Made by a program: the position numbers and the translations under genes. Below, piece by piece: positions 1-64,000 of a stretch of 64,000 nucleotides of DNA. Numbering within the stretch: the stretch's first letter is position 1; every line of letters starts with the position of its first letter. Below the pieces are notes generated by a model. That model had not been told where the DNA came from, searched no databases, and saw only the letters and a program-made list of their open reading frames with translations. The DNA is from Larkinella soli (GTDB lineage Bacteria; Bacteroidota; Bacteroidia; Cytophagales; Spirosomataceae), in the NCBI RefSeq assembly GCF_003703975.1, contig NZ_QTJY01000002.1:558001-622000 (forward strand), in the 5' to 3' direction.

Positions 1-484
1 GATGGTCCGTCTCTCCCCGGCCATAATACCAGGCCTGCCGCAGCCCGAACAGGTCGAAATGGTCGATCAGGTAGGTGCTGAACAGACAAATTCCCCAGCC
101 CAGGCCGTAAAGACCCGTCAGCAGCAGGCCCGACACCGTTCCGCGGAGGTCGTAAAGTTCCGGCGAAACCGGCCGCCATAAGCCGACCAGCGCCAGCAGC
201 GAGAGCGAACTCAGCAGAACATAGGTACTGCGTTCGGTGGCCGAAGGAAACCGTCGGCGATACCATTGCTTGAACGTTTGTCTGGCCATGCCGCTATGCT
301 GAAGCCCGAACAGGACCACCAGCAGCAGATCGGTGCCCAGGGCCGCCGGAATCGAAACCGGCTCTCCGGACTGGATGGTCCGGGGCAGCGGCATACCGCC
401 CAGAAACCCGCAATAGACGACCGTGGCTCCCAGCCCGACGCCGTAACACAGGAGCGAATACAGCCAAATCATTCCCTTTTTCAT
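1..484 (-). CDS. mddA: Methanethiol S-methyltransferase (MddA/NnrU-like), 3' end cut off by the window
   Basis: The reading frame opens with ATG at 484 and runs leftward off the window, so only the first 161 residues are visible. It is an integral membrane protein with hydrophobic segments at about residues 5-28, 47-62, 88-103 and 115-137. The stretch GLQHSGMAR near residue 60 followed by RSTYVLLSSL near 85 is typical of the MddA branch of the NnrU/isoprenylcysteine methyltransferase superfamily, which methylates methanethiol to dimethyl sulfide. A sulfur role would fit the sulfur-linked block further right, but there is no operon link. The family is well supported; the exact substrate is inferred. 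Confidence 0.68.
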   Translation of the reverse strand, partial: MKKGMIWLYSLLCYGVGLGATVVYCGFLGGMPLPRTIQSGEPVSIPAALGTDLLLVVLFGLQHSGMARQTFKQWYRRRFPSATERSTYVLLSSLSLLALVGLWRPVSPELYDLRGTVSGLLLTGLYGLGWGICLFSTYLIDHFDLFGLRQAWYYGRGETDH

Positions 485-622
485 GGATGTGGTTATTGAT
501 ACCGGCGGCAAAACTACCGGAGAGGGCTGGAAAGGGGCTTAGCCGAAAAGGATTCAAAATGAGCCGAACGGTATTTTCGGGCGATTTAGCAACCGGTAGA
601 AAGGGATTGATTTGTAGCGGGT

Positions 623-630
623 TATCTTTG
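623..630 (+). promoter_or_regulatory. Bacteroidota -7 promoter element
   Basis: TATCTTTG matches the Bacteroidota -7 consensus TAnnTTTG exactly and lies 25 bases before the ATG at 656. No TTTG is found at the usual -33 distance. It probably drives the regulator that follows. Confidence 0.6.
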
Positions 631-655
631 CAGATACGTCCTTCCTCCCAAACTC

Positions 656-3520
656 ATGACGCTGATCGGTCGTACCGACGTTCTCTCCCGCATCCGGCAG
701 ACGCTTGAAAAAAGTCGGGCCGGGGCGCTTCAGGTTCTGTTTGTGGCCGGCCCCTCCGGCATCGGCAAGTCGAGCCTGGTGCGGGAAACGGCGGCTCTGA
801 ACCGGCCCCATTACACCGCCGAATACCATTATTTCGAATCGCTCGCTTTCCCCTATGCCCCGCTGATTCATGCCCTGCGGATGATCCGGTCGGATTTCGG
901 CCCGCAGCTCCGGGACCTGCCCCTCCTGACTCACCTCGGCCTGCTGCTGCCTGAACTGAAAACCGGCCGCGTAACCGGTGATAAAAGCACCCTGGCCGAT
1001 GCCATTCGGGAGGCCTTCTCCGCCGTGGCGACCGAAAAACCCCTGCTGTTGGTGGTAGAGGACGCGCATTGGGCCGATACGGCCACGCTCGACATACTGC
1101 CGGCGCTGCTTGAAGGGCTGACGGCCTGCCCCGTCACGCTGGTGTTGACCTACCGCGACGATATGGTCCTGCGGGATCATCCGCTGGTCAGACTGCGGTC
1201 GCACCTGCGTCGGCAGCCGTTCTTCAGCGAAATCCGCCTGGGGCCGCTGACCCGGGAAGAAACCGCCCGGCTGATGGACGACCTCCTGCCCGAACCGCCC
1301 TCGGCCGCCCTGATCGATCTGATTTTCAACCAGACGCAGGGCCTGCCCTTCTTCGTCGGGGAACTGACCCGGGCGCTGCACCACAACGGCCTGCTGGCCC
1401 GGGAAGGAAAGGCACTGCATCTGAAAGAAAACCACCGCATCCCGATCCCGCAGACGATCCGCGACATGGTGGTGCTTCAGGTCGACGGCGTCTCGGAGAC
1501 GGCCCGGGAAACCCTTGATCTGGCGGCCCTGCTCGGTCCGGAGTTTCCGCTCGAACTGCTCAGCGAACTTTCCGCTGATGACTCCGCCATCGACGAACTG
1601 TTCAAAGCCGCCATTCTGGTGGAAAAAGACCCTGAAACCGGCTGTTTCACCCATGCGCTGGTACAGGAAGTGATCCGGCAGGATATTCTCTGGTCGAAGC
1701 GGAAGCTCCTGAACCGCCGGATCGCTGCGGCCCTCGACCGCCGGCAGGCTCCACCCGAACAGGTCGGTCAATTCTGGCTGGAAGCCGGGGAAAAAGACAA
1801 GGCCCGGCTGGCCTACGCCGAAGCATCGGCCGATTACTGCCGCCTGCACGCCCATGCCGATGCCGCCCGAACGGCCCACCGTGCCCTCGAAAACTGGCCG
1901 AAGGGCGAAGATGAACCCCGACGGCTGGGCCTGCTGGAACGGTTCGCGCAATGTTCGCGGATCAGCGGACGGGTGCATGATTCAGTGATGGCCCTGCGCG
2001 AAACCCTCGAAAGCCCGCTGATCCGGGAAGACGACCGCAAACGGGGCGAAACGCTTCGGGCGCTGGCGATTTCCTACGCCTTACAGGGCAGCTGGCAGCA
2101 GTATAAACAGTGCCGCCGGCAGGCCGCCGAATGCTACGAACGGGTCGGACTACCGGCCGAAGCCGCCCCCGACTGGCACGACCTTGCCATCCGCCACATC
2201 GACGATCTGGATTTTGCAGCGGCCCACGAAACCGTCGGCCGGGCCATCGATGCCGCCGTCCGGGCCGGCAAGACCGACCTTCAGGCCAAAGCACTCAGCG
2301 TCAAGGGGTATATTTTATCCATTCAGGGACGAAACCGGGAAGGGGAGCAGATCGCCCGCGATGCCGTGGAACTGGCGCTGGCCGGTAACCACATCGAGGC
2401 TTCGGCGTATACCTACCGCAAACTGGCCGGAACGCTGGAATATGCTTCCGACTTCACCGGGGCCATCCGGGCCTACCATACCGCCCTCAACTACTGCCGC
2501 AGCGTGAATCTGGAGGGCGACGCCCAGTTCTGTATGACCTGTATGTCGTGGATTCTGTTCCGGCTCGGCGACTGGAAGAAGTGTCTGGAAGTGTGCCGGG
2601 AATACGGCACCGAACCGGACGTCAACGACGCGTCGAAGGCGCTCGGTCTGCTGATCACCGGCCTGATCCGGGCCTTTCGCGGTGAGACGCGCCCGGCCCG
2701 GCGGCTGTTGCTCGACTGTTCGGTTCTGATCGAGAGAGCGAATTTCCACCTCGTCGACCCGCTTTTCCTCTGGGCGATGGCCGTAGTGGAAGAACAGGAG
2801 AACCACCGGGAAAAAGCTTACCGGTATTATTTCCGGCTGCTGAAGTTCTGGGAAGAAACCCGCGACGTTCACGACGTGCTGCCGGGCCTGCTGAATGCCA
2901 TAGCCTTTTTTACCGAGCACGAATACCGGGATGAAGCCCGGCAGACCATCCAGGTGCTGTCGTCCATCGCCAACCTGACCGGCAACGCGGAGGCCCTGGC
3001 GGTGTTGTCCTTTGCCCTCGGCGAAATGGCGACCCTGCAGGGTATGTACGGCGAAGCCGACGAGCACTACGGCCAGGCCGTCCGGACCTTTACCGAACTG
3101 TCGGTGCCGCTCCAGCAGGCCCTGACGCAATACCGACAGGGCCGGAGCCGGTTTCAGGCGGGCGACCGGGCGGGAGCCGGAGAGGTATTCGCTTCGGCCC
3201 TGCAGAACGCCCGGCAGCTGGCCGTCCGACCGCTGGCGGCTACGCTCACAGACTGGATCGGCCGATGTGCTCCAACGGCGTCCGGTCAGGCCGGCCCGTC
3301 GACGGCTTCGGAGACAACCCTCGCCCAGACCGGCCTGACCGGACGCCAGGCGGAAATCCTTCAAACGCTCGTCGACGGTCTGTCCAACAAGGAGATAGCC
3401 GCCCGGCTGAACCTCAGCACCCGGACCGTCGACATGCACGTCCGTCATATCTTCGACCGCCTGAACTGCCGGACCCGGGCCGAAGCGGTTCGGAGAGCGG
3501 TGGAAATGAAGCTGAAGTAA
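656..3520 (+). CDS. MalT-like ATPase transcriptional regulator with LuxR-type HTH
   Basis: This 954-residue protein is a large STAND/LAL-type regulator. A P-loop (GPSGIGKS, residues 32-39) and a Walker B region (LLLVVEDAHWAD, about residue 130) form the N-terminal ATPase. The middle, about 370-860, is helical and rich in alanine, as in TPR-type sensor domains. The last 65 residues form a LuxR/GerE helix-turn-helix with the signature NKEIAARLNLSTRTVDMHV. Such proteins bind an inducer through the repeat region and activate transcription in an ATP-dependent way. The start is set by the -7 element 25 bases upstream and by the P-loop spacing. The target genes cannot be told from the sequence. Confidence 0.85.
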   Translation: MTLIGRTDVLSRIRQTLEKSRAGALQVLFVAGPSGIGKSSLVRETAALNRPHYTAEYHYFESLAFPYAPLIHALRMIRSDFGPQLRDLPLLTHLGLLLPELKTGRVTGDKSTLADAIREAFSAVATEKPLLLVVEDAHWADTATLDILPALLEGLTACPVTLVLTYRDDMVLRDHPLVRLRSHLRRQPFFSEIRLGPLTREETARLMDDLLPEPPSAALIDLIFNQTQGLPFFVGELTRALHHNGLLAREGKALHLKENHRIPIPQTIRDMVVLQVDGVSETARETLDLAALLGPEFPLELLSELSADDSAIDELFKAAILVEKDPETGCFTHALVQEVIRQDILWSKRKLLNRRIAAALDRRQAPPEQVGQFWLEAGEKDKARLAYAEASADYCRLHAHADAARTAHRALENWPKGEDEPRRLGLLERFAQCSRISGRVHDSVMALRETLESPLIREDDRKRGETLRALAISYALQGSWQQYKQCRRQAAECYERVGLPAEAAPDWHDLAIRHIDDLDFAAAHETVGRAIDAAVRAGKTDLQAKALSVKGYILSIQGRNREGEQIARDAVELALAGNHIEASAYTYRKLAGTLEYASDFTGAIRAYHTALNYCRSVNLEGDAQFCMTCMSWILFRLGDWKKCLEVCREYGTEPDVNDASKALGLLITGLIRAFRGETRPARRLLLDCSVLIERANFHLVDPLFLWAMAVVEEQENHREKAYRYYFRLLKFWEETRDVHDVLPGLLNAIAFFTEHEYRDEARQTIQVLSSIANLTGNAEALAVLSFALGEMATLQGMYGEADEHYGQAVRTFTELSVPLQQALTQYRQGRSRFQAGDRAGAGEVFASALQNARQLAVRPLAATLTDWIGRCAPTASGQAGPSTASETTLAQTGLTGRQAEILQTLVDGLSNKEIAARLNLSTRTVDMHVRHIFDRLNCRTRAEAVRRAVEMKLK

Positions 3521-3533
3521 AGGCCGGGGGTGG

Positions 3534-4940
3534 TCAGACGACCTTCACCATGCCCAGCGCCCGGTTCTGCGCCCACTTGCCGCGGGTGAAATCCGGGAAT
3601 TTGATCGGGGCGTTACCGGCTTTGATCGACATTTCCGACAGGGGCGTCACCACCGACCAGGTGGCCGCGTCATACACGTCCATGTCGAGCGGGCGGCCGT
3701 TGTTGAGGCAGTCGATCAGGCGGTAGACCATCACGAAGTCCATGCCGCCGTGGCCGCCGTTTTCCTCAATCTCCTTTTTCAGCTTCTCCCAGATGGGGTG
3801 GCGGTATTTCTCCTTGTAATCCTTCAGGTCGGCCTCCGACAGAAACTCGTGCCCTTTTCCGACGATCGACAGCCGGCTGGGATACCCTTCGTGGTAGGCT
3901 TTGGTTCCGGCCAGGGCGTTGATGCGGCTGTAGGGGCGCGGGGTCACGATATCGTGCTGGAGAAGGACGGTCCGGCCTTTGTTCGTGCGGATCAGGCAGT
4001 TGTTCATATCCCCGTGGCGGATCGGACCTTTGTAGCCCGCATAGGGATTGTCGGCGGGCAGGGCTTTGCTGGCTTCGGTCAGGCTGGCTTCCAGCGAACT
4101 CATCGAGACGAGGTGCTCGAAGCGGTCGCCCCGGAGAATGTCGAGATACTGGGCCACCGGGCCAAGGCCGTGGGTCGGATACAGGTTGCCGTCGCGGGCG
4201 ATGTTTTCTTTCATGCGCCAGAAGTCGTAGTAGCCTTTCGGGTTGAAGAGGCTGTCGCGCAGGTTATGGATGTAGGCGGCTTCGGCGTAGGTGAGCGTCC
4301 CGAATACCTCTTTCTGCACCATGTTCAGAATCCAGAGTTCCTCGTCACCGTAGCAGCAGTTTTCCAGCATCATGCAGTTGCGCTGCGTTTCCTCGGCGGT
4401 GTTGACCAGCTTCCAGCACTCGTCGAGGGTCTTGGCGGCCGGCACCTCGATGGCCACGTGTTTGCCCTGCTGCATGGCGTACACGGCCATCGGCACGTGG
4501 TCGGCCCAGGGGGTGCAGATCACTACGAGGTCGATGTCGTCGCGTTTGACCATCTCCTTCCACGCATCCGGTTTCCCGGTGTAGACCGCCGGATTCTGGC
4601 CTTTCTTTTTCAGCCGTTCCAGGCCGAGGTCGGTCCGCTCCTTCCGGACGTCGCAGATGGCGGTGATGACGGCCTTGTCCGGATACATCGCGTTGAACTG
4701 GCCGAGCTGGCCGTAGCCCCGGGAGCCGATGCCGATGAAGGCCACCTTCACCTGTTTGATCGGAGCCACCTTCAGGTCGATGACGGATTTACCCACGGCC
4801 GGGGGTGTCGCCAGCAGCCGCTCGTATTCCTCCTGCCAGGCTTCAGGCCGGTTTTTAAATGACAGGCCGGAGAGACCCAGGCCGGCCAGCAGGCCGTTTT
4901 TCAGGAAGTTTCGACGATCCTTTCCAAAGTAATTTTTCAT
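3534..4940 (-). CDS. Gfo/Idh/MocA-family protein, GH109 (alpha-N-acetylgalactosaminidase)-like
   Basis: The 468-residue product has a twin-arginine-like leader (DRRNFLKNGLLAGLGLSGL) and a Rossmann NAD-binding motif (GIGSRGYGQL, about residue 72), followed by the Gfo/Idh/MocA C-terminal domain. The motifs THGLGPVAQYLDI and GDRFEHLVSMSS are characteristic of GH109 enzymes, which use tightly bound NAD to remove alpha-linked N-acetylgalactosamine. The leader suggests export to the periplasm by Tat. It converges with the regulator on the left (13-base gap) and diverges from the SusC operon on the right. The fold is certain; the GalNAc activity is inferred from family resemblance. Confidence 0.85.
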   Translation of the reverse strand: MKNYFGKDRRNFLKNGLLAGLGLSGLSFKNRPEAWQEEYERLLATPPAVGKSVIDLKVAPIKQVKVAFIGIGSRGYGQLGQFNAMYPDKAVITAICDVRKERTDLGLERLKKKGQNPAVYTGKPDAWKEMVKRDDIDLVVICTPWADHVPMAVYAMQQGKHVAIEVPAAKTLDECWKLVNTAEETQRNCMMLENCCYGDEELWILNMVQKEVFGTLTYAEAAYIHNLRDSLFNPKGYYDFWRMKENIARDGNLYPTHGLGPVAQYLDILRGDRFEHLVSMSSLEASLTEASKALPADNPYAGYKGPIRHGDMNNCLIRTNKGRTVLLQHDIVTPRPYSRINALAGTKAYHEGYPSRLSIVGKGHEFLSEADLKDYKEKYRHPIWEKLKKEIEENGGHGGMDFVMVYRLIDCLNNGRPLDMDVYDAATWSVVTPLSEMSIKAGNAPIKFPDFTRGKWAQNRALGMVKVV

Positions 4941-5603
4941 AAACGCGGGGGGTTAAGGTTGCTGAATGTGGGAACCCATCGAAGCATATACTTCACGGTA
5001 AGCCCGGAGGACCCCATTTATAGTTTGAATATTTTTACTCAGAATATGATTTTTTCACAAAATATAGCCATAAATGTAAATTATCTGAAAAAAGCGGTTG
5101 CATACTATTCAAATTTCTACTTTACTTTGTCTTGCGATTTAGTAGAATATAATCGCAGAAATTCCCCGAAATCTTTGTTAACCACCAGCAGAGAAGTCGG
5201 GTCAAGGTCCCACGTTTTCATTCAAGACAATGAAAAGCAAGTTTACGTTGTATTCGTCATCCGCCCGGATGGCCCCGGTGGTTGTATCTCATTTCCAATC
5301 GGTTGATTCTTTCCCGGTAGGTCTCCTCCGCTGTTGTCGCTGCTGTTGCTGACGCAGCCGGCATCTTTTTTTCCGATCCGACTTTCGGTTTACCTGACCG
5401 CACCCCGATAGGCAGGCTCCCCGGGCCTTCCTGAATTTTCGGTGGTTGATGATTCTGTCGGCCCACGGGCCTGCCTATCAGTGTGCCGTCCGGTAATTTA
5501 CTACGCTCTGAAGCGATAATCGTACCCCTCAAGATAGCACGTTACCCGCTATTTCGGTACGAACCATCCTGATCACTTTTAGAATACTTAATTGATAGAA
5601 TTT
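4941..5603. other. Divergent intergenic region before the SusC operon
   Basis: No convincing gene is seen in these 663 bases. The left two thirds are AT-rich and probably hold the promoters of the GH109-like gene (leftward) and the SusC operon (rightward). A -7-like TTACTTTG at 5122-5129 has a GTTG 21 bases upstream and could serve the operon, leaving a leader of about 470 bases. The right third contains an imperfect inverted repeat (5407-5479). Confidence 0.5.
5407..5479. repeat. Imperfect inverted repeat in the SusC leader region
   Basis: The left arm begins GATAGGCAGGC (5407) and ends CGGGCC (5427). The right arm runs GGCCCACG then GGCCTGCCTATC (5460-5479). The two arms of about 20 bases can pair with a few mismatches around a loop of roughly 32 bases. 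The word GGCCTGCCTATC occurs again near 39230, so it may be a dispersed repeat, a terminator or an attenuator. Confidence 0.4.
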
Positions 5604-8600
5604 ATGTATTTAAGCAGGCGTACCTTCTACTGGCTGACCTTGCTGTTCATCGGATTATCCCCTTCCCTGCTCGCCCAGACCGATTCGCCTACCCTCCTGG
5701 GGAAGGTCACGGACCGGAGCGGAGAGGCTCTGCCGGGGGTCAACATCCGCATCAAAGGCACCACCCGCGGCACGACGACCGACTCCGACGGCTCGTTCCG
5801 CCTGACGCTTTCCGACCGGAAAACTCCGATCGTTTTCTCCTACATTGGTTATAAAACGCAGGAAATCGCGGTCGGCAACGCGTCGACGCTGGCGATCCAG
5901 CTCGACGCCGACCAGCGGCAGCTCAACGAAGTCGTCGTGGTGGGTTACGGCACCCAGGAGCGCAAGAACCTGATCGGCTCCATCGCCAAGATCGACCCGG
6001 CCGAAACCCGCGGCATCCCGGCGGGCAGCTTCGACGCCCAGTTGCAGGGCAAGGTGCCGGGCGTCCAGATCAGCTCCAATACCGGCGTTCCGGGCGAAGC
6101 GGTCAACATCCGGGTGCGGGGCGCCACCTCCATCAACGCCGATAACGATCCGCTGTATGTCGTCGACGGGGTTTTTATCAACAGCAACAGCCTCCAGACC
6201 GTCAGCACCGGCGGGAAGGCCAGCTCACCCATCTCCGACATCAACCCCTCCGACATCGAGAGCATCGAGGTTCTGAAAGACGCCGAAGCCACCGCCCTCT
6301 ACGGCTCACGGGGCGCCAACGGGGTCATCCTGATCACGACCAAGCGGGGTAGCTACAACCAGAAATCCAAACTGAACTTCAACGTCTCGCACGGCCTCGC
6401 CAAAGCCGCCAAACTCTGGGACCTGACCACCGGGCCGCAGCACGCTCAGCTCGTCAACGAATGGTGGATCAATACCGGCAAGGACGACCCCAGCCTGAAA
6501 CGCACCGAAGCCAACCGCCCCTTCCGGCCGGTTTCGGAAGGCGGACGCGGCCTGCCCGAAGAACAGCAGACCTACGACCGTCTGGGCGAACTGTTCCGGA
6601 CGGCCCATCTCCAAAATTACGATCTCTCCCTGACGGGCGGCTCCAAATCGACCAAATACTACATCGGCGGGGGCTATAACCGCCAGGAAGCCATCATCCG
6701 GCCCATCCGGTTCGAGCGGGCCAGCTTCAAGGTCAACCTCGACCAGCAGGTGAACGACAGGATTCAGGTCGGCGTCAGCAACACCTTCACCCGGACGTTC
6801 CGGAACCAGGCCCGGGCGGGCGACGGCCCCGCGGGCGGTTTGCTCCAGGCGGCACTCCACACCCCCACCTACCTCTCGCCCGTCAACGAACAGGGCGTGC
6901 CGGTGGGCCGCGCGGGCTTCGACAATCTGACGCTGCTGATCAACAATTACGACGTCAACTCGACCAGCCTCCGCTATATCGGAAATCTCTACGCCGACGT
7001 GCAGCTTTCACCGAGCCTGCGCTTCCGCTCCAGCTGGGGGATCGATTACAACAACTACGACGAGTCGGAATACTGGAACAACCTGCTCATCGCGGGCAGT
7101 CCGGGCGGTCTGGCCACGTCCAGCATCAGCCAGTTCACGACCTGGCTCAACGAGCAGACGCTCTCCTACCGGAAAAAGATCGGCGGAAACCATACGATCG
7201 GCGTCCTGGTCGGGAACACGCTTCAGGCCGACGTCCTGACCCGCACCTACGCCGAAGGCCGGGGCTTCGCCAACAACGCCTTCACGCAGATTTCGTCGGC
7301 GGCCACCACGGCGGCCACCCAGAGCTGGTCGAAAAGCACGCTGGCCTCGTTCTTCTCGCGCGTCGACTACAACTACGCCGGTAAATACCTCCTCGACTTC
7401 AGCATCCGGGCCGACGGTTCGTCGCGCTTCGGGAGCCGGAACAAGTGGGGCTACTTTCCGGCCGTCGGGGCTGCCTGGCGCATCAAGCAGGAGAATTTCC
7501 TGAAAGATGTTCAGGCCATCAGCGACCTGAAACTGCGGGCCAGCGCCGGAACCACCGGGAACCAGAACGGCATCGGCAACTTCGCGGCCCAGGGCCTCTG
7601 GACCGGCGGAGCGCCCTACCAGGGCAGCCCGGGCATCGCGCCCCAGCAGCTTTCCAACCCCGACCTCCAGTGGGAACGCACCAACCAGATCAATGCCGGG
7701 GTGGACCTGGGGCTGTTCAACGGACGGCTGGGTGTGGAGTTCAACGTCTACCGCAAGGTGACGACCAACGGTCTGCTTCAACTCAACCTGGCCGGAACTA
7801 CCGGTTTCAGCAGCTACTGGAGCAACGCGGCCGAAATCAGCAACAAGGGCTTCGAGCTGACGATCAACTCCGACAACATCCGGCGCGGTGACTTCACCTG
7901 GACCACCAGCTTCAACGTGGCCCAGAACAGGAATAAGATCGAGAAGCTCGCCAACCCGCTCCGCTACGGCAGCCGCGACCTCATCCTCCAGCAGCAGGGT
8001 AACCCGCTATATTCCTTCTGGGTATATAAGCAGCTGTACGTCAATCCCGAAACCGGCAACGTGGTGTATGAGGACGTGAACAAAGACGGCAAAATCACGA
8101 CCGACGACCGGCAGATTCTGGGCAGCATCTGGCCCAAATTCTTCGGCGGGATTACCAACAACTTCACCTACCGGGGCTTCGATCTGGGCGTCTTCTTCGC
8201 CTTCCAGTACGGCAACAAGGTTTACAACCACAACAAATTCTTCGGCGAAGGCGGGGGCGCCCGCGATGCGGCCCGGGTTATTCTGGCCAGCAACCTCGCC
8301 CGCTGGCAGAAACCCGGCGACGTCACCGACGTGCCCCGGCCGGACGGTGTGAACGTCAACAACTACCGCGACGGCGGCAGCCGCTGGCTGGAAGACGGCT
8401 CGTTCCTGCGCCTGCGTTCCCTGAACCTGGGGTACACGATCCCGAAAGCGGTAACGGCCCGGCTGAAGATCGAAACCGTTCGGGTGTATTTCTCGGGCAA
8501 CAACCTGCTCCTGCTCACCAACTACTCCGGTCTGGACCCCGAATCGAGCGCCAGCAGCGACCAGAACCAGCAGGGCATCGACCTCGGCACACCCCCGCAG

Positions 8601-8639
8601 CCCCGCAGCTTCCAGTTGGGCCTTAACGTAACGCTTTAA
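5604..8639 (+). CDS. SusC/RagA-family TonB-linked outer-membrane transporter
   Basis: The product of 1011 residues is an outer-membrane, TonB-dependent importer that pairs with the SusD lipoprotein encoded next. A signal peptide (about 1-25, ending LLAQ) is followed by a carboxypeptidase-regulatory-like beta-sandwich (about 30-110), the SusC signature LNEVVVVGYGTQ, a plug domain and a C-terminal beta-barrel. ATG 5604 is preferred over an in-frame TTG at 5592 because it directly opens the signal peptide. It is the first gene of the long rightward block that contains a sulfite dehydrogenase and sulfate-type transporters, so its ligand may be a sulfur compound rather than a glycan; that is inference. 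Confidence 0.93.
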   Translation: MYLSRRTFYWLTLLFIGLSPSLLAQTDSPTLLGKVTDRSGEALPGVNIRIKGTTRGTTTDSDGSFRLTLSDRKTPIVFSYIGYKTQEIAVGNASTLAIQLDADQRQLNEVVVVGYGTQERKNLIGSIAKIDPAETRGIPAGSFDAQLQGKVPGVQISSNTGVPGEAVNIRVRGATSINADNDPLYVVDGVFINSNSLQTVSTGGKASSPISDINPSDIESIEVLKDAEATALYGSRGANGVILITTKRGSYNQKSKLNFNVSHGLAKAAKLWDLTTGPQHAQLVNEWWINTGKDDPSLKRTEANRPFRPVSEGGRGLPEEQQTYDRLGELFRTAHLQNYDLSLTGGSKSTKYYIGGGYNRQEAIIRPIRFERASFKVNLDQQVNDRIQVGVSNTFTRTFRNQARAGDGPAGGLLQAALHTPTYLSPVNEQGVPVGRAGFDNLTLLINNYDVNSTSLRYIGNLYADVQLSPSLRFRSSWGIDYNNYDESEYWNNLLIAGSPGGLATSSISQFTTWLNEQTLSYRKKIGGNHTIGVLVGNTLQADVLTRTYAEGRGFANNAFTQISSAATTAATQSWSKSTLASFFSRVDYNYAGKYLLDFSIRADGSSRFGSRNKWGYFPAVGAAWRIKQENFLKDVQAISDLKLRASAGTTGNQNGIGNFAAQGLWTGGAPYQGSPGIAPQQLSNPDLQWERTNQINAGVDLGLFNGRLGVEFNVYRKVTTNGLLQLNLAGTTGFSSYWSNAAEISNKGFELTINSDNIRRGDFTWTTSFNVAQNRNKIEKLANPLRYGSRDLILQQQGNPLYSFWVYKQLYVNPETGNVVYEDVNKDGKITTDDRQILGSIWPKFFGGITNNFTYRGFDLGVFFAFQYGNKVYNHNKFFGEGGGARDAARVILASNLARWQKPGDVTDVPRPDGVNVNNYRDGGSRWLEDGSFLRLRSLNLGYTIPKAVTARLKIETVRVYFSGNNLLLLTNYSGLDPESSASSDQNQQGIDLGTPPQPRSFQLGLNVTL

Positions 8640-8650
8640 GCAGTAAAATC

Positions 8651-9994
8651 ATGAAGTTGATTCGCCATATCATTCCCGTTTTTGCGCTGACCGCCCTGGT
8701 TTCCTGCAAAGACTTTCTGGACGTCAGGCCGCTGGAGTCCATCTCCGACGACCTGACCATCGTCGACAAGGCTTCGGCCGAAACCGCCGTGCGCGGGATT
8801 TACAGCGCCCTCGGCAACAGCAGTTATTACGGCACCGGCTTTCAGTCGATCGGTTACCTCTCGGGCGACAACGTCCAGTGGACCGGCTCGCAGTCGCAGG
8901 TACAGGAGTTCATCAACCACAAGGTCAACGCCGACAACTCGACCATCGGCGGAGCCTGGACGGCCATCTACCGCACCATCAACCGGGCCAACAACGTCAT
9001 CGACAAGGTACCGGCGGTGACCGACCCGACCCTGACGCAGGTGTTGAAAGACCAGTATGTGGGGGAAGCCTACTTCCTGCGGGCGCTGTCGTATTTCGAC
9101 CTGGCCCGGACCTGGGGCGGGGTGCCGCTGATCACCAGACCGACGCTGACACCGTCGGATAATTCGGGCGTCAAACGCAGCACCCAGGCCGAAACCTACG
9201 CGCAGGTGCTGAAGGACCTCGATGCCGCCGAACCGCTGCTCCCGCTGACCACCGACCGCTTCCGGGCCACCCGGAAAACCGTCTGGGCGCTGAAATCCCG
9301 CTACTACCTCTACCAGAAGAACTGGGTCAAAGCGGAGGAATATGCCGACAAGCTCCTCACCGACGCGACGAACTACAGCCTCCTGAAGCCCTACAGCGCC
9401 TTCTTCGCCAACGATGCCCGCGGCACGCGGGAATCGGTTTTCGAAATCTTCTATAACGGGACCACCGAGGTGAACTCCCACCGGGGCCAGTGGCAGCCGC
9501 AGACCAACGGCGGCACGCGCCAGTGGGCACCCAACGACGCCTTCGTGGCCCTCGTGAACGACCCGGCCGTGGGCGGCAACCGCAGCACGCTGGTCGCCAA
9601 AGACAACCAGAACCGCTGGTACGGCAACCTGTATTACCGCAACCCGGCCTCCGACCCGACCTTCGTCATCCGGACCGCCGAGTTGTACCTGATCCGGGCC
9701 GAAGCCCGCGCCCAGCTCGGCAAACTCACCGAAGGGCTGGCCGACCTGAACGCCGTCCGCGACCGGGCCGGACTGACGGCCGCCAAAGCCGCCACCGCAG
9801 CCGACCTGCTGCTCGCCATCGAGAACGAACGCCGGATCGAGTTCGCCCTGGAGCCGCACCGCTGGTTCGACCTGGTCCGGACGGGCCGGGCCGCAGCCGT
9901 GCTGGGCGTCACCGACCCGAACCGCTACCTCCTGCCGATCCCGGTCGATCAGCTGCTGACGGACAAGTCGCTGGAACAGAATCCGGGGTATTGA
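8651..9994 (+). CDS. RagB/SusD-family nutrient-uptake outer-membrane lipoprotein
   Basis: This 447-residue lipoprotein starts 11 bases after SusC. Its signal peptide ends in a lipobox (LVSC, Cys19), so it should be anchored in the outer membrane. The start CKDFLDVRPLES, a helical TPR-like core with the typical GEAYFLRALSYFDLARTWGGVPL segment, and the C-terminal ERRIEFALEPHRWFDLVRTGR are hallmarks of SusD proteins. With SusC it forms the lid-and-barrel import complex. The family call is secure; the ligand is unknown. Confidence 0.93.
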   Translation: MKLIRHIIPVFALTALVSCKDFLDVRPLESISDDLTIVDKASAETAVRGIYSALGNSSYYGTGFQSIGYLSGDNVQWTGSQSQVQEFINHKVNADNSTIGGAWTAIYRTINRANNVIDKVPAVTDPTLTQVLKDQYVGEAYFLRALSYFDLARTWGGVPLITRPTLTPSDNSGVKRSTQAETYAQVLKDLDAAEPLLPLTTDRFRATRKTVWALKSRYYLYQKNWVKAEEYADKLLTDATNYSLLKPYSAFFANDARGTRESVFEIFYNGTTEVNSHRGQWQPQTNGGTRQWAPNDAFVALVNDPAVGGNRSTLVAKDNQNRWYGNLYYRNPASDPTFVIRTAELYLIRAEARAQLGKLTEGLADLNAVRDRAGLTAAKAATAADLLLAIENERRIEFALEPHRWFDLVRTGRAAAVLGVTDPNRYLLPIPVDQLLTDKSLEQNPGY

Positions 9995-9998
9995 AATA

Positions 9999-10102
9999 AC
10001 CACCCCCCGGCCCCCTCCTAAAACAGGAGGGGGTGGCTTCGCAGGTTTTTAAATTTAGCGGAGCACTCCCCCTCCTTACCAAGGAGGGGGCCGGGGGGTG
10101 GT
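9999..10102. repeat. GC-rich palindromic intergenic element, copy A (long form)
   Basis: The element is bounded by inverted ends, ACCACCCCCCGGCCCCC on the left and its complement on the right. Inside are two smaller hairpins made of CCCCCTCC/GGAGGGGG arms, separated by an AT-rich spacer. It begins 5 bases after the SusD stop and ends 23 bases before the next ATG. A near-identical long copy is at 46056-46158 and a short one at 13848-13894. It encodes nothing and resembles a REP/MITE-like element. Confidence 0.9.
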
Positions 10103-10124
10103 CCTCACCTTAAAACCGACATCC

Positions 10125-11543
10125 ATGAGCAACATTCCCATCACCGCCACCCTGGCCGAGCGCCGGGAAGCCACGGGCCCCTACGGGACGGCAGTCGCCG
10201 GAACGAAAGCCGCCGGGCCGGAACAGCCGGAATGGAACGGCATCGAGAAAGCCGTCTTCCGCGTCGCCTTCCTCTATTTTGTGCTCCAGGCCGTTCCGCT
10301 CGACTGGAAGTTCTACCGCGACCTGTTCTCCGTCAACTGGGCGGCCGTTTCCTATGGTGATATTTTTCACCTGACGCGCTACCAGCCCCGGTTTTTCGGA
10401 GAAGAGGACACTTTCGCCAACTGGGCGGTTCTACTGGGCATTGCGGTGGTGGGCGCCTTCCTCTGGGGCAGCCGCGACCGCAACCGGAAGAATTACGACA
10501 CCGCCTGGTACGGGCTGCGGGTCATCCTGCGCTACCGGCTGGCGGTGGCCCTGCTCGGCTACGGTTTTCTGAAACTGTTCCCGGTACTGGCCCCAGAGCC
10601 GTCGATCAGTAACCTGAACACCAATTACGGTGACTTCACGGACTGGAAAATCTTCTCGATGAGCCTCGGCATCGTGCCGTCCTACGAATCGTTTCTGGGG
10701 CTGGTCGAAATTATCGGTGCGCTGCTCCTGCTGAACCGAAAAACCGCTTCGATCGGCGCGTTTCTGATCCTGTCGTTTCTGGGCAACGTGTTCATGTCGA
10801 ATCTGGCCTATGAGGGCGGGGAATACGTCTACAGCTTTTACCTGATCACGATGGCGCTGGTGCTGCTGGCCTTCGACGCCCTGCGCATCTACCACCTCCT
10901 GACGCTCGAACGCCCGACCGCTCCGAACCGCTTCCGTCCGGTCTTTCAGGGTCGGCTGAAACCGTTGCGGCCGGCGCTGAAGGCGGCTTTCGTGCTGTTC
11001 TTCGTCGGTTTTTACGGTTATAAGGTCTACGCCGGTTACCGGGAAGGAACCTACCAGTTTCCGCAGAAACCGGGTCTGGCCGATGCCGCCGGGCTGTATA
11101 ACGTCAGCGAGTTCCGCATCAACGGGCAGACGCTCCCCTACTCCCTTACCGACCCGGTTCGCTGGCAGGATGTGGTTTTCGAGAAATGGGCCACGATCAG
11201 CATCCGTTCCAACCGCCCCGTCACCCTCGACCGCACGAACGTCGAGGTAATTCACCGCAACGATGCCGACCGCAATTACGAGTATGCAGGCTCGGCCGGA
11301 CGGCAATACTACGCCTACGACATCGACCCGCAGCAGTCGGTGCTGACGCTGGAAAACCGCAACCGAAACCAGCCGGCCGAACGCCTGACGCTCCGGTTCA
11401 GCCGCCCGAATCCGAACACGATCATCCTGGAAGGCACCGACGACCGCCGGAACACGATCTATGCGGTATTGCAGAAAACCGACAAGAAATACCTTCTGGA
11501 CGAAGCCCGGAAAACCGGCCGGCGCAATGGCCTGAAACTGTAA
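10125..11543 (+). CDS. DoxX-like multi-pass membrane protein with extracytoplasmic C-terminal domain (paralog 1)
   Basis: The 472-residue protein has a hydrophobic N-terminal two thirds with several membrane segments and the DoxX-type sequence LGYGFLKLFPV near residue 150. A polar C-terminal domain after about residue 310 contains YNVSEFRINGQTLPYS and RWQDVVFEKW. It resembles the DoxX/DoxD family, whose best-known members are the thiosulfate:quinone oxidoreductase subunits DoxD/DoxA. ATG 10125 is chosen because the earlier in-frame GTG (10098) lies inside the palindromic element. It is followed after 21 bases by a clear paralog. A redox role in sulfur metabolism is suggested by context only. 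Confidence 0.75.
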   Translation: MSNIPITATLAERREATGPYGTAVAGTKAAGPEQPEWNGIEKAVFRVAFLYFVLQAVPLDWKFYRDLFSVNWAAVSYGDIFHLTRYQPRFFGEEDTFANWAVLLGIAVVGAFLWGSRDRNRKNYDTAWYGLRVILRYRLAVALLGYGFLKLFPVLAPEPSISNLNTNYGDFTDWKIFSMSLGIVPSYESFLGLVEIIGALLLLNRKTASIGAFLILSFLGNVFMSNLAYEGGEYVYSFYLITMALVLLAFDALRIYHLLTLERPTAPNRFRPVFQGRLKPLRPALKAAFVLFFVGFYGYKVYAGYREGTYQFPQKPGLADAAGLYNVSEFRINGQTLPYSLTDPVRWQDVVFEKWATISIRSNRPVTLDRTNVEVIHRNDADRNYEYAGSAGRQYYAYDIDPQQSVLTLENRNRNQPAERLTLRFSRPNPNTIILEGTDDRRNTIYAVLQKTDKKYLLDEARKTGRRNGLKL

Positions 11544-11564
11544 CCTTATCCCAACTGATCCGTC

Positions 11565-13208
11565 ATGGCTATTCAAAAACATACGTCCGACGCCCCCGTG
11601 CTGGAGTCGGTCCCGGTCGCCGAACCGCAGCCGGCCGTGGAAAGCCGCCCGGCCGAATCCCGGTCCTGGACACCCGCGCAGCGGTTCTGGTTCCGCGTCG
11701 CCTTCATCTTCTTTACGGTATTCAGCATACCGACGACGCTCGACTGGTATGCCAACGTCCTGAGCTTCGACTGGCTGCACCTGCACTACCGCGACCTCTA
11801 CGAAATCGCCCGGTTTTCGCCCAGCCTGCTCCGGTATTTCGGTGTCGAGCGCGGGGGCGGTGGTGAAGGGGGCGGCCGCAGCCCGCTGCTCGGCTACGAA
11901 GACTGGTTCGTCCTGCTCGGTATTGCCCTCGTGGGGGCCGTCATCTGGACCGCCCTCGACCGCAAACGCCGGGAATACGACATTCTGTACTACTGGCTCC
12001 GGACCATCGTGCGGTATCGGGCCGGAATCGGCATCATCGGCTTCGGCTTCACCAAACTGTTCCCGACGCAGATGCCGTATCCCTCGGAGGGCCTGCTGAA
12101 CACGGATTTCGGCGATTTCACGGCCCAGAAAATTTTCTGGATGTCGGTCGGGATCGTGCCCTGGTACCAGGTGTTCACCGGTTTCGTCGAGATTCTGGCG
12201 GGCGCCATGCTGTTCTTCCGGGGCACGACCACCATCGGTGCGGCTCTTCTTTTCGGGGCGCTGGGCGACATCGTGTTCGTCAACTTCGCCTACGACGGCG
12301 GGGTTCACGTCTACAGTTCCTATTTTGTTCTGATGGCGCTGTTCCTGATGATCTACGATGCCCGCCGGGTCTATAACCTCCTGGTTCTGGAGCGGTTCAC
12401 GGTGCCGATTCACTTCTACCCCGACTTCTCGAAGGGCTGGCTGAAATACCTCCGCATCGGGCTGAAAACCGCCACCATCGCCATTTTTCTGGTCTGGTTC
12501 ACCTGGCTGGAATACATCAACTTCAATTTCGATCCGTATAAGCAGCCGGCCATGAAAGGCGTTACGGCCCTGCGCGGCCTGTACAACGTAACGGAGTTTC
12601 GCCTGAACAACAAAGTGATTCCGTACTCACCGACCGATACCGTGCGCTGGCAGAGCGCGACCTTCGAGAAATGGTCGAGCCTGACCTTCAAAGTCAACAA
12701 ACCGACCCGGCTCGACCTCTCCAACGGGGGTGGCGCGCCCATGCGCGACCTGAACCGGACGTTCGAGGTGTCGGGCGTCGCGGGCGGCCGGCGGGTGTTT
12801 TACTACGACGCCGATACGGTGGATCAGGTGCTGTATCTCCAGGACAAGATCCGGAAGAACAACCGCGCCACCGTCGACGGGAAGGAGATCGCAGCCGGAA
12901 ATGCCCGGAAAAACCGGGAGAAACCCGAAGCGGACCAATGGATTCCGAAGGTGGCCCTGGCCCGCATCGGCAGTGAGGTGACCCGCATCGACCCGCGCGG
13001 TTACACCACCCGCCGGGAGCGCGGCATCGCCGAAGAAACCCGGCCGGTGAAACGCAACCGCATGATCCTGAAATACAGCACCACCGACGGCTCCCGCGTC
13101 ATCCTGACCGGAGTCGACGAACGGAAGGATTCCATTTATGTCGTCCTGGACCGCGTCAACCGGAAGTACGCGCTTTCGGAGAGCAGCCTCCAGGCCGGGA
13201 AGTATTGA
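11565..13208 (+). CDS. DoxX-like multi-pass membrane protein with extracytoplasmic C-terminal domain (paralog 2)
   Basis: At 547 residues this is a longer paralog of the preceding gene. The two share the DoxX-type core (GFGFTKLFP here), the tail motif YNVTEFRLNNKVIPYSPTDT, and FEKW followed by a beta-rich end. It differs by an insertion of about 60 charged residues in the C-terminal domain (roughly 430-490) and by a Gly/Glu-rich stretch near residue 95. It ends 3 bases before the cytochrome gene, so the two are almost certainly cotranscribed. The tandem pair may form a heterodimeric membrane complex; its activity is unknown. Confidence 0.75.
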   Translation: MAIQKHTSDAPVLESVPVAEPQPAVESRPAESRSWTPAQRFWFRVAFIFFTVFSIPTTLDWYANVLSFDWLHLHYRDLYEIARFSPSLLRYFGVERGGGGEGGGRSPLLGYEDWFVLLGIALVGAVIWTALDRKRREYDILYYWLRTIVRYRAGIGIIGFGFTKLFPTQMPYPSEGLLNTDFGDFTAQKIFWMSVGIVPWYQVFTGFVEILAGAMLFFRGTTTIGAALLFGALGDIVFVNFAYDGGVHVYSSYFVLMALFLMIYDARRVYNLLVLERFTVPIHFYPDFSKGWLKYLRIGLKTATIAIFLVWFTWLEYINFNFDPYKQPAMKGVTALRGLYNVTEFRLNNKVIPYSPTDTVRWQSATFEKWSSLTFKVNKPTRLDLSNGGGAPMRDLNRTFEVSGVAGGRRVFYYDADTVDQVLYLQDKIRKNNRATVDGKEIAAGNARKNREKPEADQWIPKVALARIGSEVTRIDPRGYTTRRERGIAEETRPVKRNRMILKYSTTDGSRVILTGVDERKDSIYVVLDRVNRKYALSESSLQAGKY

Positions 13209-13211
13209 CCC

Positions 13212-13838
13212 ATGAGCGAAAAAACCACCTTTTCGATTCAGCAATCATTGGGATTGGGTCTGGCGGGTTTTCTGCTGCTGTACACGTTGCAGGCGTGTTA
13301 TCGAGCCAACGGCGGAGACCTGCCCGACCGGTCCCATACCAACAGGAGCCAGGCCGGGGACACCCTCGGCCACCCCTCCCGCTTCGGCTTCGGCCGACCG
13401 GCCACGGCCCGGGAAATTGCCGTTCTGGACATCGATGTCCGGCCCGACGGTCTGGGACTGCCGTCCGGGTCGGGCACGGTGCCGGCCGGGAAGGGACTGT
13501 TTTCGGCCCGATGCGCGGCTTGTCATGGGGTCGACGGCACGGGCGGCACCGGCGGGCGGCTGGTCGTCACCGCCTTCACGGCGAAGGAGAAGGCCATCGG
13601 CAATTACTGGCCTTACGCCACCACCCTTTTCGACTATATCCGCCGGGCCATGCCCTACAACGCGCCCGGCTCCCTCACCAGTGATGAGGTCTACAGCCTG
13701 ACCGCTTACCTGCTCCACGCCAATCGCCTGCTCGACTCCACCGCCGTCCTGAATGCCCGATCCCTGCCCAAAGTGGTCATGCCCGCCCGGAAATTTTTCG
13801 TCCCCGACGACCGCCGGGGTGGCCCGGAAGTGCGGTAG
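13212..13838 (+). CDS. SoxD/SorB-like monoheme cytochrome c lipoprotein
   Basis: This 208-residue protein has a membrane leader ending in a lipobox (LQAC, Cys29) and one heme-binding CAACH motif (residues 101-105). The C-terminal segment RRAMPYNAPGSLTSDEVYSLTAYLLHAN holds the likely distal Met ligand and closely resembles the tail of SoxD, the cytochrome partner of sulfur dehydrogenase SoxC. Its gene lies just before the SoxC-type gene, so it is the obvious electron acceptor for sulfite oxidation at the periplasmic face of a membrane. The cytochrome call is secure; the partner assignment is inferred from similarity and order. Confidence 0.88.
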   Translation: MSEKTTFSIQQSLGLGLAGFLLLYTLQACYRANGGDLPDRSHTNRSQAGDTLGHPSRFGFGRPATAREIAVLDIDVRPDGLGLPSGSGTVPAGKGLFSARCAACHGVDGTGGTGGRLVVTAFTAKEKAIGNYWPYATTLFDYIRRAMPYNAPGSLTSDEVYSLTAYLLHANRLLDSTAVLNARSLPKVVMPARKFFVPDDRRGGPEVR

Positions 13839-13847
13839 CTGGTGCAT

Positions 13848-13894
13848 ACCACCCCCCGGCCCCCTCCTGTTTTAGGAGGGGGCCGGGGGGTGGT
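13848..13894. repeat. GC-rich palindromic intergenic element, copy B (short form)
   Basis: A perfect 21-bp stem (left arm starting ACCACCCCCCGG, right arm ending CCGGGGGGTGGT) closes on a 5-base loop. It consists only of the outer arms of the long copies. It lies between the cytochrome and SoxC-type genes, so it may act as a transcript stabiliser or attenuator within the operon. Confidence 0.9.
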
Positions 13895-13941
13895 CAGGCC
13901 GGGGCAAGCTGTTTGGGATATAGAAAACGAAATCTTAAACC

Positions 13942-15177
13942 ATGGCATTAAATCCCAAAATAAACCGACGTACCCTGCTGGGCGGGGCCGCTACGGCCGC
14001 GGTGGCGATTGCACACACCTCGGTGGCGAAGGCCGTTCAGGTCGGTATTTCGGAGAAGGAACTCCGGGCCGACGACCCGACGAAAGCGCCCGGCCCACTG
14101 CCCGGCGAGCGCGGCACCCGGTCGCCGTTCGAGAAGGCGGTGAAGAAACCGTCGGATATTTCTTCGCGTACCCCCCTGCAGGACCTGTACGGCATCATCA
14201 CCCCTTCGGACCTGCATTTTGAGCGCCACCACGCCGGTATACCCGCCCTCGACCCCGCCAAATACGAACTGGTTATTCACGGCATGGTGGACCGCCCGCT
14301 GGTGTTTACCCTGGCGGACCTGAAGCGGTTTCCGTCGGTGTCACGCATCTGTTTTCTGGAATGTTCGGGCAACTACCGGGGTCGCGGCACCAACGAAAAG
14401 CTGTCTCCGCAGGACATCTGCGGCCTCACCAGCCAGAGCGAGTGGACCGGCGTCATGCTCTCGACCCTCTTCCGGGAAGTGGGCGTCCAGCCCAAAGCCT
14501 CCTGGTTTCTGGCCGAAGGTACCGATGCGGCCGTCATGACCCGCAGCGTGCCGGTGGCGAAAGGCTGGGACGACGCCATGATCGTCTACGCCCAGAACGG
14601 CGAGGCCCTCCGGCCCGAACAGGGCTACCCCGCCCGGCTGTTTCTGCCCGGCTGGGAAGGCAACGCCAGCGTCAAGTGGCTCCGGCGCATCGAACTGTCC
14701 GACCAGCCGTTCATGACGCGGGAGGAAACGTCCAAATACACCGAGCCGATCAAAGACGGCAAAATCCGGCAGTTCAGCTTCACCATCGATGCCCGCTCGA
14801 TCATCACTTACCCCACCTATCCGGCGCAGGTGCAGAAAGGCTGGATCGAAATCCGGGGCCTCGCCTGGAGCGGCCGGGGGCGGGTTACGAAGGTGGAGGT
14901 CAGTACCGACAACGGGAAAAGCTGGCAAACCGCCCGACTGCAGGACCCCGTGCTGGACAAGGCCCATACGCAGTTCCGGCACCTCTGGCCCTGGGACGGC
15001 CGGGAAACCGTGATTATGAGCCGCGTGACCGACCAGACCGGCTATGTCCAGCCTACCCTCGCCGAGCTGCTGGCCGCCCGGGGGGAAGACACCGGCGGTT
15101 ACCACCTGAACCCAATCGCAGCCTGGCGCATCCGCCCCGACGGGCAGGTGTTGTTTCGTCCCGAAAACTGGAAATGA
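13942..15177 (+). CDS. soxC: SoxC-type molybdenum sulfite dehydrogenase
   Basis: The 411-residue protein carries a twin-arginine-like leader (INRRTLLGGAATAAVAIAH) and should be exported folded with its molybdopterin cofactor. The Mo-binding region includes the cysteine in CFLECSGN (about residues 136-143), followed by GLTSQSEWTGV as in SoxC. The dimerisation domain follows (about 280-385). Enzymes of this family oxidise sulfite, or protein-bound sulfane sulfur, to sulfate and pass electrons to a cytochrome c, here probably the SoxD-like lipoprotein upstream. No SoxXYZ, SoxA or SoxB is present in the window, so free sulfite is the more likely substrate. Its stop overlaps the next start by 4 bases. 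Confidence 0.87.
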   Translation: MALNPKINRRTLLGGAATAAVAIAHTSVAKAVQVGISEKELRADDPTKAPGPLPGERGTRSPFEKAVKKPSDISSRTPLQDLYGIITPSDLHFERHHAGIPALDPAKYELVIHGMVDRPLVFTLADLKRFPSVSRICFLECSGNYRGRGTNEKLSPQDICGLTSQSEWTGVMLSTLFREVGVQPKASWFLAEGTDAAVMTRSVPVAKGWDDAMIVYAQNGEALRPEQGYPARLFLPGWEGNASVKWLRRIELSDQPFMTREETSKYTEPIKDGKIRQFSFTIDARSIITYPTYPAQVQKGWIEIRGLAWSGRGRVTKVEVSTDNGKSWQTARLQDPVLDKAHTQFRHLWPWDGRETVIMSRVTDQTGYVQPTLAELLAARGEDTGGYHLNPIAAWRIRPDGQVLFRPENWK

Positions 15178-16628
15178 ATTTGAAAACCGCGTCTCATACC
15201 GATTTTGATGCCGTCGTCGTCGGTTCCGGGCCGAACGGGCTGGCCGCTGCCGTTACGTTGCAGCAGGAGGGCCTGTCGGTGCTGCTGGTGGAGGGGAAAG
15301 ACACCATCGGCGGGGGGCTGCGGTCGGCGGAGCTGACGCTGCCCGGTTTTGTCCACGACATCTGCTCGGCCATTCATCCGCTCGCCGTCGGATCGCCTTT
15401 CCTCCAGTCGCTGCCGCTGGGGGAACACGGCCTCGAATATATTTTCCCGCCCGTGGCGGCCGCCCACCCGCTCGACGACGGCACGGCCGCGGCCCTCTGC
15501 CATAATCTGGAGCAAACCGCCTTCCGACTGGGCGCGGACGCCGACGCGTATCGTTCGCTGATCGAGCCGCTGGTCGGGGTCTGGCCCGCCATCGATACCG
15601 ACGTGCTGGGGCCGCTGACGTTCCCGAAACACCCCATCGACTTTGCCCGGTTTGGGTTGAAAGCCCTGCCTCCGGCTGCGCTGCTGGCCCGGCTTTTCAG
15701 GACGAAAGAAGCGCGGGGCCTGTGGGCCGGGATGGCCGCCCACTCCATCCAGCCGCTCTCCAATCTGGCCACCTCCGCCATCGGGCTGGTGCTGATGGTG
15801 GCGGCTCACCGGCGTGGGTGGCCCCTTCCAAAAGGCGGCTCTCAGCAGATTTCCAACGCCCTGGCTTCGTACTTCCGGTCGCTGGGCGGGAAGATCGAAA
15901 CCGGTTTCCACGTCGGAAATCTCGCGCAGCTCCCCTCCGCCCGGGCGGTTCTGTTCGATCTGACGCCCCGGCAACTGCTGGAAATTGCCGGACACCGGTT
16001 TTCGTGGGTATACCGCCGGCAGCTGAACCGGTATCGCCACGGCATGGGCGTCTTTAAAATGGATTGGGCGCTGGACGGCCCCGTTCCCTTCACGGCCGAA
16101 GCCGCCCGGCAGGCCGGCACGGTTCACCTCGGCAACACGCTGGAAGAGATTGCGGCTTCGGAGCAGGCGACCTGGAACGGCGCCCACCCCGATCGGCCCT
16201 TCGTGCTGCTGGCCCAGCAGAGCCTCTTCGACCCGACCCGCGCGCCCGAAGGCAAACACACCCTCTGGGGGTACTGCCATGTTCCGAACGGTTCGCGGGT
16301 GGATATGACCGAAGCCATCGAGCGGCAGATCGAGCGGTTTGCACCCGGCTTTCGGGACCGCATTCTGGCCCGGCATACCCTAAATACCGAACAGATGGAG
16401 GCCCACAACCCCAACTACATCGGGGGCGACATCAACGGGGGCGTCATCGACCTGGCGCAGCTGTTCACCCGGCCCGCCCTGCGGTGGTCGCCCTACCGGA
16501 CATCGGCGAAGGGGCTGTATCTCTGTTCCTCCTCCACTCCGCCGGGCGCGGGCGTCCACGGCATGTGCGGCTTCCACGCGGCCCGACAGGCGCTGAAAGA
16601 CGAGTTCTCAACCGAAATCCAGCTATGA
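15174..16628 (+). CDS. FAD-dependent oxidoreductase, phytoene-desaturase-like
   Basis: This 484-residue flavoprotein opens with a Rossmann dinucleotide-binding motif (VVGSGPNGLAAAV, about residues 13-25) and the second FAD motif GGGLRSAELT, and ends with a C-terminal FAD-binding segment around PPGAGVHGMCG. This layout belongs to the CrtI/COG1233 amine-oxidase-like group. No signal peptide is seen, so it is cytoplasmic. The ATG at 15174 overlaps the SoxC stop in an ATGA arrangement, which points to translational coupling. Its substrate is unknown; the context suggests oxidation of the carbon skeleton of the compound handled by the operon. Confidence 0.8.
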   Translation: MNLKTASHTDFDAVVVGSGPNGLAAAVTLQQEGLSVLLVEGKDTIGGGLRSAELTLPGFVHDICSAIHPLAVGSPFLQSLPLGEHGLEYIFPPVAAAHPLDDGTAAALCHNLEQTAFRLGADADAYRSLIEPLVGVWPAIDTDVLGPLTFPKHPIDFARFGLKALPPAALLARLFRTKEARGLWAGMAAHSIQPLSNLATSAIGLVLMVAAHRRGWPLPKGGSQQISNALASYFRSLGGKIETGFHVGNLAQLPSARAVLFDLTPRQLLEIAGHRFSWVYRRQLNRYRHGMGVFKMDWALDGPVPFTAEAARQAGTVHLGNTLEEIAASEQATWNGAHPDRPFVLLAQQSLFDPTRAPEGKHTLWGYCHVPNGSRVDMTEAIERQIERFAPGFRDRILARHTLNTEQMEAHNPNYIGGDINGGVIDLAQLFTRPALRWSPYRTSAKGLYLCSSSTPPGAGVHGMCGFHAARQALKDEFSTEIQL

Positions 16629-17551
16629 AAAAAGCCCGTTTGACCCTGCTGCTGGCCGTCTGTCTGGCCGCTTTCCGGCTGTCGGCCCAGACCCCGGCCA
16701 ACCCGCTCTGGCACGAACAGAAGGTAAAGAATTACCTGCCCCACATGACGGTGCCCGAGGTCCGCGAGCTGCTGACCCGGACCGATATGGTCATCATTCC
16801 CATCGCGGCTCTCGAACAGCACGGCCTGCACCTGCCCATCGGCACCGACTACCTGAACGGCGTGGAGCGGGCCAAGCTGGTGGCGCAGAAAACCGACGTA
16901 CTGGTGGCCCCGGTGCTGCTCGTCGGGCAGTCGCCCTACCACATGGAGTTTCCCGGCACCATCTCGCTGTCGGCGGAAACCATCGTGAAGGTGCATCTGG
17001 AAGCCGTGCAGTCGCTGCTTCAGCATGGTTTCAAGCGGTTTCTGATCCTGAACGCCCACGGCGGTAACAAGGCCATCTGTACGTATCTCGTCGATCGCAT
17101 TAACCAGGAAACCGCCGGCATCGCCGTCGAACTGGCCGAAGCCGTAGCCCCCTTCCGGACACCCTCCACCCTGCCGAAGGGCAAAGAGAAAGTCTTCGAC
17201 CGGCACGCGGGCGTGAGTGAAACCTCGTCGTCGCTCTACCTCATTCCGAATCTGGTCCGGATGGATCAGGCCGAAACTGCCCGCCTGTTCATGCCGAAAC
17301 ATATGGAAGCCATGGTGCCGGAGGTGCTGGACGGCGACCCGACGGCCAACCTGGTCTTTCTGGCGGAGGGGCTGAAGGCCAAACAGACCGGCAAAAAAAC
17401 GTCGGCGGCCGAGATGTCGACCACCGGCGTCTGGGGCATCGGCGACCTGAAAGCCGCATCGGCCGAGCGGGGCCGCGACGAAGCGGAACGATTTGTGGAT
17501 GCGGCCGTAAAATTCATCGAAAAATGGAAATCACTTCGTCCCAAAAACTGA
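16625..17551 (+). CDS. Exported creatininase-family amidohydrolase
   Basis: The 308-residue protein has a signal peptide (cleavage after LSAQ, about residue 22), unusual for this mainly cytoplasmic family. The creatininase metal-binding motifs are present: LEQHGLHLPIGTD (about residues 62-74) and NAHGGN (about 147). Family members are metal-dependent hydrolases opening cyclic or linear amides such as creatinine. The start overlaps the previous stop (ATGA). In this block it might cleave an amide or lactam in the periplasm to release the sulfur-bearing part. Family call firm, substrate unknown. Confidence 0.83.
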   Translation: MKKARLTLLLAVCLAAFRLSAQTPANPLWHEQKVKNYLPHMTVPEVRELLTRTDMVIIPIAALEQHGLHLPIGTDYLNGVERAKLVAQKTDVLVAPVLLVGQSPYHMEFPGTISLSAETIVKVHLEAVQSLLQHGFKRFLILNAHGGNKAICTYLVDRINQETAGIAVELAEAVAPFRTPSTLPKGKEKVFDRHAGVSETSSSLYLIPNLVRMDQAETARLFMPKHMEAMVPEVLDGDPTANLVFLAEGLKAKQTGKKTSAAEMSTTGVWGIGDLKAASAERGRDEAERFVDAAVKFIEKWKSLRPKN

Positions 17552-19008
17552 GCGGAACGGCCGAAAAAAGTCGCGACTGGTTCTCCTACGGCCCCCTGCT
17601 GCTCGGGCCGCTGGTATTTGGGGGACTGGCCTTTTCGGGGCTGGTCCCGCTCGAACACCGGCTGCAGCTGGTGCTGGGCGTGGCCGGCTGGATTATGGTC
17701 TGGTGGATTACCGAAGCCGTTCCGATGCCGGTAACGGCTTTTCTGCCGCTGGTGCTGTTTCCGTCGCTGGGCATCCTCGACCTGAACACGACGGCGGCTA
17801 ACTATACCAACCCGACGGTGCTGCTGTTTCTGTCGGGGTTCATCTTCGCCCTGGCGATGGAGCAGCACCGGCTCCACGTCCGGATTGCGCTACACATCGT
17901 CCGGCGGGTCGGCACGGCCAGCCACCGGCTCGTACTGGGCTTCATGACGGCCACGGCCTTCGTCAGCATGTGGGTGAACAACACGGCGGCCGCCCTGCTG
18001 ATGCTGCCCATCGCCGGCTCGGTGATGACGCTCATGGAAGAAGACTTTTCCCGGCTGGGCGGCCGGCAGGCTTACCGCAACTTTTCAAAAAGTATGCTGC
18101 TTGGGCTGGCTTATGCCGCCAGCATCGGAGGTATCGCCACCTCCATCGGCACGCCGACCAACGCGGTGCTGGTCGGGTATCTGCGCGAGCTGTACCGGAT
18201 CGATCTGTCGTTTTCAGGCTGGTTCATCGTCGGCTTTCCGCTGGCGGTGCTGATGCTGACGGCGGCTTACTTCATTCTGACAAAGCTGCTGTTCCGGGTC
18301 AGGATGGAGGCCATCCCGGATGCGTCCGACATCATCGCCCGCAAGATCGAGGCCCTGGGGCCGGTGACCTACCAGGAATACGCCGTCAGTGTGCTGTTCA
18401 GCCTGACGGCGGCCGGCTGGATTTTCCGAACGGTGCTGGCCGAATGGCTGGGAGCCGGGTTTCTGAACGATACCATCATCGGAATGTCGGGCGCCCTGCT
18501 GCTGTTCATCCTCCCCGACCGCAAGGCCCGCAGCGGGCTGCTGTTCGACTGGACCGCGATGGCGAAGCTGCCCTGGGGCATTCTGTTCATCATCGGCGGC
18601 GGGCTGGCCTTAGCCAAAACCCTTGAAAGTTCGGGCCTCATCAAACTGATCGGGGAAACGGTCGCGGCCTCCGGAAGTCACAACCCGTGGTATCTGCTGA
18701 CGGCGCTCACCGGGGTCACGCTGCTCCTGAAGCTGATCATCGCCAATACCGCCCTGGCCACCGTCGCCCTACCGATGGCGTTCGGAATTGCCGATGCGCT
18801 GGGTCTGCCGCCGATCGTGCTGGCGGCTCCCGTCACCTTTGCCGCCAGTTTCGCCTTCGTGCTGCCCATGTCCACCCCGCCCAACGCCATCGTCCTGACC
18901 ACGGGCCAGGTGACCGTTCGGGACATGATCCGGGCCGGGCTGCCGCTCACCGCAGTCGGCTTCCTGCTGCTGATTGCAGCCGCAAAAATTTACCAATCAA
19001 TGGTTTAA
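17524..19008 (+). CDS. SLC13/DASS-family sodium:anion symporter
   Basis: This 494-residue protein has about 11-12 membrane segments and the two halves typical of divalent-anion:sodium symporters, with SNT-like signatures WVNNTAAALLMLPIA (about 150) and ANTALATVALPMA (about 415). Relatives carry sulfate, succinate or other dicarboxylates. ATG 17524 lies inside the end of the creatininase gene (28-base overlap), consistent with coupled translation. Next to a sulfite dehydrogenase, sulfate, sulfonate or a dicarboxylate product are candidates. Confidence 0.86.
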   Translation: MEITSSQKLSGTAEKSRDWFSYGPLLLGPLVFGGLAFSGLVPLEHRLQLVLGVAGWIMVWWITEAVPMPVTAFLPLVLFPSLGILDLNTTAANYTNPTVLLFLSGFIFALAMEQHRLHVRIALHIVRRVGTASHRLVLGFMTATAFVSMWVNNTAAALLMLPIAGSVMTLMEEDFSRLGGRQAYRNFSKSMLLGLAYAASIGGIATSIGTPTNAVLVGYLRELYRIDLSFSGWFIVGFPLAVLMLTAAYFILTKLLFRVRMEAIPDASDIIARKIEALGPVTYQEYAVSVLFSLTAAGWIFRTVLAEWLGAGFLNDTIIGMSGALLLFILPDRKARSGLLFDWTAMAKLPWGILFIIGGGLALAKTLESSGLIKLIGETVAASGSHNPWYLLTALTGVTLLLKLIIANTALATVALPMAFGIADALGLPPIVLAAPVTFAASFAFVLPMSTPPNAIVLTTGQVTVRDMIRAGLPLTAVGFLLLIAAAKIYQSMV

Positions 19009-19035
19009 CCCTTTACTAATTAGTCGCTTAACCTC

Positions 19036-20316
19036 ATGGCAACTCAAACCGTAACCCCATCGTCCACCGAAAAGCCGGCCGTTACCCTGCCCGAAGACTG
19101 GGCGGTGGTCGGGCTTGGTTTCCTGATCATCGTGCTGGCCCTGACGGGTCTTCAGGTACCGTCGCCGGCGTTCGGCTGGAGCACCGGCGCCGACCTGACC
19201 GGCAAGGTGTTTGCAGCCGGCAACCTGACGCTGATCGCTCTCCAGTTCGTGTTCGTTTATGCGGTCGCCCTGCTGGGTGCCCTGCTGACCGGAAAGCCGC
19301 TGAGGGCGTTTCTGGCCGGGTTTCCGATCCTCTATCTGCTGACGCTCGTGGCGCTGATTCTGGCGGGCAACAGCCGGGTGAAGACCCTGAATCTCGAAGC
19401 CGTGATCTTCAGCCTGTCCATCGGCTTGCTCATCGGCAACCTGTTCCGGCTGCCCGACTGGCTGCGGCCGGCGCTGGCGACGGAGTTGTTCGTCAAGATC
19501 GGGCTGGTGCTGCTGGGTGCGGGCGTCATCTTCTCCGACATCCTCAAGGCCGGTTCGCTCGGGCTCATTCAGGCGCTGGTGGTCGTCGTGTCGGTCTGGT
19601 ATTTTGCCTACTGGATCTGTAAGAAACTGAAGATCGACGACGAGCTGACCATGATGATCTCCAGCGCGGTATCCATCTGCGGGGTGTCGGCGGCCATCGC
19701 CACCTCGGGCGCCATTCACGGCGACTCGAAGAAGCTCTCCTACGTCATTTCCCTGGTCCTGATCACGGCCATTCCGATGATGATCGCCATGCCGTATGTG
19801 GCGCAGGCCCTGGGCTTATCGCAGGAGGTGACGGGCGCCTGGCTCGGCGGCAGCATCGACACCACCGGGGCCGTGGTGGCTTCCGGCACACTGGTCGGAG
19901 AAACCGCATTGAAGATCAGCACCATCGTCAAGTTCGCGCAGAACGTGCTGCTCGGGCTGGCGGCTTTCGCCATCAGCCTCTACTGGACCTACACGAAATC
20001 CGCCCCCGGCGGCCAAACCGAAAAACCGACGCTGCGGGTGATCTGGGAGCGGTTTCCGAAATTTGTGATCGGGTTTATAGCCGCTTCGGTGCTGTTCTCC
20101 TTTTTCCTCAGCCCGGCCGCCGTCGACAGCGTCAAAGCCGGCCTGAAAAACGTTCAGGGCCTCTGGTTCGCGCTGGCGTTTACAAGCATCGGGCTGGAAA
20201 CCCGCTTCTCGGACCTCTTCAATCAGGACAGCCGAAAACCGCTGTATGCTTTCCTGACGGCCCAGGCGTTCAACATCCTCATTACGCTGGTAATTGCTTA
20301 TTCCCTGTTCGGATAG
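19036..20316 (+). CDS. YeiH-family putative sulfate exporter (UPF0324)
   Basis: The 426-residue integral membrane protein has about 10 hydrophobic segments. It shows the YeiH/PSE family features LLGAGVIFSDI, SAVSICGVSAAIATSGAI and GGSIDTTGAVVASG. Relatives are found with taurine or sulfite metabolism genes and are annotated as sulfate exporters, though direct proof of transport is scarce. It is the last gene of the rightward block, 27 bases after the SLC13 gene, and fits a role in removing sulfate or sulfite made by the SoxC-type enzyme. Confidence 0.85.
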   Translation: MATQTVTPSSTEKPAVTLPEDWAVVGLGFLIIVLALTGLQVPSPAFGWSTGADLTGKVFAAGNLTLIALQFVFVYAVALLGALLTGKPLRAFLAGFPILYLLTLVALILAGNSRVKTLNLEAVIFSLSIGLLIGNLFRLPDWLRPALATELFVKIGLVLLGAGVIFSDILKAGSLGLIQALVVVVSVWYFAYWICKKLKIDDELTMMISSAVSICGVSAAIATSGAIHGDSKKLSYVISLVLITAIPMMIAMPYVAQALGLSQEVTGAWLGGSIDTTGAVVASGTLVGETALKISTIVKFAQNVLLGLAAFAISLYWTYTKSAPGGQTEKPTLRVIWERFPKFVIGFIAASVLFSFFLSPAAVDSVKAGLKNVQGLWFALAFTSIGLETRFSDLFNQDSRKPLYAFLTAQAFNILITLVIAYSLFG

Positions 20317-20324
20317 GCTCCGGG

Positions 20325-21014
20325 TCAGAGGGGGCGAAACGACCAGTTGTGCAGGGTCACTTTTCCCTCTCCGGCATAATTGTTGAAAAACAGGAGGCTG
20401 ATCCGCCGGGTGGCATTGGAGCCCTGGGAGTAGATTTCGATGTTCTCATCGGGGAATCCGTCTTCGCACTCGTAGGCCGGCTCGTTCATGTCGTCGACAA
20501 ACACTTTGGTCAGCAGGCCGAGGCTAGGCCGGTTCTGCATCAGAATCCGGACGGTATGTCGCTGCCCGTCGAAGAGAGTGGGCAGGGACCTGCTGGAAAT
20601 GATTCGGGAGGAGGCATGGCCGATATTGTACAGATTGAACCCCATGGACGCGCTGATTCCGTACGGATTGTACAACGACTCATCCTTCGTAAATAGCCGG
20701 ATCTGGAGGTAGCCCTCCTGAGTGCCCTGAAACGTAAAGGCGGTTTCGAAGCCGTCCTTTACGTCGAAATTGAAGTTCGACCCGAACTCGGCTTCCTGCC
20801 CCGGCCCCTTGTAACCCATTTCGATGGCCGGGCCTTTGGCCTGGACATTTTTTTTAATATCGAAACCGGAAGTTCGGCGGAAATCTTCTACGGTAAACCC
20901 GGTTTCCGATACCACGCTGCCCGGGTCTACGGGTGGGTCATCGCGTTTGGACTTGCATTGAGCCAGGAGAAGGACGAAGAGGAGACAATAAAAAGGAGTA
21001 AACGTTTTTACCAT
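20325..21014 (-). CDS. Lipoprotein, possibly with a lectin-like beta-sandwich domain
   Basis: The 229-residue protein starts at ATG 21014 (an upstream in-frame TTG is less likely) and has a signal peptide with lipobox LLAQC (Cys near 21). The body is rich in beta-strands and aromatic residues. It ends VTLHNWSF, which together with FETAFTFQ and DGQRHTVRI recalls L-type lectin or concanavalin-like folds. No catalytic motif is visible. It converges with the sulfur block, whose last stop is 8 bases away. Function unknown. Confidence 0.65.
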   Translation of the reverse strand: MVKTFTPFYCLLFVLLLAQCKSKRDDPPVDPGSVVSETGFTVEDFRRTSGFDIKKNVQAKGPAIEMGYKGPGQEAEFGSNFNFDVKDGFETAFTFQGTQEGYLQIRLFTKDESLYNPYGISASMGFNLYNIGHASSRIISSRSLPTLFDGQRHTVRILMQNRPSLGLLTKVFVDDMNEPAYECEDGFPDENIEIYSQGSNATRRISLLFFNNYAGEGKVTLHNWSFRPL

Positions 21015-21296
21015 AGACAAGGTATCTAAGACAGAGTGGATATATCGAACAATGGAATAATATTAGGGAGAAATGCCCGGAGAGACAAGTTAAAATTTCC
21101 TTAGAGACAGCGTTTTGGCTGTTTTCCTCCTGAATGGGACACCCTCCGAAACGGTCGGGAAAGCGGCTCGCCGGTACAAAATCCCGGGTGCCCGACGAAG
21201 CCACCGAAAAAAATGGTATACTTACCGACTTCCTTACGACGATGGCTTTCTTAGCCGGAAGGAAGTCGAACGAATGCCCTTTCCAAACCCTGTTTT

Positions 21297-22169
21297 ATGA
21301 TGAAAAAACGTTTTTTAACTCTTTGTTCGCTGGCGGTTTCGCTGCTCAGTCTCGACACCGCCCAGGCCCAGAAGGGCAAACCCCTGTATACTTTCCCAGT
21401 CGGCATTCAGGCTTACACTTACCGCAACAGCTTCCCGCGGGGTATCGAGGCCACCCTGGATACCATCAAATCGCTGGGCATCACGGAAATGGAAGGCGGC
21501 ACCCCGAAGGGCGTCACGACCGAGCAGTTTCTGAAGATGCTGGCCGACCGGAACATCAAACTACCGGCCACCGGCGCGGGCTACGATCAACTCGTCAAGG
21601 ACCCCATGGACGTGGTGAAGAAGGCGAAGGAACTGGGGGCTACCTACGTCATGTGTGCCTGGATTCCGCATGAAAAGAACAACTTCTCGATGGAGAACGC
21701 CAAAAAAGCCGTCGAGGATTTCAACCGCGTCGGAAAAATCCTGAAGGAAAACGGCCTGACGTTCTGTTACCATAATCACGGCTATGAATTCCGCCCGAAC
21801 GGCGCCGGCAACGGGACGCTGTTCGACTACATCGCCCAGAACACCAACCCCGACTATGTCTCCTTCGAACTGGACATCCTCTGGGCGCAGCATGGCGGGG
21901 CAGACCCGGTCGCGCTGCTGAACAAGTACGGCAGCCGCTGGAAACTGATGCACCTGAAAGACCTCAAAAAAGGCGTCAAGGGTGACTACAGCGGAGGCAC
22001 CCCGCAGGAAAACGACGTGGCCCTCGGCACGGGGCAGATCGATATGCCGGCGGTGCTGAAAGCCGCCAAAAAGGTCGGAATCAGGCATTATTTCATCGAG
22101 GACGAAAGCAACCAGGTGAACGTCCAGCTTCCGCAAAGCATCGCCTACCTCAAAAGCCTGCGCGAATAA
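21297..22169 (+). CDS. Exported sugar phosphate isomerase/epimerase (xylose isomerase-like TIM barrel)
   Basis: The 290-residue protein has a signal peptide (about 1-25, ending TAQAQ) and an AP-endonuclease-2/xylose-isomerase TIM barrel. Metal-binding candidates lie in CYHNHGYEF (about 160) and ELDILWAQHGG, followed by MHLKDLKKG and GTGQIDMPAVL. Such periplasmic barrels are common in Bacteroidota near carbohydrate-modifying genes. It is preceded by a potentially structured leader and followed by a terminator, so it is probably monocistronic. The exact reaction is unknown. Confidence 0.82.
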   Translation: MMKKRFLTLCSLAVSLLSLDTAQAQKGKPLYTFPVGIQAYTYRNSFPRGIEATLDTIKSLGITEMEGGTPKGVTTEQFLKMLADRNIKLPATGAGYDQLVKDPMDVVKKAKELGATYVMCAWIPHEKNNFSMENAKKAVEDFNRVGKILKENGLTFCYHNHGYEFRPNGAGNGTLFDYIAQNTNPDYVSFELDILWAQHGGADPVALLNKYGSRWKLMHLKDLKKGVKGDYSGGTPQENDVALGTGQIDMPAVLKAAKKVGIRHYFIEDESNQVNVQLPQSIAYLKSLRE

Positions 22170-22194
22170 ATCCGGGAACCAGATGCTCCGGCAG

Positions 22195-22229
22195 ACAGGG
22201 CCTTCCGCAAGGGAGGCCCTGTTTTTTTC
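22195..22229 (+). terminator. Rho-independent terminator
   Basis: The hairpin ACAGGGCCT ... AGGCCCTGT is followed by a run of seven or more T. It lies 26 bases after the stop of the TIM-barrel gene. Confidence 0.85.
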
Positions 22230-22304
22230 AAAACCTTTTGGATCAACAGTCGCTTGCATTCGAAAAACGGGCGGAAGCCGGGTGGCGGACCGCCCCGGAA
22301 GCGG

Positions 22305-23279
22305 ATGACGATAGAAACCATTCAGAGCCAAACCGGACGGAAGGAAAGTCCGGAGGCAAAAGAGACCAGGATCGTGCTGGCCGGGGCCACCGGTCAGTTA
22401 GGACGGCATATCGCCGGGTATCTTCGACGGCAGAAAGTCCCGGTAACGGGTCTGGTCCGGAAAGGAAAAACCGGTTCGGAAGTCCGGTGGCTGGAAGCGA
22501 TGGGCGTCTCCGTCGTCGAAGTCGATTTCAACGACGTGGCCGAACTGACCCGGGCCTGCGCGGGAGCGTCCTGTGTAGTGTCGGCCCTGTCCGGCCTGCG
22601 GGAGGTAATCGTGGAAGCGCAGTCGCAGTTGCTGGAAGCGGCCGTCAGTGCCGGGGTTCCCCGGTTTATTCCCTCGGATTTCTGTATCGACTATACCCGT
22701 CTGCCCCGGGGATCGAACCGCAATCTGGACCTCCGCCGGGAGTTCTGCGAACGGCTGGAAAAAGCGCCGATTGCCGCTACCTCGGTCCTGAACGGCATGT
22801 TCTCCGACCTGCTCACGGGCGAGAGTCCGGTGGTTCTGTTTCCGTTGAAACGGGTTATCTACTGGGGAAACGCCGACCAGCCGATGGATTTCACGACGCT
22901 CGACAACACGGCCGCCTTTACGGCCTCGGCCGCCCTCGACCCCTCCAGCCCGCGTTTTCTGCGGATCGCCGGAGAGGTGGCTTCCATGCGCGACATCGCC
23001 GGAGCGGCCACGGAAGCGACGGGAAGCCGATTCCACCTGTTCCGGGTGGGGGGCCTCGGGTTGCTGAAAACGCTGATCCGCTTCACGCGCACGGTGTTTC
23101 CTCAGAAAAAGGAGGTGTTCCCGGCCTGGCAGGGCATGCAGTACCTGCACAATATGCTGACGGGGCTGCCCAAACTTCACCCGCTCGACAACGGCCGGTA
23201 TCCCGATATTCAGTGGACCACCATCCGGGAGGTTCTGGCCGGACGGGCGAATGAGCCGGAGCTAAGTCGTGTTAAATAA
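22305..23279 (+). CDS. NmrA/isoflavone-reductase-like NAD(P)-dependent reductase
   Basis: The 324-residue protein starts at ATG 22305; an upstream TTG start is less likely. A Rossmann motif GATGQLGRHIAGYLR lies at about residues 25-39. The rest matches the atypical short-chain NmrA/PCBER group, including FIPSDFCIDY. Members reduce aromatic or isoflavonoid substrates or sense the NADP state. It lies alone between a terminator and the next lipoprotein gene, giving no hint of substrate. Confidence 0.78.
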   Translation: MTIETIQSQTGRKESPEAKETRIVLAGATGQLGRHIAGYLRRQKVPVTGLVRKGKTGSEVRWLEAMGVSVVEVDFNDVAELTRACAGASCVVSALSGLREVIVEAQSQLLEAAVSAGVPRFIPSDFCIDYTRLPRGSNRNLDLRREFCERLEKAPIAATSVLNGMFSDLLTGESPVVLFPLKRVIYWGNADQPMDFTTLDNTAAFTASAALDPSSPRFLRIAGEVASMRDIAGAATEATGSRFHLFRVGGLGLLKTLIRFTRTVFPQKKEVFPAWQGMQYLHNMLTGLPKLHPLDNGRYPDIQWTTIREVLAGRANEPELSRVK

Positions 23280-23344
23280 TTGTTAACCTGTATGTTAGGC
23301 TGAAGTGACCGCTATTTTTACCGGATCATTCTACCCCCAAACAT

Positions 23345-24850
23345 ATGGTAAAGAAACAATGGCTCGCATCCGCCGGCCTGATAACTCTCTGGGTGTCTGC
23401 CTGTATAACCGATCACACCGGACCCAACCCGAATCCCGAAAATCCCGGCTCGTTCAAACAGGTAGCCTCCTCCGATCTGGGCAAAACGGCAGCCGCCGAA
23501 ATTTCGGCCTACGACCCGATCAGCAAACGGCTGTTTACGGTGAACAACGAGTCCGTACCCAAAATCGACATCCACGACCTCTCCGCCCTTCCGACGATCT
23601 CCAAACTGGCTCCGATCGACCTTTCGGCCCTGGGCGGTGTCGCCAACAGCGTCGCCGTATCCGGCGGCCGGCTGGCCATCGCGCTGGAAGCCCTCAATAA
23701 ACAGGACAACGGCCGGGTGCTGGTGTATGATGCCGCTTCACTGGTGAAGGAAAAGGAAATTACGGTCGGCGCCCTGCCCGACATGGTGACCTGGAGCCCC
23801 GACGGCCGCTACATCGTCACGGCCAACGAAGGCGAACCCAGCCAGGATTATACCAACGACCCCGTCGGGTCGGTGTCGATCATCGACGTGCAGAACGGGT
23901 ACAGCGTGAAAACTCTCGATTTCTCCGGCTTTGAAAGCAGCCTGGCGACCCTGACGGCCGGCGGCTTCCGGGTATTCGGGCCGGGAGCCACACTGGCGAA
24001 GGACGTGGAACCGGAGTACGTGGCCATCTCGTCCGATTCGCAAAAGGCGTGGGTCACGCTTCAGGAAAACAACGGGATTGCCGAAGTGGACCTGGCGGCC
24101 GGTACGATTCAGAAAATCCATCCGCTCGGCACCAAGGATTTCAGCCTTGCCGACAACGCCATCGACCCGACCAACACCGGAAACACCATCAGCTTCGGCA
24201 CCTGGCCGGTCAAATCGTTTTTCCTCCCCGACGCCATCTCCTATTTCTCCGTCGGCGGAACCGGCTACCTGATTACGGCGGATGAAGGCGACGCGCGGGA
24301 ATACTCCAAATTTGTGGAGCAGAAGCGGGTCAGTGAACTGAATCTCGATCCCGGTGTCTTCCCGAATGCCGCTACGCTGAAGATGAACGCCAATCTGGGC
24401 CGCCTGAACGTCACCCGTACGATCGGCTCCACCGGTTCGGACAGCACGTTCACAGCACTTTACGGCTTCGGCGGCCGGGGTTTCAGCATCTTCAACGCAG
24501 CGACGGGCCAGCGCATCTACGAGCCCGGACGGACGCTGGAGGATAAGGTGGTGGCGGCCGGCAAGTATGACGATGGGCGCTCCGACGACAAAGGCGTCGA
24601 GCCGGAAGGCGTCACCGTAGGCATCATGAACGGCAAACCCGTCGCCTTCATTGCCCTCGAACGGGCCGACGCCATCGCCATCTACGACCTCAGCAATCCG
24701 ACCAATCCGCAATTTCTGCAGCTGCTGGCCACCGGCGACGCGCCCGAAGGGGTGCTGTTCGTAGGCTCCGATAAAAGTCCGAACGGAAAGAGTATGCTGG
24801 TCGTCAGCAGCGAAGAAGACGGAGAAGTCCGCATCTACCAGCCGGAATAA
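23345..24850 (+). CDS. Choice-of-anchor-I family beta-propeller lipoprotein
   Basis: This 501-residue protein has a signal peptide with lipobox WVSAC (Cys near 20) and a short Pro/Asn linker. A seven-bladed-propeller-like body follows, with repeated DLSA/DNxR segments and the family hallmarks WSPDGRYIVTANEGEPS, GTKDFSLADNAIDPTN and VEPEGVTVG. Family members are often annotated next to alkaline phosphatases or esterases, but no phosphatase site is seen here. It is probably surface-exposed or periplasmic. Function unknown. Confidence 0.8.
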   Translation: MVKKQWLASAGLITLWVSACITDHTGPNPNPENPGSFKQVASSDLGKTAAAEISAYDPISKRLFTVNNESVPKIDIHDLSALPTISKLAPIDLSALGGVANSVAVSGGRLAIALEALNKQDNGRVLVYDAASLVKEKEITVGALPDMVTWSPDGRYIVTANEGEPSQDYTNDPVGSVSIIDVQNGYSVKTLDFSGFESSLATLTAGGFRVFGPGATLAKDVEPEYVAISSDSQKAWVTLQENNGIAEVDLAAGTIQKIHPLGTKDFSLADNAIDPTNTGNTISFGTWPVKSFFLPDAISYFSVGGTGYLITADEGDAREYSKFVEQKRVSELNLDPGVFPNAATLKMNANLGRLNVTRTIGSTGSDSTFTALYGFGGRGFSIFNAATGQRIYEPGRTLEDKVVAAGKYDDGRSDDKGVEPEGVTVGIMNGKPVAFIALERADAIAIYDLSNPTNPQFLQLLATGDAPEGVLFVGSDKSPNGKSMLVVSSEEDGEVRIYQPE

Positions 24851-24889
24851 CCGGCCCCCCGGCGACCCGAGCAGACCGACGGAAGTTTG

Positions 24890-24975
24890 TCCTCCGGACG
24901 CAGGAGGGACCCTGGGCAACGGCCCTCACAGGAACCGGTGATTGGACCACCGGGATCCTTCCTGCGTCCGGAGGA
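24890..24975. repeat. Long inverted repeat between convergent genes
   Basis: Perfect 16-base arms (TCCTCCGGACGCAGGA at 24890-24905 and its complement at 24960-24975) flank a 54-base centre. It lies between the stops of the propeller gene and the convergent transporter gene. It may be a bidirectional terminator, although it lacks a clear T run. Confidence 0.7.
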
Positions 24976-24996
24976 TAAGGCAGTGGCGGACGCTGG

Positions 24997-25977
24997 TCAA
25001 TTTTGTTCTGAGGTCAGAGCAACCGGCCGGGCAGTCGTCGGGCGGTCGGGGACCCAGCGCTCCAGACGGCCGGCTACCAGGGCGGCAAACGGCGCGACCA
25101 GCACCACCCCGAATACGTTGAACAGCACGTGGGCATTGGCCAGCTGCCGACCGGCCGGCGCAGGGCCGCTGACTTGTCGAACCAGCTCGGTAAAGGGTTC
25201 GATCAGCAGCAGACCAGCGACGATCGACAGCACGTTGAAGAGAAGGTGGAACAGGCCCGTCCGGATGGCGGCCCGGCTGCGGCCGATGGAAGCGACGAGC
25301 GTATCGGCGCAGGTGCCCAGTTCCGCCCCCATCATCAGGGCAATGCCGGCCGCCAGCGTCAGCAGGTTCTGACCCGACAGCACTACCGCCATGCCGACGG
25401 TGGCCGACGACGACTGGAGCAGCACCGTCACCCCGGCCCCCGTGAGTGCCCCGCGCACCGGATCGGCCAGACCCTTCATCCATTCGACCACCTGCGGAAG
25501 GTGCTTCAGGGGCTGGACAGCCTCTTCCATCAGAAACAGACCGAGAAACAGCATCCCGAATCCCAGCAGCACCTGGCCCCACTGGGCGAGCGCTTCCCGC
25601 CGGGAGAGAAACATCAGCCCGAAGCCGAGGGCCATCGGCACCCCGGCCCACCGCCCGATGTCGAAGGCGATCAGCTCACTGGAAAAGGTGGTTCCAATGT
25701 TGGCACCCAGCACGATGCCGACGGCCTGCCGGAAGGTCAGCGCCCGGGTGTTGACCAGAGCGATGGTCATGATGATGACGGCGGAAGAAGAATCGAGCAG
25801 GGTCGTCACGACCACGCCCGTCAGGATGCCGGTCATGATATTGCGGGTAAATTTCCTGAGCCAGCCCTGGAGTTTATCCCCCGAAATGGCCCGCAGACCC
25901 TCGGACAGATAATTCAGCGCAAACAGGAACAGGACCAGCCCCGACAGCAGGAGCAGCCCGATCTGCAGATAAGCCAT
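24997..25977 (-). CDS. Na/Pi-cotransporter family membrane protein
   Basis: This 326-residue membrane protein contains the two inverted-repeat halves of the NptA/PNaS family. The first repeat has LLDSSSAVIIMT followed by GANIGTTFSSELIAF; the second has LLQSSSATVGMAVV followed by GAELGTCADTLVAS. It is shorter than the cotransporters that carry a C-terminal PhoU-like domain. It probably moves phosphate or another anion with sodium. In the first repeat QSSSA is replaced by DSSSA. Confidence 0.85.
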   Translation of the reverse strand: MAYLQIGLLLLSGLVLFLFALNYLSEGLRAISGDKLQGWLRKFTRNIMTGILTGVVVTTLLDSSSAVIIMTIALVNTRALTFRQAVGIVLGANIGTTFSSELIAFDIGRWAGVPMALGFGLMFLSRREALAQWGQVLLGFGMLFLGLFLMEEAVQPLKHLPQVVEWMKGLADPVRGALTGAGVTVLLQSSSATVGMAVVLSGQNLLTLAAGIALMMGAELGTCADTLVASIGRSRAAIRTGLFHLLFNVLSIVAGLLLIEPFTELVRQVSGPAPAGRQLANAHVLFNVFGVVLVAPFAALVAGRLERWVPDRPTTARPVALTSEQN

Positions 25978-26073
25978 AAGCGGATAATCAATGATTTATC
26001 CGAAGTTACGGCCCTGGCCCTGCGAGGCCGTTTCCGAATCCGTTATGGAATTGTTAAGATTTCGGGGGAGCGA

Positions 26074-27219
26074 TCATTTAAAATAACCCCACACTTCCCG
26101 GCCTTCCGTTCCCTCCGGCACGGCTTTGGAAATGATGATGGGAACGGTGATCTCTTTCAGCAGGGTCCGGTCGGCCAGGCGCCCGGCGGGAAGCTGGTTC
26201 ACCGGCTGATAAGGCGCCCGGTTTTCGGCCGTATTGGTCAGGGTAAAGGCCACCGGCAGGGCATATTTTCCGGCATAGCCGGGAGGCAGATCGGGCATCT
26301 TCTTCAGAGCCTGCTTCACCTCGGCCTCGAACCCGTAGCCGCCGTTGTCCGGACTCAGCAGGGTAACGTTCTGCACGCGCCCCCGGTCGTCGACCTCGAA
26401 ACCGGCATACACGCGGCCGTATACCCGCTCGTTCCAGGCCCGGGTCGGGTATTTGATCCGGGTTCGCAGAACCTGCTGAAACAGAGGGTCCGTCGTTAGG
26501 GAGGGCCGGCTGTTCAGCTCCCCGGCGGTCAGGTTGTCGTACTCCTTCACCATCTGAATCAGGTCTTCGACCCGCAATTTTTCGCCCTGTAGGCCGGCGC
26601 CGATCTTTCCGGAGGGGTCAGCCAGAACGTCCAGCGCCGACCGACGGGTCAGCAGGACCGGTTCGGGAGCGGCATTGCCTTTCCGGATCGAATAAAATGT
26701 CTGGGTTTCGAAATAGCCTTTGAACTCTTCCTCCTTATCGTAGCCGTTCTGTTCATATTTGGCCTTCAGCTGTCGTTTGTAGTTTCGGAGCAGTTGGGTA
26801 TTGCCGTCGTACAGCACTTCAAAATAGGTGCTGGCCCTGCCGCCGGCTTTGGTGGGGAGCCGGACAAACTTCAGCCCGCCGACGGTGAAGCCCTCCGGCA
26901 GCGAACGCTCCACCGTCGTGGTCTGGTCCAGCTTGTAGGCCAGTTCCCCTTTCACGACGTTATAGGCCAGCGTGCAGATGTAATCCCGGCCGCCCAGCCG
27001 GACCTTGCCGGGCTGCCAGACCGGAAACGTCAGATACTCGCTGCCGAGGTAAATCATCAGGTTATGCAGGGGCGTCGGGTTCGGGCCGGACGTCTGGTAG
27101 GCATACACGTGACAGGTGGTGATCACCCGGCCTCTCGAATCCTGCGAAATCTCGCACTGCCCGACGGCCAGATGCGAAAGAAGCAGGAAGGTGCTCAACA
27201 GGTGGATTGCTCTTTTCAT
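26074..27219 (-). CDS. Secreted protein with TonB-C-like C-terminal domain
   Basis: The 381-residue protein starts at ATG 27219 with a signal peptide (about 1-20). The N-terminal half has no recognised family. Residues of about 265-335, including VYAGFEVDDRGRVQNVTLLSPDNGGYG and VKQALKKMPDLPPGY, match the TonB C-terminal fold found in many Bacteroidota envelope proteins. The usual N-terminal membrane anchor and proline-rich linker of TonB are missing, so it is not a classical energy transducer. Role unknown. Confidence 0.65.
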   Translation of the reverse strand: MKRAIHLLSTFLLLSHLAVGQCEISQDSRGRVITTCHVYAYQTSGPNPTPLHNLMIYLGSEYLTFPVWQPGKVRLGGRDYICTLAYNVVKGELAYKLDQTTTVERSLPEGFTVGGLKFVRLPTKAGGRASTYFEVLYDGNTQLLRNYKRQLKAKYEQNGYDKEEEFKGYFETQTFYSIRKGNAAPEPVLLTRRSALDVLADPSGKIGAGLQGEKLRVEDLIQMVKEYDNLTAGELNSRPSLTTDPLFQQVLRTRIKYPTRAWNERVYGRVYAGFEVDDRGRVQNVTLLSPDNGGYGFEAEVKQALKKMPDLPPGYAGKYALPVAFTLTNTAENRAPYQPVNQLPAGRLADRTLLKEITVPIIISKAVPEGTEGREVWGYFK

Positions 27220-27532
27220 CTCTATGGACCCCTTTGGTGAACCCGGTATGGAACAGGCTTCAGAATCAGGCTATAAGTAACTGAAAGCCGTGGAGAAATG
27301 CAACTTCTATCCCGCTTAGTACCATTTTAACGCGGAAGCGGAAAACACGGGGCGAACCACCCGGCCGGGGCCGCTTGCTCAGATTTAACCGGCGGGCTTA
27401 ACCTTCGGCTCCTATTTCTCTTTTATAGAAAGTGCTGAATCATGCTTCATTAGATCGGAAAGGCACAGAAGCCGACCGGACACCGGCTTTCTTTCCAACC
27501 GTATTTCGGTACGCAAACCTGAAACACATATC
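27220..27532. other. Divergent intergenic region
   Basis: These 313 bases separate two divergent genes. No ORF with coding character, exact -7 element or strong terminator was recognised. A weak hairpin-forming stretch lies around 27463-27486. Confidence 0.4.
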
Positions 27533-28345
27533 ATGAAAAGTAACTGGAAAATCACGCTCCTTCCCCTGTTGGCCCTCTCCTGTGGCGGGCCGGATTCCGG
27601 AAACCCCGCCGATGTAGCCGGCACCGGCCAGGTGGAAGGTCTCGGCCGCTACGTCTCGGGTACCTTTCTTCTGACCGAGGACGTAAAATACGACAAGGCC
27701 TGCAACTACTTCGATGAGCAGTTCGTGCGGGAAATGTTCGAGGTCGAGGCCACTACCGCCATCACCACCGAAGACAACCAGACCAACTGCGCCTTTATCT
27801 GGGACAATAAGAAACAGTTGGTGATTTCAACCACCAACCGCAGTTCCTTTCAATCCATCTATCACGCCGAATACTATTTCGACAGCCTGTATCAGCCGAC
27901 GGCGCTGGCGCAGCGCAGACGAGGCAGACAGGACACGCAGTTCGGCCAGTATACCGAAGACCGCACCGCCGAAGGACCGACCGCGGGCATGACCAATCAG
28001 AACGTGAGCGGCCAGGGAATCGACTCGTCGGCCGTCAACGACTCGTCGGACACCTACAACTACAACAGCCGGAATGCCAGACAGAGCGTGGCCGACATTC
28101 CGACCGTCTCGAATGCCATCGGCCGGGCGATTCCCGACATCGGCGACAAGGCCCTCTGGGACGACCGGAAGCGGACCCTGCACGTGCTGGCGCTCAACAA
28201 CGTCTTTCACATCACGGTCAACCATAGCCCCGCCGTGGCGGCCGACCTGAACTACGCCCGCCGGCTGGCCCTGGTGCTGATCGACAAAATGCGGGACGAA
28301 GCGAAAGGCGGTATGACCACCCCGCCGGACGTGCCGATCTACTGA
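27533..28345 (+). CDS. Hypothetical lipoprotein
   Basis: The 270-residue protein has a signal peptide and lipobox (LALSC, Cys near 17). The mature part has about 100 residues with paired cysteines (ACNYF and NCAFI), a low-complexity polar linker rich in Asn, Ser and Asp (about 130-185), and a C-terminal alpha/beta region. No family is recognised. It is monocistronic, with a terminator 28 bases after its stop. Confidence 0.65.
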   Translation: MKSNWKITLLPLLALSCGGPDSGNPADVAGTGQVEGLGRYVSGTFLLTEDVKYDKACNYFDEQFVREMFEVEATTAITTEDNQTNCAFIWDNKKQLVISTTNRSSFQSIYHAEYYFDSLYQPTALAQRRRGRQDTQFGQYTEDRTAEGPTAGMTNQNVSGQGIDSSAVNDSSDTYNYNSRNARQSVADIPTVSNAIGRAIPDIGDKALWDDRKRTLHVLALNNVFHITVNHSPAVAADLNYARRLALVLIDKMRDEAKGGMTTPPDVPIY

Positions 28346-28372
28346 CGGCTTTCCCGGCAAACCGGATCAATC

Positions 28373-28420
28373 AACGAACCCCGTCCAGGTCTCGGAGAGA
28401 GCCGTACGGGGTTCGTTTTT
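28373..28420 (+). terminator. Rho-independent terminator
   Basis: AACGAACCCC pairs with GGGGTTCGTT and is followed by T residues, just after the hypothetical lipoprotein gene. Confidence 0.8.
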
Positions 28421-28567
28421 ATGGCCGTTAGCTAACTCATATTTACCATTCTTTATCTTTTCTCCGGTAAATGGTTTACTGAATACAACCTCTTCCGGAA
28501 AAGGCCGGACCGCTCCTGAACCGTTCCTTTGAAAAAAAGGAAGGATGTTTCATCTATCGTCTGAACT

Positions 28568-29821
28568 ATGTCCAATATACCAACCGCAAAGGGAACCCGC
28601 CCGGGTTCCGGGGAACTGCTTAACCTTTTGGGGAAATCCCATACGGCTTTTGATTCGGAACCGGATATTGCCATACCGGGTAAAGCGATACAGGATCTGA
28701 TCTGCTTTTCGCACCTTCGCTGGAACTTCGTCTACCAGCGTCCACAGCATTTGTTGAGCCGCGCCAGCCGCCACTGGCGCGTCTGGTTCTGGGAAGAACC
28801 GGTCCACGACCAGGCCGAATACCTCGAAGTCAGACCCGCCGGCCCCCGGCTTACGGTGCTGGTCCCGCATCTGCCGGCCGATACCTCCGAAGAAAAGGCG
28901 GAGACCCTCCAGCGCAGGTGGCTCCATGAACTGACGGCCGGCGAAGGGATTACGGACTTCATTGCCTGGTACTACACCCCGATGGCGATGTCGTTCACCT
29001 CCGACCTCACACCCCGGCTGACGCTGTACGACTGCATGGACGAACTATCGGCCTTCCGGGGCGCTTCGCCGGGGCTTCGGAGCCGGGAACGACAACTCAT
29101 GGAACAGGCCGATCTGGTGTTTACCGGCGGTTACAGCCTGTACGAAGCCCGGCAGCATCAGCATTCGGACATTCATCCTTTTCCCAGCGGCATCGACGTT
29201 CCGCATTTCGGTCGGGCCCGCGCCGGTCTGCCCGACCCGCCGGATCAGCAGGCCCTGGCCGGACCGCGGATCGGCTTCTGCGGGGTGATCGACGAGCGCG
29301 TGAACCTCGGCTTGCTGGAACAGATCGCCCGGCACCGGCCCGACTGGCAGTTCATCCTGCTCGGACCGGTTGTAAAGATCGACCCCGCCACCCTTCCCCA
29401 GGCGCCGAATCTGCACTACCTGGGCATGAAGTCCTACGAGGAATTACCGGCTTATTTCAGCAACTGGCAGGCCGCCATTCTGCCGTTCGCCCTCAACGAG
29501 GCTACCCGGTTTATCAGTCCGACCAAAACGCCTGAATATCTGGCCGCCGGACTGCCCGTCGTATCCACCCCAATCCGGGATGTGGTCCATACCTACGGCG
29601 GCCAGGGGCCGGTCTGGATCGCCGATACGGCCCGAACCTATATTCAATCCATTCAGGAAGCCCTCCAGTTCGGCCCGTCGCTCGACTGGGCGGACGTGGA
29701 CGACCAGCTGAAGGAAAAATGCTGGCACCGGATTTGGAACAGTATGCATGCATTAATGGATCATCAACTCCGGACCATTTCGTCAGGGAATCCCTCCGGC
29801 TTAACCATAACACAGGCATGA
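28568..29821 (+). CDS. Glycosyltransferase, GT4-like
   Basis: This 417-residue cytoplasmic protein has a GT-B layout. An N-terminal domain carries LICFSHLRWNFVYQRPQHLLSR (about 45-65). A C-terminal donor-binding domain includes GFCGVIDERVNLGLL, LLGPVVKIDP and the loop PFALNEATRFISPTKTPEYLAAGLPVV, with the Glu-x7-Glu type pattern. It transfers a sugar from a nucleotide donor, acceptor unknown. Its stop overlaps the next start by 4 bases, so the enzyme is coupled to the GH1-like protein. Confidence 0.85.
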   Translation: MSNIPTAKGTRPGSGELLNLLGKSHTAFDSEPDIAIPGKAIQDLICFSHLRWNFVYQRPQHLLSRASRHWRVWFWEEPVHDQAEYLEVRPAGPRLTVLVPHLPADTSEEKAETLQRRWLHELTAGEGITDFIAWYYTPMAMSFTSDLTPRLTLYDCMDELSAFRGASPGLRSRERQLMEQADLVFTGGYSLYEARQHQHSDIHPFPSGIDVPHFGRARAGLPDPPDQQALAGPRIGFCGVIDERVNLGLLEQIARHRPDWQFILLGPVVKIDPATLPQAPNLHYLGMKSYEELPAYFSNWQAAILPFALNEATRFISPTKTPEYLAAGLPVVSTPIRDVVHTYGGQGPVWIADTARTYIQSIQEALQFGPSLDWADVDDQLKEKCWHRIWNSMHALMDHQLRTISSGNPSGLTITQA

Positions 29822-31137
29822 GCAATCCGGTACTGACAGAACGTTCGGGTCGAGTTTCGAGCGAACCGCCCGCCCTCTGGGGAGGCATCGAATGCACCGT
29901 CAACCGCGTCGGGAACACCTACCAGGATCAGTTGATGCGGAACGGGCATCACCACCGTCCGGATGATCTGACCAAAGTGGCCGGGCTGGGCCTGAAAACC
30001 CTGCGCTATCCCATCCTCTGGGAACGGACCGCGCCCGATCATCCCGACCGGCCCGACTGGCGCTGGGCCGATGAGCGGCTGGGAATCCTGCGCGAACTGG
30101 GCGTCCAGCCGATTGCGGGCCTGGTCCATCACGGCTGCGGGCCCCGCTACGCCACCTTCGAAAACCCGGAATTCGAACGTCAGCTGCCGCGTTACGCCCG
30201 CAGCGTGGCCGAGCGCTATCCGTGGATCGACGCCTATACCCCCATGAACGAACCGCTGACGACCGCCCGCTTCTCCGGCCTGTACGGACACTGGTATCCG
30301 CATGAGCGAACGACGGGCGGCTTTGTACGGCTCCTGCTGCGGCAGTGCCGGACCACGGTGCTGGCCATGCGGGAAATCCGGGAGGTGAGGCCGGATGCGA
30401 AGCTGATTCAGACCGAAGATCTGGGCCAGACCCACAGCAGCCCGAAGCTTCGATATCAGGCCGAGTGGGAAAACCACCGGCGCTGGCTAACCTGGGACCT
30501 GCTCTGCGGTAAAGTAACGCCCGGCCACCCCCTGTGGAACTTTATGCTCAGGGCCGGCGGGTCGGAACGGGAGTTATGGTTTCTGGTCGAAAACCCCTGC
30601 CCCCCTTCGCTCCTCGGCATCAATCACTATATTACCAGCGAACGGTATCTCGACGACGACATCCACTCCTATCCTGCTCATCTTCATGGCAGTAATGGGC
30701 GTCACCGGTATGTCGATACGGAAGTGGTCAGGGCCGCGCCTTCCCGGCGGGTCGGCCTGGGCGGGCTGCTCCGTCAGGCCTGGGAACGCTATCGTATCCC
30801 AATTGCCGTTACGGAAGCCCATCTGGGCTGTACGGTCGATGAGCAGATGCGGTGGCTGATGGACATCTGGAACCAGGCACAGACGGCCCGGCGTACGGGG
30901 GCCGACATCCAGGCCGTCACGGTCTGGGCCCTGCTGGGATCCTACGACTGGCACTGTCTGCTCACCCGGGAGGAGGGATACTACGAACCGGGGGCGTTCG
31001 ACGTCAGCAGCGGTGAACTGCGGGCCACCCCTCTGGCCGAACTGGTCCGCCGTCTGGCGCTGGGTCAACCCGTCGGTACGCTGGTGCCCGAGGGGCCCGG
31101 CTGGTGGCAGGAGGTTCCGGAACTGACCGGAGGCTGA
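29818..31137 (+). CDS. GH1-like (beta-glucosidase-fold) protein
   Basis: The 439-residue protein starts at ATG 29818 (ATGA overlap). It has a (beta/alpha)8 clan-A layout with YTPMNEPLTTARFSG (acid/base Glu, about residue 144) and IAVTEAHLG (candidate nucleophile Glu, about 327). Related sequences are annotated as family 1 glycosidases or as the N-terminal half of dTDP-4-dehydrorhamnose reductase-type fusions. No signal peptide is seen. With the coupled glycosyltransferase it probably acts on a cytoplasmic glycoside or polysaccharide precursor. Confidence 0.75.
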   Translation: MSNPVLTERSGRVSSEPPALWGGIECTVNRVGNTYQDQLMRNGHHHRPDDLTKVAGLGLKTLRYPILWERTAPDHPDRPDWRWADERLGILRELGVQPIAGLVHHGCGPRYATFENPEFERQLPRYARSVAERYPWIDAYTPMNEPLTTARFSGLYGHWYPHERTTGGFVRLLLRQCRTTVLAMREIREVRPDAKLIQTEDLGQTHSSPKLRYQAEWENHRRWLTWDLLCGKVTPGHPLWNFMLRAGGSERELWFLVENPCPPSLLGINHYITSERYLDDDIHSYPAHLHGSNGRHRYVDTEVVRAAPSRRVGLGGLLRQAWERYRIPIAVTEAHLGCTVDEQMRWLMDIWNQAQTARRTGADIQAVTVWALLGSYDWHCLLTREEGYYEPGAFDVSSGELRATPLAELVRRLALGQPVGTLVPEGPGWWQEVPELTGG

Positions 31138-31183
31138 ACCCGAAAAGACCGGCCATCGGGACGGGACGGCCTCCTGAATCCGG

Positions 31184-31618
31184 TCATTCGGGCGAATTCA
31201 TGGGCCGCTCCTGCCGGGTCGCCACATTGTCCCAGTTGATTTTGAAGATCCGGATCAGGTTGTGGTAATCACGCAGCCGGGAAGGTTTGACCAGATACAT
31301 ATTGGCTCCAAGACTCAGACACCGGGCCACCTCGTCCGAGAAATCGGAGGAAGTCAGCATGATCGTCGGCGTATTTACCGTTTGGGGAAGGGCCCGGATT
31401 TCCACCAGTGCTTCAACACCATTGAGAACCGGCATATTGATATCCAGGAAAATAAACGATGGAACCACCGGAGATGATTTCAGGGCGTCGAGGAGTTCCT
31501 GTCCATTTCGAAATACCGTAATCTGACTATCGGGATAGTGCTGTTTTATGATATTTTCGAAGATTTCAATGTCCTCTTCATCATCTTCCGCCAGGTAGAT
31601 CTGATAGGGTAAAGTCAT
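31184..31618 (-). CDS. Stand-alone response regulator (CheY/Rcp1-like)
   Basis: The 144-residue protein is a single receiver domain with an acidic pocket (LAEDDEED, about 8-15), phospho-acceptor Asp in FLDINMP (about 61), switch residues in MLTSSD and the conserved Lys in LVKPSR. There is no output domain. ATG 31618 is chosen because it starts just before beta-strand 1 and lies 40 bases downstream of a TATATTTG -7 element. No kinase gene is adjacent. Confidence 0.9.
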   Translation of the reverse strand: MTLPYQIYLAEDDEEDIEIFENIIKQHYPDSQITVFRNGQELLDALKSSPVVPSFIFLDINMPVLNGVEALVEIRALPQTVNTPTIMLTSSDFSDEVARCLSLGANMYLVKPSRLRDYHNLIRIFKINWDNVATRQERPMNSPE

Positions 31619-31657
31619 CGAAATGCGAGTAGGAAAAGTTTTACATAAACGTCTGAT

Positions 31658-31665
31658 CAAATATA
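31658..31665 (-). promoter_or_regulatory. Bacteroidota -7 promoter element
   Basis: On the minus strand the sequence reads TATATTTG, an exact match to TAnnTTTG, 40 bases before the response-regulator ATG. Confidence 0.55.
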
Positions 31666-31805
31666 ATTATAAGACAGTAATTTCCATCAGACCGCTGCAA
31701 TCTATTTATTTTTTTCGGAACCTTAAAATTCTTATAACCTTCTGTATTCAGAACGACCATTCCGTTCGCTTTAATCGGCATCAGGTCAGTCTTTTTCCTT
31801 TGAAA

Positions 31806-31842
31806 AATGAAAAACCGGCAGTCGGGAAACCCGAGAGCCGGC
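31806..31842 (-). terminator. Rho-independent terminator
   Basis: Read on the minus strand, CCGGCTCTCGGG pairs with CCCGACTGCCGG (one 2-base internal loop), followed by a T-rich tract. It touches the stop codon of the cytochrome/HEAT protein. Confidence 0.7.
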
Positions 31843-34502
31843 TATGGGACCGCCTGCAGAAACGCCAGCAGATCCCGGAGGTCGTGGCCGGTTAGCCGGC
31901 TTTCCAGGCCGTCGGGCATGAGCGAATTCCGGATCATACCATATTCCCGGATCTCCTTTCGCGGGACGGTCACGAAGCCGTCGGCCTGCGTATAAAGCTC
32001 GACCGTTTTTTCCCCAATGTCGATCTGACGGCCCTGAATTTCCCTTCCGTCGACCAGGCGGACATACCAGCCCTGCCACTCGGGGGAAATCTCACCCGAA
32101 GGGCGCAGGATCGAACGCACCAGCTGGAGCCGCGATTTGGACCGGCCCACCTGGCTCAGGTCGGGTCCGAGGTCGCCCCCGCGGCCCATCACCCGGTGGC
32201 AGGCCGAGCAGGTGGCCTCAACCGAAAAAAACACCCGCCGGCCGCGCTCCGCGTTTCCTCCTTCTGCCAGAACCCTCTCCCATCCGGCCAGATTCTGCGG
32301 ACGGGACGACCCTTTCCGGCCTGCCGGGCTGCCGAGGGCCAGCTCCAGTTGCTCCCTCAGCGCGGCATCCTTTGCGGCCGCAGCTACGAGACCGGGCGTC
32401 ATCAGGGGCCGGAACCGGGCAGGCGTCAGACGGGTGCGAAGGTACCGGGCCGCTTCGATCCGAAGATCGGAGAATGCCTCCCGGAGCAGGGGGGCAATTT
32501 CCCGGACGGCGTCTACGGGCTGGCCGGCCAGCGCCAGCAGGGCCTCCGCCCGCACCGCTTCCGAGCCGCCCGGACGCCCGGCCACCCGCAACAAACTTCT
32601 GCCGACCCGCCCGTCGGGAATACCGGCCAGGGTCCGGATCGCTTCCAGACGCAGGGCCGGGTCATTACTTTGTTCCAGCAGGCCGAGAAGCAGCTCCACC
32701 TGTTCTTCCGGTTTAGGCAGAAACCGGATCGCCAGCGCCCGGATCGGAGCCGGTCGGGCGGCATCGGCCACCAGGGCTTCGATGAAACGGGGAGGCAGCG
32801 ACCGTTTGATGGATTTGGACAGAGCTTCCGTACGGTTTCGGTAGGCGGTTTGGTAGGCCGGCATCAGGTGCGCTACGGTTTCCAGATAGGTTTCAAACAG
32901 CCCGGCCGTCAGGGGGCCGGCCGTGAGGGCCGAATCCAGGCAGGGCCGGAGCGATTCCATGCCCGTCTGCCCGATCCACTGTAGCGCCTGCCGGCGTATG
33001 TGGGGGTCGGCGTCCCGAAGCAGCCGCCGGGCCAGCGGTTCCGGCGACTGACCGGAGCGCCGTAGGGCCAGAAGCGCTCCCAGCCGGACTTCGGCCCGCT
33101 TGTCGGACGTGGCCCTCGCTACCTCCGGGTGAAAGACCGGCCGGGCCAGCGCCACCACCGCAGCATGCCGGACAAACGGATCATCGGCAGTCAGCGCGCT
33201 GACCAGCATACCGGTATCGCCGGGCAACCGGGCGGCAAACAGGCTGTCCAGGCGACCGTCGGCAGGCTCCTTCGGCCGGGAGTGGGGCCGACCGGCTGGA
33301 ACCCCCTTACGGGCCGTCAGTTTCCAGATGCGGCCCCGGCCGTGATTGGGGTAATCCCGCAGAACCCAGTCCGTGATGTAGACGGCCCCGGTCTGGTCGG
33401 CGGCAAAGGCGACCGGCCGGAAATTTCCATCGCCTTCCGCCACGACCTCATAGGTTCCGGTCACGGACGCACCCTTCGGCACGGTCCTGATCCGCACCAG
33501 GCGGCTTTCCTCCCAGACCGAACACAGCCACTGCCCGCCATAGTCCGGGGGCAGGGCGGTTCCGTCGGCATTCAGCAGGCCCGTCGGAGCTTCTCCCAGC
33601 CCGACGGCGTAGGGCAGCGTTCCCGGCAGTTCACCGTTCCAGGCCAGATACGGATGAATCCCGCTTCCTCCATACAGCGACTGGTAACCATAGTCGCCAC
33701 CTTGCACGACGTGGACCATCCGGTTCGGCCCGCGGCTGTCGGGATCGTTATCGATGGCCAGAAGCCGCCCCCGGGAGTCGAACTTCAGATCGACCGGGTT
33801 CCAGAAGCCGGTCGCGACCTCCTCCAGCGCCGATCCGTCGGGCCGCGCCCGGACGATGTTGCCCCCATCGCCGTACCCCCCGAGCGACGAACCATCCGTG
33901 CCTTTCAGTTCCCAGGCCGCCCCGCCGGTATTCCCCCGGGAGACGTACATCCATCCGTCCGGGGAGAACGTGATGCCGAGCAGAGCCGCATGGGCGTAGA
34001 CGGTCGCCGGCTTTACCAGCTCCAGCACTTTCTTCTTCTCTTCACAGACCCCGTCTTCGTCGCGATCGAACAGGACCCAGACGGCTTTGGAGGTGACGGC
34101 ATAGAGGGTACCGTCGGGAGAGAAAGCCAGATTCAGGCCCTCCTTCAGGCCGTCGGCAAACACGGTGATGCGGTCGGGCCGGCCGTCCCGATCCTCATCG
34201 GTCATGCGTTTGATTTGGTCGCTGTCCGGCCCCTGGTAGCCGGAAGGGCGCAGGTGGGTATGGGATTCCAGGACGAAAAGGCGGTTTTGCCGGTCGACGG
34301 CGATACCGATCGGGGTGACGATGTCGGGGTTTTCCGCAAAAAGGGTCAGTTCAAGCCGGTCGTCGAGAAGCCGGGGCATACCGGCCGGGGCGACCACCGG
34401 CCCGGACCCGGCCATGAAGGAACACAGGCCGGCGACCAGCAGCCCGGCCGGCACCGGCAGGCGGCCGCTGAACCATGCGTAAAATTGGGAAAGGCAGCGC
34501 AT
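31842..34502 (-). CDS. PVC-type dehydrogenase with HEAT repeats and C-terminal cytochrome c domain
   Basis: The 886-residue exported protein has a leader (about 1-35). An N-terminal six-bladed propeller (about 45-385) resembles soluble sugar dehydrogenases, with RDEDRDGRPDR and FDRDEDGVCEE calcium-like loops. HEAT-type helical repeats follow (about 400-720). A C-terminal heme domain carries CSACH (about 772-776) and ends in GHDLRDLLAFL. This is the putative membrane-bound dehydrogenase plus heme-binding architecture common in Planctomycetes and Bacteroidota, probably periplasmic. It lies 8 bases after a TIM-barrel gene in the same operon. Confidence 0.88.
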   Translation of the reverse strand: MRCLSQFYAWFSGRLPVPAGLLVAGLCSFMAGSGPVVAPAGMPRLLDDRLELTLFAENPDIVTPIGIAVDRQNRLFVLESHTHLRPSGYQGPDSDQIKRMTDEDRDGRPDRITVFADGLKEGLNLAFSPDGTLYAVTSKAVWVLFDRDEDGVCEEKKKVLELVKPATVYAHAALLGITFSPDGWMYVSRGNTGGAAWELKGTDGSSLGGYGDGGNIVRARPDGSALEEVATGFWNPVDLKFDSRGRLLAIDNDPDSRGPNRMVHVVQGGDYGYQSLYGGSGIHPYLAWNGELPGTLPYAVGLGEAPTGLLNADGTALPPDYGGQWLCSVWEESRLVRIRTVPKGASVTGTYEVVAEGDGNFRPVAFAADQTGAVYITDWVLRDYPNHGRGRIWKLTARKGVPAGRPHSRPKEPADGRLDSLFAARLPGDTGMLVSALTADDPFVRHAAVVALARPVFHPEVARATSDKRAEVRLGALLALRRSGQSPEPLARRLLRDADPHIRRQALQWIGQTGMESLRPCLDSALTAGPLTAGLFETYLETVAHLMPAYQTAYRNRTEALSKSIKRSLPPRFIEALVADAARPAPIRALAIRFLPKPEEQVELLLGLLEQSNDPALRLEAIRTLAGIPDGRVGRSLLRVAGRPGGSEAVRAEALLALAGQPVDAVREIAPLLREAFSDLRIEAARYLRTRLTPARFRPLMTPGLVAAAAKDAALREQLELALGSPAGRKGSSRPQNLAGWERVLAEGGNAERGRRVFFSVEATCSACHRVMGRGGDLGPDLSQVGRSKSRLQLVRSILRPSGEISPEWQGWYVRLVDGREIQGRQIDIGEKTVELYTQADGFVTVPRKEIREYGMIRNSLMPDGLESRLTGHDLRDLLAFLQAVP

Positions 34503-34510
34503 CCGGACGG

Positions 34511-35377
34511 CTATCGTTCGTATTTCTTAAACAGGTCATAGGCCCTTCGCAAATCGCTCTCGAGGGTGGTGCGGTCGAGGGGCGGGGCCATTTCCACCAC
34601 CAGATAGCCGGTGTACCCGTGCTGAAGCATCCGCTCCACGACTCCGGCATTGTCCGTCACGCCCTGCCCGAAGCGGACTACCTTATGAACGCCCATCCGC
34701 TCGGTATCCTTCAGGTCGATGTGCAGAATGCGGGAATGAAACCGGTCGATCACCTGAAACAGATCGACCCCCGCGCCGTTGAAGTGGGCATTGTCCATGC
34801 ACATCCCGACCCTGGGCGACGGAACGGCACTGAAAACCCGGTCGTAATCGTCCAGGTTCTCCAGATTGTTATTGGCGTGGTTCTCAAGCAAGACAAGCAT
34901 ATCCATCTCCTCGGCCGCCGGGACCAGCTCCTTCACTACGTTGATGACCGCATCCAGCCCTCCCTCGGAGCCCCGGCCCGCTCCCGTGAACTTGACCCGC
35001 CGGCAGCCCAGCCGGCGGGCCGCTTCCATGTTCCAGAGTTTATGGGTGACGTCTTTGACGATGTTACCCCCGGCTCCGAAAGACGTTCCCTGTACACAAA
35101 CCGGAGTCAGGCCGTGTCGCCGGCAGCGTTCCCTGATGCTCCGGATGCCCTCCGGCGTCAGGTTCCGGGCATACCAGCAGTTGAATTCCACGTTTCGGAA
35201 TGGAAGGCGGGGAAGGATCTCGAAGGCATATTGAAAATCCTCGTCTCCGAAACCGTCGCAGGTGATGGTGGCGATGGCCAGCTCTACTCCTTTCGGTTTG
35301 GCGGTCAGGATCGGCAGGCCGCCGGCCATCATCCCGGCAGAACGAAGAAAATCGCGTCGATTGATCCCGGAGTCCAT
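34511..35377 (-). CDS. Exported sugar phosphate isomerase/epimerase-like TIM barrel
   Basis: The 288-residue protein begins with a Tat-type leader (NRRDFLRSAGMMAGGLPIL). The xylose-isomerase-like barrel shows LLENHANNN (about 150), GMCMDNAHFN (about 180) and ILHIDLKDT (about 210), which hold likely metal ligands. It is the first gene of a two-gene operon with the dehydrogenase/cytochrome protein, suggesting a joint role in oxidising or isomerising a sugar-like compound in the periplasm. Substrate unknown. Confidence 0.82.
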   Translation of the reverse strand: MDSGINRRDFLRSAGMMAGGLPILTAKPKGVELAIATITCDGFGDEDFQYAFEILPRLPFRNVEFNCWYARNLTPEGIRSIRERCRRHGLTPVCVQGTSFGAGGNIVKDVTHKLWNMEAARRLGCRRVKFTGAGRGSEGGLDAVINVVKELVPAAEEMDMLVLLENHANNNLENLDDYDRVFSAVPSPRVGMCMDNAHFNGAGVDLFQVIDRFHSRILHIDLKDTERMGVHKVVRFGQGVTDNAGVVERMLQHGYTGYLVVEMAPPLDRTTLESDLRRAYDLFKKYER

Positions 35378-35472
35378 GTGGGAAAGACAAATAATCTAAG
35401 TTTTCCTAAAGTAAATGATCTTTTTTAAATCCTCCCGCCAAATCCCTCCTATTTCATTTAAGGGTTTACGCC

Positions 35473-35480
35473 TACCTTTG
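35473..35480 (+). promoter_or_regulatory. Bacteroidota -7 promoter element, leader almost absent
   Basis: TACCTTTG is an exact TAnnTTTG match ending only 8 bases before the ATG of the MATE exporter. The predicted transcript start falls at or next to the start codon, implying a leaderless mRNA. Confidence 0.6.
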
Positions 35481-35488
35481 CCCCCATC

Positions 35489-36859
35489 ATGGCCGCTTCG
35501 AAGAAAGATCTGGGTAAAGCTCCCGTTCCCTCCCTGTTCTTTTATTTTTATCTGCCGACGCTGGTCAGTATGGTGTCGGTTTCGGCCCATCAGCTGATCA
35601 ACGGCATCATCCTGGGTCGTCAGGTGGGCAAGGAAGCGATTGCCGCCGTGGGCCTGTATGCACCCATCCTGCTGATTTTCATCTCGTTTCTACTGGCCTT
35701 CATGATCGGGGGCGGCATCACGTTTTCAAAAAGCAGCGGGGCGGGCGATGTTGAACAGGCCCGGCGGGTGTTCCGATTTTCGACGACGGCGGTGCTGACG
35801 GCCGGCGGGCTGGTGGCCCTTGGGGCGCCCTGGCTGGCCGAACCGGTCGCCCGGTTCGTGGCCGGGACGGAATCCGGGCCGATCTTCCGGTTCACCACCC
35901 AGTATCTGTTCTGGAATTTTCTGTTTCTGCCGGTGCTGTTTCTGCGGCTGCTCTGGGGAGCCTTCATTACGAACGACAACGCCCCATCGGTCAACCGGAA
36001 CGTTACGTTTTATGCCTCAATGCTGAACATCCTGCTGGATGTACTGCTGGTAGTGGTTTTTCCGTTCGGCATTGCCGGCGCGGCCGTTGCCACCGGCCTT
36101 TCCCTGCTGGCCGCGGTGGCCTACCAATACCGCCACATCCGGAAATCGCAGGGCGTACTGACCTTCGACCACTGGCGGTTTACGCTCCGGCTGCCCGAAT
36201 GGCGCCGGTTTTTCCGGCTGGGCTTTCCCTCGTTTACCTCCGAGCTGGTGCTTTCGGCCGGGCTGCTGCTGCTGAACCGGAGCCTGCTGCCCTACGGCGT
36301 TTCGGCGCTCTCGGCCTTCGGGCTGGTCAACTATCTCAACAATATTTTTCTCCGGTTTTTTACGGCTTCGATGATGTCGGTTCAGCCGATCATCGGGTTC
36401 AATATCGGCGCCCGTCAGCCCGGGCGGGTCCGGGAGGTTCTGGGGTTCTCCCTCCTGTTCACCCTGGCGCTCGGGGCGGTGTTTTATGGTCTGGGATTCG
36501 CGTTTCCGCAGGTTCTGATCAGCCTCGTGACGAGCAATGAGTCGGTGGGTTTCAGGACGGAAGCGGAGCAGGCGATCCGGTACGGCTTTCTGCTGTATCT
36601 GGTGGCCGGGCCGAACTACATCCTGACGATGTATATGCAGTGCATCGGCCGGTTTGCCCTGTCGATTGCCATCAGCGCCCTGAAGGGGCTGGGGTTCGTC
36701 GGCCTGTTTCTCCTGCTGCTTCCCGAGTATTTCGGCCTGCACCTGAACGGCGTCTGGCTAAGCCGCCCCCTGGCCGAGCTGGCGACGCTGACCGTCATCG
36801 GGGGCTATACCCTGAGCCAAAAAATGCGGTATTACAGCCGGGAAGCCATTTTACGTTAA
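35489..36859 (+). CDS. MATE-family efflux transporter
   Basis: This 456-residue membrane protein has about 12 hydrophobic segments in two homologous halves, with the MATE-type starts PTLVSMVSVSAHQLINGIILG and later FPSFTSELVLSAGLLLLNRSL. Such antiporters export cationic drugs or metabolites using proton or sodium gradients. The neighbouring GyrI-like small-molecule-binding gene 22 bases downstream is likely cotranscribed. Confidence 0.9.
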   Translation: MAASKKDLGKAPVPSLFFYFYLPTLVSMVSVSAHQLINGIILGRQVGKEAIAAVGLYAPILLIFISFLLAFMIGGGITFSKSSGAGDVEQARRVFRFSTTAVLTAGGLVALGAPWLAEPVARFVAGTESGPIFRFTTQYLFWNFLFLPVLFLRLLWGAFITNDNAPSVNRNVTFYASMLNILLDVLLVVVFPFGIAGAAVATGLSLLAAVAYQYRHIRKSQGVLTFDHWRFTLRLPEWRRFFRLGFPSFTSELVLSAGLLLLNRSLLPYGVSALSAFGLVNYLNNIFLRFFTASMMSVQPIIGFNIGARQPGRVREVLGFSLLFTLALGAVFYGLGFAFPQVLISLVTSNESVGFRTEAEQAIRYGFLLYLVAGPNYILTMYMQCIGRFALSIAISALKGLGFVGLFLLLLPEYFGLHLNGVWLSRPLAELATLTVIGGYTLSQKMRYYSREAILR

Positions 36860-36881
36860 CCTAACCCGGTATGAAAACATC

Positions 36882-37373
36882 ATGACGCCGACCCTGAAGG
36901 AAGTACCACCCAGGAAACTGATCGGCCTATGGCTGGAGATGAGTCTGGGTAACGACCGGACGCCCGAACTCTGGCGGAACTTCATGCCGCGTCGCCGGGA
37001 AATCGGTAATTCCCTGACTACGGACCTGATCTCGATGCAGGTCTATGAACCCGGTTTCGACATCCGGAATCTGACGATGGACACCCGTTTCCGGAAATGG
37101 GCGGCCGTGGAAGTCTCCGATTTTGAGGTCGTTCCGGAGGGAATGGAGACGTTCGAGCTGCCGGGCGGCTTATACGCGGTTTTTCCCCACCGCGGGGCCG
37201 CCCAGACCGGACCGGCAGCCTTCCGGTATATTTTCGGCACCTGGCTGCCGGCTTCCGGCTTTGTTCCGGACGACCGGCCTCAGTTTGAGCTGCTGGGTGA
37301 GAAATACAAAAACAACGACCCCGAGTCGGAGGAGGAGATCTGGATACCCGTCCGGCCGAAACCCGGCCGTTGA
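36882..37373 (+). CDS. GyrI-like (AraC effector-binding) domain protein
   Basis: The 163-residue protein is a stand-alone GyrI-like domain. It begins KEVPPRKLIGLWLEMSL, has GGLYAVFPHRGAA in the middle and ends PESEEEIWIPVRP. These domains bind cationic or hydrophobic drugs and are often transcription-factor sensor modules, but no DNA-binding part is present here. Its place after a MATE pump suggests drug binding or hydrolysis as part of a resistance pair. Confidence 0.83.
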   Translation: MTPTLKEVPPRKLIGLWLEMSLGNDRTPELWRNFMPRRREIGNSLTTDLISMQVYEPGFDIRNLTMDTRFRKWAAVEVSDFEVVPEGMETFELPGGLYAVFPHRGAAQTGPAAFRYIFGTWLPASGFVPDDRPQFELLGEKYKNNDPESEEEIWIPVRPKPGR

Positions 37374-37531
37374 TCCCTTTCCCCGCGCCCCCTCTCGTTC
37401 GGAACCTTCAGGCCGTGGCGGCTCAGCAAAAACGGTTGTCCATCCGCCCTAACACCCAGGAGGTTTTTCTTCCTGACTGCCGTTCAATCAAAAACTGGCG
37501 GTCAGGAAAGGAAATCTGCTCCGGATTGTCG

Positions 37532-37557
37532 TATATTTGACACATCAATTAAATAAA
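37532..37557 (+). promoter_or_regulatory. MarR gene promoter with overlapping operator-like site (site 1)
   Basis: TATATTTG (37532-37539) is an exact -7 element. Overlapping it is the inverted repeat TTGACACATCAA (37537-37548), arms TTGA/TCAA, followed by TTAAATAAA. Almost the same 24-base stretch (two differences) recurs before the next gene, so it is probably the MarR protein's own binding site. Confidence 0.65.
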
Positions 37558-37563
37558 ACACCC

Positions 37564-38001
37564 ATGCTGCCTTTCTCCCTCGACGATTCGATCGGCTATA
37601 CCTTCAATACGGTGGCCAACCTGCTGAAACGGGAACTGAACGAAGCGTTCAGGCAGGCCGGCATCGACATCCTGGCAGAACAGTGGGCGTTGCTTTTCAG
37701 GCTCCGCGAACAACCGGGCATGAACCAGCAGGAGCTGGCGCAGTCCGTTTCCCGCGACAACGCCAGCGTAACCCGTTCGCTGCTCGTACTGGAAAAGAAG
37801 CGGCTCGTCGAACGGCGGCAGTCCGACGCCGACCGGCGAAACCGGTATCTGTATCTGACGTCGGAAGGAGAACAGCTTCTCCCCCAGTTGATTCAGTGTG
37901 CCCAACAAGTGCTTCAGAAAGCCCTTCACGGGATTTCCGACCGGGAAATCGACTTCCTGAACGGGCTGGTCCGGCAAATGATCGTTAACCTGACGAAGTA
38001 A
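37564..38001 (+). CDS. MarR-family transcriptional regulator
   Basis: The 145-residue protein has the MarR winged-helix layout. Helical dimerisation segments flank QQELAQSVSRDNASVTRSLLVLEKKRLVERRQ (recognition helix) and the wing DADRRNRYLYLTSEG (about 95-110). ATG 37564 is used; an earlier in-frame TTG would place the start inside the promoter. The duplicated operator-like site suggests it represses itself and the following membrane-protein gene, with release by a small molecule. Confidence 0.92.
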   Translation: MLPFSLDDSIGYTFNTVANLLKRELNEAFRQAGIDILAEQWALLFRLREQPGMNQQELAQSVSRDNASVTRSLLVLEKKRLVERRQSDADRRNRYLYLTSEGEQLLPQLIQCAQQVLQKALHGISDREIDFLNGLVRQMIVNLTK

Positions 38002-38012
38002 ATTTTTTGACG

Positions 38013-38039
38013 TATTATTTGACATATCAATTATATAAA
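38013..38039 (+). promoter_or_regulatory. Second MarR operator-like site (site 2)
   Basis: TTGACATATCAA (38019-38030) lies in a 24-base stretch matching site 1 at all but two positions. It begins 32 bases before the ATG of the membrane-protein gene. The upstream TATTATTTG is a -7-like element with a spacer one base too long. Confidence 0.65.
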
Positions 38040-38050
38040 CCATCTGATCT

Positions 38051-38539
38051 ATGAACCGTTCCACGCTTGCCCGAATCCATGCCGCTGCCGCGCTGACGGC
38101 CTTTGGACTGATTACCGTGTTTTTCATCAGTACGTTCGTAGCCGAGGTCTCCGGCCGGGCTTCCTGGATCATTGCCGTGAAGAAAGGAATCTTTTACGGG
38201 ATGTGGGCCATGCCGCTGCTGATGCCCGCTGCCGGCTGGACCGGATTCCGGCTGGCCGGAAAATCGCAGCACCCGATCATCCTCCGCAAGCGCAGCCGGC
38301 TGCGGTGGATTGTCGCCAACGGGTTGCTCCTGCTCGGGCTGGCGGTATTTCTGTATGGGAAAGCCGCCCATAACCAGTTGGATACGGTTTTCCTGGGTGC
38401 CCAGCTGCTGGAATCAGGACTGGGCGCCACCAATCTTTTCCTGCTGGGGGCCATGATCCGGGATGGCCTCCGGCTCCGGCCGAAAGCGGGCAAAAAGGAG
38501 CCCGGCCCCCGAAAGGGCCGGGCGATCCATCCCGTTTAA
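38051..38539 (+). CDS. Four-helix membrane protein, probable MarR target
   Basis: The 162-residue protein has four predicted membrane helices (about 8-30, 45-65, 83-103 and 112-135) and a basic C-terminal tail (about 138-160). No family is recognised with confidence. It follows the MarR gene after 49 bases and carries the same operator-like sequence in front, so its expression is probably controlled by that regulator. It may be involved in stress or solvent/drug tolerance, but this is inferred only from the regulator. Confidence 0.7.
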   Translation: MNRSTLARIHAAAALTAFGLITVFFISTFVAEVSGRASWIIAVKKGIFYGMWAMPLLMPAAGWTGFRLAGKSQHPIILRKRSRLRWIVANGLLLLGLAVFLYGKAAHNQLDTVFLGAQLLESGLGATNLFLLGAMIRDGLRLRPKAGKKEPGPRKGRAIHPV

Positions 38540-38556
38540 CGGTTTTATCCGGTCGA

Positions 38557-38580
38557 TAAGCAGGTCCGTGGGCCTGCTTA
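38557..38580. terminator. Bidirectional hairpin terminator between convergent genes
   Basis: TAAGCAGGTC and GGCCTGCTTA form a stem with a 4-base loop between the convergent membrane-protein and YciF-like genes. It overlaps the stop codon of the latter. Confidence 0.6.
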
Positions 38581-39096
38581 TTCGCTTTTCGCCGATTCGT
38601 TGATCGACGTTTCGGCAATCCGGGTCAGTAAGGAGTCCGTTTTTTTCTCTTCCTCGAGCGTTTGCTCCAGCAGTTTGGCGGCTTCGGGGAAGCCCAGTAC
38701 GCCGGCCAGAGTCCGCAGGGTTCCATAGGAAGCGATTTCGTAATGCTCCACCTTTTGGGCAGCCGCAATCAGGGCTACGTCGCGGGTCAGGCTCCCGTCC
38801 TTGGTGTCTTCGATCAGCTCGTGGGCTTCCTCGATCAGCCCTTCCATAGCTTCGCACTTTTTGGCCGATGCCTTCTCGCCGAGGGCCTCGAAAACCTGCT
38901 CCAGCCGCCCGACCTGGTTTTCCGTTTCGGTCAGGTGCTGCTCGAAGGCCGTCCGCAATTGCTGCGAAGTGGCGGATTTGCCCATCTTCGCGAGTTCTTT
39001 GGTCAGGTGCTTTTCGGCCCAGTAGATGTCTTTCAAACCATCGACAAACAATTCCTTCAATTCGCTTTCGTTGCTGGTTTCCTTTGATTTTGCCAT
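38578..39096 (-). CDS. Ferritin-like DUF892/YciF-type protein
   Basis: The 172-residue protein is an all-helical ferritin-like domain. It starts ELKELFVDGLKDIYWAEKHL (about 12-31) and has further helices around FEQHLTETENQVGRLEQVF and AQKVEHYEIASYGTLR, containing the conserved Glu/His metal-ligand pattern. YciE/YciF relatives are stress-induced. ATG 39096 is chosen because the upstream extension has no family match. Probably cytoplasmic. Confidence 0.9.
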   Translation of the reverse strand: MAKSKETSNESELKELFVDGLKDIYWAEKHLTKELAKMGKSATSQQLRTAFEQHLTETENQVGRLEQVFEALGEKASAKKCEAMEGLIEEAHELIEDTKDGSLTRDVALIAAAQKVEHYEIASYGTLRTLAGVLGFPEAAKLLEQTLEEEKKTDSLLTRIAETSINESAKSE

Positions 39097-39497
39097 GATT
39101 AATTGAATTAGGTTTTCATGAAGTTTAACCGGGTCGGGCATTTTTTGTTTCCGATGACCCCGTTTTCCGACGGTCGGGAAACCGTGGGATTTCACTGCCT
39201 ATTTGTCCTGACCCGGTCAGGGAACTCCGGCCTGCCTATCAAAAGAGGGTTTGCATGAGCGTTTCCGACGGCTCATCGGAATCGGCAATATCAGACATCA
39301 AAAGAAATCAGAACCGTACCTGCCGTAACGGGCCCGGCTGCCGGCTCAAGGAAGTTGCCGGCTCGATCAGGTTCTATAAAAAGTGCAGCGCTATCGGATG
39401 GAAAATTAAGTAAAAATGCCGTCTTTTGCCATCCATTCGGTAAGAGAGGGAGTTTCCCTTATCTGCCGTACCAGTAAGATAGATGTTGGAGGACAGG

Positions 39498-39525
39498 CCC
39501 GGCCGGTATCGGCCGGGTTTTGTTT
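39498..39525 (+). repeat. Hairpin with T tract, inverted partner at 40104-40131
   Basis: CCCGGCCGG-TATC-GGCCGGG followed by TTTTGTTT. An inverted copy differing only in the loop (25 of 28 bases equal) lies at 40104-40131, so the two flank the small receiver gene between them. Confidence 0.6.
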
Positions 39526-39575
39526 CGGGAGGGAACAAAGCGGTCTCCGGAGAGCAACTCCGGCTATTAAGCAGA

Positions 39576-39603
39576 CAAAAAAGCCTGCCCAAAGCAGGCA
39601 GGT
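39576..39603 (-). terminator. Rho-independent terminator
   Basis: On the minus strand GCCTGC-TTTG-GGCAGGC is followed by TTTTTT, 26 bases after the stop of the receiver gene. Confidence 0.8.
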
Positions 39604-39628
39604 CGTTTGAAAAGAGTCACCGGGGCGA

Positions 39629-40015
39629 TCAGAGAACCGCCTGGTCTTGTCGGTGGGTATTCAGCAGCGATCGGGTCAGGTCGGTCAGGGTGCCCGGAAA
39701 AAAGGGTTTTTCCAGGAAGGCATCCGCCAGCGCCGTCGAACCGTCGCGTTTGAAGGGAGTGAGTTCGGCTGAGATGACGAGAACCGGAACCTGCCCGTCG
39801 TAGTGTTTTCTTAACGATTCGACAATGATTCTCCCGGATGCGTCGGGCAGGGTCAGATCGGATACGATCAGATCCGGCCGGTCTTCGGCCAGTTGACTTT
39901 CGGCCAGCCTCAGCGAACCGGCCAGACTCACTTCATAGCCGGCTTTTTCCAGGTAGACCTTGAGCATTCGCTGCTGAAGGGGGTCATCTTCTACTAAAAG
40001 TACAGATTGTCTCAT
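39629..40015 (-). CDS. Stand-alone response regulator
   Basis: The 128-residue protein is a single receiver domain: LLVEDDPLQQRML (acidic pair near 8-9), phospho-acceptor Asp in IVSDLTLPD (about 52), ISAEL at the switch position and FLEKPF with the conserved Lys. It is more CheY/OmpR-like than the other receivers here, which carry LDINMP. ATG 40015 is set by the start of beta-strand 1. It is flanked by an inverted pair of near-identical hairpins. Confidence 0.9.
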   Translation of the reverse strand: MRQSVLLVEDDPLQQRMLKVYLEKAGYEVSLAGSLRLAESQLAEDRPDLIVSDLTLPDASGRIIVESLRKHYDGQVPVLVISAELTPFKRDGSTALADAFLEKPFFPGTLTDLTRSLLNTHRQDQAVL

Positions 40016-40103
40016 TTCGGTAGTATTGCACAGATTCACCGGAATCGAGCAAAAACTGTGCGATTCCGGCCCCGATTCGCCAGATGTGATTTTCCGGTAA
40101 TCA

Positions 40104-40133
40104 AAACAAAACCCGGCCAAAGCCGGCCGGGTT
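40104..40133 (-). terminator. Rho-independent terminator, inverted copy of the 39498 hairpin
   Basis: On the minus strand CCCGGCCGG-CTTT-GGCCGGG is followed by TTTTGTTTTG. It terminates the small membrane-protein gene located to its right. Confidence 0.75.
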
Positions 40134-40215
40134 GTTTTCCCTTTCTTATACTCCCAAAAGAAGAGCAGGAAGGTAGGCTCAGCCTACAGGTACTGAAGGA
40201 TCGCACCCAACACCA

Positions 40216-40479
40216 TTACCCTTCCTTTCCGGAAACCAACGATTGGATCATCGTCTGTTCAGACGGCTGCCGTTCGTTCTCCCGCTGCCCGTCCGTGCTC
40301 TCCATCCGGTCGAACAGGTAAAAAGTAACCATTCCGCCGACTACCATTCCGACGATGGCCGACAGCGGTTCGGCCATCGATTCGTGGACGTTTTCACGCC
40401 ACCAGGACCACGCCATCAGGATATCCCTCATGACGAAACTGATAAGAATAAAGGACAGAGAATTCAATGGTTTAAGCAT
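40216..40479 (-). CDS. Small membrane protein, paralog of the one at 54752
   Basis: The 87-residue protein (ATG 40479; an in-frame ATG at 40500 is also possible) has a hydrophobic start LNSLSFILISFVMRDILMAWSWW and a second membrane helix (about 44-60), then a charged tail. It shares the pattern LNxLSFILISxVxRDxLMxWSWW and GGxxTFxxF with the 83-residue protein at 54752-55003. Both lie beside stand-alone receivers and share an upstream motif. No known family was recognised. Confidence 0.7.
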   Translation of the reverse strand: MLKPLNSLSFILISFVMRDILMAWSWWRENVHESMAEPLSAIVGMVVGGMVTFYLFDRMESTDGQRENERQPSEQTMIQSLVSGKEG

Positions 40480-40512
40480 AACCGGAACAACCCCTTGCAT
40501 TGGTTCGTATCT

Positions 40513-40532
40513 GCACTAACCAGTTTGGAAAC
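40513..40532 (-). promoter_or_regulatory. Shared upstream motif TTTCCAnnn(n)GGTTAGT, copy 1
   Basis: On the minus strand TTTCCAAACTGGTTAGT lies about 35 bases before the ATG of the small membrane protein. Closely similar sequences precede the paralog at 54752 and the receiver at 55209. Confidence 0.5.
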
Positions 40533-40609
40533 AAAGCGGATCGATTCCTGATGAAGTGGGAAAAAATTTGAGTAATCGGCATAATTATTTTCCCATTCCC
40601 TACGGTCCT

Positions 40610-41026
40610 TTATAGTTGTATGGATACCGGCCGGCGGGCCCAGTACCACCGGATGGCGTTGAAGACCCGGTTCATATCCTTCAACCGCGTCGGCTTGACG
40701 AAATAAGTGGTCGCGCCCAGTTCATGACACCGTACCACGTCTCTCCCGTAATCGGAGGAGGTCAGCATGAAGATCGGCGTGTGGCGGGTTTTTGGCCCGG
40801 CCCGAAGCTTTTCCAGCGTTTCGAAACCGGACATGATCGGCATGTTGATATCCAGCAGGATCAGATCGGGCCCACGCAGGGTGCCGGCCACGGCATCCAG
40901 CAGCGCCTGACCATTCGGAAAGGTCCTGATGGCGGTACGGGGAAACAGACGTTGGAGAAATACAGAATACAGACCGGCATCTTCCTCATCGTCGTCGGCG
41001 AGAAAGATTTGTAGTGGTTCGACCAT
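40610..41026 (-). CDS. Stand-alone response regulator
   Basis: This 138-residue single receiver has FLADDDEEDAG (about 8-18), phospho-acceptor Asp in ILLDINMP (about 60), LTSSDYG and FVKPTRL. ATG 41026 is chosen because it opens with MVEPLQIFLADDDE, like its paralogs. It belongs to the same LDINMP/KPxR subgroup as those at 31184, 41603 and 55209. Confidence 0.9.
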   Translation of the reverse strand: MVEPLQIFLADDDEEDAGLYSVFLQRLFPRTAIRTFPNGQALLDAVAGTLRGPDLILLDINMPIMSGFETLEKLRAGPKTRHTPIFMLTSSDYGRDVVRCHELGATTYFVKPTRLKDMNRVFNAIRWYWARRPVSIQL

Positions 41027-41113
41027 GGTTCTCTGTTCATTGAGCCGGAAAAGCGGAATACAATTTTGATTCCATTTCCAACGCATTTTTCAAAAAAATT
41101 TGATAAACCGGAT

Positions 41114-41458
41114 TCAATTGAGCGCGTGGGGCTTGAGCTGGAGCGACACCGTCCCGATCCGGCGCCGTGATACCGCCAGAACCTGCCCTCCCTTCAGCTG
41201 GATCTCCATGCGGGTGCTGGAGATCGGATGGACGGAGTCGACATAAGTCGGATTAACGAGCGCCCCCTTGCTGATCCGGACAAAACTGGTCAGCTAATGC
41301 TGCCAGAGCCGCAGGGTTCGGGCGGATAAGGCCTGGCTGCCGTCCTCGAAATGGAAGCAGCAGTAATTTCCCTTCGCTTCGATCCACCGGATCTCCGCAA
41401 GAGAAATGAAATAGGGAATGGAAGGTAATTTTACGAACTCAGGGTATTTGTTCTTCAT
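41114..41458 (-). pseudogene. LytTR DNA-binding protein broken by one in-frame amber codon
   Basis: Read from ATG 41458 the frame encodes a LytTR domain start (IPYFISLAEIRWIEAKGNYCCFHFEDG) up to WQH, where TAG (41294-41296 on the minus strand) stops it after 54 residues. Past the stop the same frame continues, without shift, with LTSFVRISKGALVNPTYV and a normal LytTR end, finishing at TGA 41114. A CAG-to-TAG change (Gln to stop) would explain it. It is a recent pseudogene, a sequencing error or a suppressed stop. It sits between two receiver genes. Confidence 0.85.
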
Positions 41459-41602
41459 AGGATAAGGATTAAAGGTGCCAATTATCGGACAAAGTAATGA
41501 AGTAATCCCGAAACGTTTCGGTGACTGGACCAACAAAACAACATAGAACCGCATCGCCTGAGAAGGCGAAAGGGGAAAATAACCGGCTTCCTCAATGGTC
41601 CG

Positions 41603-42025
41603 CTATTCCAGTGCGGGTGTTTTGGCAGACATTTGCTCCCACGTCAGTTTAAAGCCGGCCATCATCAGACGAAAGGCTTCGAACCGGGAGGGTTTGACGA
41701 AGTACGAGCTTACGCCCAGGCGGTAACTTCGCTCAATGTCCACTTCGTAATCGGAAGACGAAAGGATAAATGTGGGGGTGTGGAGGGTAAGGGGATGGGA
41801 ACGGATCACGGCCAGAGCCTCGAAACCGTCCATGCGCGGCATATTGATATCCAGAAAGATAAATGTCGGGAGCGGAGATGCGTCAAAGAGCGCATCGGTC
41901 AGTGCCTTCCCATCCGGAAAAATACTGATTCGGCAGTCCGGGAATAATTCCTTAACGATACGCTCGAAAAAAATGGCGTCATCCTCATCGTCCTCGGCCA
42001 GAAAAAAATGTACGGGGGAGTGCAT
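41603..42025 (-). CDS. Stand-alone response regulator
   Basis: The 140-residue protein is one receiver domain with FLAEDDEDD (about 8-16), phospho-acceptor Asp in FLDINMP (about 60), LSSSDYE and FVKPSRF. It resembles the other receivers in this region. It is encoded 144 bases upstream (in the minus-strand sense) of the broken LytTR gene, which may once have been an output partner. Confidence 0.9.
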   Translation of the reverse strand: MHSPVHFFLAEDDEDDAIFFERIVKELFPDCRISIFPDGKALTDALFDASPLPTFIFLDINMPRMDGFEALAVIRSHPLTLHTPTFILSSSDYEVDIERSYRLGVSSYFVKPSRFEAFRLMMAGFKLTWEQMSAKTPALE

Positions 42026-42271
42026 GGCTTTCGGGTATTAGGTTTGGGAACGAATGGGAATTTAAAAACTTTTTTTAGGAATTATCCAAGCAACAGCGGA
42101 AAATTTTTCATATAAAAAAGTCGGAGATTCCGCAGGGTGCCGGGCGGAGTTAATTTGACCTCCGCAGGGAAGCCCGGAACCCCCGCAGGGAGTAGTAAAT
42201 CCGGCGGATGGAAACCTGATTACCGAGGCTGGGGAGGAGAACGTCAGATCCAGTGGCGCCGGCCTGAAAGC

Positions 42272-42970
42272 CTAATTTTTCGGGGAAGTCTCCGTCTCCC
42301 GCACCGCACGGGGCGGCTCCGCCGGGTTTTCCAGCCGCCGTAACCGCACCCGGAGCTGGGTAATCCAGAAACCAAGCAGGGTAAAACCGACGAAAGCCGG
42401 TCGGATGATCCGTTTGATGGAGCCGTCGGCGTCGTAACTGTTGAAACCGGGATTGCCGCCGTTGCCCGGATGGAGCGAATCGGTCAGCCGGGGAAGGATG
42501 ATGATCAGCGGAATAAACACCGCAAAGGCAAAGATGTTGTAGACCGCGGAGAGCCGGGCCCGGCGCAGTTCGTCGTCGAAGGAAGCCCGCAGAACGAAGT
42601 AGGCCAGGTACATCAGCATCCCCACCGCCACGCCGTTCGTTTTGGGATCGTTGGGCCATAAGGCTCCCCAGGCAAAATAGGCCCAGACCGAACCGGTCAG
42701 ACAGCCGAGTATGCCGAAAAGGAGGGCGGTATTGGCAAATTCGACTGCCATAAAATCATCGTCGGCGCGGCCTTTCCGCAGATACCGGATCGAAAAGAAG
42801 GCCGAAGAAAGCAGCATGACGATCATGGCAATCCACAAAGGCGGATGAAAGAAGGTGTTCCTGATCGTCTCGTGCAGGATCGGGAGCCGGGGAACCGGAC
42901 TCATCAGGCCCGCAACGATCACATAGGCCAGGATAAGGACGGTCAGGATCTTCCACCAGTGTTTGCGCAT
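42272..42970 (-). CDS. ccmC: Cytochrome c biogenesis protein CcmC (heme handling)
   Basis: The 232-residue membrane protein has six hydrophobic segments. In place of the WWxWD signature of proteobacterial CcmC it carries WAYFAWGALWPNDPK (about 97-111), which fits the CcmC form of Bacteroidota, plus a candidate heme-ligand His in PILHETIRNTFFHPPLW (about 32-45). It passes heme to CcmE for attachment to c-type cytochromes; two of these are encoded in this window. A TACCTTTG -7 element lies 22 bases upstream. Other ccm genes are not adjacent. Confidence 0.85.
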   Translation of the reverse strand: MRKHWWKILTVLILAYVIVAGLMSPVPRLPILHETIRNTFFHPPLWIAMIVMLLSSAFFSIRYLRKGRADDDFMAVEFANTALLFGILGCLTGSVWAYFAWGALWPNDPKTNGVAVGMLMYLAYFVLRASFDDELRRARLSAVYNIFAFAVFIPLIIILPRLTDSLHPGNGGNPGFNSYDADGSIKRIIRPAFVGFTLLGFWITQLRVRLRRLENPAEPPRAVRETETSPKN

Positions 42971-42992
42971 GAGTCTCCGGCGATTTTGGGGT

Positions 42993-43000
42993 CAAAGGTA
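42993..43000 (-). promoter_or_regulatory. Bacteroidota -7 promoter element
   Basis: On the minus strand TACCTTTG matches TAnnTTTG exactly, 22 bases before the ccmC ATG. Confidence 0.6.
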
Positions 43001-43004
43001 GGGT

Positions 43005-44630
43005 TCATTTTCCAAAGATATACTCAATGCCGTCTTCAAAGGAAGGGACCGCCGTGCCCATGTGTTCCAGTTGTTCATACACCCAGAACCGAACCGCAGC
43101 GTGCTGTTGCAGCCGCCGACCGAAAGCCGCCACGGTCTCCCGCTGATCTCCGGCCAGTTCCTGCTCGCCGACGCTTAAAAAGAGCCGGTATTCCGACCGG
43201 GCCGGATCCGGGCCGCCGGCGGCTTCCAGCGCCTTTTGCAGATAACCGTCATGATACCACAGGGAAGGGCTGGCCGCTACAAAATGGCTGAACACCGGCC
43301 CGGAATCGATTTGCCTGAGCAAGGCATACAAAGTGAAAAAACCGCCGAACGAATGCCCCATCAGGGTCCGGTTGCGCCCATCGGTCCGATACCGCCGGTC
43401 GATTTCCGGAATCAGTTCGTTTTTGATAAAGTCGTAAAACTTCTCCCCTCCCCCGCCGGACGGCAGACTATCCGACGGCAGGGCCGCCGGGTAGGTGTAG
43501 TCCCGGACCCGGAGCGAATCCATCCGGTACGCATCCCGGTAGCCGATCCCGACGACGATAGGCTCCGTCCGCAGCTTTTTCTTCCGGGCCAGGCGGGTGA
43601 CGGAATAACTGATCGGGTCGAAATAGGCGTTGCCGTCGAGATGATAAACGACGGGGTAGCGCTGCTCCGGTTTTTTCCGGTAACCGGTCGGAAGCCGGAC
43701 AAACAGACTGAAGGTGTCCTTTACGCTGCCGGAGGGGTACCGGAATTCGGGCACGGACTCTTCGTCATCCCCGTCTGGGGGGGCGGCCCGGTCGACGAGT
43801 GCCGTCAGGTGGAGGCAGTAATGGTGGGGAGGGATGTTCCACTGTCCGAGGCTGTTTTTCCGGTAAAAACTGCGGGACGAGCCGCCCAGCCTGACCTCGT
43901 AGTAGATCGGGGAATCGGCGGGGGTGTTGCTCTCGGGAATGAACTCGACAGCCACCACAAAATCGCCTTTCAGAACAATTTTATGGGCCGTCAGGTCAAA
44001 CTTCAGCCAGCCTTCGCGAATCGGATGCCGTTGCAGGATGCTTTTTTCCACGATTCTTTCACCCGGGCGGTCGTCTTCCAGGCGGTAAAAGTTGATCCGG
44101 AAACTGGCGCTGTCCCTGCGTCCGGCGTTGATATGGAGATTCACGGAGGTGATCCGGGCGGTGCGGTTTCCGAGCCGGATGGCCTGTGCAATCTCGAAAA
44201 CGTCTGATTTGGAGAACATTCCGTCCGTAAAATGGAGGAGCAGGTTCCGCTTGCGGATCCCGAATTTCTGTTCCACCGGTCGGGTGCCGCTGACTTTAAT
44301 TTCGTCGAGGGCAATGACCCGCTGCGCCAGCCGGACGGTCAGGGGCTGCCCGGCGGTCAATGCGGCCACCGGGACTTTCCATTCGTGATGGCCGACCAGG
44401 GAGAACGTCAGCGTATCGGCCGGGCCGGCGTTCCGAAGACGGATGGAGAAGGTGCCGTTGGGCAGCGATACCGTCCCCTCATTCTTCCTTTTGATACCGA
44501 TATTGACGTACGGGAGCGGCTTCCGGGTGGCGGAGTCCAGAACGGTGCCGCTCACCATCTGCTGGCAGTGGCCCGGAAAACCGGAAGCGAGGAGTTGGAG
44601 AAGGAACAGAAAAGGCAGGCAGCGGGTCAT
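43005..44630 (-). CDS. Secreted esterase with N-terminal carboxypeptidase-regulatory-like domain
   Basis: The 541-residue protein has a signal peptide (about 1-22). A CarboxypepD_reg-like beta-sandwich follows (about 25-110), starting SGTVLDSATRKPLPYVNIGI. A linker domain leads to a C-terminal alpha/beta hydrolase of the enterochelin-esterase/EstD type (about 300-541), with nucleophile Ser in MGHSFGGFF (about 430) and a late His in EQLEHMGTAVP. It probably hydrolyses an ester outside the inner membrane. ATG 44630 is only 3 bases from an exact -7 element, implying a leaderless transcript. Confidence 0.85.
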   Translation of the reverse strand: MTRCLPFLFLLQLLASGFPGHCQQMVSGTVLDSATRKPLPYVNIGIKRKNEGTVSLPNGTFSIRLRNAGPADTLTFSLVGHHEWKVPVAALTAGQPLTVRLAQRVIALDEIKVSGTRPVEQKFGIRKRNLLLHFTDGMFSKSDVFEIAQAIRLGNRTARITSVNLHINAGRRDSASFRINFYRLEDDRPGERIVEKSILQRHPIREGWLKFDLTAHKIVLKGDFVVAVEFIPESNTPADSPIYYEVRLGGSSRSFYRKNSLGQWNIPPHHYCLHLTALVDRAAPPDGDDEESVPEFRYPSGSVKDTFSLFVRLPTGYRKKPEQRYPVVYHLDGNAYFDPISYSVTRLARKKKLRTEPIVVGIGYRDAYRMDSLRVRDYTYPAALPSDSLPSGGGGEKFYDFIKNELIPEIDRRYRTDGRNRTLMGHSFGGFFTLYALLRQIDSGPVFSHFVAASPSLWYHDGYLQKALEAAGGPDPARSEYRLFLSVGEQELAGDQRETVAAFGRRLQQHAAVRFWVYEQLEHMGTAVPSFEDGIEYIFGK

Positions 44631-44633
44631 TCC

Positions 44634-44641
44634 CAAAGGTA
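44634..44641 (-). promoter_or_regulatory. Bacteroidota -7 promoter element next to the start codon
   Basis: TACCTTTG on the minus strand ends 3 bases before ATG 44630. Initiation about 7 bases downstream would begin the mRNA at the start codon. Confidence 0.55.
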
Positions 44642-44829
44642 TTCATATCTGCCGGATGCCGGGCCGGGTTAATATTTTTTAACAAACCGGCGGAGTGTCG
44701 TCGCTTCCACTCCCACCGATTCCGGGCCGCTGCCTAACCATCCCAAACAATATAGCCCCGGCACCGTCAATACCCTGGTGCAGCCGGGGTTCTTTCCCGA
44801 AAAAAGAATCCGATAAAAACCACCTTCCT

Positions 44830-45951
44830 ATGCCGTTACTGATGCTTGCCCTCCTGCTGGCCGATCTTCTGTCCGTTGCCTATCCGTTTGTGGCTTATTA
44901 TCTCTGGCGGGAATGGGATCGGTTCCGGGATACCCCATCCGATGATTATGCCCAGCGGTGTTTATGGGGAGCGATCGTCCTTCTGCTCTTCATAGTTCTG
45001 GGAAAATTCCTGATCCGGACCCTCCTGAGCAAAAACCGTAAAGGGGAAGACGATCCCCATCGGTTCAGCAGTGATCAGCAGGATACCCTCGAACGTCCGG
45101 ACGGCAGTTCGATTCATATCGAGTATTTCGGTAAAGCCGACGGACAGCCGATTATCTTCGTGCATGGATGGAATGCGACCCTCCAGGAATGGTATTACCA
45201 GCGCAACCATTTTGAGAAGCAGTACCGGCTGATCCTGATCGATTTGCCCGGCCTGGGCAAATCCACGCGCCCGGCCAACAAGGATTTTTCACTGGACAAC
45301 CTGGCGGCCGCCCTCCAGGCCGTGATCGAACGAACGGGGGTCAGAGAGCCGATCCTGTGGGGGCACAGTATCGGCGGAATGACGATCCTGACGCTGCTGG
45401 CGCAACGGATCGGTGGGCCTCAAAGCGGTATCAAAGGGGTGATTCTGGAGCATACGACGTATACCAACCCCGTTCGGACGATTCTGCTGGACCGGCTGAT
45501 GACGGCCATTCAAAAACCGATTCTGGAGCCGCTGTGTTGGCTGATGATCATCCTCTCCCCCATCCTCTGGATCTCCCGCTGGATGAGTTATCTCAATGGC
45601 AACTCGCTGGTGATGACCCGGCTGCTGACCTTTACCGGCACGCAGACGTCCGGGCAGCTCGACTTTGTCACCCTGCTCTCCACCCTGGCACCTCCCGCCG
45701 TCACCGCACGGGGCGTTTTGGGAATGTTCCGGTATGACGTGACGGAGGCCCTTCCCAAAATTACGGTTCCGGTTCTGATCCTGGCCGCCAATAAAGACCG
45801 GCTGACCAAACCGGTCGCCAGCCGGTTCATGGACCAACACCTGCCCAACTCCAGACTGGTTACGGTGGCGCCGGGAGGACATCAGGGGCTGGTCGAAAGG
45901 CACCGGGAAGTGAATGAGGCTGCCGAACAGTTCATCCGAAGCCTGAAATGA
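44830..45951 (+). CDS. Membrane-anchored alpha/beta hydrolase
   Basis: The 373-residue protein (ATG 44830; a longer in-frame start at 44695 adds a non-conserved stretch) has two N-terminal membrane helices (about 4-24 and 40-60). An alpha/beta hydrolase domain follows, with oxyanion segment FVHGWNAT (about 110), nucleophile elbow WGHSIGGMT (about 180), a late Asp in LAANKDRL and a His in APGGHQGL near the end. A further hydrophobic stretch lies at about 235-250. The catalytic triad appears complete; substrate unknown. Confidence 0.85.
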   Translation: MPLLMLALLLADLLSVAYPFVAYYLWREWDRFRDTPSDDYAQRCLWGAIVLLLFIVLGKFLIRTLLSKNRKGEDDPHRFSSDQQDTLERPDGSSIHIEYFGKADGQPIIFVHGWNATLQEWYYQRNHFEKQYRLILIDLPGLGKSTRPANKDFSLDNLAAALQAVIERTGVREPILWGHSIGGMTILTLLAQRIGGPQSGIKGVILEHTTYTNPVRTILLDRLMTAIQKPILEPLCWLMIILSPILWISRWMSYLNGNSLVMTRLLTFTGTQTSGQLDFVTLLSTLAPPAVTARGVLGMFRYDVTEALPKITVPVLILAANKDRLTKPVASRFMDQHLPNSRLVTVAPGGHQGLVERHREVNEAAEQFIRSLK

Positions 45952-46055
45952 CGGCGAAATCCGCCCTAAAGCCCTTGTTTTTAAGGAAGATCTAACCTTA
46001 AGTGGTTGTTTTGGAAAGCGTTTTTGCCCTTCCGGGCGGTTTTGGCATCCTGTTG

Positions 46056-46158
46056 ACCACCCCCCAGCCCCCTCCTTGCTAAGGAGGGGGTGGCTCCGCA
46101 GGGCTTGAATCGGGCAGCGCTCTCCCCCTCCTTAGCAAGGAGGGGGCTGGGGGGTGGT
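46056..46158. repeat. GC-rich palindromic intergenic element, copy C (long form)
   Basis: It has the same organisation as copy A at 9999: outer inverted ends (ACCACCCCCCAGCCCCC and complement), two inner CCCCCTCC/GGAGGGGG hairpins and the shared inner word GGGTGGCTCCGCAGG (copy A has one base different). Paired G-to-A/C-to-T changes in both outer arms preserve the stem. Confidence 0.9.
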
Positions 46159-46211
46159 CTGCCGTATGAATGGGGGAGAAAGAAGTGTTACGACTTGGGA
46201 ACGTCCGGTGG

Positions 46212-46655
46212 TCAGGCCGCCGGTCTTCCGCTTTTCTGAAAGGGGTTGGCTTCGACGTCGAACGCGCAGAGCTGGGTCAGGGTCTCCCGGATGGCCGTCA
46301 GGTTCATCGGTTTGAGCAGAAAGGAGCAGGCGCCTAATCGGTAGCTTTCCTGCTCGGATTCGGAGTCGACCCGGTTCGTCATCATCACGACCGGAACCGA
46401 TTGCCACTCGGGCAGCATTTTCAGCCGACGGAGCGTTTGAAATCCGTCCATCCGGGGCATATCGATGTCCAGCACGATCAGCCGGGGCCTGTTCCCTTCA
46501 GCCGGAACCGATGATTCGATTTCGTCGATCAGGTCCTGACCGTCGGTGAAGAACCGAATCGGAATCTGGGGAAAGGACCGGCCGGCAACCTGACGGATCA
46601 GGAAAAGGTAATCCGCCGAGTCATCAACGAAAAAAATCAGTGGTGGTACCGTCAT
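46212..46655 (-). CDS. Stand-alone response regulator downstream of the CheB/CheR hybrid kinase
   Basis: The 147-residue receiver has FFVDDSADYLFL (about 8-19), phospho-acceptor Asp in VLDIDMPRMDGF (about 62), MMTNRVDSES and LLKPMNL. ATG 46655 is chosen; another in-frame ATG at 46673 would add six residues. It follows the giant hybrid kinase by 66 bases on the same strand and is its most likely phospho-acceptor. Confidence 0.9.
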   Translation of the reverse strand: MTVPPLIFFVDDSADYLFLIRQVAGRSFPQIPIRFFTDGQDLIDEIESSVPAEGNRPRLIVLDIDMPRMDGFQTLRRLKMLPEWQSVPVVMMTNRVDSESEQESYRLGACSFLLKPMNLTAIRETLTQLCAFDVEANPFQKSGRPAA

Positions 46656-46721
46656 CGACTGGGATGGAAACATTACTATATCAAACGATATCCGGGGCCG
46701 GAATCAGTTGATTTCCGCATT

Positions 46722-49700
46722 TTATGAGGGAATGGTCTCTTCGAACCGCACCTCGAACCGGGTTCCCTTTTCGGCCTCACTTTCAACGGTTAAGGTGGCT
46801 CCCAGCAGCACACAAAGCCGCCTGACGATCGACAGGCCGATGCCCTCGCCCCCGGACCGGCCGGGCAGGCTCCCCGTGGCGGAATCGGCAGGCAGCTGCC
46901 CCCGGAGCTGACGAACCAGAGACTCCGACAAACCCGGTCCGGTGTCGGTAACGCTGAACTGCCAGCCGGTATCCAGCCGCTGCCAGGCCAGCGTCACTCC
47001 CCCGGTCTGCGTGTATTTCAGGGCGTTCAGCAGCAGGTTCTGGGCGATTCGCCGGACCTGCAACGGATCACTTTCTATTTCCAGGTCGGACGGCCCCGCG
47101 GCCTGAAGCGACAGCCCGCGTTCCTGAGCCATGGCCTGCGCGCCGGCTGCCAGGTCTTCCAGCAGCAGGGCGGGATTGAAGCGGCTGAGATGCAGGATTT
47201 CCTGCCCCGCTTCCAGACGGGCCAGATCCAGCAGATTGGTCATCAACTGGGTCATCATCTGAATATTACGACGAATCATCTGAAGCATCTGGCTGCGTTC
47301 GGCTTCACTGCCGGCCAGTCCCAGCAGCTGGGTTGCGGAGGCAATCACCCCCACGTGCCCCCGTAAATCATGCGAGGCCGACCGCAGCACTTCGCCCCGC
47401 TCCTGCAGTGAATTGCGCAGCTCAGCCAGCGTATGGGCGCTCCGGCTCGCCTGCTCAAGCTCCGCCAGCCAGTACTGCTGCTGGGTCTGGGCCTGTTTGA
47501 GATCGGTAATATCCAGCCCCGTCAGCACCAGCCCGTCATCCTGGCGGGTGACGGCCACCGCCAGCCAGCGCTCCTGACCGCCAGAATTCAGTCGTTTCTC
47601 CTCGTAGCGGGCCTGCCGCGAATGATAGACCTCCCGCAGATCATCCAGCGTCTTTTCGTCCCAGAGCATCGTACTTAAGCGCTCCGCCGACTGGCCCAGT
47701 AACCGGTTCAGGGGCAGATCGAAGAATTCGGCCAGCTTCTGGTTTCCGACCGCCAGTGTGAAGTCAATGATCCGATCGGGGTCGTCTTCGGCGTGGACGG
47801 TTTTGAGCAGGCCGATGGAGGCCGGTGACGCATCCAGAACGGCCTGGATGTTTACGGCGGTATCCCGGATGCGGTCCTGCGCCCGCACCTGTTCGGTGAT
47901 GTCCCAGTCGATACCCAGCACCCGCCCTGGGGCTCCGGTGTCATCCGGCAACACCACCCCCTTGATTCTGAGGACTCTTACACCGCCATTAACGCGAATT
48001 CGCAGGGTTTCCTCCAAGGGACCGGGCCCCTCCCGAAGCCGCGCCTGGATCCGCCGGGCCACCTCCCGGTCCGATTCCAGGGCGAAGGCCTCGTAGATCT
48101 CCGGCGTGATCACTGCGTCGGCTTCCAGTCCAAACAGCTGGTACATGCCTTCCGACCAGGAAAACCGTCCGTCCGTCCGGTCGTATTCCCAGCTTCCGGT
48201 TCGGGCGAGCGTTTCGGTCTGCTGCTGGAGGATCAGGTTCTTGAGGGCTTCGGCCTGTTCGGCCCGTTTCCGCTCGGTGATGTCCCGGGCGATGGTGGAA
48301 ACGCCGATCACCTGCCCTTCGGCGTTTCGGACCGGCGACAGCACGATTTCCAGCACGATCTGGCGGCCCCCTTTGTTGACCCGAACCGTATCGAACCGCT
48401 CCACCTTCCGGGAGTGTTTGATCTTGTCGATGTCGCCCAGCACTTCGGCCAGGTCCGCAGGCAGCGTCAGCATCGTCAGCGGCTGACCGACGGCTTCCGC
48501 TGCCGTGTAGCCATACAGGGCTTCGGCGGCCTGGTTCCAGCTGGTGATGATGCTTTCGAAATTGACCGTCACCACCGAGTCCTGCGACGATTCGACGATC
48601 GAGGCCAGAAAGTACCGGGCTTCCTGGGCCGCGCGGCTGTCGGTCAGATCCCGCAGGATTTTTACGAAGCCGACCATCTGGCCGGCGGCATCGTGCAGGG
48701 GCGACACCGACCCGGAGGCCCAGAAGCGCCGGCCGTCCTTCCGCAGGTGCCACCGCTCGTTCCGGGTGCGGCCCTGCCGCCGGATATTCTCCACTTCGCG
48801 TTCGGGTTCGCTCTGCTCCCGGTCTTCGGCAGTAAAGAGGATATCCCCGGATTGCCCCAGGATTTCCTCTTCCGTATAGCCGATCATGGCCTGCGCCCCC
48901 GGGCTCCAGCCGGTAATGTGACGCTGGAGGTCGAGCGTCAGAATGGCGTAGTCTTTGGCGCTCTCGAACACCAGCCGCATCCGTTCTTCCGACAGGCGGA
49001 CGGCTTCTTCGGCGGCTTTTCGCCGGGTAATGTCGACGAAGGTAATGATGATGCCGTTGATGCGGTCGTCGGCCGTGCGGTAGGGCAGCAGCCGCATCAG
49101 GAACACCCGGCCGTCGGTGGTCCGGACCTCCCGTTCCACCGGCAGCAGCGACTGGGCCACCGCCTGGGCGTCCTCCAGCAGGGACGTATACTCCAGCCGG
49201 CTGGTGATGTCGCTCAGCGGCCGGCCGGTATCAGCCGGAATCAGGTTGAAGATCGTGCGGACGGCCGGCGTGAAGAGGTTGATGCGGAACCCGCGGTCGA
49301 GGAACAGCGTGGCCAGGTCGGCGGAGTTGATCAGGTTCTGGAAGTTGTTGCTGGTCAGTGAGATTTCCTCCACCTTCACTTTCAGTTCCTGATTGACCGT
49401 CGTCAGTTCCTCGTTGATCGACTGCAGTTCTTCCTTGCTGGTCTCCAGTTCCTCGGCCGCCGAGCGCAGCTCCTCGTTCATGGCCTGCAGCTCTTCGTTG
49501 GAAGCCTTCAGTTCTTCGGCCTGTGCTTCGTGGTGTTCGTTGGAGTGGAACAGCTGAGCTTTCAGGCGGATCAGTTCTTCTTCCAGCTGCCGCGCGAGCG
49601 GTTCTTCGGAGGTGAGAATGCTGCCGGGCCGGCTGCTTTCCTGGTCGGTCGTCTCGAAGAGCACCAGCACGAACCCCCGGGCCGGGTCGCTTTCCTGCAT

Positions 49701-51560
49701 CACCGGCCGGACGTGGATCGTGAGCGTTTCGGTCTTTTCACCCACGCGCAGCTGCAGGTTCCGGGCTTCGACGTTGGTCTGCCGCTGGGTCGCCTGATAA
49801 AGCGCCGTGCGCAGTTCCAGGCGCAGTTCGGGCCGGATCAGCTTCAGCAGGTTTTTCGAGGGCTCGCCCCCGGCCACGGCCAGATAGCGCCCGGCCCGCT
49901 CCGACAGGTGCAGGATGTCATATTCTTCATTGACGATAATCGAAGGGGGAGCGTATTGTTCCAGCAACTGCTGGTGTAACTCACCGAAGTGCTTCCTGCT
50001 CTCCCGGGAGGGCAGCCGTTCCTCCTGAGGCAGTGCGGGTGACCGTTGTTTCTCGGGGGCGGTCGGCGGGGGAGTTCCCTGCAGGGGATAAGAGCGGGAC
50101 GCCACCGGGCGTCCCTGGTAGAGGTGGTGTTCGCGGCTGACGGCGGCAAACAGATCCCCCGCCCCGTCGGGGGTTTCCGACAGCCCCAGCATCAGGTAGC
50201 CTCCCGGCTTGAGGGCGAAGTGGAACGTCTCCATGACCCGCTCCTGGGCCGTGTGGTTGAGGTAGATCAGCAGATTGCGGCAACTCACCAGGTCCAGCTT
50301 CGAGAAGGGCGGATCGGTCAGCACGTTATGATGGGCAAACAGGATCATCTCCCGAATCTCGCGCCGGATGTAGTAATCGTCGCCCTCCCGGGTAAAGAAG
50401 CGGTTCAGCCGCTCGGGGGATACATCGGCCGCGTCGTTGAGGGTATAGCGGCCTTCCCGGGCGGTAGCGACGGCGGCTTCATCGATGTCGGTGGCGAAAA
50501 TCTGCACCCGGGGTGCATCGGTACTGTCGAGGGTGTATTCGGCCAGAAGCATGGCCAGCGAGTAGGCTTCTTCCCCGGTGGCGCAGCCCGCCACCCAGAC
50601 CCGGAGGGTATCGTCCGCTTTTTTTCCGGCCAGCAGTCCGGGGAGCACCTTCTGCTCCAGGGAGAGGAAGGCGTTTCCGTCGCGGAAAAAGTTGGTGACC
50701 GAGATCAGAAGGTCTTTCAGCAGCGCCTGAATTTCCTCGGGATGCTCGCGCAGGTAAGCCGCGTAGGCGGGCAGATGGGACAGGTTGCGGACGTTGATGC
50801 GTCGCTCCAGCCGACGCATCAGGGTGGGGCGCTTGTAGTTGGAAAAGTCGTGGCCGGTGCGCAGGCGCAGCTGCGTGAAAATCTCCCGAAGGGCCTGCTG
50901 CTGGTCTTCGGTGCGGGTCTCATTTTCCACCGGAATCTCGACCCGGCCCAGGCTTAGGCGGTAGGCGATGAGCCGGGCCGGCAACTCGGCCACCGGCAGA
51001 ATTTCATCCACCAGGTTGGTGGCAATGGCGTGGCGGGGCATCTCCGGAAAGGAGGCCTCGCGGGGATTCTGCACAAAGGCCGCCCCGCCGTTCTCCTTGA
51101 TCCGTTTGAGTCCCATCGAGCCGTTGGCTCCCGTGCCGGTCAGGATCACGGCCACCGCCCGGGGGCCATGGGAATCGGCCAGCGTCCGGAAGAAAATATC
51201 GACCGGCGCCCGGCGCTCCTCCGGGCGCGTACTGGGCAGAACGGTAAGTTGCCCCTCCTGCATCTCCAGGTGCCGGTTGGGCGGCACCACGTAGACGTGA
51301 TTGGGAAGGACCGGGACGGTTTCCGTTACCTGAATCACCGGGATGCCTGCAACGCCCTGAAGGATCTGAGCGAGCTGACTGTCGTAATCGGGTGACAGAT
51401 GCAGAATCACGATGTAGGCCAGGCCGGAATTATCGGGCACATTCTCAAAAAAAACCCTTAGTGCTTCAACGCCACCCGCCGAGGCACCGATGCCTACGAT
51501 CAGGCGCTCATCCTGGCCGGACGGTGGAGAGGATGGAATCGTTGGCGGCTTCTTGTCCAT
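46722..51560 (-). CDS. CheB-CheR-PAS hybrid sensor histidine kinase
   Basis: The 1612-residue protein contains, in order: a CheB-like methylesterase domain (about 18-200); a CheR methyltransferase domain (about 225-480) with SAM motif VWVAGCATGEEAYSLAM; a long coiled coil of EEL repeats (about 660-750); four or five PAS/PAC domains (about 750-1330); and a histidine kinase with His in SASHDLRGH, N-box NLLLNALKYT and G boxes DTGPGL and GEGIGLSIV. In the CheB part Ser27 and His54 are in place, but the expected catalytic Asp is Asn (GTGANG, residue 146). It likely links sensing to phosphotransfer to the receiver encoded downstream. Confidence 0.92.
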   Translation of the reverse strand: MDKKPPTIPSSPPSGQDERLIVGIGASAGGVEALRVFFENVPDNSGLAYIVILHLSPDYDSQLAQILQGVAGIPVIQVTETVPVLPNHVYVVPPNRHLEMQEGQLTVLPSTRPEERRAPVDIFFRTLADSHGPRAVAVILTGTGANGSMGLKRIKENGGAAFVQNPREASFPEMPRHAIATNLVDEILPVAELPARLIAYRLSLGRVEIPVENETRTEDQQQALREIFTQLRLRTGHDFSNYKRPTLMRRLERRINVRNLSHLPAYAAYLREHPEEIQALLKDLLISVTNFFRDGNAFLSLEQKVLPGLLAGKKADDTLRVWVAGCATGEEAYSLAMLLAEYTLDSTDAPRVQIFATDIDEAAVATAREGRYTLNDAADVSPERLNRFFTREGDDYYIRREIREMILFAHHNVLTDPPFSKLDLVSCRNLLIYLNHTAQERVMETFHFALKPGGYLMLGLSETPDGAGDLFAAVSREHHLYQGRPVASRSYPLQGTPPPTAPEKQRSPALPQEERLPSRESRKHFGELHQQLLEQYAPPSIIVNEEYDILHLSERAGRYLAVAGGEPSKNLLKLIRPELRLELRTALYQATQRQTNVEARNLQLRVGEKTETLTIHVRPVMQESDPARGFVLVLFETTDQESSRPGSILTSEEPLARQLEEELIRLKAQLFHSNEHHEAQAEELKASNEELQAMNEELRSAAEELETSKEELQSINEELTTVNQELKVKVEEISLTSNNFQNLINSADLATLFLDRGFRINLFTPAVRTIFNLIPADTGRPLSDITSRLEYTSLLEDAQAVAQSLLPVEREVRTTDGRVFLMRLLPYRTADDRINGIIITFVDITRRKAAEEAVRLSEERMRLVFESAKDYAILTLDLQRHITGWSPGAQAMIGYTEEEILGQSGDILFTAEDREQSEPEREVENIRRQGRTRNERWHLRKDGRRFWASGSVSPLHDAAGQMVGFVKILRDLTDSRAAQEARYFLASIVESSQDSVVTVNFESIITSWNQAAEALYGYTAAEAVGQPLTMLTLPADLAEVLGDIDKIKHSRKVERFDTVRVNKGGRQIVLEIVLSPVRNAEGQVIGVSTIARDITERKRAEQAEALKNLILQQQTETLARTGSWEYDRTDGRFSWSEGMYQLFGLEADAVITPEIYEAFALESDREVARRIQARLREGPGPLEETLRIRVNGGVRVLRIKGVVLPDDTGAPGRVLGIDWDITEQVRAQDRIRDTAVNIQAVLDASPASIGLLKTVHAEDDPDRIIDFTLAVGNQKLAEFFDLPLNRLLGQSAERLSTMLWDEKTLDDLREVYHSRQARYEEKRLNSGGQERWLAVAVTRQDDGLVLTGLDITDLKQAQTQQQYWLAELEQASRSAHTLAELRNSLQERGEVLRSASHDLRGHVGVIASATQLLGLAGSEAERSQMLQMIRRNIQMMTQLMTNLLDLARLEAGQEILHLSRFNPALLLEDLAAGAQAMAQERGLSLQAAGPSDLEIESDPLQVRRIAQNLLLNALKYTQTGGVTLAWQRLDTGWQFSVTDTGPGLSESLVRQLRGQLPADSATGSLPGRSGGEGIGLSIVRRLCVLLGATLTVESEAEKGTRFEVRFEETIPS

Positions 51561-52000
51561 GGACGGCGTTGTCAGGTTTCGGCATGCTCCCAGGAAGCAT
51601 GGGTGGATGGAATAATAAGACGGGGCGCGTTTTTCATTCCGGACCAATAGTCCGGATCAGCTTCCGTTCCGGCAGCCGACCAAGTTACGAGGAAATGAAT
51701 TAACCATGACGCTGCCTGAAAGTTCGGGGTCGAAAACCTGCGGTCGCCGGACCATCCGCAGCCCCGCTGCCGGAGCCTACCTGCGGCCCGGCCTCCCCTG
51801 GGTGCTAAGGGTTTCGGCAGCAATTATATACTTAAAAATATTTTTGGAGAAGCGGCCCCAAACTATAATCTATTTAAACAATAGACAAAACCTCCTGTTT
51901 AATAATTGTTAAACAGCCCTCATTATCAGATGAGGTGGGGCAGGAATGAAGAGCAAAGGGATACTCATCACCATTTTATGGACTAAACACATTCTACGTT
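51561..52000. other. Intergenic region with AT-rich palindrome
   Basis: No gene is recognised in these 440 bases between divergent genes. The right half is AT-rich and contains the perfect inverted repeat TGTTTAA-TAATTG-TTAAACA (51896-51915), a possible operator for the membrane protein that follows. Confidence 0.45.
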
Positions 52001-53074
52001 ATGGAACGTACACTGAACTATCAAGAGCCGCCTGTAAATCGGCTGAATTTTTTGCAAAGGATTTCCTGGAGTGCCGTGTTTGCCGGCGTATTACTGGCAA
52101 TTGTCGTTCAAATGCTGTTAACGCTGCTGGGCATCGGCATTGGCCTGGGAACGATCGATCCCCTGGAGGAACAAAACCCGGCGGCCGGGTTAGGGACCGG
52201 TACCGCGATCTGGTATATCCTGTCCAGTCTGCTCTCCCTGTTCCTGGGGGGCTGGGTGGCCGGAAGGCTGGCCGGTACTCCCCGGACGTTCGATGGGGTG
52301 ATTCACGGGGTTTTAACCTGGTGTCTGGTCACTCTGCTGACGATCTACTTCCTGACCACCACCATCGGCAGCATCATTGGCGGAGCCGGCCGGCTGGTCG
52401 GCCGGGTGGTTCGTACGGCCGGGTCGGCCGTTTCTTCGGCCGCTCCCGGGATAAAGGACGCCGTGCAGGACCAATTGCAGGCCAACGGGGTGAACCTGGA
52501 CGACCTGGACCTGGGCGATCTGAAAAATGAGGTAAATCAGGTGCTCCGGCAGACCGGCGATCCCGCCCTGCGGCCGGAAGCGCTGGAAAGAAAAGCCGAT
52601 CAGGCCGCTGACCAGGCCCGGAATTCAGCCGGTCAGGCAGCCTCCAATCCTCAGTCAGCCGATGATCTGGCCGGTGGAATGTTTAACCGGCTGTTCCGTC
52701 AGGGCCAGAGCACGGTGCAGCAGGTGGACCGTCAGGATGCGGTCAATGTCGTCATGAAGCGCACGGGTAAGAGCCGGGCCGAGGCCGAAAAAACCGTCGA
52801 CAACTGGATCAGCACCTATCAGCAGGCTCGGGTCAAGTTCGACCAGACCAAACAGCAGGCCGAAGCCAAAACCCGGCAAGTGGCCGACGATGCCGCCAAC
52901 GCAGCCTCCAAAGCAGCGATTTTCGGATTCCTCGGCCTGTTGATCGGCGTCGCATCGGCCGGCTTCGGTGCCAAGCTTGGAACCGACTCCAAAGATAATT
53001 ACAGCTCTTATGACCGCCCGGTGGAGGATAAGGACGGTCGGGTTGAATCCTCTTCGAGAAATCGGACGCATTGA
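52001..53074 (+). CDS. PhnA-like (YrzE-type) membrane protein
   Basis: The 357-residue protein has two or three N-terminal membrane segments (about 22-45, 66-85 and 100-130) with glycine-rich GGWVAGRLAGTPR. A long soluble helical region rich in Ala/Gln/Asp (about 145-305) follows, including RTGKSRAEAEKTVDNWISTYQQA, and a last membrane helix (about 308-328). Similar proteins are annotated PhnA-like or stress-related membrane proteins without known function. It is monocistronic, with a strong terminator. Confidence 0.75.
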   Translation: MERTLNYQEPPVNRLNFLQRISWSAVFAGVLLAIVVQMLLTLLGIGIGLGTIDPLEEQNPAAGLGTGTAIWYILSSLLSLFLGGWVAGRLAGTPRTFDGVIHGVLTWCLVTLLTIYFLTTTIGSIIGGAGRLVGRVVRTAGSAVSSAAPGIKDAVQDQLQANGVNLDDLDLGDLKNEVNQVLRQTGDPALRPEALERKADQAADQARNSAGQAASNPQSADDLAGGMFNRLFRQGQSTVQQVDRQDAVNVVMKRTGKSRAEAEKTVDNWISTYQQARVKFDQTKQQAEAKTRQVADDAANAASKAAIFGFLGLLIGVASAGFGAKLGTDSKDNYSSYDRPVEDKDGRVESSSRNRTH

Positions 53075-53117
53075 TTTTCGTTCATCCGGACGAACAAAGA
53101 AGCTTTTGTATCCCTAA

Positions 53118-53152
53118 ATAAAAAGCAGCGGAGCGATACCGCTGCTTTTTAT
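53118..53152 (+). terminator. Rho-independent terminator
   Basis: ATAAAAAGCAGCGG and CCGCTGCTTTTTAT form a perfect 14-bp stem around a 7-base loop, 43 bases after the stop. Confidence 0.9.
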
Positions 53153-53345
53153 TTGGAGGGTCCGGCCGGTCCGCTCCGGGCCGTTGCCTCATTATCTCAG
53201 GATCCCTTACGTATTTGTCGCTAATTGCTTATTTTTATTTAATCAGGCACAGTCCACGCTGTGAGCTAACTCCTCTCTGCGCTCCTTTGAGTCGGCCCGC
53301 TTTTCTGTTTTCCCTCCGAACGGTCATGTCCCTTCCCTCTATACG

Positions 53346-53816
53346 ATGACTACCGCATTGAAAATGAAGAAGGTCTGGCGGGTGCTGGTGATCGAAGACA
53401 ACCCGGATCACTGGTGGCTGATCCGGCAAGCCCTTGAGAACAACCTGTCCGGGGTCGAGCCGATCTGGACTTCCAATCCGTTAACCACCATCGCCTATCT
53501 GGAAGAGTGTGCCGCCTGCCGGCGACGGTATCCTCATCTGATCCTGCTGGATCTGTATCTGCCTGACCGCGAAGCGGGTATGACAATGCTCCGGACGCTT
53601 CGGCAGCTGCCCTCCGCCATCCAGCCGATTCCCATCGTGGTGCTGAGCCATTCCGATCGGATCGAGGATATCCGCGAATCGTATGCGCTGGGCGCCAACT
53701 CCTACATTGTAAAGCCCCTGAATGATCAGGGGTGGCAATCCCACGTCCAGGCCATAACGGATTACTGGTGGCAGTCGGCGATCATTCCGGGGATCGATCC
53801 CGATCATGGCCGTTAA
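53346..53816 (+). CDS. Stand-alone response regulator
   Basis: The 156-residue receiver has VLVIEDNPDHWWLIRQAL (about 13-30), phospho-acceptor Asp in LILLDLYLPD (about 66), LSHSDR and IVKPLND. The Cys-rich insert ECAACRRRY just before the phosphorylation strand is unlike its paralogs. It is the only rightward receiver gene in the window and has no adjacent kinase. Confidence 0.88.
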   Translation: MTTALKMKKVWRVLVIEDNPDHWWLIRQALENNLSGVEPIWTSNPLTTIAYLEECAACRRRYPHLILLDLYLPDREAGMTMLRTLRQLPSAIQPIPIVVLSHSDRIEDIRESYALGANSYIVKPLNDQGWQSHVQAITDYWWQSAIIPGIDPDHGR

Positions 53817-53852
53817 AGGAACCGGCCGGGCGTCTCCTGCGGGGAGCAGGAA

Positions 53853-54278
53853 TCAGAGCCAGGAGTTGGGATGAAGGCAACTTTTCCAGTACTCAATGAT
53901 GCATTGCAGCTGTTGTTTGAGGCCGGAATAACTGGTCGATTTTATAAAGAACCCCTGAACGGTGGCGTCATAGGCCGCCTGAACCATTGGCCGGTCGGCC
54001 GCAGTGGTCAGGTAAATGAACGGAATGGCTTTGCGCCTTAAATACTCACTGGCCTGAATGCGTCTTCGGAACTCGATCCCATCCATCACGGGCATATTGA
54101 CGTCACTCAGGATGATAAACGGCTGCTCCTCCGTCGTCTCCAGATACTGAATCGCTTCCAGGCCGTTGGTCAGGCAGTGTAAGGGATTAGGGATGTTCAA
54201 CTGCTTCAGCAACAGTTCGACCAAATGCTGATCGTCAGCATCATCATCGACTAATACAATCGGTCCTTTGATCGACAT
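53853..54278 (-). CDS. Stand-alone response regulator
   Basis: The 141-residue receiver has IVLVDDDADDQHLV (about 7-20), phospho-acceptor Asp in ILSDVNMPVMDG (about 61), YLTTAADR and FFIKSTSY, where Ser replaces the Pro that usually follows the conserved Lys. ATG 54278 is supported by a complete promoter (TTTG, 20 bases, TATTTTTG) ending 30 bases upstream. Confidence 0.9.
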   Translation of the reverse strand: MSIKGPIVLVDDDADDQHLVELLLKQLNIPNPLHCLTNGLEAIQYLETTEEQPFIILSDVNMPVMDGIEFRRRIQASEYLRRKAIPFIYLTTAADRPMVQAAYDATVQGFFIKSTSYSGLKQQLQCIIEYWKSCLHPNSWL

Positions 54279-54307
54279 GGCCTTGGGTACGGTGAATGAA
54301 AAAGTCC

Positions 54308-54339
54308 CAAAAATAAAATTTGAACGGGTCCCCAACAAA
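54308..54339 (-). promoter_or_regulatory. Complete Bacteroidota promoter (-33 and -7)
   Basis: On the minus strand TTTG (54336-54339) is followed after 20 bases by TATTTTTG (54308-54315), an exact TAnnTTTG. It is the only promoter in the window with both boxes clear, serving the receiver at 53853. Confidence 0.65.
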
Positions 54340-54541
54340 TGAAATTTTGACCAGTCATCCCCCTGCCGGAAATAGACGGAACAAACCGGACACGGCCCGG
54401 CGCCGGGAATTCGAACCTCATTTCCGGCACAATTTATGCTGTAAACCGCTAAGGACAATCAGACTGAAAGTTGCGTACCTCCCGGTCTGCCGGTGCCCAC
54501 CGATACCCCGTATTTTGGATAACTTTTTGATCGAATAAAAT

Positions 54542-54572
54542 AAAAAAAGCCGGGGTCCAGTGGATCCCGGCT
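54542..54572 (-). terminator. Rho-independent terminator
   Basis: On the minus strand AGCCGGGATCCA-C-TGGACCCCGGCT (one mismatched or wobble pair) is followed by TTTTTTT. Confidence 0.7.
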
Positions 54573-54669
54573 TTGAGAGAACTCAGACTTAGCTACTTAA
54601 TAAGTAAAAGTAAAGGTACCTTAATCGACTGAAATTCAATCAAAAAGAGCGAGTAATTATAAAACGGCA

Positions 54670-54698
54670 AAAGCCGGGTGCCGTTGGCACCCGGCTTT
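54670..54698 (-). terminator. Hairpin terminator of the small membrane-protein gene
   Basis: AAAGCCGGGTGCC and GGCACCCGGCTTT form a perfect 13-bp stem with a 3-base loop, 53 bases after the stop at 54752. The T tract is short; a second terminator follows at 54542. Confidence 0.75.
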
Positions 54699-54751
54699 CC
54701 GTACAACTCCTGAGCGTGTATAGCGAATGAACGATGACGTTTTTTCGGGCG

Positions 54752-55003
54752 TCACACCCCCTGAGGGCGATCTACCACCGGCCCGGCAAATCCCCGGGCC
54801 GTTTTTTCTACCGGGCGAGGAGTTTCCAGCCAGGCAAAGATCCCGAACGTAGCCAGCCCGCCCGTCACAATTCCCAACAGCGTAGCGATGGTCTCCACCA
54901 TCTGCGCCGGAACATACGTGTGCCACCACGACCAGATCATCAGATCATCTCTGACCACATAACTGATCAGAATAAAGGACAACAGATTCAACCCCTTTCT
55001 CAT
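54752..55003 (-). CDS. Small membrane protein, paralog of the one at 40216
   Basis: The 83-residue protein (ATG 55003; a GTG two codons earlier is possible) has LNLLSFILISYVVRDDLMIWSWW at the start, a second membrane helix (about 38-58) and a polar, proline-containing tail. It aligns without gaps to the 87-residue paralog in its N-terminal 60 residues. It lies next to a receiver gene and carries the shared TTTCCAnnnGGTTAGTAT motif upstream. Family not recognised. Confidence 0.7.
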   Translation of the reverse strand: MRKGLNLLSFILISYVVRDDLMIWSWWHTYVPAQMVETIATLLGIVTGGLATFGIFAWLETPRPVEKTARGFAGPVVDRPQGV

Positions 55004-55031
55004 TGGCACAAATTAACGTATATAGTTGTTC

Positions 55032-55050
55032 ATACTAACCTTTTGGAAAG
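55032..55050 (-). promoter_or_regulatory. Shared upstream motif TTTCCAnnnGGTTAGTAT, copy 2
   Basis: On the minus strand CTTTCCAAAAGGTTAGTAT lies about 29 bases before ATG 55003. It equals copy 3 except in the three central positions. Confidence 0.5.
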
Positions 55051-55208
55051 GAAAAGCGAGGACTTCCCGAGCCAATGGAACAGGAATTGAGTGATCGGCA
55101 AAAATATTTTACTGGTTACCGGCCGGTTTTCCCCTCAGCCCGGAAAAAAGCAGGAAAGGTCTTTGCAGAGATACCCGGTGGGTTCAGGGGAAGAGCAAAA
55201 TCAGGCAA

Positions 55209-55607
55209 CTAAACAAGATACTGACCGACACTTTGCACCAGGCTCTCAAAATCGCTGATCCTGGAGGGTTTGACATAATAGGCACTGGCTCCCAGCTGCC
55301 GGCTCCGGGTCATGTCCCGGGCATCCTCGGAGACCGACAGAATCACAATGGGCAGCGGCCGGCTGCCGGGCAGACTCCGAAGCTTCGTCAGCAGCTCAAA
55401 GCCGTCGGGATTGGGCATATTCAGATCCAGAAATATCAGGGAAGGCAGGGTTTCCGGCTGGTCGATCATCTGCATGAATTCCTGGCCATTGGTATACGTC
55501 CGGACCTGACAGCGGGGATATTCCTTTTCCAGCGAGTGCTTCAGGAACAACAGGTCATCTTCATCATCATCTACTAAGAAAAATACGGGCGTAGATGTTT
55601 TCTGCAT
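55209..55607 (-). CDS. Stand-alone response regulator
   Basis: The 132-residue receiver has FFLVDDDEDDLLFL (about 9-22), phospho-acceptor Asp in FLDLNMPNPDGF (about 61), LSVSED and YVKPSRI. It is encoded on the same strand as the small membrane protein (about 205 bases apart), and both have the same motif upstream, so the two may be coregulated. Confidence 0.9.
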   Translation of the reverse strand: MQKTSTPVFFLVDDDEDDLLFLKHSLEKEYPRCQVRTYTNGQEFMQMIDQPETLPSLIFLDLNMPNPDGFELLTKLRSLPGSRPLPIVILSVSEDARDMTRSRQLGASAYYVKPSRISDFESLVQSVGQYLV

Positions 55608-55661
55608 GGCAAGTCATAGGTAAGTCCCGGAAATCAAATGGCCGAAAATAGGGCATTCCAG

Positions 55662-55680
55662 ATACTAACCAAATGGAAAG
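55662..55680 (-). promoter_or_regulatory. Shared upstream motif TTTCCAnnnGGTTAGTAT, copy 3
   Basis: On the minus strand CTTTCCATTTGGTTAGTAT lies about 55 bases before the receiver ATG at 55607. Confidence 0.5.
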
Positions 55681-55980
55681 TTATTTTGTTGCCCAAAAGT
55701 GAGGGAAAGAAAAGCCGGAACCAAAAGTGCCGGCTTTTACCGTCGGTTAGAAAGATAGGTATACATACTTATTCGACACAATAACGAATCTGAAACAACG
55801 AGACCGGCGGAAGTGGCCGGCCGTCCGAGGCAATGGACCCAAATGGCGGGCAACCGGTAACGGAAAGCAGGCCGGCCGATCAGAAGAAGTCAGGATAGGG
55901 ATAGGAAGTCCGGTTTCGCATCATGCCGTCCGGAAGGCTGCGGATTCACGCTCATTTTTAAGAAATGTAAGACACCGGAA

Positions 55981-56020
55981 AACGAAAGCCGCCGAACGGA
56001 TCCGTTCGGCGGCTTTCGTT
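55981..56020. terminator. Perfect 40-base palindrome, probable tRNA terminator
   Basis: The sequence starting AACGAAAGCCGCCGAACG is identical to its own reverse complement over 40 bases. It lies 8 bases past the 3' end of the leftward tRNA gene and is followed on the minus strand by TTTTCC. Confidence 0.7.
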
Positions 56021-56028
56021 TTATTTCG

Positions 56029-56100
56029 TGAACCCGAAGGGATTCGAACCCCTATCTTCAGAACCGGAATCTGAAATTCTATCCATTGAACTACGGGTCC
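56029..56100 (-). tRNA. tRNA-Arg (anticodon CCG)
   Basis: The minus strand folds into a full cloverleaf of 72 bases without encoded CCA. The acceptor stem GGACCCG pairs with CGGGTTC (one G-T), discriminator A. The anticodon arm is TCAGA-TTCCGGT-TCTGA, giving anticodon CCG for codon CGG. The T arm contains GGTTCGAATCC. Confidence 0.95.
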
Positions 56101-56216
56101 AGGTACGGACAGGTTGTCCGTTTCGGGTTGCAAATATAGCAATTCCCGATTCGTTTTGCCAAGGCCCTCCGAACTTTTTTCCCGAAAATGTCCCTTCCAG
56201 CGGCTTTCTGCCTCAC

Positions 56217-56891
56217 TTACAGCCGCTTCATGGTGTCGTAGTCACCCACCGCCTGCAGGTACAGCAGGTGCCCCAGCACCCCGTGCAGATTGCTGACCAG
56301 CCTGTGGGCTTCGGGCAGGGAAGCGACATGAAGCCGGGTCTGCTCGTTCTCGGAAGCCTTGCCGGTCCGGCGGCCGTGCATGGCCCGGATGTCGGCGCCC
56401 GGCATCCGTCGCTCGCAGTAGAAGAAGGAAAGCCGCTCGTCGCTGGTGGCGGTGGCCGAGAACCAGGGTTTCGACGAAAGCTCGACCAGTTCCCCGGTCG
56501 ACACGTCGAGGCCGGTTTCCTCCTTCAGTTCCCGGGCGGCCACCTCGATGGGCGTTTCGCCCTCGTCGATCATCCCGGCCGGGTGTTCGTAGGTTTCGGA
56601 GCCGTCGCTGACCCGCCGTTGCCGGACCATCAGCACGAACTTTTCGCCGGTCTGCCCGTCGATCAGCACGACTACCATCGAAACCGCGTCGCCCTTGACG
56701 AAGCAAAGCGGGGTCAGCGCGTTGCCGTCGGGCGTCCGGGCGTCGATCTCGACCAGCGTATAGAGCACGTCACCGTCTTTCCCGTGCCGGGTGTAGGCAT
56801 CCCGCACGGACCGGATGTCGATCCGGTTGTCTTCCAGCCGCCGGCGCCAGTTTTTGTATTTGAACGAGTCCTCAAAGGATTCCTTTTCCAT
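56217..56891 (-). CDS. NUDIX hydrolase (tandem copy 1)
   Basis: The 224-residue protein has the Nudix box pattern in GMIDEGETPIEVAARELKEETGLD (about 118-141), with the REL-x-EE core complete. ATG 56891 is chosen because the longer reading uses TTG and the paralog upstream begins at the same aligned methionine. Nudix enzymes cleave nucleoside diphosphates linked to another group; the ADP-sugar pyrophosphatase type is likely. It lies 64 bases after its paralog, and both end with YDTMKRL/YETMKRL. Confidence 0.88.
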   Translation of the reverse strand: MEKESFEDSFKYKNWRRRLEDNRIDIRSVRDAYTRHGKDGDVLYTLVEIDARTPDGNALTPLCFVKGDAVSMVVVLIDGQTGEKFVLMVRQRRVSDGSETYEHPAGMIDEGETPIEVAARELKEETGLDVSTGELVELSSKPWFSATATSDERLSFFYCERRMPGADIRAMHGRRTGKASENEQTRLHVASLPEAHRLVSNLHGVLGHLLYLQAVGDYDTMKRL

Positions 56892-56955
56892 TCGAATGTC
56901 CGATACGTTGTACCGTTCCAACCCGGTGCCGGGAAAAGGGTTCGAAACGATGAGC

Positions 56956-57636
56956 CTATAGCCGCTTCATCGTCTCGTAATCGCCGACGGCCTGGAGATA
57001 CAGAAAGTGCAGCAGCACGGCATTGACGTTCGTCACCAGCTTATGGGCTTCGGGCAGGGTCATCACCGCCGTCGTGATCCGCTCGAATTCCGACTGTACC
57101 CCCATGTTTTTATGGTGAAAGGTCATGATCTGCTCCCGCGGCATTTCCCGTTCGACAAAGAAGAAGTGCATGCCCTCATCGCTCGTCCCGGTGCTCGGAA
57201 ACCAGAGCTTCGGGTTCAGCCGGGTGAGGTCTTCGGGGCTGATTTCCAGACCGATCTCCTCTCCCACCTCGCGGGCCGCCACCTCCACCGGGTCGTCCGT
57301 CGTATCCACCATCCCGGCCGGGTGTTCGTAGGTATGCGACCCGTCGCAGATCCGGCGCTGGCGAACCAGCACCACAAACTTCTCACGGCTCTGCGCATCG
57401 ATGAGACAGACCAGCACCGTGGCGGCATGCCCCTTCAGGAACAGGGCCGGGGGAATCTTGTCGCCCTCGGGCGTGTCGGCATCGACCTCCAGCATGGCGA
57501 ACAACAGTTCGCCGTTGTGCCGGTAGCGGGTATAAAACGGCTCCACCTTATTGATTTTCAAACCGTTGCTTTCGGCCTGCCGGCGCCAGAACCGGTATTT
57601 ATGGGCGTCGTCGAGCGATTCTTTCTTCACGTTCAT
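56956..57636 (-). CDS. NUDIX hydrolase (tandem copy 2)
   Basis: The 226-residue protein carries GMVDTTDDPVEVAAREVGEEIGLE (about 120-143), a Nudix box with REV-x-EE retained. It is clearly homologous to the next gene over its whole length (KYRFWRR, GDKIPPALFLKG, VLVRQRRICDGSHTYEHPAGM). ATG 57636 is preferred over the upstream start at 57732 on the basis of the paralog. The two genes look like a tandem duplication now specialised. Confidence 0.88.
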   Translation of the reverse strand: MNVKKESLDDAHKYRFWRRQAESNGLKINKVEPFYTRYRHNGELLFAMLEVDADTPEGDKIPPALFLKGHAATVLVCLIDAQSREKFVVLVRQRRICDGSHTYEHPAGMVDTTDDPVEVAAREVGEEIGLEISPEDLTRLNPKLWFPSTGTSDEGMHFFFVEREMPREQIMTFHHKNMGVQSEFERITTAVMTLPEAHKLVTNVNAVLLHFLYLQAVGDYETMKRL

Positions 57637-57749
57637 CCGATTTAAATGATCCTTTCGCGCAAGATAGGCACAGGGAGTCATCGGAGAGAACGAGTTTCTA
57701 AAAATCCGCTCAAAGCGGGCGCTGATCCCCATTTGTTTTCGGAAACCCG

Positions 57750-57757
57750 TATATTTG
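57750..57757 (+). promoter_or_regulatory. Bacteroidota -7 promoter element
   Basis: TATATTTG matches TAnnTTTG exactly, 34 bases before the Anbu ATG. Confidence 0.6.
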
Positions 57758-57791
57758 TCCGAGTGCTATAGCTTGTACGTACCCAGATTCG

Positions 57792-58520
57792 ATGACCTAC
57801 TGCTTAGGGATAAAAGTTGCTTCCGGCTTAGTCGCCATCGCCGACACCCGACTGACATCCGGTACCGAGGTTTCGACCAACCGCAAAATTTCGGTTCACC
57901 AACTGGAACACCATTCGCTTTTCATCATGACCTCCGGCCTGCGGTCGGTGCGTGACAAAGCCATCACCTATTTCCGGGAAGTCATTGCCGAGAAAGACCA
58001 GTCTTTCAATAAGTTATACAAGGCCGTCAATGCCTTTGGCGAGCAGGTCCGACGGGTGGCGCAGGAGGATAAGGCCCAGTTGACGGCCTCCGGGCTCAAC
58101 TTCAACCTCAACGCCATCGTGGGCGGTCAGCTGGAAGACGACGATGAACATAAGCTGTTCCTGCTCTATCCGGAAGGCAACTGGGTCGAGGTCGACCAGG
58201 GATCTCCGTTCAAGATCATCGGCAACTCCGGCTACGGCAAACCTCTCCTGTTTCGCAATCTAACCTATGAATCCTCTCTTCAGGATGCCCTGAAAATCGG
58301 CTTTCTGGCTTTCGACGCCACGCGGGTCAGCGCCAACGACGTCGATTATCCGCTCGACATCCTGATTTATGAGAAAGACAGCTTCCACCTCAACCAGCAC
58401 CGGCTGGAGAAGGACGATATGGATGCCGTTTCCAAGCAGTGGAGTGCCCTGCTGACCAATTCGGTCAAGAAACTGCCGGACGACTGGATGGCTCCCATTT
58501 TTTCAAAAATCCAACACTAA
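57792..58520 (+). CDS. Anbu-type proteasome-related peptidase
   Basis: The 242-residue protein begins MTYCLGIKVASGLVAIADTRLTSG, the Anbu (ancestral beta subunit) form of the proteasome fold. There is no N-terminal propeptide with Thr1; processing after Met1 would expose Thr2 as the nucleophile. The segment IGNSGYGKPLL and the long C-terminal tail also fit Anbu. It precedes a transglutaminase-like gene, a known genomic partner. The wider cluster (alpha-E domain and circularly permuted ATP-grasp) is not found nearby. Confidence 0.88.
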   Translation: MTYCLGIKVASGLVAIADTRLTSGTEVSTNRKISVHQLEHHSLFIMTSGLRSVRDKAITYFREVIAEKDQSFNKLYKAVNAFGEQVRRVAQEDKAQLTASGLNFNLNAIVGGQLEDDDEHKLFLLYPEGNWVEVDQGSPFKIIGNSGYGKPLLFRNLTYESSLQDALKIGFLAFDATRVSANDVDYPLDILIYEKDSFHLNQHRLEKDDMDAVSKQWSALLTNSVKKLPDDWMAPIFSKIQH

Positions 58521-58597
58521 ACCACCCCCGACGATACCGCCTGCCGCCGGTCCGGATACCGGTCGGGCAGCGTTCGGGGAATCAGAACGATCGGCCA

Positions 58598-59443
58598 ATG
58601 TTGAAACTACGGGTTAACCATCTGCTTCATTATGACTACTCGTCACCGGTTTTTCTGGAACCCCATACCCTCTATCTGTATCCGAAGATCCTGCCCCACC
58701 AGCGACTGAGCGCATACGACCTGCGCATCACGCCCACCCCCAGCAAACTGGTGCGGAACGTCGACGTGGAAGGGAATGTTCAGCAGGTCATTTATTTTAA
58801 GGACCAGACTGAGTCGCTGCACGTCGAAGCCGACATCGTGGTCGAATCGGAATCGTACAATGCCTATGATTTCGTGCTGTTTCCGTTCGAAACCCAGCGG
58901 CTGTCGTTCCACTATCCCGAAGCCGACCGCCGGCTGCTCGAACCCTATCTGGAACGCATCGGCGTCACGACGACGGTCGAACAGTACGCCCGGCAGATCG
59001 CGGCCGAAGCGAAGTGGCAGACGGTGCCGTTTCTGTCGCATCTCTGCAGCACCATCCGGTTCGGCTTCGCGTATGAAATCCGGGACCTGGGTCCGGCCCT
59101 TTCACCGGAAGAAACCCTGATCAGCCGGAAAGGCTCCTGCCGGGATTATGCGGTTCTGTATATTGCCGCCTGCCGCAGCGTCGGGCTGGCCGCGCGCTTC
59201 GTCAGCGGCTACCTGTACGGCAACCCCCACCAGGAGCATGAACTGCACGCCTGGGCCGAGGTCTACCTTCCCGGTGCCGGCTGGCGCGGCTTCGACCCGA
59301 CGGAAGGCTCCGTCGTGATCAACAATCACCTGTTTCTGGCCTCCTCCTTTTTCCACGACCGCCTGCCTCCCCTAGCCGGCACGTTCCGCGGCCCGGCCCG
59401 TTCCGCCATGACGGCGTCCGTTTCGATAACCGGAACCGAATAG
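58598..59443 (+). CDS. Transglutaminase-like cysteine peptidase
   Basis: The 281-residue protein has an N-terminal beta domain (MLKLRVNHLLHYDYSSPVFLEPHTLYLYPK) and a transglutaminase core with the triad Cys in KGSCRDYAVLYIAACRSVGL (about 187), His in HELHAWAEVYLP (about 228) and Asp in GFDPTEG (about 245). ATG 58598 is used; the longer reading overlaps the Anbu gene. It likely works with Anbu in processing or forming an isopeptide or oligopeptide product. Confidence 0.88.
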   Translation: MLKLRVNHLLHYDYSSPVFLEPHTLYLYPKILPHQRLSAYDLRITPTPSKLVRNVDVEGNVQQVIYFKDQTESLHVEADIVVESESYNAYDFVLFPFETQRLSFHYPEADRRLLEPYLERIGVTTTVEQYARQIAAEAKWQTVPFLSHLCSTIRFGFAYEIRDLGPALSPEETLISRKGSCRDYAVLYIAACRSVGLAARFVSGYLYGNPHQEHELHAWAEVYLPGAGWRGFDPTEGSVVINNHLFLASSFFHDRLPPLAGTFRGPARSAMTASVSITGTE

Positions 59444-59468
59444 CTATAGCAGATCGGAAAAAGGTGAC

Positions 59469-59476
59469 TATATTTG
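59469..59476 (+). promoter_or_regulatory. Bacteroidota -7 promoter element
   Basis: TATATTTG is an exact match, 21 bases before the GTG start of glmM. Confidence 0.6.
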
Positions 59477-59497
59477 CCCACCTTCAATGTTTGAACC

Positions 59498-60916
59498 GTG
59501 GCATTAATTAAGTCGATCTCCGGGATTCGTGGGACCATTGGCGGGCGCAGCGGAAACGGCCTGACGCCTTTGGATGTAGTTAAATTTGCGGCCGCCTATG
59601 GACAGTGGGTCCGGCAGCGCCACACCGACACGGCCGGCCCCCTCCGCATCGTGATCGGGCGCGACGGCCGGATTTCCGGGGAGATGGTCTCCCGGCTGGT
59701 GTCGGCGACGCTCCAGGGACTGGGCCTGCACGTGATCGACCTCGGCCTGTCCACTACTCCGACCGTCGAACTGGCCGTTCCCGGAGAACGGGCCGCCGGC
59801 GGGATCATCCTGACGGCCAGCCACAACCCGGTGCAGTGGAACGCCCTCAAGCTCCTGAATGAAAAAGGCGAATTCATTTCGGCCCGGGACGGCGCCGAGG
59901 TGCTGGCCATCGCCGAATCGGAGGCCATCGATTTTGCGGATGTCCGCAAGCTGGGCGGCTATCAGACCGACGCCACCTGGCTCCGGAAACACATCGACGC
60001 CATTCTGGCCCTGCCGCTGGTCGACCGGGAAGCCGTCGCGGCCCGGAAATTCAGAATCGTGGTGGATGCCGTCAACTCGACGGGCGGGATTGCGGTCCCG
60101 ATGCTGCTCGAAGCCCTCGGTGTGGAAACCGTGCAGTGTATGCACTGCGAACCCAACGGACAGTTTGCCCACAACCCTGAGCCGCTGCCCGAAAACCTCC
60201 GGGATATCATTCACGAAATAGAGAAGAACGATTACGACCTCGGGATCGTGGTCGACCCGGATGTAGACCGCCTGGCACTGATCTGCGAGGACGGCTCGCC
60301 GTTCGGGGAGGAATATACGCTGGTGGCCGTCTCGGATTACGTGCTGAAACACCGGGCCGCTGCCGGAGAACCCGGCCATACGGTTTCCAACCTGTCGTCG
60401 ACGGTGGCCCTGCGCGACGTCACGCAGAAATACGGCGGAAGGCACCACGCGTCGGCGGTCGGGGAGGTCAACGTGGTGGAACTGATGAAGGAAGTCGGCG
60501 CGGTGATCGGTGGGGAAGGCAACGGCGGGATCATCTACCCCGACCTGCACCTCGGCCGCGACGCCCTCGTCGGCATTGCCCTCTTCCTCAGCCACCTGGC
60601 GAAATTCGGAAAATCGGCCTCCATCCTGCGCCGGACCTATCCGAATTACTACATCTCTAAGAACAAAATCGAACTGACGGCCGACATCGACGTGGACGCA
60701 GTTCTGGAGCGGATCAAGGCGAAATACGCCAAAAACCCGATCAACACCATCGACGGGGTCAAGATCGAATTCGACCGGGAGTGGGTACACCTCCGGAAAT
60801 CGAATACCGAACCCATCATCCGGATTTATTCGGAATCGGACACCTTATCGACGGCCGATTACCTCGCCAACAAGATCATATCGGACATCAAGGAGGTCAT
60901 CGCAGCGAAGCGGTAA
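59498..60916 (+). CDS. glmM: Phosphoglucosamine mutase
   Basis: The 472-residue enzyme converts glucosamine-6-phosphate to glucosamine-1-phosphate for cell-wall precursor synthesis. The phosphoserine loop TASHNP (about 106-111), metal loop DPDVDR (about 252-257), sugar loop GEGNGG (about 341-346) and phosphate-binding RKSNTEP (near 435) are all present. Translation starts at GTG 59498, just before the conserved start ALIKSISGIRGTIGG. An ATG at 59487 is out of frame and reaches a stop at once. Confidence 0.93.
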   Translation: MALIKSISGIRGTIGGRSGNGLTPLDVVKFAAAYGQWVRQRHTDTAGPLRIVIGRDGRISGEMVSRLVSATLQGLGLHVIDLGLSTTPTVELAVPGERAAGGIILTASHNPVQWNALKLLNEKGEFISARDGAEVLAIAESEAIDFADVRKLGGYQTDATWLRKHIDAILALPLVDREAVAARKFRIVVDAVNSTGGIAVPMLLEALGVETVQCMHCEPNGQFAHNPEPLPENLRDIIHEIEKNDYDLGIVVDPDVDRLALICEDGSPFGEEYTLVAVSDYVLKHRAAAGEPGHTVSNLSSTVALRDVTQKYGGRHHASAVGEVNVVELMKEVGAVIGGEGNGGIIYPDLHLGRDALVGIALFLSHLAKFGKSASILRRTYPNYYISKNKIELTADIDVDAVLERIKAKYAKNPINTIDGVKIEFDREWVHLRKSNTEPIIRIYSESDTLSTADYLANKIISDIKEVIAAKR

Positions 60917-60979
60917 GGGAGTGTCGACAGTCTGGGGAGCACTCGTCCGGCCAGGGTAGGAAAGGCCATCCAAAGGCGG

Positions 60980-60987
60980 TATCTTTG
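60980..60987 (+). promoter_or_regulatory. Bacteroidota -7 promoter element
   Basis: TATCTTTG is an exact match, 24 bases before the ATG of the cysteine desulfurase. It also rules out the longer reading that begins inside glmM. Confidence 0.65.
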
Positions 60988-61011
60988 CAACCGGTTTACC
61001 CACACTTCATT

Positions 61012-62166
61012 ATGCACGTCTACCTTGATAATGCGGCCACCACCCGGCTCGATCCGGAGGTGCTCGAAGCCATGCTTCCCCTGATGACCGAAGAGTTCGG
61101 AAATCCGTCGTCGATTCACTCCCACGGACGTCGGGTCCGGGCGGCCATCGAAAAAGCCCGCAAAACCGTAGCGAGCCTGCTGAATACCTCCCCGGCGGAA
61201 ATCTTCTTTACCTCCGGCGGTACGGAGGCCGACAACACGGCTATCCGAAGTTCCATCGAAACCTTTGGACTGACCCACGCCGTTACCTCCCCGCTCGAAC
61301 ACCACGCGGTGCTGCATACGCTCGAACACCTGGATAAACAGGGGACCGTCAAACTGAACCTGGTGCGCGTCGATGAGCAGGGCCGGATCGATATGACGCA
61401 TCTGGATGAACTGCTTCGCAATAACCCCCGTACGCTGGTGTCGCTGATGCACGGCAACAACGAAATCGGCAACCTGCTCGATCTGGAAGCGGTCGGGCGG
61501 CTGTGCCGGGAATACAAGGCGGTATTTCACGCCGATACCGTCCAGACGATGGGCCACTTCCGGCATGATCTTCAGCAGCTTCCGGTCGACTTCATCGTCG
61601 GCGCGGCCCATAAATTCCACGGGCCGAAAGGCGTCGGTTTTCTGTACATCAACGCCGACAGCCGGATTCATCCCTTCATCCACGGCGGTTCGCAGGAACG
61701 CAACATGCGGGGCGGCACCGAAAACGTCTACGGCATCATCGGGCTGGCCAAAGCGCTGGAAATCGCCTACCGCGACATGGACGAACACCGCCGGCACATC
61801 GAAGGGCTGAAGCGCCGGATGATCGGGCAACTCCGCGAGCGGCTGGACGGCGTCTCCTTCAATGGCATGTCGGAAGACCTCCAAAACAGCCTGTACACCG
61901 TCCTGAACGTCAGCCTGCCGCCTTCCGACCTGAGCGATATGCTGCTGTTCAACCTCGACATTGCCGGCATTTCGGCTTCGGGCGGGAGCGCCTGCACGAG
62001 CGGCTCCAACCTGGGTTCTCACGTCCTCTCGGCGCTGCCGGGCAACGATCCGGAACGGGGCGCCATCCGGTTTTCGTTCAGTAAATACACGACGGAAGAA
62101 GAAATCGATTATGCCGTCGATACGCTCGTCGGGCTGTTCCAGCGCGAACAGAGCATGATCCGGTAA
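61012..62166 (+). CDS. Cysteine desulfurase (NifS/IscS-like)
   Basis: The 384-residue PLP enzyme starts MHVYLDNAATTRLDPEVLEAM. It has TSGGTEADNTAI (about 68-79), the PLP lysine in GAAHKFHGPKGVGFLY (about 200) and the reactive cysteine in ASGGSACTSGS (about 327). It removes sulfur from cysteine to supply Fe-S cluster, thiamine or tRNA thiolation pathways. A terminator follows. Confidence 0.92.
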   Translation: MHVYLDNAATTRLDPEVLEAMLPLMTEEFGNPSSIHSHGRRVRAAIEKARKTVASLLNTSPAEIFFTSGGTEADNTAIRSSIETFGLTHAVTSPLEHHAVLHTLEHLDKQGTVKLNLVRVDEQGRIDMTHLDELLRNNPRTLVSLMHGNNEIGNLLDLEAVGRLCREYKAVFHADTVQTMGHFRHDLQQLPVDFIVGAAHKFHGPKGVGFLYINADSRIHPFIHGGSQERNMRGGTENVYGIIGLAKALEIAYRDMDEHRRHIEGLKRRMIGQLRERLDGVSFNGMSEDLQNSLYTVLNVSLPPSDLSDMLLFNLDIAGISASGGSACTSGSNLGSHVLSALPGNDPERGAIRFSFSKYTTEEEIDYAVDTLVGLFQREQSMIR

Positions 62167-62170
62167 TCCA

Positions 62171-62197
62171 GAAAAAGGGCCCGGATGGCCCTTTTTC
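62171..62197 (+). terminator. Rho-independent terminator
   Basis: GAAAAAGGGCC and GGCCCTTTTTC form a perfect 11-bp stem with a 5-base loop, 4 bases after the desulfurase stop. Confidence 0.85.
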
Positions 62198-62274
62198 TTT
62201 CCCGTTTTCCCTCACTTCTTCAAAACTTCTCCCTTAAGCAGCGGGTTACTTTCTGGAAACCATACGAACCTGTT

Positions 62275-63135
62275 ATGCAGTCCCGCACGTGTTTGATTAC
62301 CGGCGCCAACTCCGGCATCGGGCGAATTTCAGCTCTGGAGTTAGCCAAAAAGGGTTTTGACATCATTATGCTCTGCCGGAACGCCGAGAAGGCCCGACCG
62401 GTGCGGCAGGAAATAAAAAAAGTCAGCAAATCCGGCCGCGTCGACCTCATCTGGTGCGACCTCTCCAGCCAGCAATCGGTCGTGCAGGCCGCCCGCGAGA
62501 TCATCGACCGCTACGACCGGCTGGACGTGCTGCTCAACAATGCCGGCCTATACATCCATAAGGAACAATACTCCCTGGATGGAATCGAACTGACGTTTGC
62601 CACCAACCACCTTGGTCCCTTTCTGCTGACCAATCTGCTCCTCGACCTGCTCCGAAAGGGCGACCGCCCGCGCGTCGTGACGGTTTCGTCCGAAGCCCAT
62701 CGCTTCAGCAGCGGTTTTAAACTCGATGAACTGGCTAAACCGCGGTCCTACAACGGCTGGAAAGCCTACGGTGCCTCCAAACTCTGCAACATCCTGTTTG
62801 CCAAAGAACTGGCCGAACGGACGATGGGTGAGGGAATCACCTCCAACAGCCTCCACCCCGGAGCCGTGAAGACCAACTTCGGAGCGGATATTTCGAGCCT
62901 GATGGGGCTGGCCTTCCGACTGATGCAGCCGTTCTTCATCAGCCCGGAAAAGGGGGCCGAGACGAGCATTTATCTGGCCTCGTCGCCGGAAGTGGAGAAA
63001 GTTACCGGATTGTATTTCGACAAAAGCCGCCCGAAAACGCCCAACCAGGAGGCCCAGAGCAGCTACAATGCGAAGGCCCTCTGGGCCCTGAGCGAAAAAC
63101 TGACCGAGTTGAATAACCGACTGGTCAGCGTATAA
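62275..63135 (+). CDS. Short-chain dehydrogenase/reductase (retinol dehydrogenase-like)
   Basis: The 286-residue protein starts at ATG 62275, just before TCLITGANSGIGRISALELA (NAD(P)-binding TGxxxGIG, about 8-15). It has LLNNAG (about 87-92), the catalytic Ser in VVTVSSEAH and a YGASKLCNILF active site (Tyr-x3-Lys, about 163-167). The SEAH/KLCN pattern resembles retinol dehydrogenase and WW-domain oxidoreductase-type SDRs. Substrate unknown. Confidence 0.88.
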   Translation: MQSRTCLITGANSGIGRISALELAKKGFDIIMLCRNAEKARPVRQEIKKVSKSGRVDLIWCDLSSQQSVVQAAREIIDRYDRLDVLLNNAGLYIHKEQYSLDGIELTFATNHLGPFLLTNLLLDLLRKGDRPRVVTVSSEAHRFSSGFKLDELAKPRSYNGWKAYGASKLCNILFAKELAERTMGEGITSNSLHPGAVKTNFGADISSLMGLAFRLMQPFFISPEKGAETSIYLASSPEVEKVTGLYFDKSRPKTPNQEAQSSYNAKALWALSEKLTELNNRLVSV

Positions 63136-63146
63136 GGAACTTTCCG

Positions 63147-64000
63147 TCAGGAATCCAGCGCCTGCCGGAAATCCCCGATCAGATCGTCGGGGTGTTCGAG
63201 GCCGACCGAGATCCGGAGCAGGTTCGGCGGGGTGGCGGTGGTCGGTCCTTCGACCGAGGCCCGGTGTTCGATCAGGGTCTCCACTCCGCCCAGACTCGTG
63301 GCTCTCGTGACCAGCTTCAGCCGACTGGTAAAGGCCAGCGCTTCGGCCTGTCCGCCTTTGACCTGAATCGAGAGCATGGCCCCGAACAGCGCCATCTGTC
63401 GGCGGGCGACGGCATGGCCGGAATGACTTTCCAGACCGGGATAATGCACGACTTCGATGCCCGGATGCTGCGCCAGCGCCTGTGCAATTTTGCCGGCGTT
63501 CTCCGACTGCGCCCGCACCCGCGTCGTCATGGTTTTCAGGCCGCGCAGGAGCATCCAGCAGTCGAAGGGGGCGGCAATGGCGCCCCCGATGGTCTGCAAC
63601 CGCCGGACCCGCTGGTACAATTCGCCGTCTTCCCTGAAGATCAGCGCCCCACTCAGGACGTCACTGTGGCCTCCGATGTACTTGGTCGTCGAATGCATGA
63701 CGACGTCGCAGCCCAGGTCCAGCGGACGCTGAAGAACCGGGGTCGCCCAGGTGTTGTCGCATACGCACCAGGCGCCGGCTTCCCGGGCCAGCCCGGCAAT
63801 AGCCTCGATATCCGCTACTTTCAGCAGCGGGTTGGACGGTGTTTCGATCCAGATCAGCCGGGTATTTTCGTGAATCGACTGCCGAACTTCGTCGAGATTG
63901 GTCAGATCGGCGCGGGTATAGGTCAGGCCCCAGGGGTGGAACAGTTCCTCCAGCAGGGCCGGGGTGCCGTAATAGGCATCGTTCGGGATCACCACGTGAT
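63147..64000 (-). CDS. Cys/Met-metabolism PLP-dependent enzyme (cystathionine gamma-synthase/lyase-like), 5' end outside the window
   Basis: At least 284 residues are visible, with the start beyond the right edge. The PLP-binding lysine lies in VMHSTTKYIGGHSDVLSG; WIETPSNPLLKVADI and the C-terminal LVTRATSLGGVETLIEHRAS are family hallmarks. The family includes cystathionine gamma-synthase, beta/gamma-lyase and O-acylhomoserine sulfhydrylase, which cannot be separated here. The tail IEHRAS and HPDDLIGDFRQAL favours a gamma-synthase or lyase. Confidence 0.9.
   Translation of the reverse strand, partial: HVVIPNDAYYGTPALLEELFHPWGLTYTRADLTNLDEVRQSIHENTRLIWIETPSNPLLKVADIEAIAGLAREAGAWCVCDNTWATPVLQRPLDLGCDVVMHSTTKYIGGHSDVLSGALIFREDGELYQRVRRLQTIGGAIAAPFDCWMLLRGLKTMTTRVRAQSENAGKIAQALAQHPGIEVVHYPGLESHSGHAVARRQMALFGAMLSIQVKGGQAEALAFTSRLKLVTRATSLGGVETLIEHRASVEGPTTATPPNLLRISVGLEHPDDLIGDFRQALDS

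Follow-up and report, generated by a model that had tools for sequence, protein, structure and literature searches.

Gene content of the locus

The window analysed here, a 64-kb stretch of the Larkinella soli genome, carries ten ORFs between positions 5604 and 20316, all on the + strand and with intergenic distances of −28 to +103 nt (the FAD and creatininase genes each have a 4-nt overlap at their start). This confirms the ten co-directional genes with short gaps or overlaps of an earlier, sequence-only reading of this DNA. The features of the operon and its upstream region are listed below.

5098..5132, +, candidate promoter of the Bacteroidota type (TTG, 22 nt, TACTTTG) within TTTACTTTGTCT
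5230..5352, +, leader peptide ORF, 40 aa, C-terminal LLRCCRCCC-stop, proposed cysteine-sensing leader
5328..5372, +, terminator-like hairpin that covers the final Cys codons, with TTTTTTT on its 3′ side
5390..5496, +, inverted repeat located between leader and SusC, long and imperfect (28-nt arms, 86%)
5604..8639, +, SusC/RagA outer-membrane TonB-dependent transporter (Pfam/NCBIfam; clade member in tree)
8651..9994, +, SusD lipoprotein (Pfam/NCBIfam)
10098..11543, +, Dox1, membrane protein, core gene (homologue comparison)
11565..13208, +, Dox2, core gene, membrane protein of multiple helices with a beta domain at the C terminus (structure model, mean pLDDT 72)
13212..13838, +, monoheme cytochrome c (CytC), probable lipoprotein (LQAC, by eye; Pfam, heme motif)
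13942..15177, +, molybdenum sulfite dehydrogenase of the SoxC type, with Tat-type signal and invariant Cys141 (TIGR04555, alignment)
15174..16628, +, FAD oxidoreductase, amine oxidase/carotenoid desaturase superfamily, signal peptide absent by eye
16625..17551, +, creatininase-family hydrolase, signal peptide by eye, absent from the relatives' loci searched
17524..19008, +, SLC13/DASS sodium-coupled anion symporter, rare among relatives
19036..20316, +, YeiH/SuyZ-type (PF03601) exporter, probably for sulfite

SusC matched TIGR04056 with 873 bits, above the cut-off, and has SusD adjacent, which identifies the pair as a SusC/SusD importer. Pfam and NCBIfam models also back SusD, the cytochrome c, the creatininase family and the DASS/SLC13 symporter, the last in agreement with the SLC13 assignment made from the sequence. 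Two other assignments held at the level of the broad family only. The YeiH-type exporter belongs to PF03601 (174 bits; cut-off 24.5) and falls under the cut-off of the narrower TIGR00698 (90 vs 232.6 bits). Similarly, the exported creatininase-family hydrolase matches its Pfam family and has a signal peptide by eye, and a true creatininase is rejected by TIGR04448 (103.5 bits; cut-off 235). The FAD oxidoreductase was recovered at the superfamily level, with nothing narrower matched; its structural model resembles amine oxidases and carotenoid desaturases at 13–18% identity among the 50 matches listed, matches that are too broad for a substrate to be assigned from them.

Neither Dox1 nor Dox2, originally described as DoxX-like, matched any Pfam family at E 0.001. 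The 24 Dox homologues gave weak matches only, most commonly to MauE (10 members, best E value 0.011) and in one case to DoxX (0.035); because the DoxX and DoxD models were not reached, the assignment of these proteins as DoxX/DoxD or as a thiosulfate:quinone oxidoreductase is unsupported. A Foldseek search with the Dox2 model returned no match at E 0.001. Its weak best matches were vitamin K-dependent carboxylases, from which we draw no function. Dox1 and Dox2 are regular partners in the operon and perhaps provide a link to the quinone pool. At the gathering threshold, Rfam matched nothing in the 64-kb window except one tRNA.

Conservation of SusCD with the sulfite dehydrogenase

The core SusC-SusD-Dox1-Dox2-CytC-SoxC, with each protein at least 45% identical, was found in 66 of the 80 named loci (the best 80 of 465 relatives, about half of them from the same family as a 63-locus set), although these counts are lowered by stretches that stop at contig ends and do not represent independent events, since the loci share ancestry. 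The core occurs in several gene orders, such as CytC-SoxC-SusC-SusD-Dox1-Dox2-FAD in several Chitinophaga and SusC..Dox2-FAD-YeiH-CytC-SoxC in several Mucilaginibacter. The FAD gene is present in 60 of the 80 loci and YeiH in 31; the SLC13 gene was seen in 6/64 and 0/80 relatives, and the creatininase gene in 0/63 and 0/80 of the relatives' stretches at the cut-offs used. The creatininase, a step in the pathway first envisaged, is rejected as a core gene.

Among 200 family genomes (four best candidates scored per genome, E ≤ 1e-280), SusC at 73% identity or more gave 50 matches in 50 genomes, every one of them SoxC-positive, with 42 copies no more than 15 kb and 48 no more than 40 kb from SoxC. 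SusC proteins at 55–58% identity were found in seven SoxC-negative genomes. Within the genus Larkinella, SoxC is encoded in four of nine genomes, and two of these (L104 and L106) carry CytC-SoxC without the remaining genes in the 20 kb read, so that the full operon is present in 2/9. These data uphold the proximity of SusCD to SoxC in relatives, on which the single-system idea had been staked, and support a single conserved system with its own SusCD pair, which stays with SoxC through the reshuffling of gene order.

SoxC and its cytochrome

The SoxC product scored 491.5 bits against TIGR04555 (curated cut-off, 420), in line with the SoxC-type sulfite dehydrogenase recognized earlier. In 18 sequences, Cys141, which we take to be the molybdenum-site ligand, is invariant, as are R9 and R10 of the Tat-type RR motif. 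The closest solved structure is the sulfite dehydrogenase 2xts (E 2.5e-93), which is Paracoccus SoxCD. Given the Tat-type motif, SoxC should work in the periplasm and YeiH would export sulfite toward it, that is, export would precede oxidation, the reverse of the oxidise-then-export order initially proposed. SoxD has two hemes, whereas the cytochrome of the operon has a single CXXCH, so that the SoxD-like protein of that proposal is not supported. SoxY was found in none of the 63 SoxC genomes (no positive control was matched in those genomes), although the same search was positive in 35 of 296 phylum genomes, and a Sox sulfur-oxidising system was rejected on these grounds.

A cysteine-rich leader upstream of SusC

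The ORF at 5230–5352, absent from the gene list of the sequence-only reading, is classed as a leader by the Cys codons clustered next to its stop and its position 5′ of a sulfur operon. The window has no second intergenic ORF of this type, and no NCBIfam family matches the peptide. In a genome scan limited to Cys-Cys-Cys-TAA/TGA endings, the leader was the only small ATG ORF outside ORFs of at least 150 codons among 50 such sites. Of the 70 relatives scored, 18 have a Cys-rich leader ahead of SusC (0.6 expected): 7/44 family loci (0.35 expected; SusC genes with <650 nt upstream omitted) and 11/26 other loci (0.27 expected; Spirosomataceae loci and upstream stretches <500 nt omitted). In the comparison sets they were seen in 8/414 other genes and 0/309 inner operon genes. 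Such a leader is lacking in the other 52 scored relatives (37/44 family loci and 15/26 others) and at nine scored loci that have CytC first or SusC outside the stretch.

The TTTACTTTGTCT block lies 54–123 nt upstream of 6 of 21 leaders (the window, L049, L088, L091, L102 and L206). The hairpin at 5328..5372 has a folding energy of −12.8 kcal/mol (40 nt preceding the T run) and is within chance, as 0.38 of shuffles also yield one. Terminator-like sites follow or overlap 7/21 leaders vs ∼3.4 expected from shuffles, so that intrinsic termination is no more than a candidate mechanism at these leaders. A GTTGAT motif downstream of the leader, present in some leader loci only, was rejected as a general feature. 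By eye, the L049 leader is also trailed by an inverted repeat similar to that of L. soli. The operon appears to be under the control of this very small, cysteine-rich peptide.

Sulfur-linked relatives of the SusC clade

Genes beside other members of this SusC clade (quick tree, midpoint root, long branches flagged) and in partner cassettes also point to sulfur chemistry, which, together with the 2xts match of SoxC, substantiates the sulfur connection drawn at the outset. A SusC of the same clade heads a set of SusD-DUF1684-thiol dioxygenase-rhodanese-MFS genes; that thiol dioxygenase (E ≤ 1e-30) occurs in two of the 200 genomes, in each case beside a SusC of the clade. An MsuD-like monooxygenase, closest to the methanesulfonate sulfonatase 7olf (E 4.5e-126), is present at 74% identity or more in 11 genomes, all 11 SoxC-positive (P 1.6e-6, with the cut-off chosen after a gap in the identities was seen), mostly within a SusC2-SusD2-amidohydrolase-monooxygenase-APC cassette. 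MsuD-like enzymes below 74% showed no link to SoxC (12/40 genomes, P 0.66); the L. soli copy (61%) lies on a separate contig, with SusCD absent from the 20 kb read.

Larkinella humicola has a second Cys leader, at the head of a divergent SusCD-sulfatase-sulfatase-FGE operon that adjoins the core operon. S51 and M19 peptidases are encoded near some operon copies, and no glycoside hydrolase was found among the accessory proteins annotated, a set that mostly excludes single-locus genes. In the open-access literature searched, we found no paper joining SusC, SusD and sulfite dehydrogenase, or SusD, TonB-dependent import, sulfonate and monooxygenase.

Proposed function

We put the probability at roughly 0.6 that the operon is one organosulfur acquisition system under cysteine control, in which exported sulfite undergoes oxidation in the periplasm. 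From the observed gene content, conservation, SusC clade and leader enrichment we infer the reactions, substrate and regulation that follow. Under cysteine shortage, ribosome stalling at the leader's Cys codons would allow the operon to be expressed. SusCD would carry an organic sulfur compound through the outer membrane, as its accompanying genes suggest; sulfonates, thiols and sulfur-containing peptides are candidate substrate classes. A periplasmic hydrolase may trim the compound (a creatininase-family enzyme in L. soli, and an S51, amidohydrolase or M19 enzyme in certain relatives), and an inner-membrane carrier (SLC13 here, APC or MFS elsewhere) may import the product. Sulfite would be freed by cytoplasmic flavin chemistry, carried out either by the FAD enzyme or by an MsuD-like monooxygenase encoded elsewhere; YeiH would export the excess, and periplasmic SoxC with the monoheme cytochrome would oxidise it to sulfate. 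For a cell short of sulfur there is no obvious reason to oxidise and export sulfite, so that cysteine control and sulfite disposal fit together poorly.

It is unlikely that the operon instead oxidises inorganic sulfur (thiosulfate or sulfite), with Dox1/Dox2 as a thiosulfate:quinone oxidoreductase, SoxC and the cytochrome as a sulfite/sulfane dehydrogenase and SusCD as a passenger. The SoxC equivalog match and the CytC-SoxC pairs of L104 and L106, which lack SusCD, would fit such a unit, but SoxY is missing from all 63 SoxC genomes while detectable in 35/296 across the phylum, the Dox proteins fall short of the DoxX/DoxD models, and SusCD accompanies CytC-SoxC through rearrangements. The linear pathway, with amide cleavage by the creatininase, oxidation of the carbon part by the FAD enzyme, and sulfite oxidation ahead of sulfate export by YeiH, follows from the gene content of a single window; we consider it very unlikely, given the lack of the creatininase in the 63 and 80 relatives' stretches and a Tat-type motif that would place oxidation after export.

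Glycan and peptide import is the known role of SusCD pairs, and the S51 and M19 peptidases near some copies would suit a glycan or peptide locus to which sulfite oxidation is merely a stress add-on. The annotated accessory proteins without a glycoside hydrolase, the thiol dioxygenase operon headed by the same SusC clade and the Cys leaders preceding SusC all argue against this explanation, which is quite unlikely.

An organosulfur acquisition system would have wider implications. A conserved SusCD clade linked with genes for sulfite dehydrogenase, thiol dioxygenase and sulfonate monooxygenase would extend the role of SusCD to organic sulfur, which, according to PMC3839906, accounts for >95% of available sulfur in aerobic soils. 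Cys-rich leaders yield a regulatory prediction and could allow sulfur-regulated import loci with an uncharacterised substrate to be spotted by sequence in Bacteroidota. We see about an even chance that this phylum has a distinct organosulfur SusCD clade (for thiols, sulfonates or sulfur-containing peptides) with sulfite export and periplasmic oxidation, as part of a sulfur-scavenging regulon that is switched by polycysteine leaders and includes SusCD-sulfatase loci, which would be a case of cysteine attenuation outside Actinobacteria.

Comparison with known systems

The L. soli operon resembles SoxCD (2xts) and SorAB in its SoxC family member, conserved Cys, Tat-type signal and adjacent cytochrome c gene, and differs from them in genomes that lack SoxY, a cytochrome with one heme motif and SusCD plus Dox1-Dox2 at the head of the operon. 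Polycysteine leader peptides of Actinobacteria were reportedly studied by Canestrari et al. in 2020. Like those leaders, as described in PMC1262725, the L. soli leader is a short ORF with a Cys run at the stop, located 5′ of a sulfur operon; the actinobacterial leaders lack conserved terminators, and terminator-like sites accompany 7 of the 21 leaders scanned here. Unlike the actinobacterial leaders, that of L. soli is found in Bacteroidota and heads a SusCD import operon rather than cysteine biosynthesis. Such control has already been proposed within Bacteroidota: Flavobacterium psychrophilum has leader peptides 5′ of amino-acid operons, and small ORFs that resemble leaders occur in Bacteroides thetaiotaomicron (excerpts of PMC9723704 and PMC7366714). 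Cysteine leaders and SusCD sulfur loci are not named in those excerpts.

In sulfonate dissimilation, SuyZ/YeiH has been argued to export sulfite to a periplasmic sulfite dehydrogenase (PMC11582611), and the operon shares with that system the PF03601 exporter and the periplasmic enzyme. In contrast, it has an outer-membrane step via SusCD, and its core is without a known desulfonating enzyme, monooxygenase cassettes being present in some genomes only. Finally, the operon has in common with SusCD polysaccharide utilisation loci that carry sulfatases the SusCD pair as outer-membrane importer, and in L. humicola a SusCD-sulfatase locus with a Cys leader stands back to back with the core operon; the L. 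soli operon differs from such loci in encoding a sulfite dehydrogenase and neither a sulfatase nor a glycoside hydrolase.

Gene content of the operon

The ten co-directional genes described in the sequence-only reading are all present, at intergenic distances of -28 to +103 nt, in the genome carrying the window (6.9 Mb, 82 contigs), and a convergent ORF follows them.

5604 to 20316, + strand: ten-gene unit encoding SusC, SusD, Dox1, Dox2, monoheme cytochrome c (CytC), SoxC, FAD oxidoreductase, creatininase-family protein, SLC13/DASS symporter and YeiH-type exporter
20325-21020, - strand: next ORF after the unit, convergent

The creatininase-family protein has a signal peptide (judged by eye) and the FAD enzyme could be placed at the superfamily level only; fold and family searches with Dox1 and Dox2, two membrane proteins, gave no function. 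The closest relative with the locus is Larkinella humicola, with a SoxC identity of 83%.

Conservation of the core

SoxC (E up to 1e-60) was found in 63 of 200 genomes of the family Spirosomataceae, representing 12 of 36 genera. We read up to 20 kb around each of 63 SoxC matches besides the window and clustered the proteins of all 64 loci, which placed SusC in 47, SusD in 48, Dox in 57, CytC in 62, FAD in 40, peptidase S51 in 18, YeiH in 11, an Rrf2 regulator in eight, and SLC13 and an MsuD-kind (methanesulfonate-monooxygenase-like) enzyme in six each; SoxC itself clustered in 63 of 64 because the mechanical gene caller overlooked the window's own copy. One locus (L111) has SoxC, SusD, Dox2 and FAD each fragmented, through decay or sequencing error.

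A scan of named genomes took the best 80 of 465 relatives, which by our assignment to orders include Cytophagales, Chitinophagales, Sphingobacteriales and one Flavobacterium. The whole core (SusC-SusD-Dox1-Dox2-CytC-SoxC) is found in 66 of these 80, YeiH in 31 and S51 in 16, while SLC13 was absent from all of them at the cut-off applied. Of the FAD and creatininase genes, whose linkage to SusCD the sequence-only reading proposed to check, the former occurs in 60/80 and the latter in 0/80 at that cut-off. Several Chitinophaga, several Mucilaginibacter and the Cytophagales arrange the genes in different orders but keep the gene content constant, which argues for a link through function and not inherited order alone. 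One contig titled Williamsia sp. MAG (Actinomycetota; L182) bears a typical Bacteroidota SusCD-SoxC operon, so that its bin or label looks wrong.

The whole core in 66 of 80 relatives thus speaks for a single system in which SusCD stays with SoxC, as had been proposed, but the distribution within the genus counts against it: SoxC occurs in only four of nine genomes, two of which (L104 and L106) have CytC-SoxC but neither SusCD nor Dox within the 20 kb examined.

Specificity of SusC and neighbouring sulfur chemistry

Scoring the best four SusC candidates per genome (of roughly 25 to 190) gave SusC of at least 73% identity in 50 of the 200 genomes, all 50 SoxC-positive; 42 of these genes lie within 15 kb of SoxC and 48 within 40 kb. 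SusC at 55-58% identity, scored likewise, was found in 19 genomes, 12 SoxC-positive and seven SoxC-negative. In a tree of 59 SusC sequences from a chosen set of loci (built by a quick method and rooted at the midpoint, with long branches flagged), 45 fall in one clade (SH-aLRT 100), separate from the second type of SusC that these operons carry.

A second cassette, SusC2-SusD2-amidohydrolase-monooxygenase-APC permease, adjoins CytC-SoxC in some genomes and lies elsewhere in others. The nearest solved relative of its monooxygenase is methanesulfonate sulfonatase 7olf. Each of the 11 genomes with a monooxygenase of at least 74% identity, a cut chosen after a gap in the list was seen, is SoxC-positive (P 1.6e-6); genomes with a lower-identity monooxygenase only showed no association (12/40 SoxC-positive, P 0.66).

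Two genomes lacking SoxC at E up to 1e-60 (G085 and G104) have a SusC of the clade at the head of genes for SusD, DUF1684, a thiol dioxygenase, a four-rhodanese protein and an MFS carrier. The closest solved relatives of the dioxygenase are 4qma (E 1.7e-75) and 3-mercaptopropionate dioxygenase 3uss (E 5.3e-70), and it is found (E at most 1e-30) in these two of the 200 genomes only. Two others, likewise SoxC-negative at the cut-off used, have SusC-SusD-S51-Dox1-Dox2-APC-FAD-YeiH (G018, L251; G044, L252) and so retain the exporter where the dehydrogenase is missing.

Cysteine-rich leaders

Between a promoter-like block (5098-5132) and SusC lies a 40-codon ORF (5230-5352) with the C-terminus LLRCCRCCC-stop, which did not figure in the sequence-only reading. 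Among intergenic ATG ORFs of 6-70 codons, it alone in the 64-kb window carries three or more Cys among the eight C-terminal residues; there is one further match, but it lies within a long ORF. All 50 Cys-Cys-Cys-TAA/TGA sites in the genome were inspected, and this one alone forms a small ATG ORF that does not lie within an ORF of at least 150 codons. The region 5230-5604 folds better than its own shuffles (z -4.7). An inverted repeat with 28-nt arms is found at 5390-5496, between leader and SusC.

Under the same length and Cys criteria, leaders at most 700 nt from SusC were found at seven of the 44 orthologous loci in the family (shuffles give 0.35), at two of 19 further SusC genes of these loci (shuffles give 0.075) and, outside the family, at 11 of 26 loci, where 0.27 would be expected; 52 of the 70 scored loci are without one. 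The background is 8/414 for other genes of the 63 family loci and 0/309 for inner operon genes (Fisher P 6e-11, related rows treated as independent). Two of the eight background matches are one leader, before DUF4395-PhyH-SusC (L064/L263), and another heads a divergent sulfatase operon beside the L. humicola core operon.

L261:561-677: second polycysteine leader, ending SSCCCCCL
L261:813-10032: SusCD-sulfatase-sulfatase-FGE operon, divergent from the core operon

Another Cys-rich small ORF, ending VCRCCC (G186, L262:3155-3241), sits slightly downstream of the FAD gene and ahead of a fatty acid hydroxylase and a DUF6134 gene.

Leader sequences are similar in close relatives, and distant ones share little besides the Cys run. 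The block TTTACTTTGTCT is common to six of 21 leaders, and 18 of the 21 have a loose TA(N)NTTTG match (counted without a control) in the 200 nt preceding them. Terminator-like sites were found at seven of 21 (about 3.4 expected).

Proposed working and comparison with known systems

The locus is best read as an organosulfur uptake operon under cysteine control, whose sulfite would be exported and then oxidised; its substrate, reactions and cysteine response we infer. The Tat-type RR motif of SoxC, kept in 18 sequences, and the LQAC lipobox of the cytochrome (by eye) indicate that sulfite oxidation should take place in the periplasm. Which family fills the hydrolase slot (creatininase, S51, amidohydrolase or M19) and the carrier slot (SLC13, APC or MFS) appears to vary from genome to genome, with signal peptides assessed by eye. 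Cysteine control and sulfite disposal make an uneasy pairing; the imported compound may double as a carbon or nitrogen source, or alternatively the sulfate may be retaken by a carrier such as SLC13.

The proposed export step has a parallel in the SuyZ/YeiH exporters, argued in PMC11582611 to send sulfite out for periplasmic oxidation. The cysteine leaders of Actinobacteria have no conserved terminators, according to PMC1262725. Leader-peptide attenuation has already been proposed in Bacteroidota (PMC9723704 and PMC7366714), so that the novelty here would lie in the cysteine run and its association with SusCD sulfur loci.
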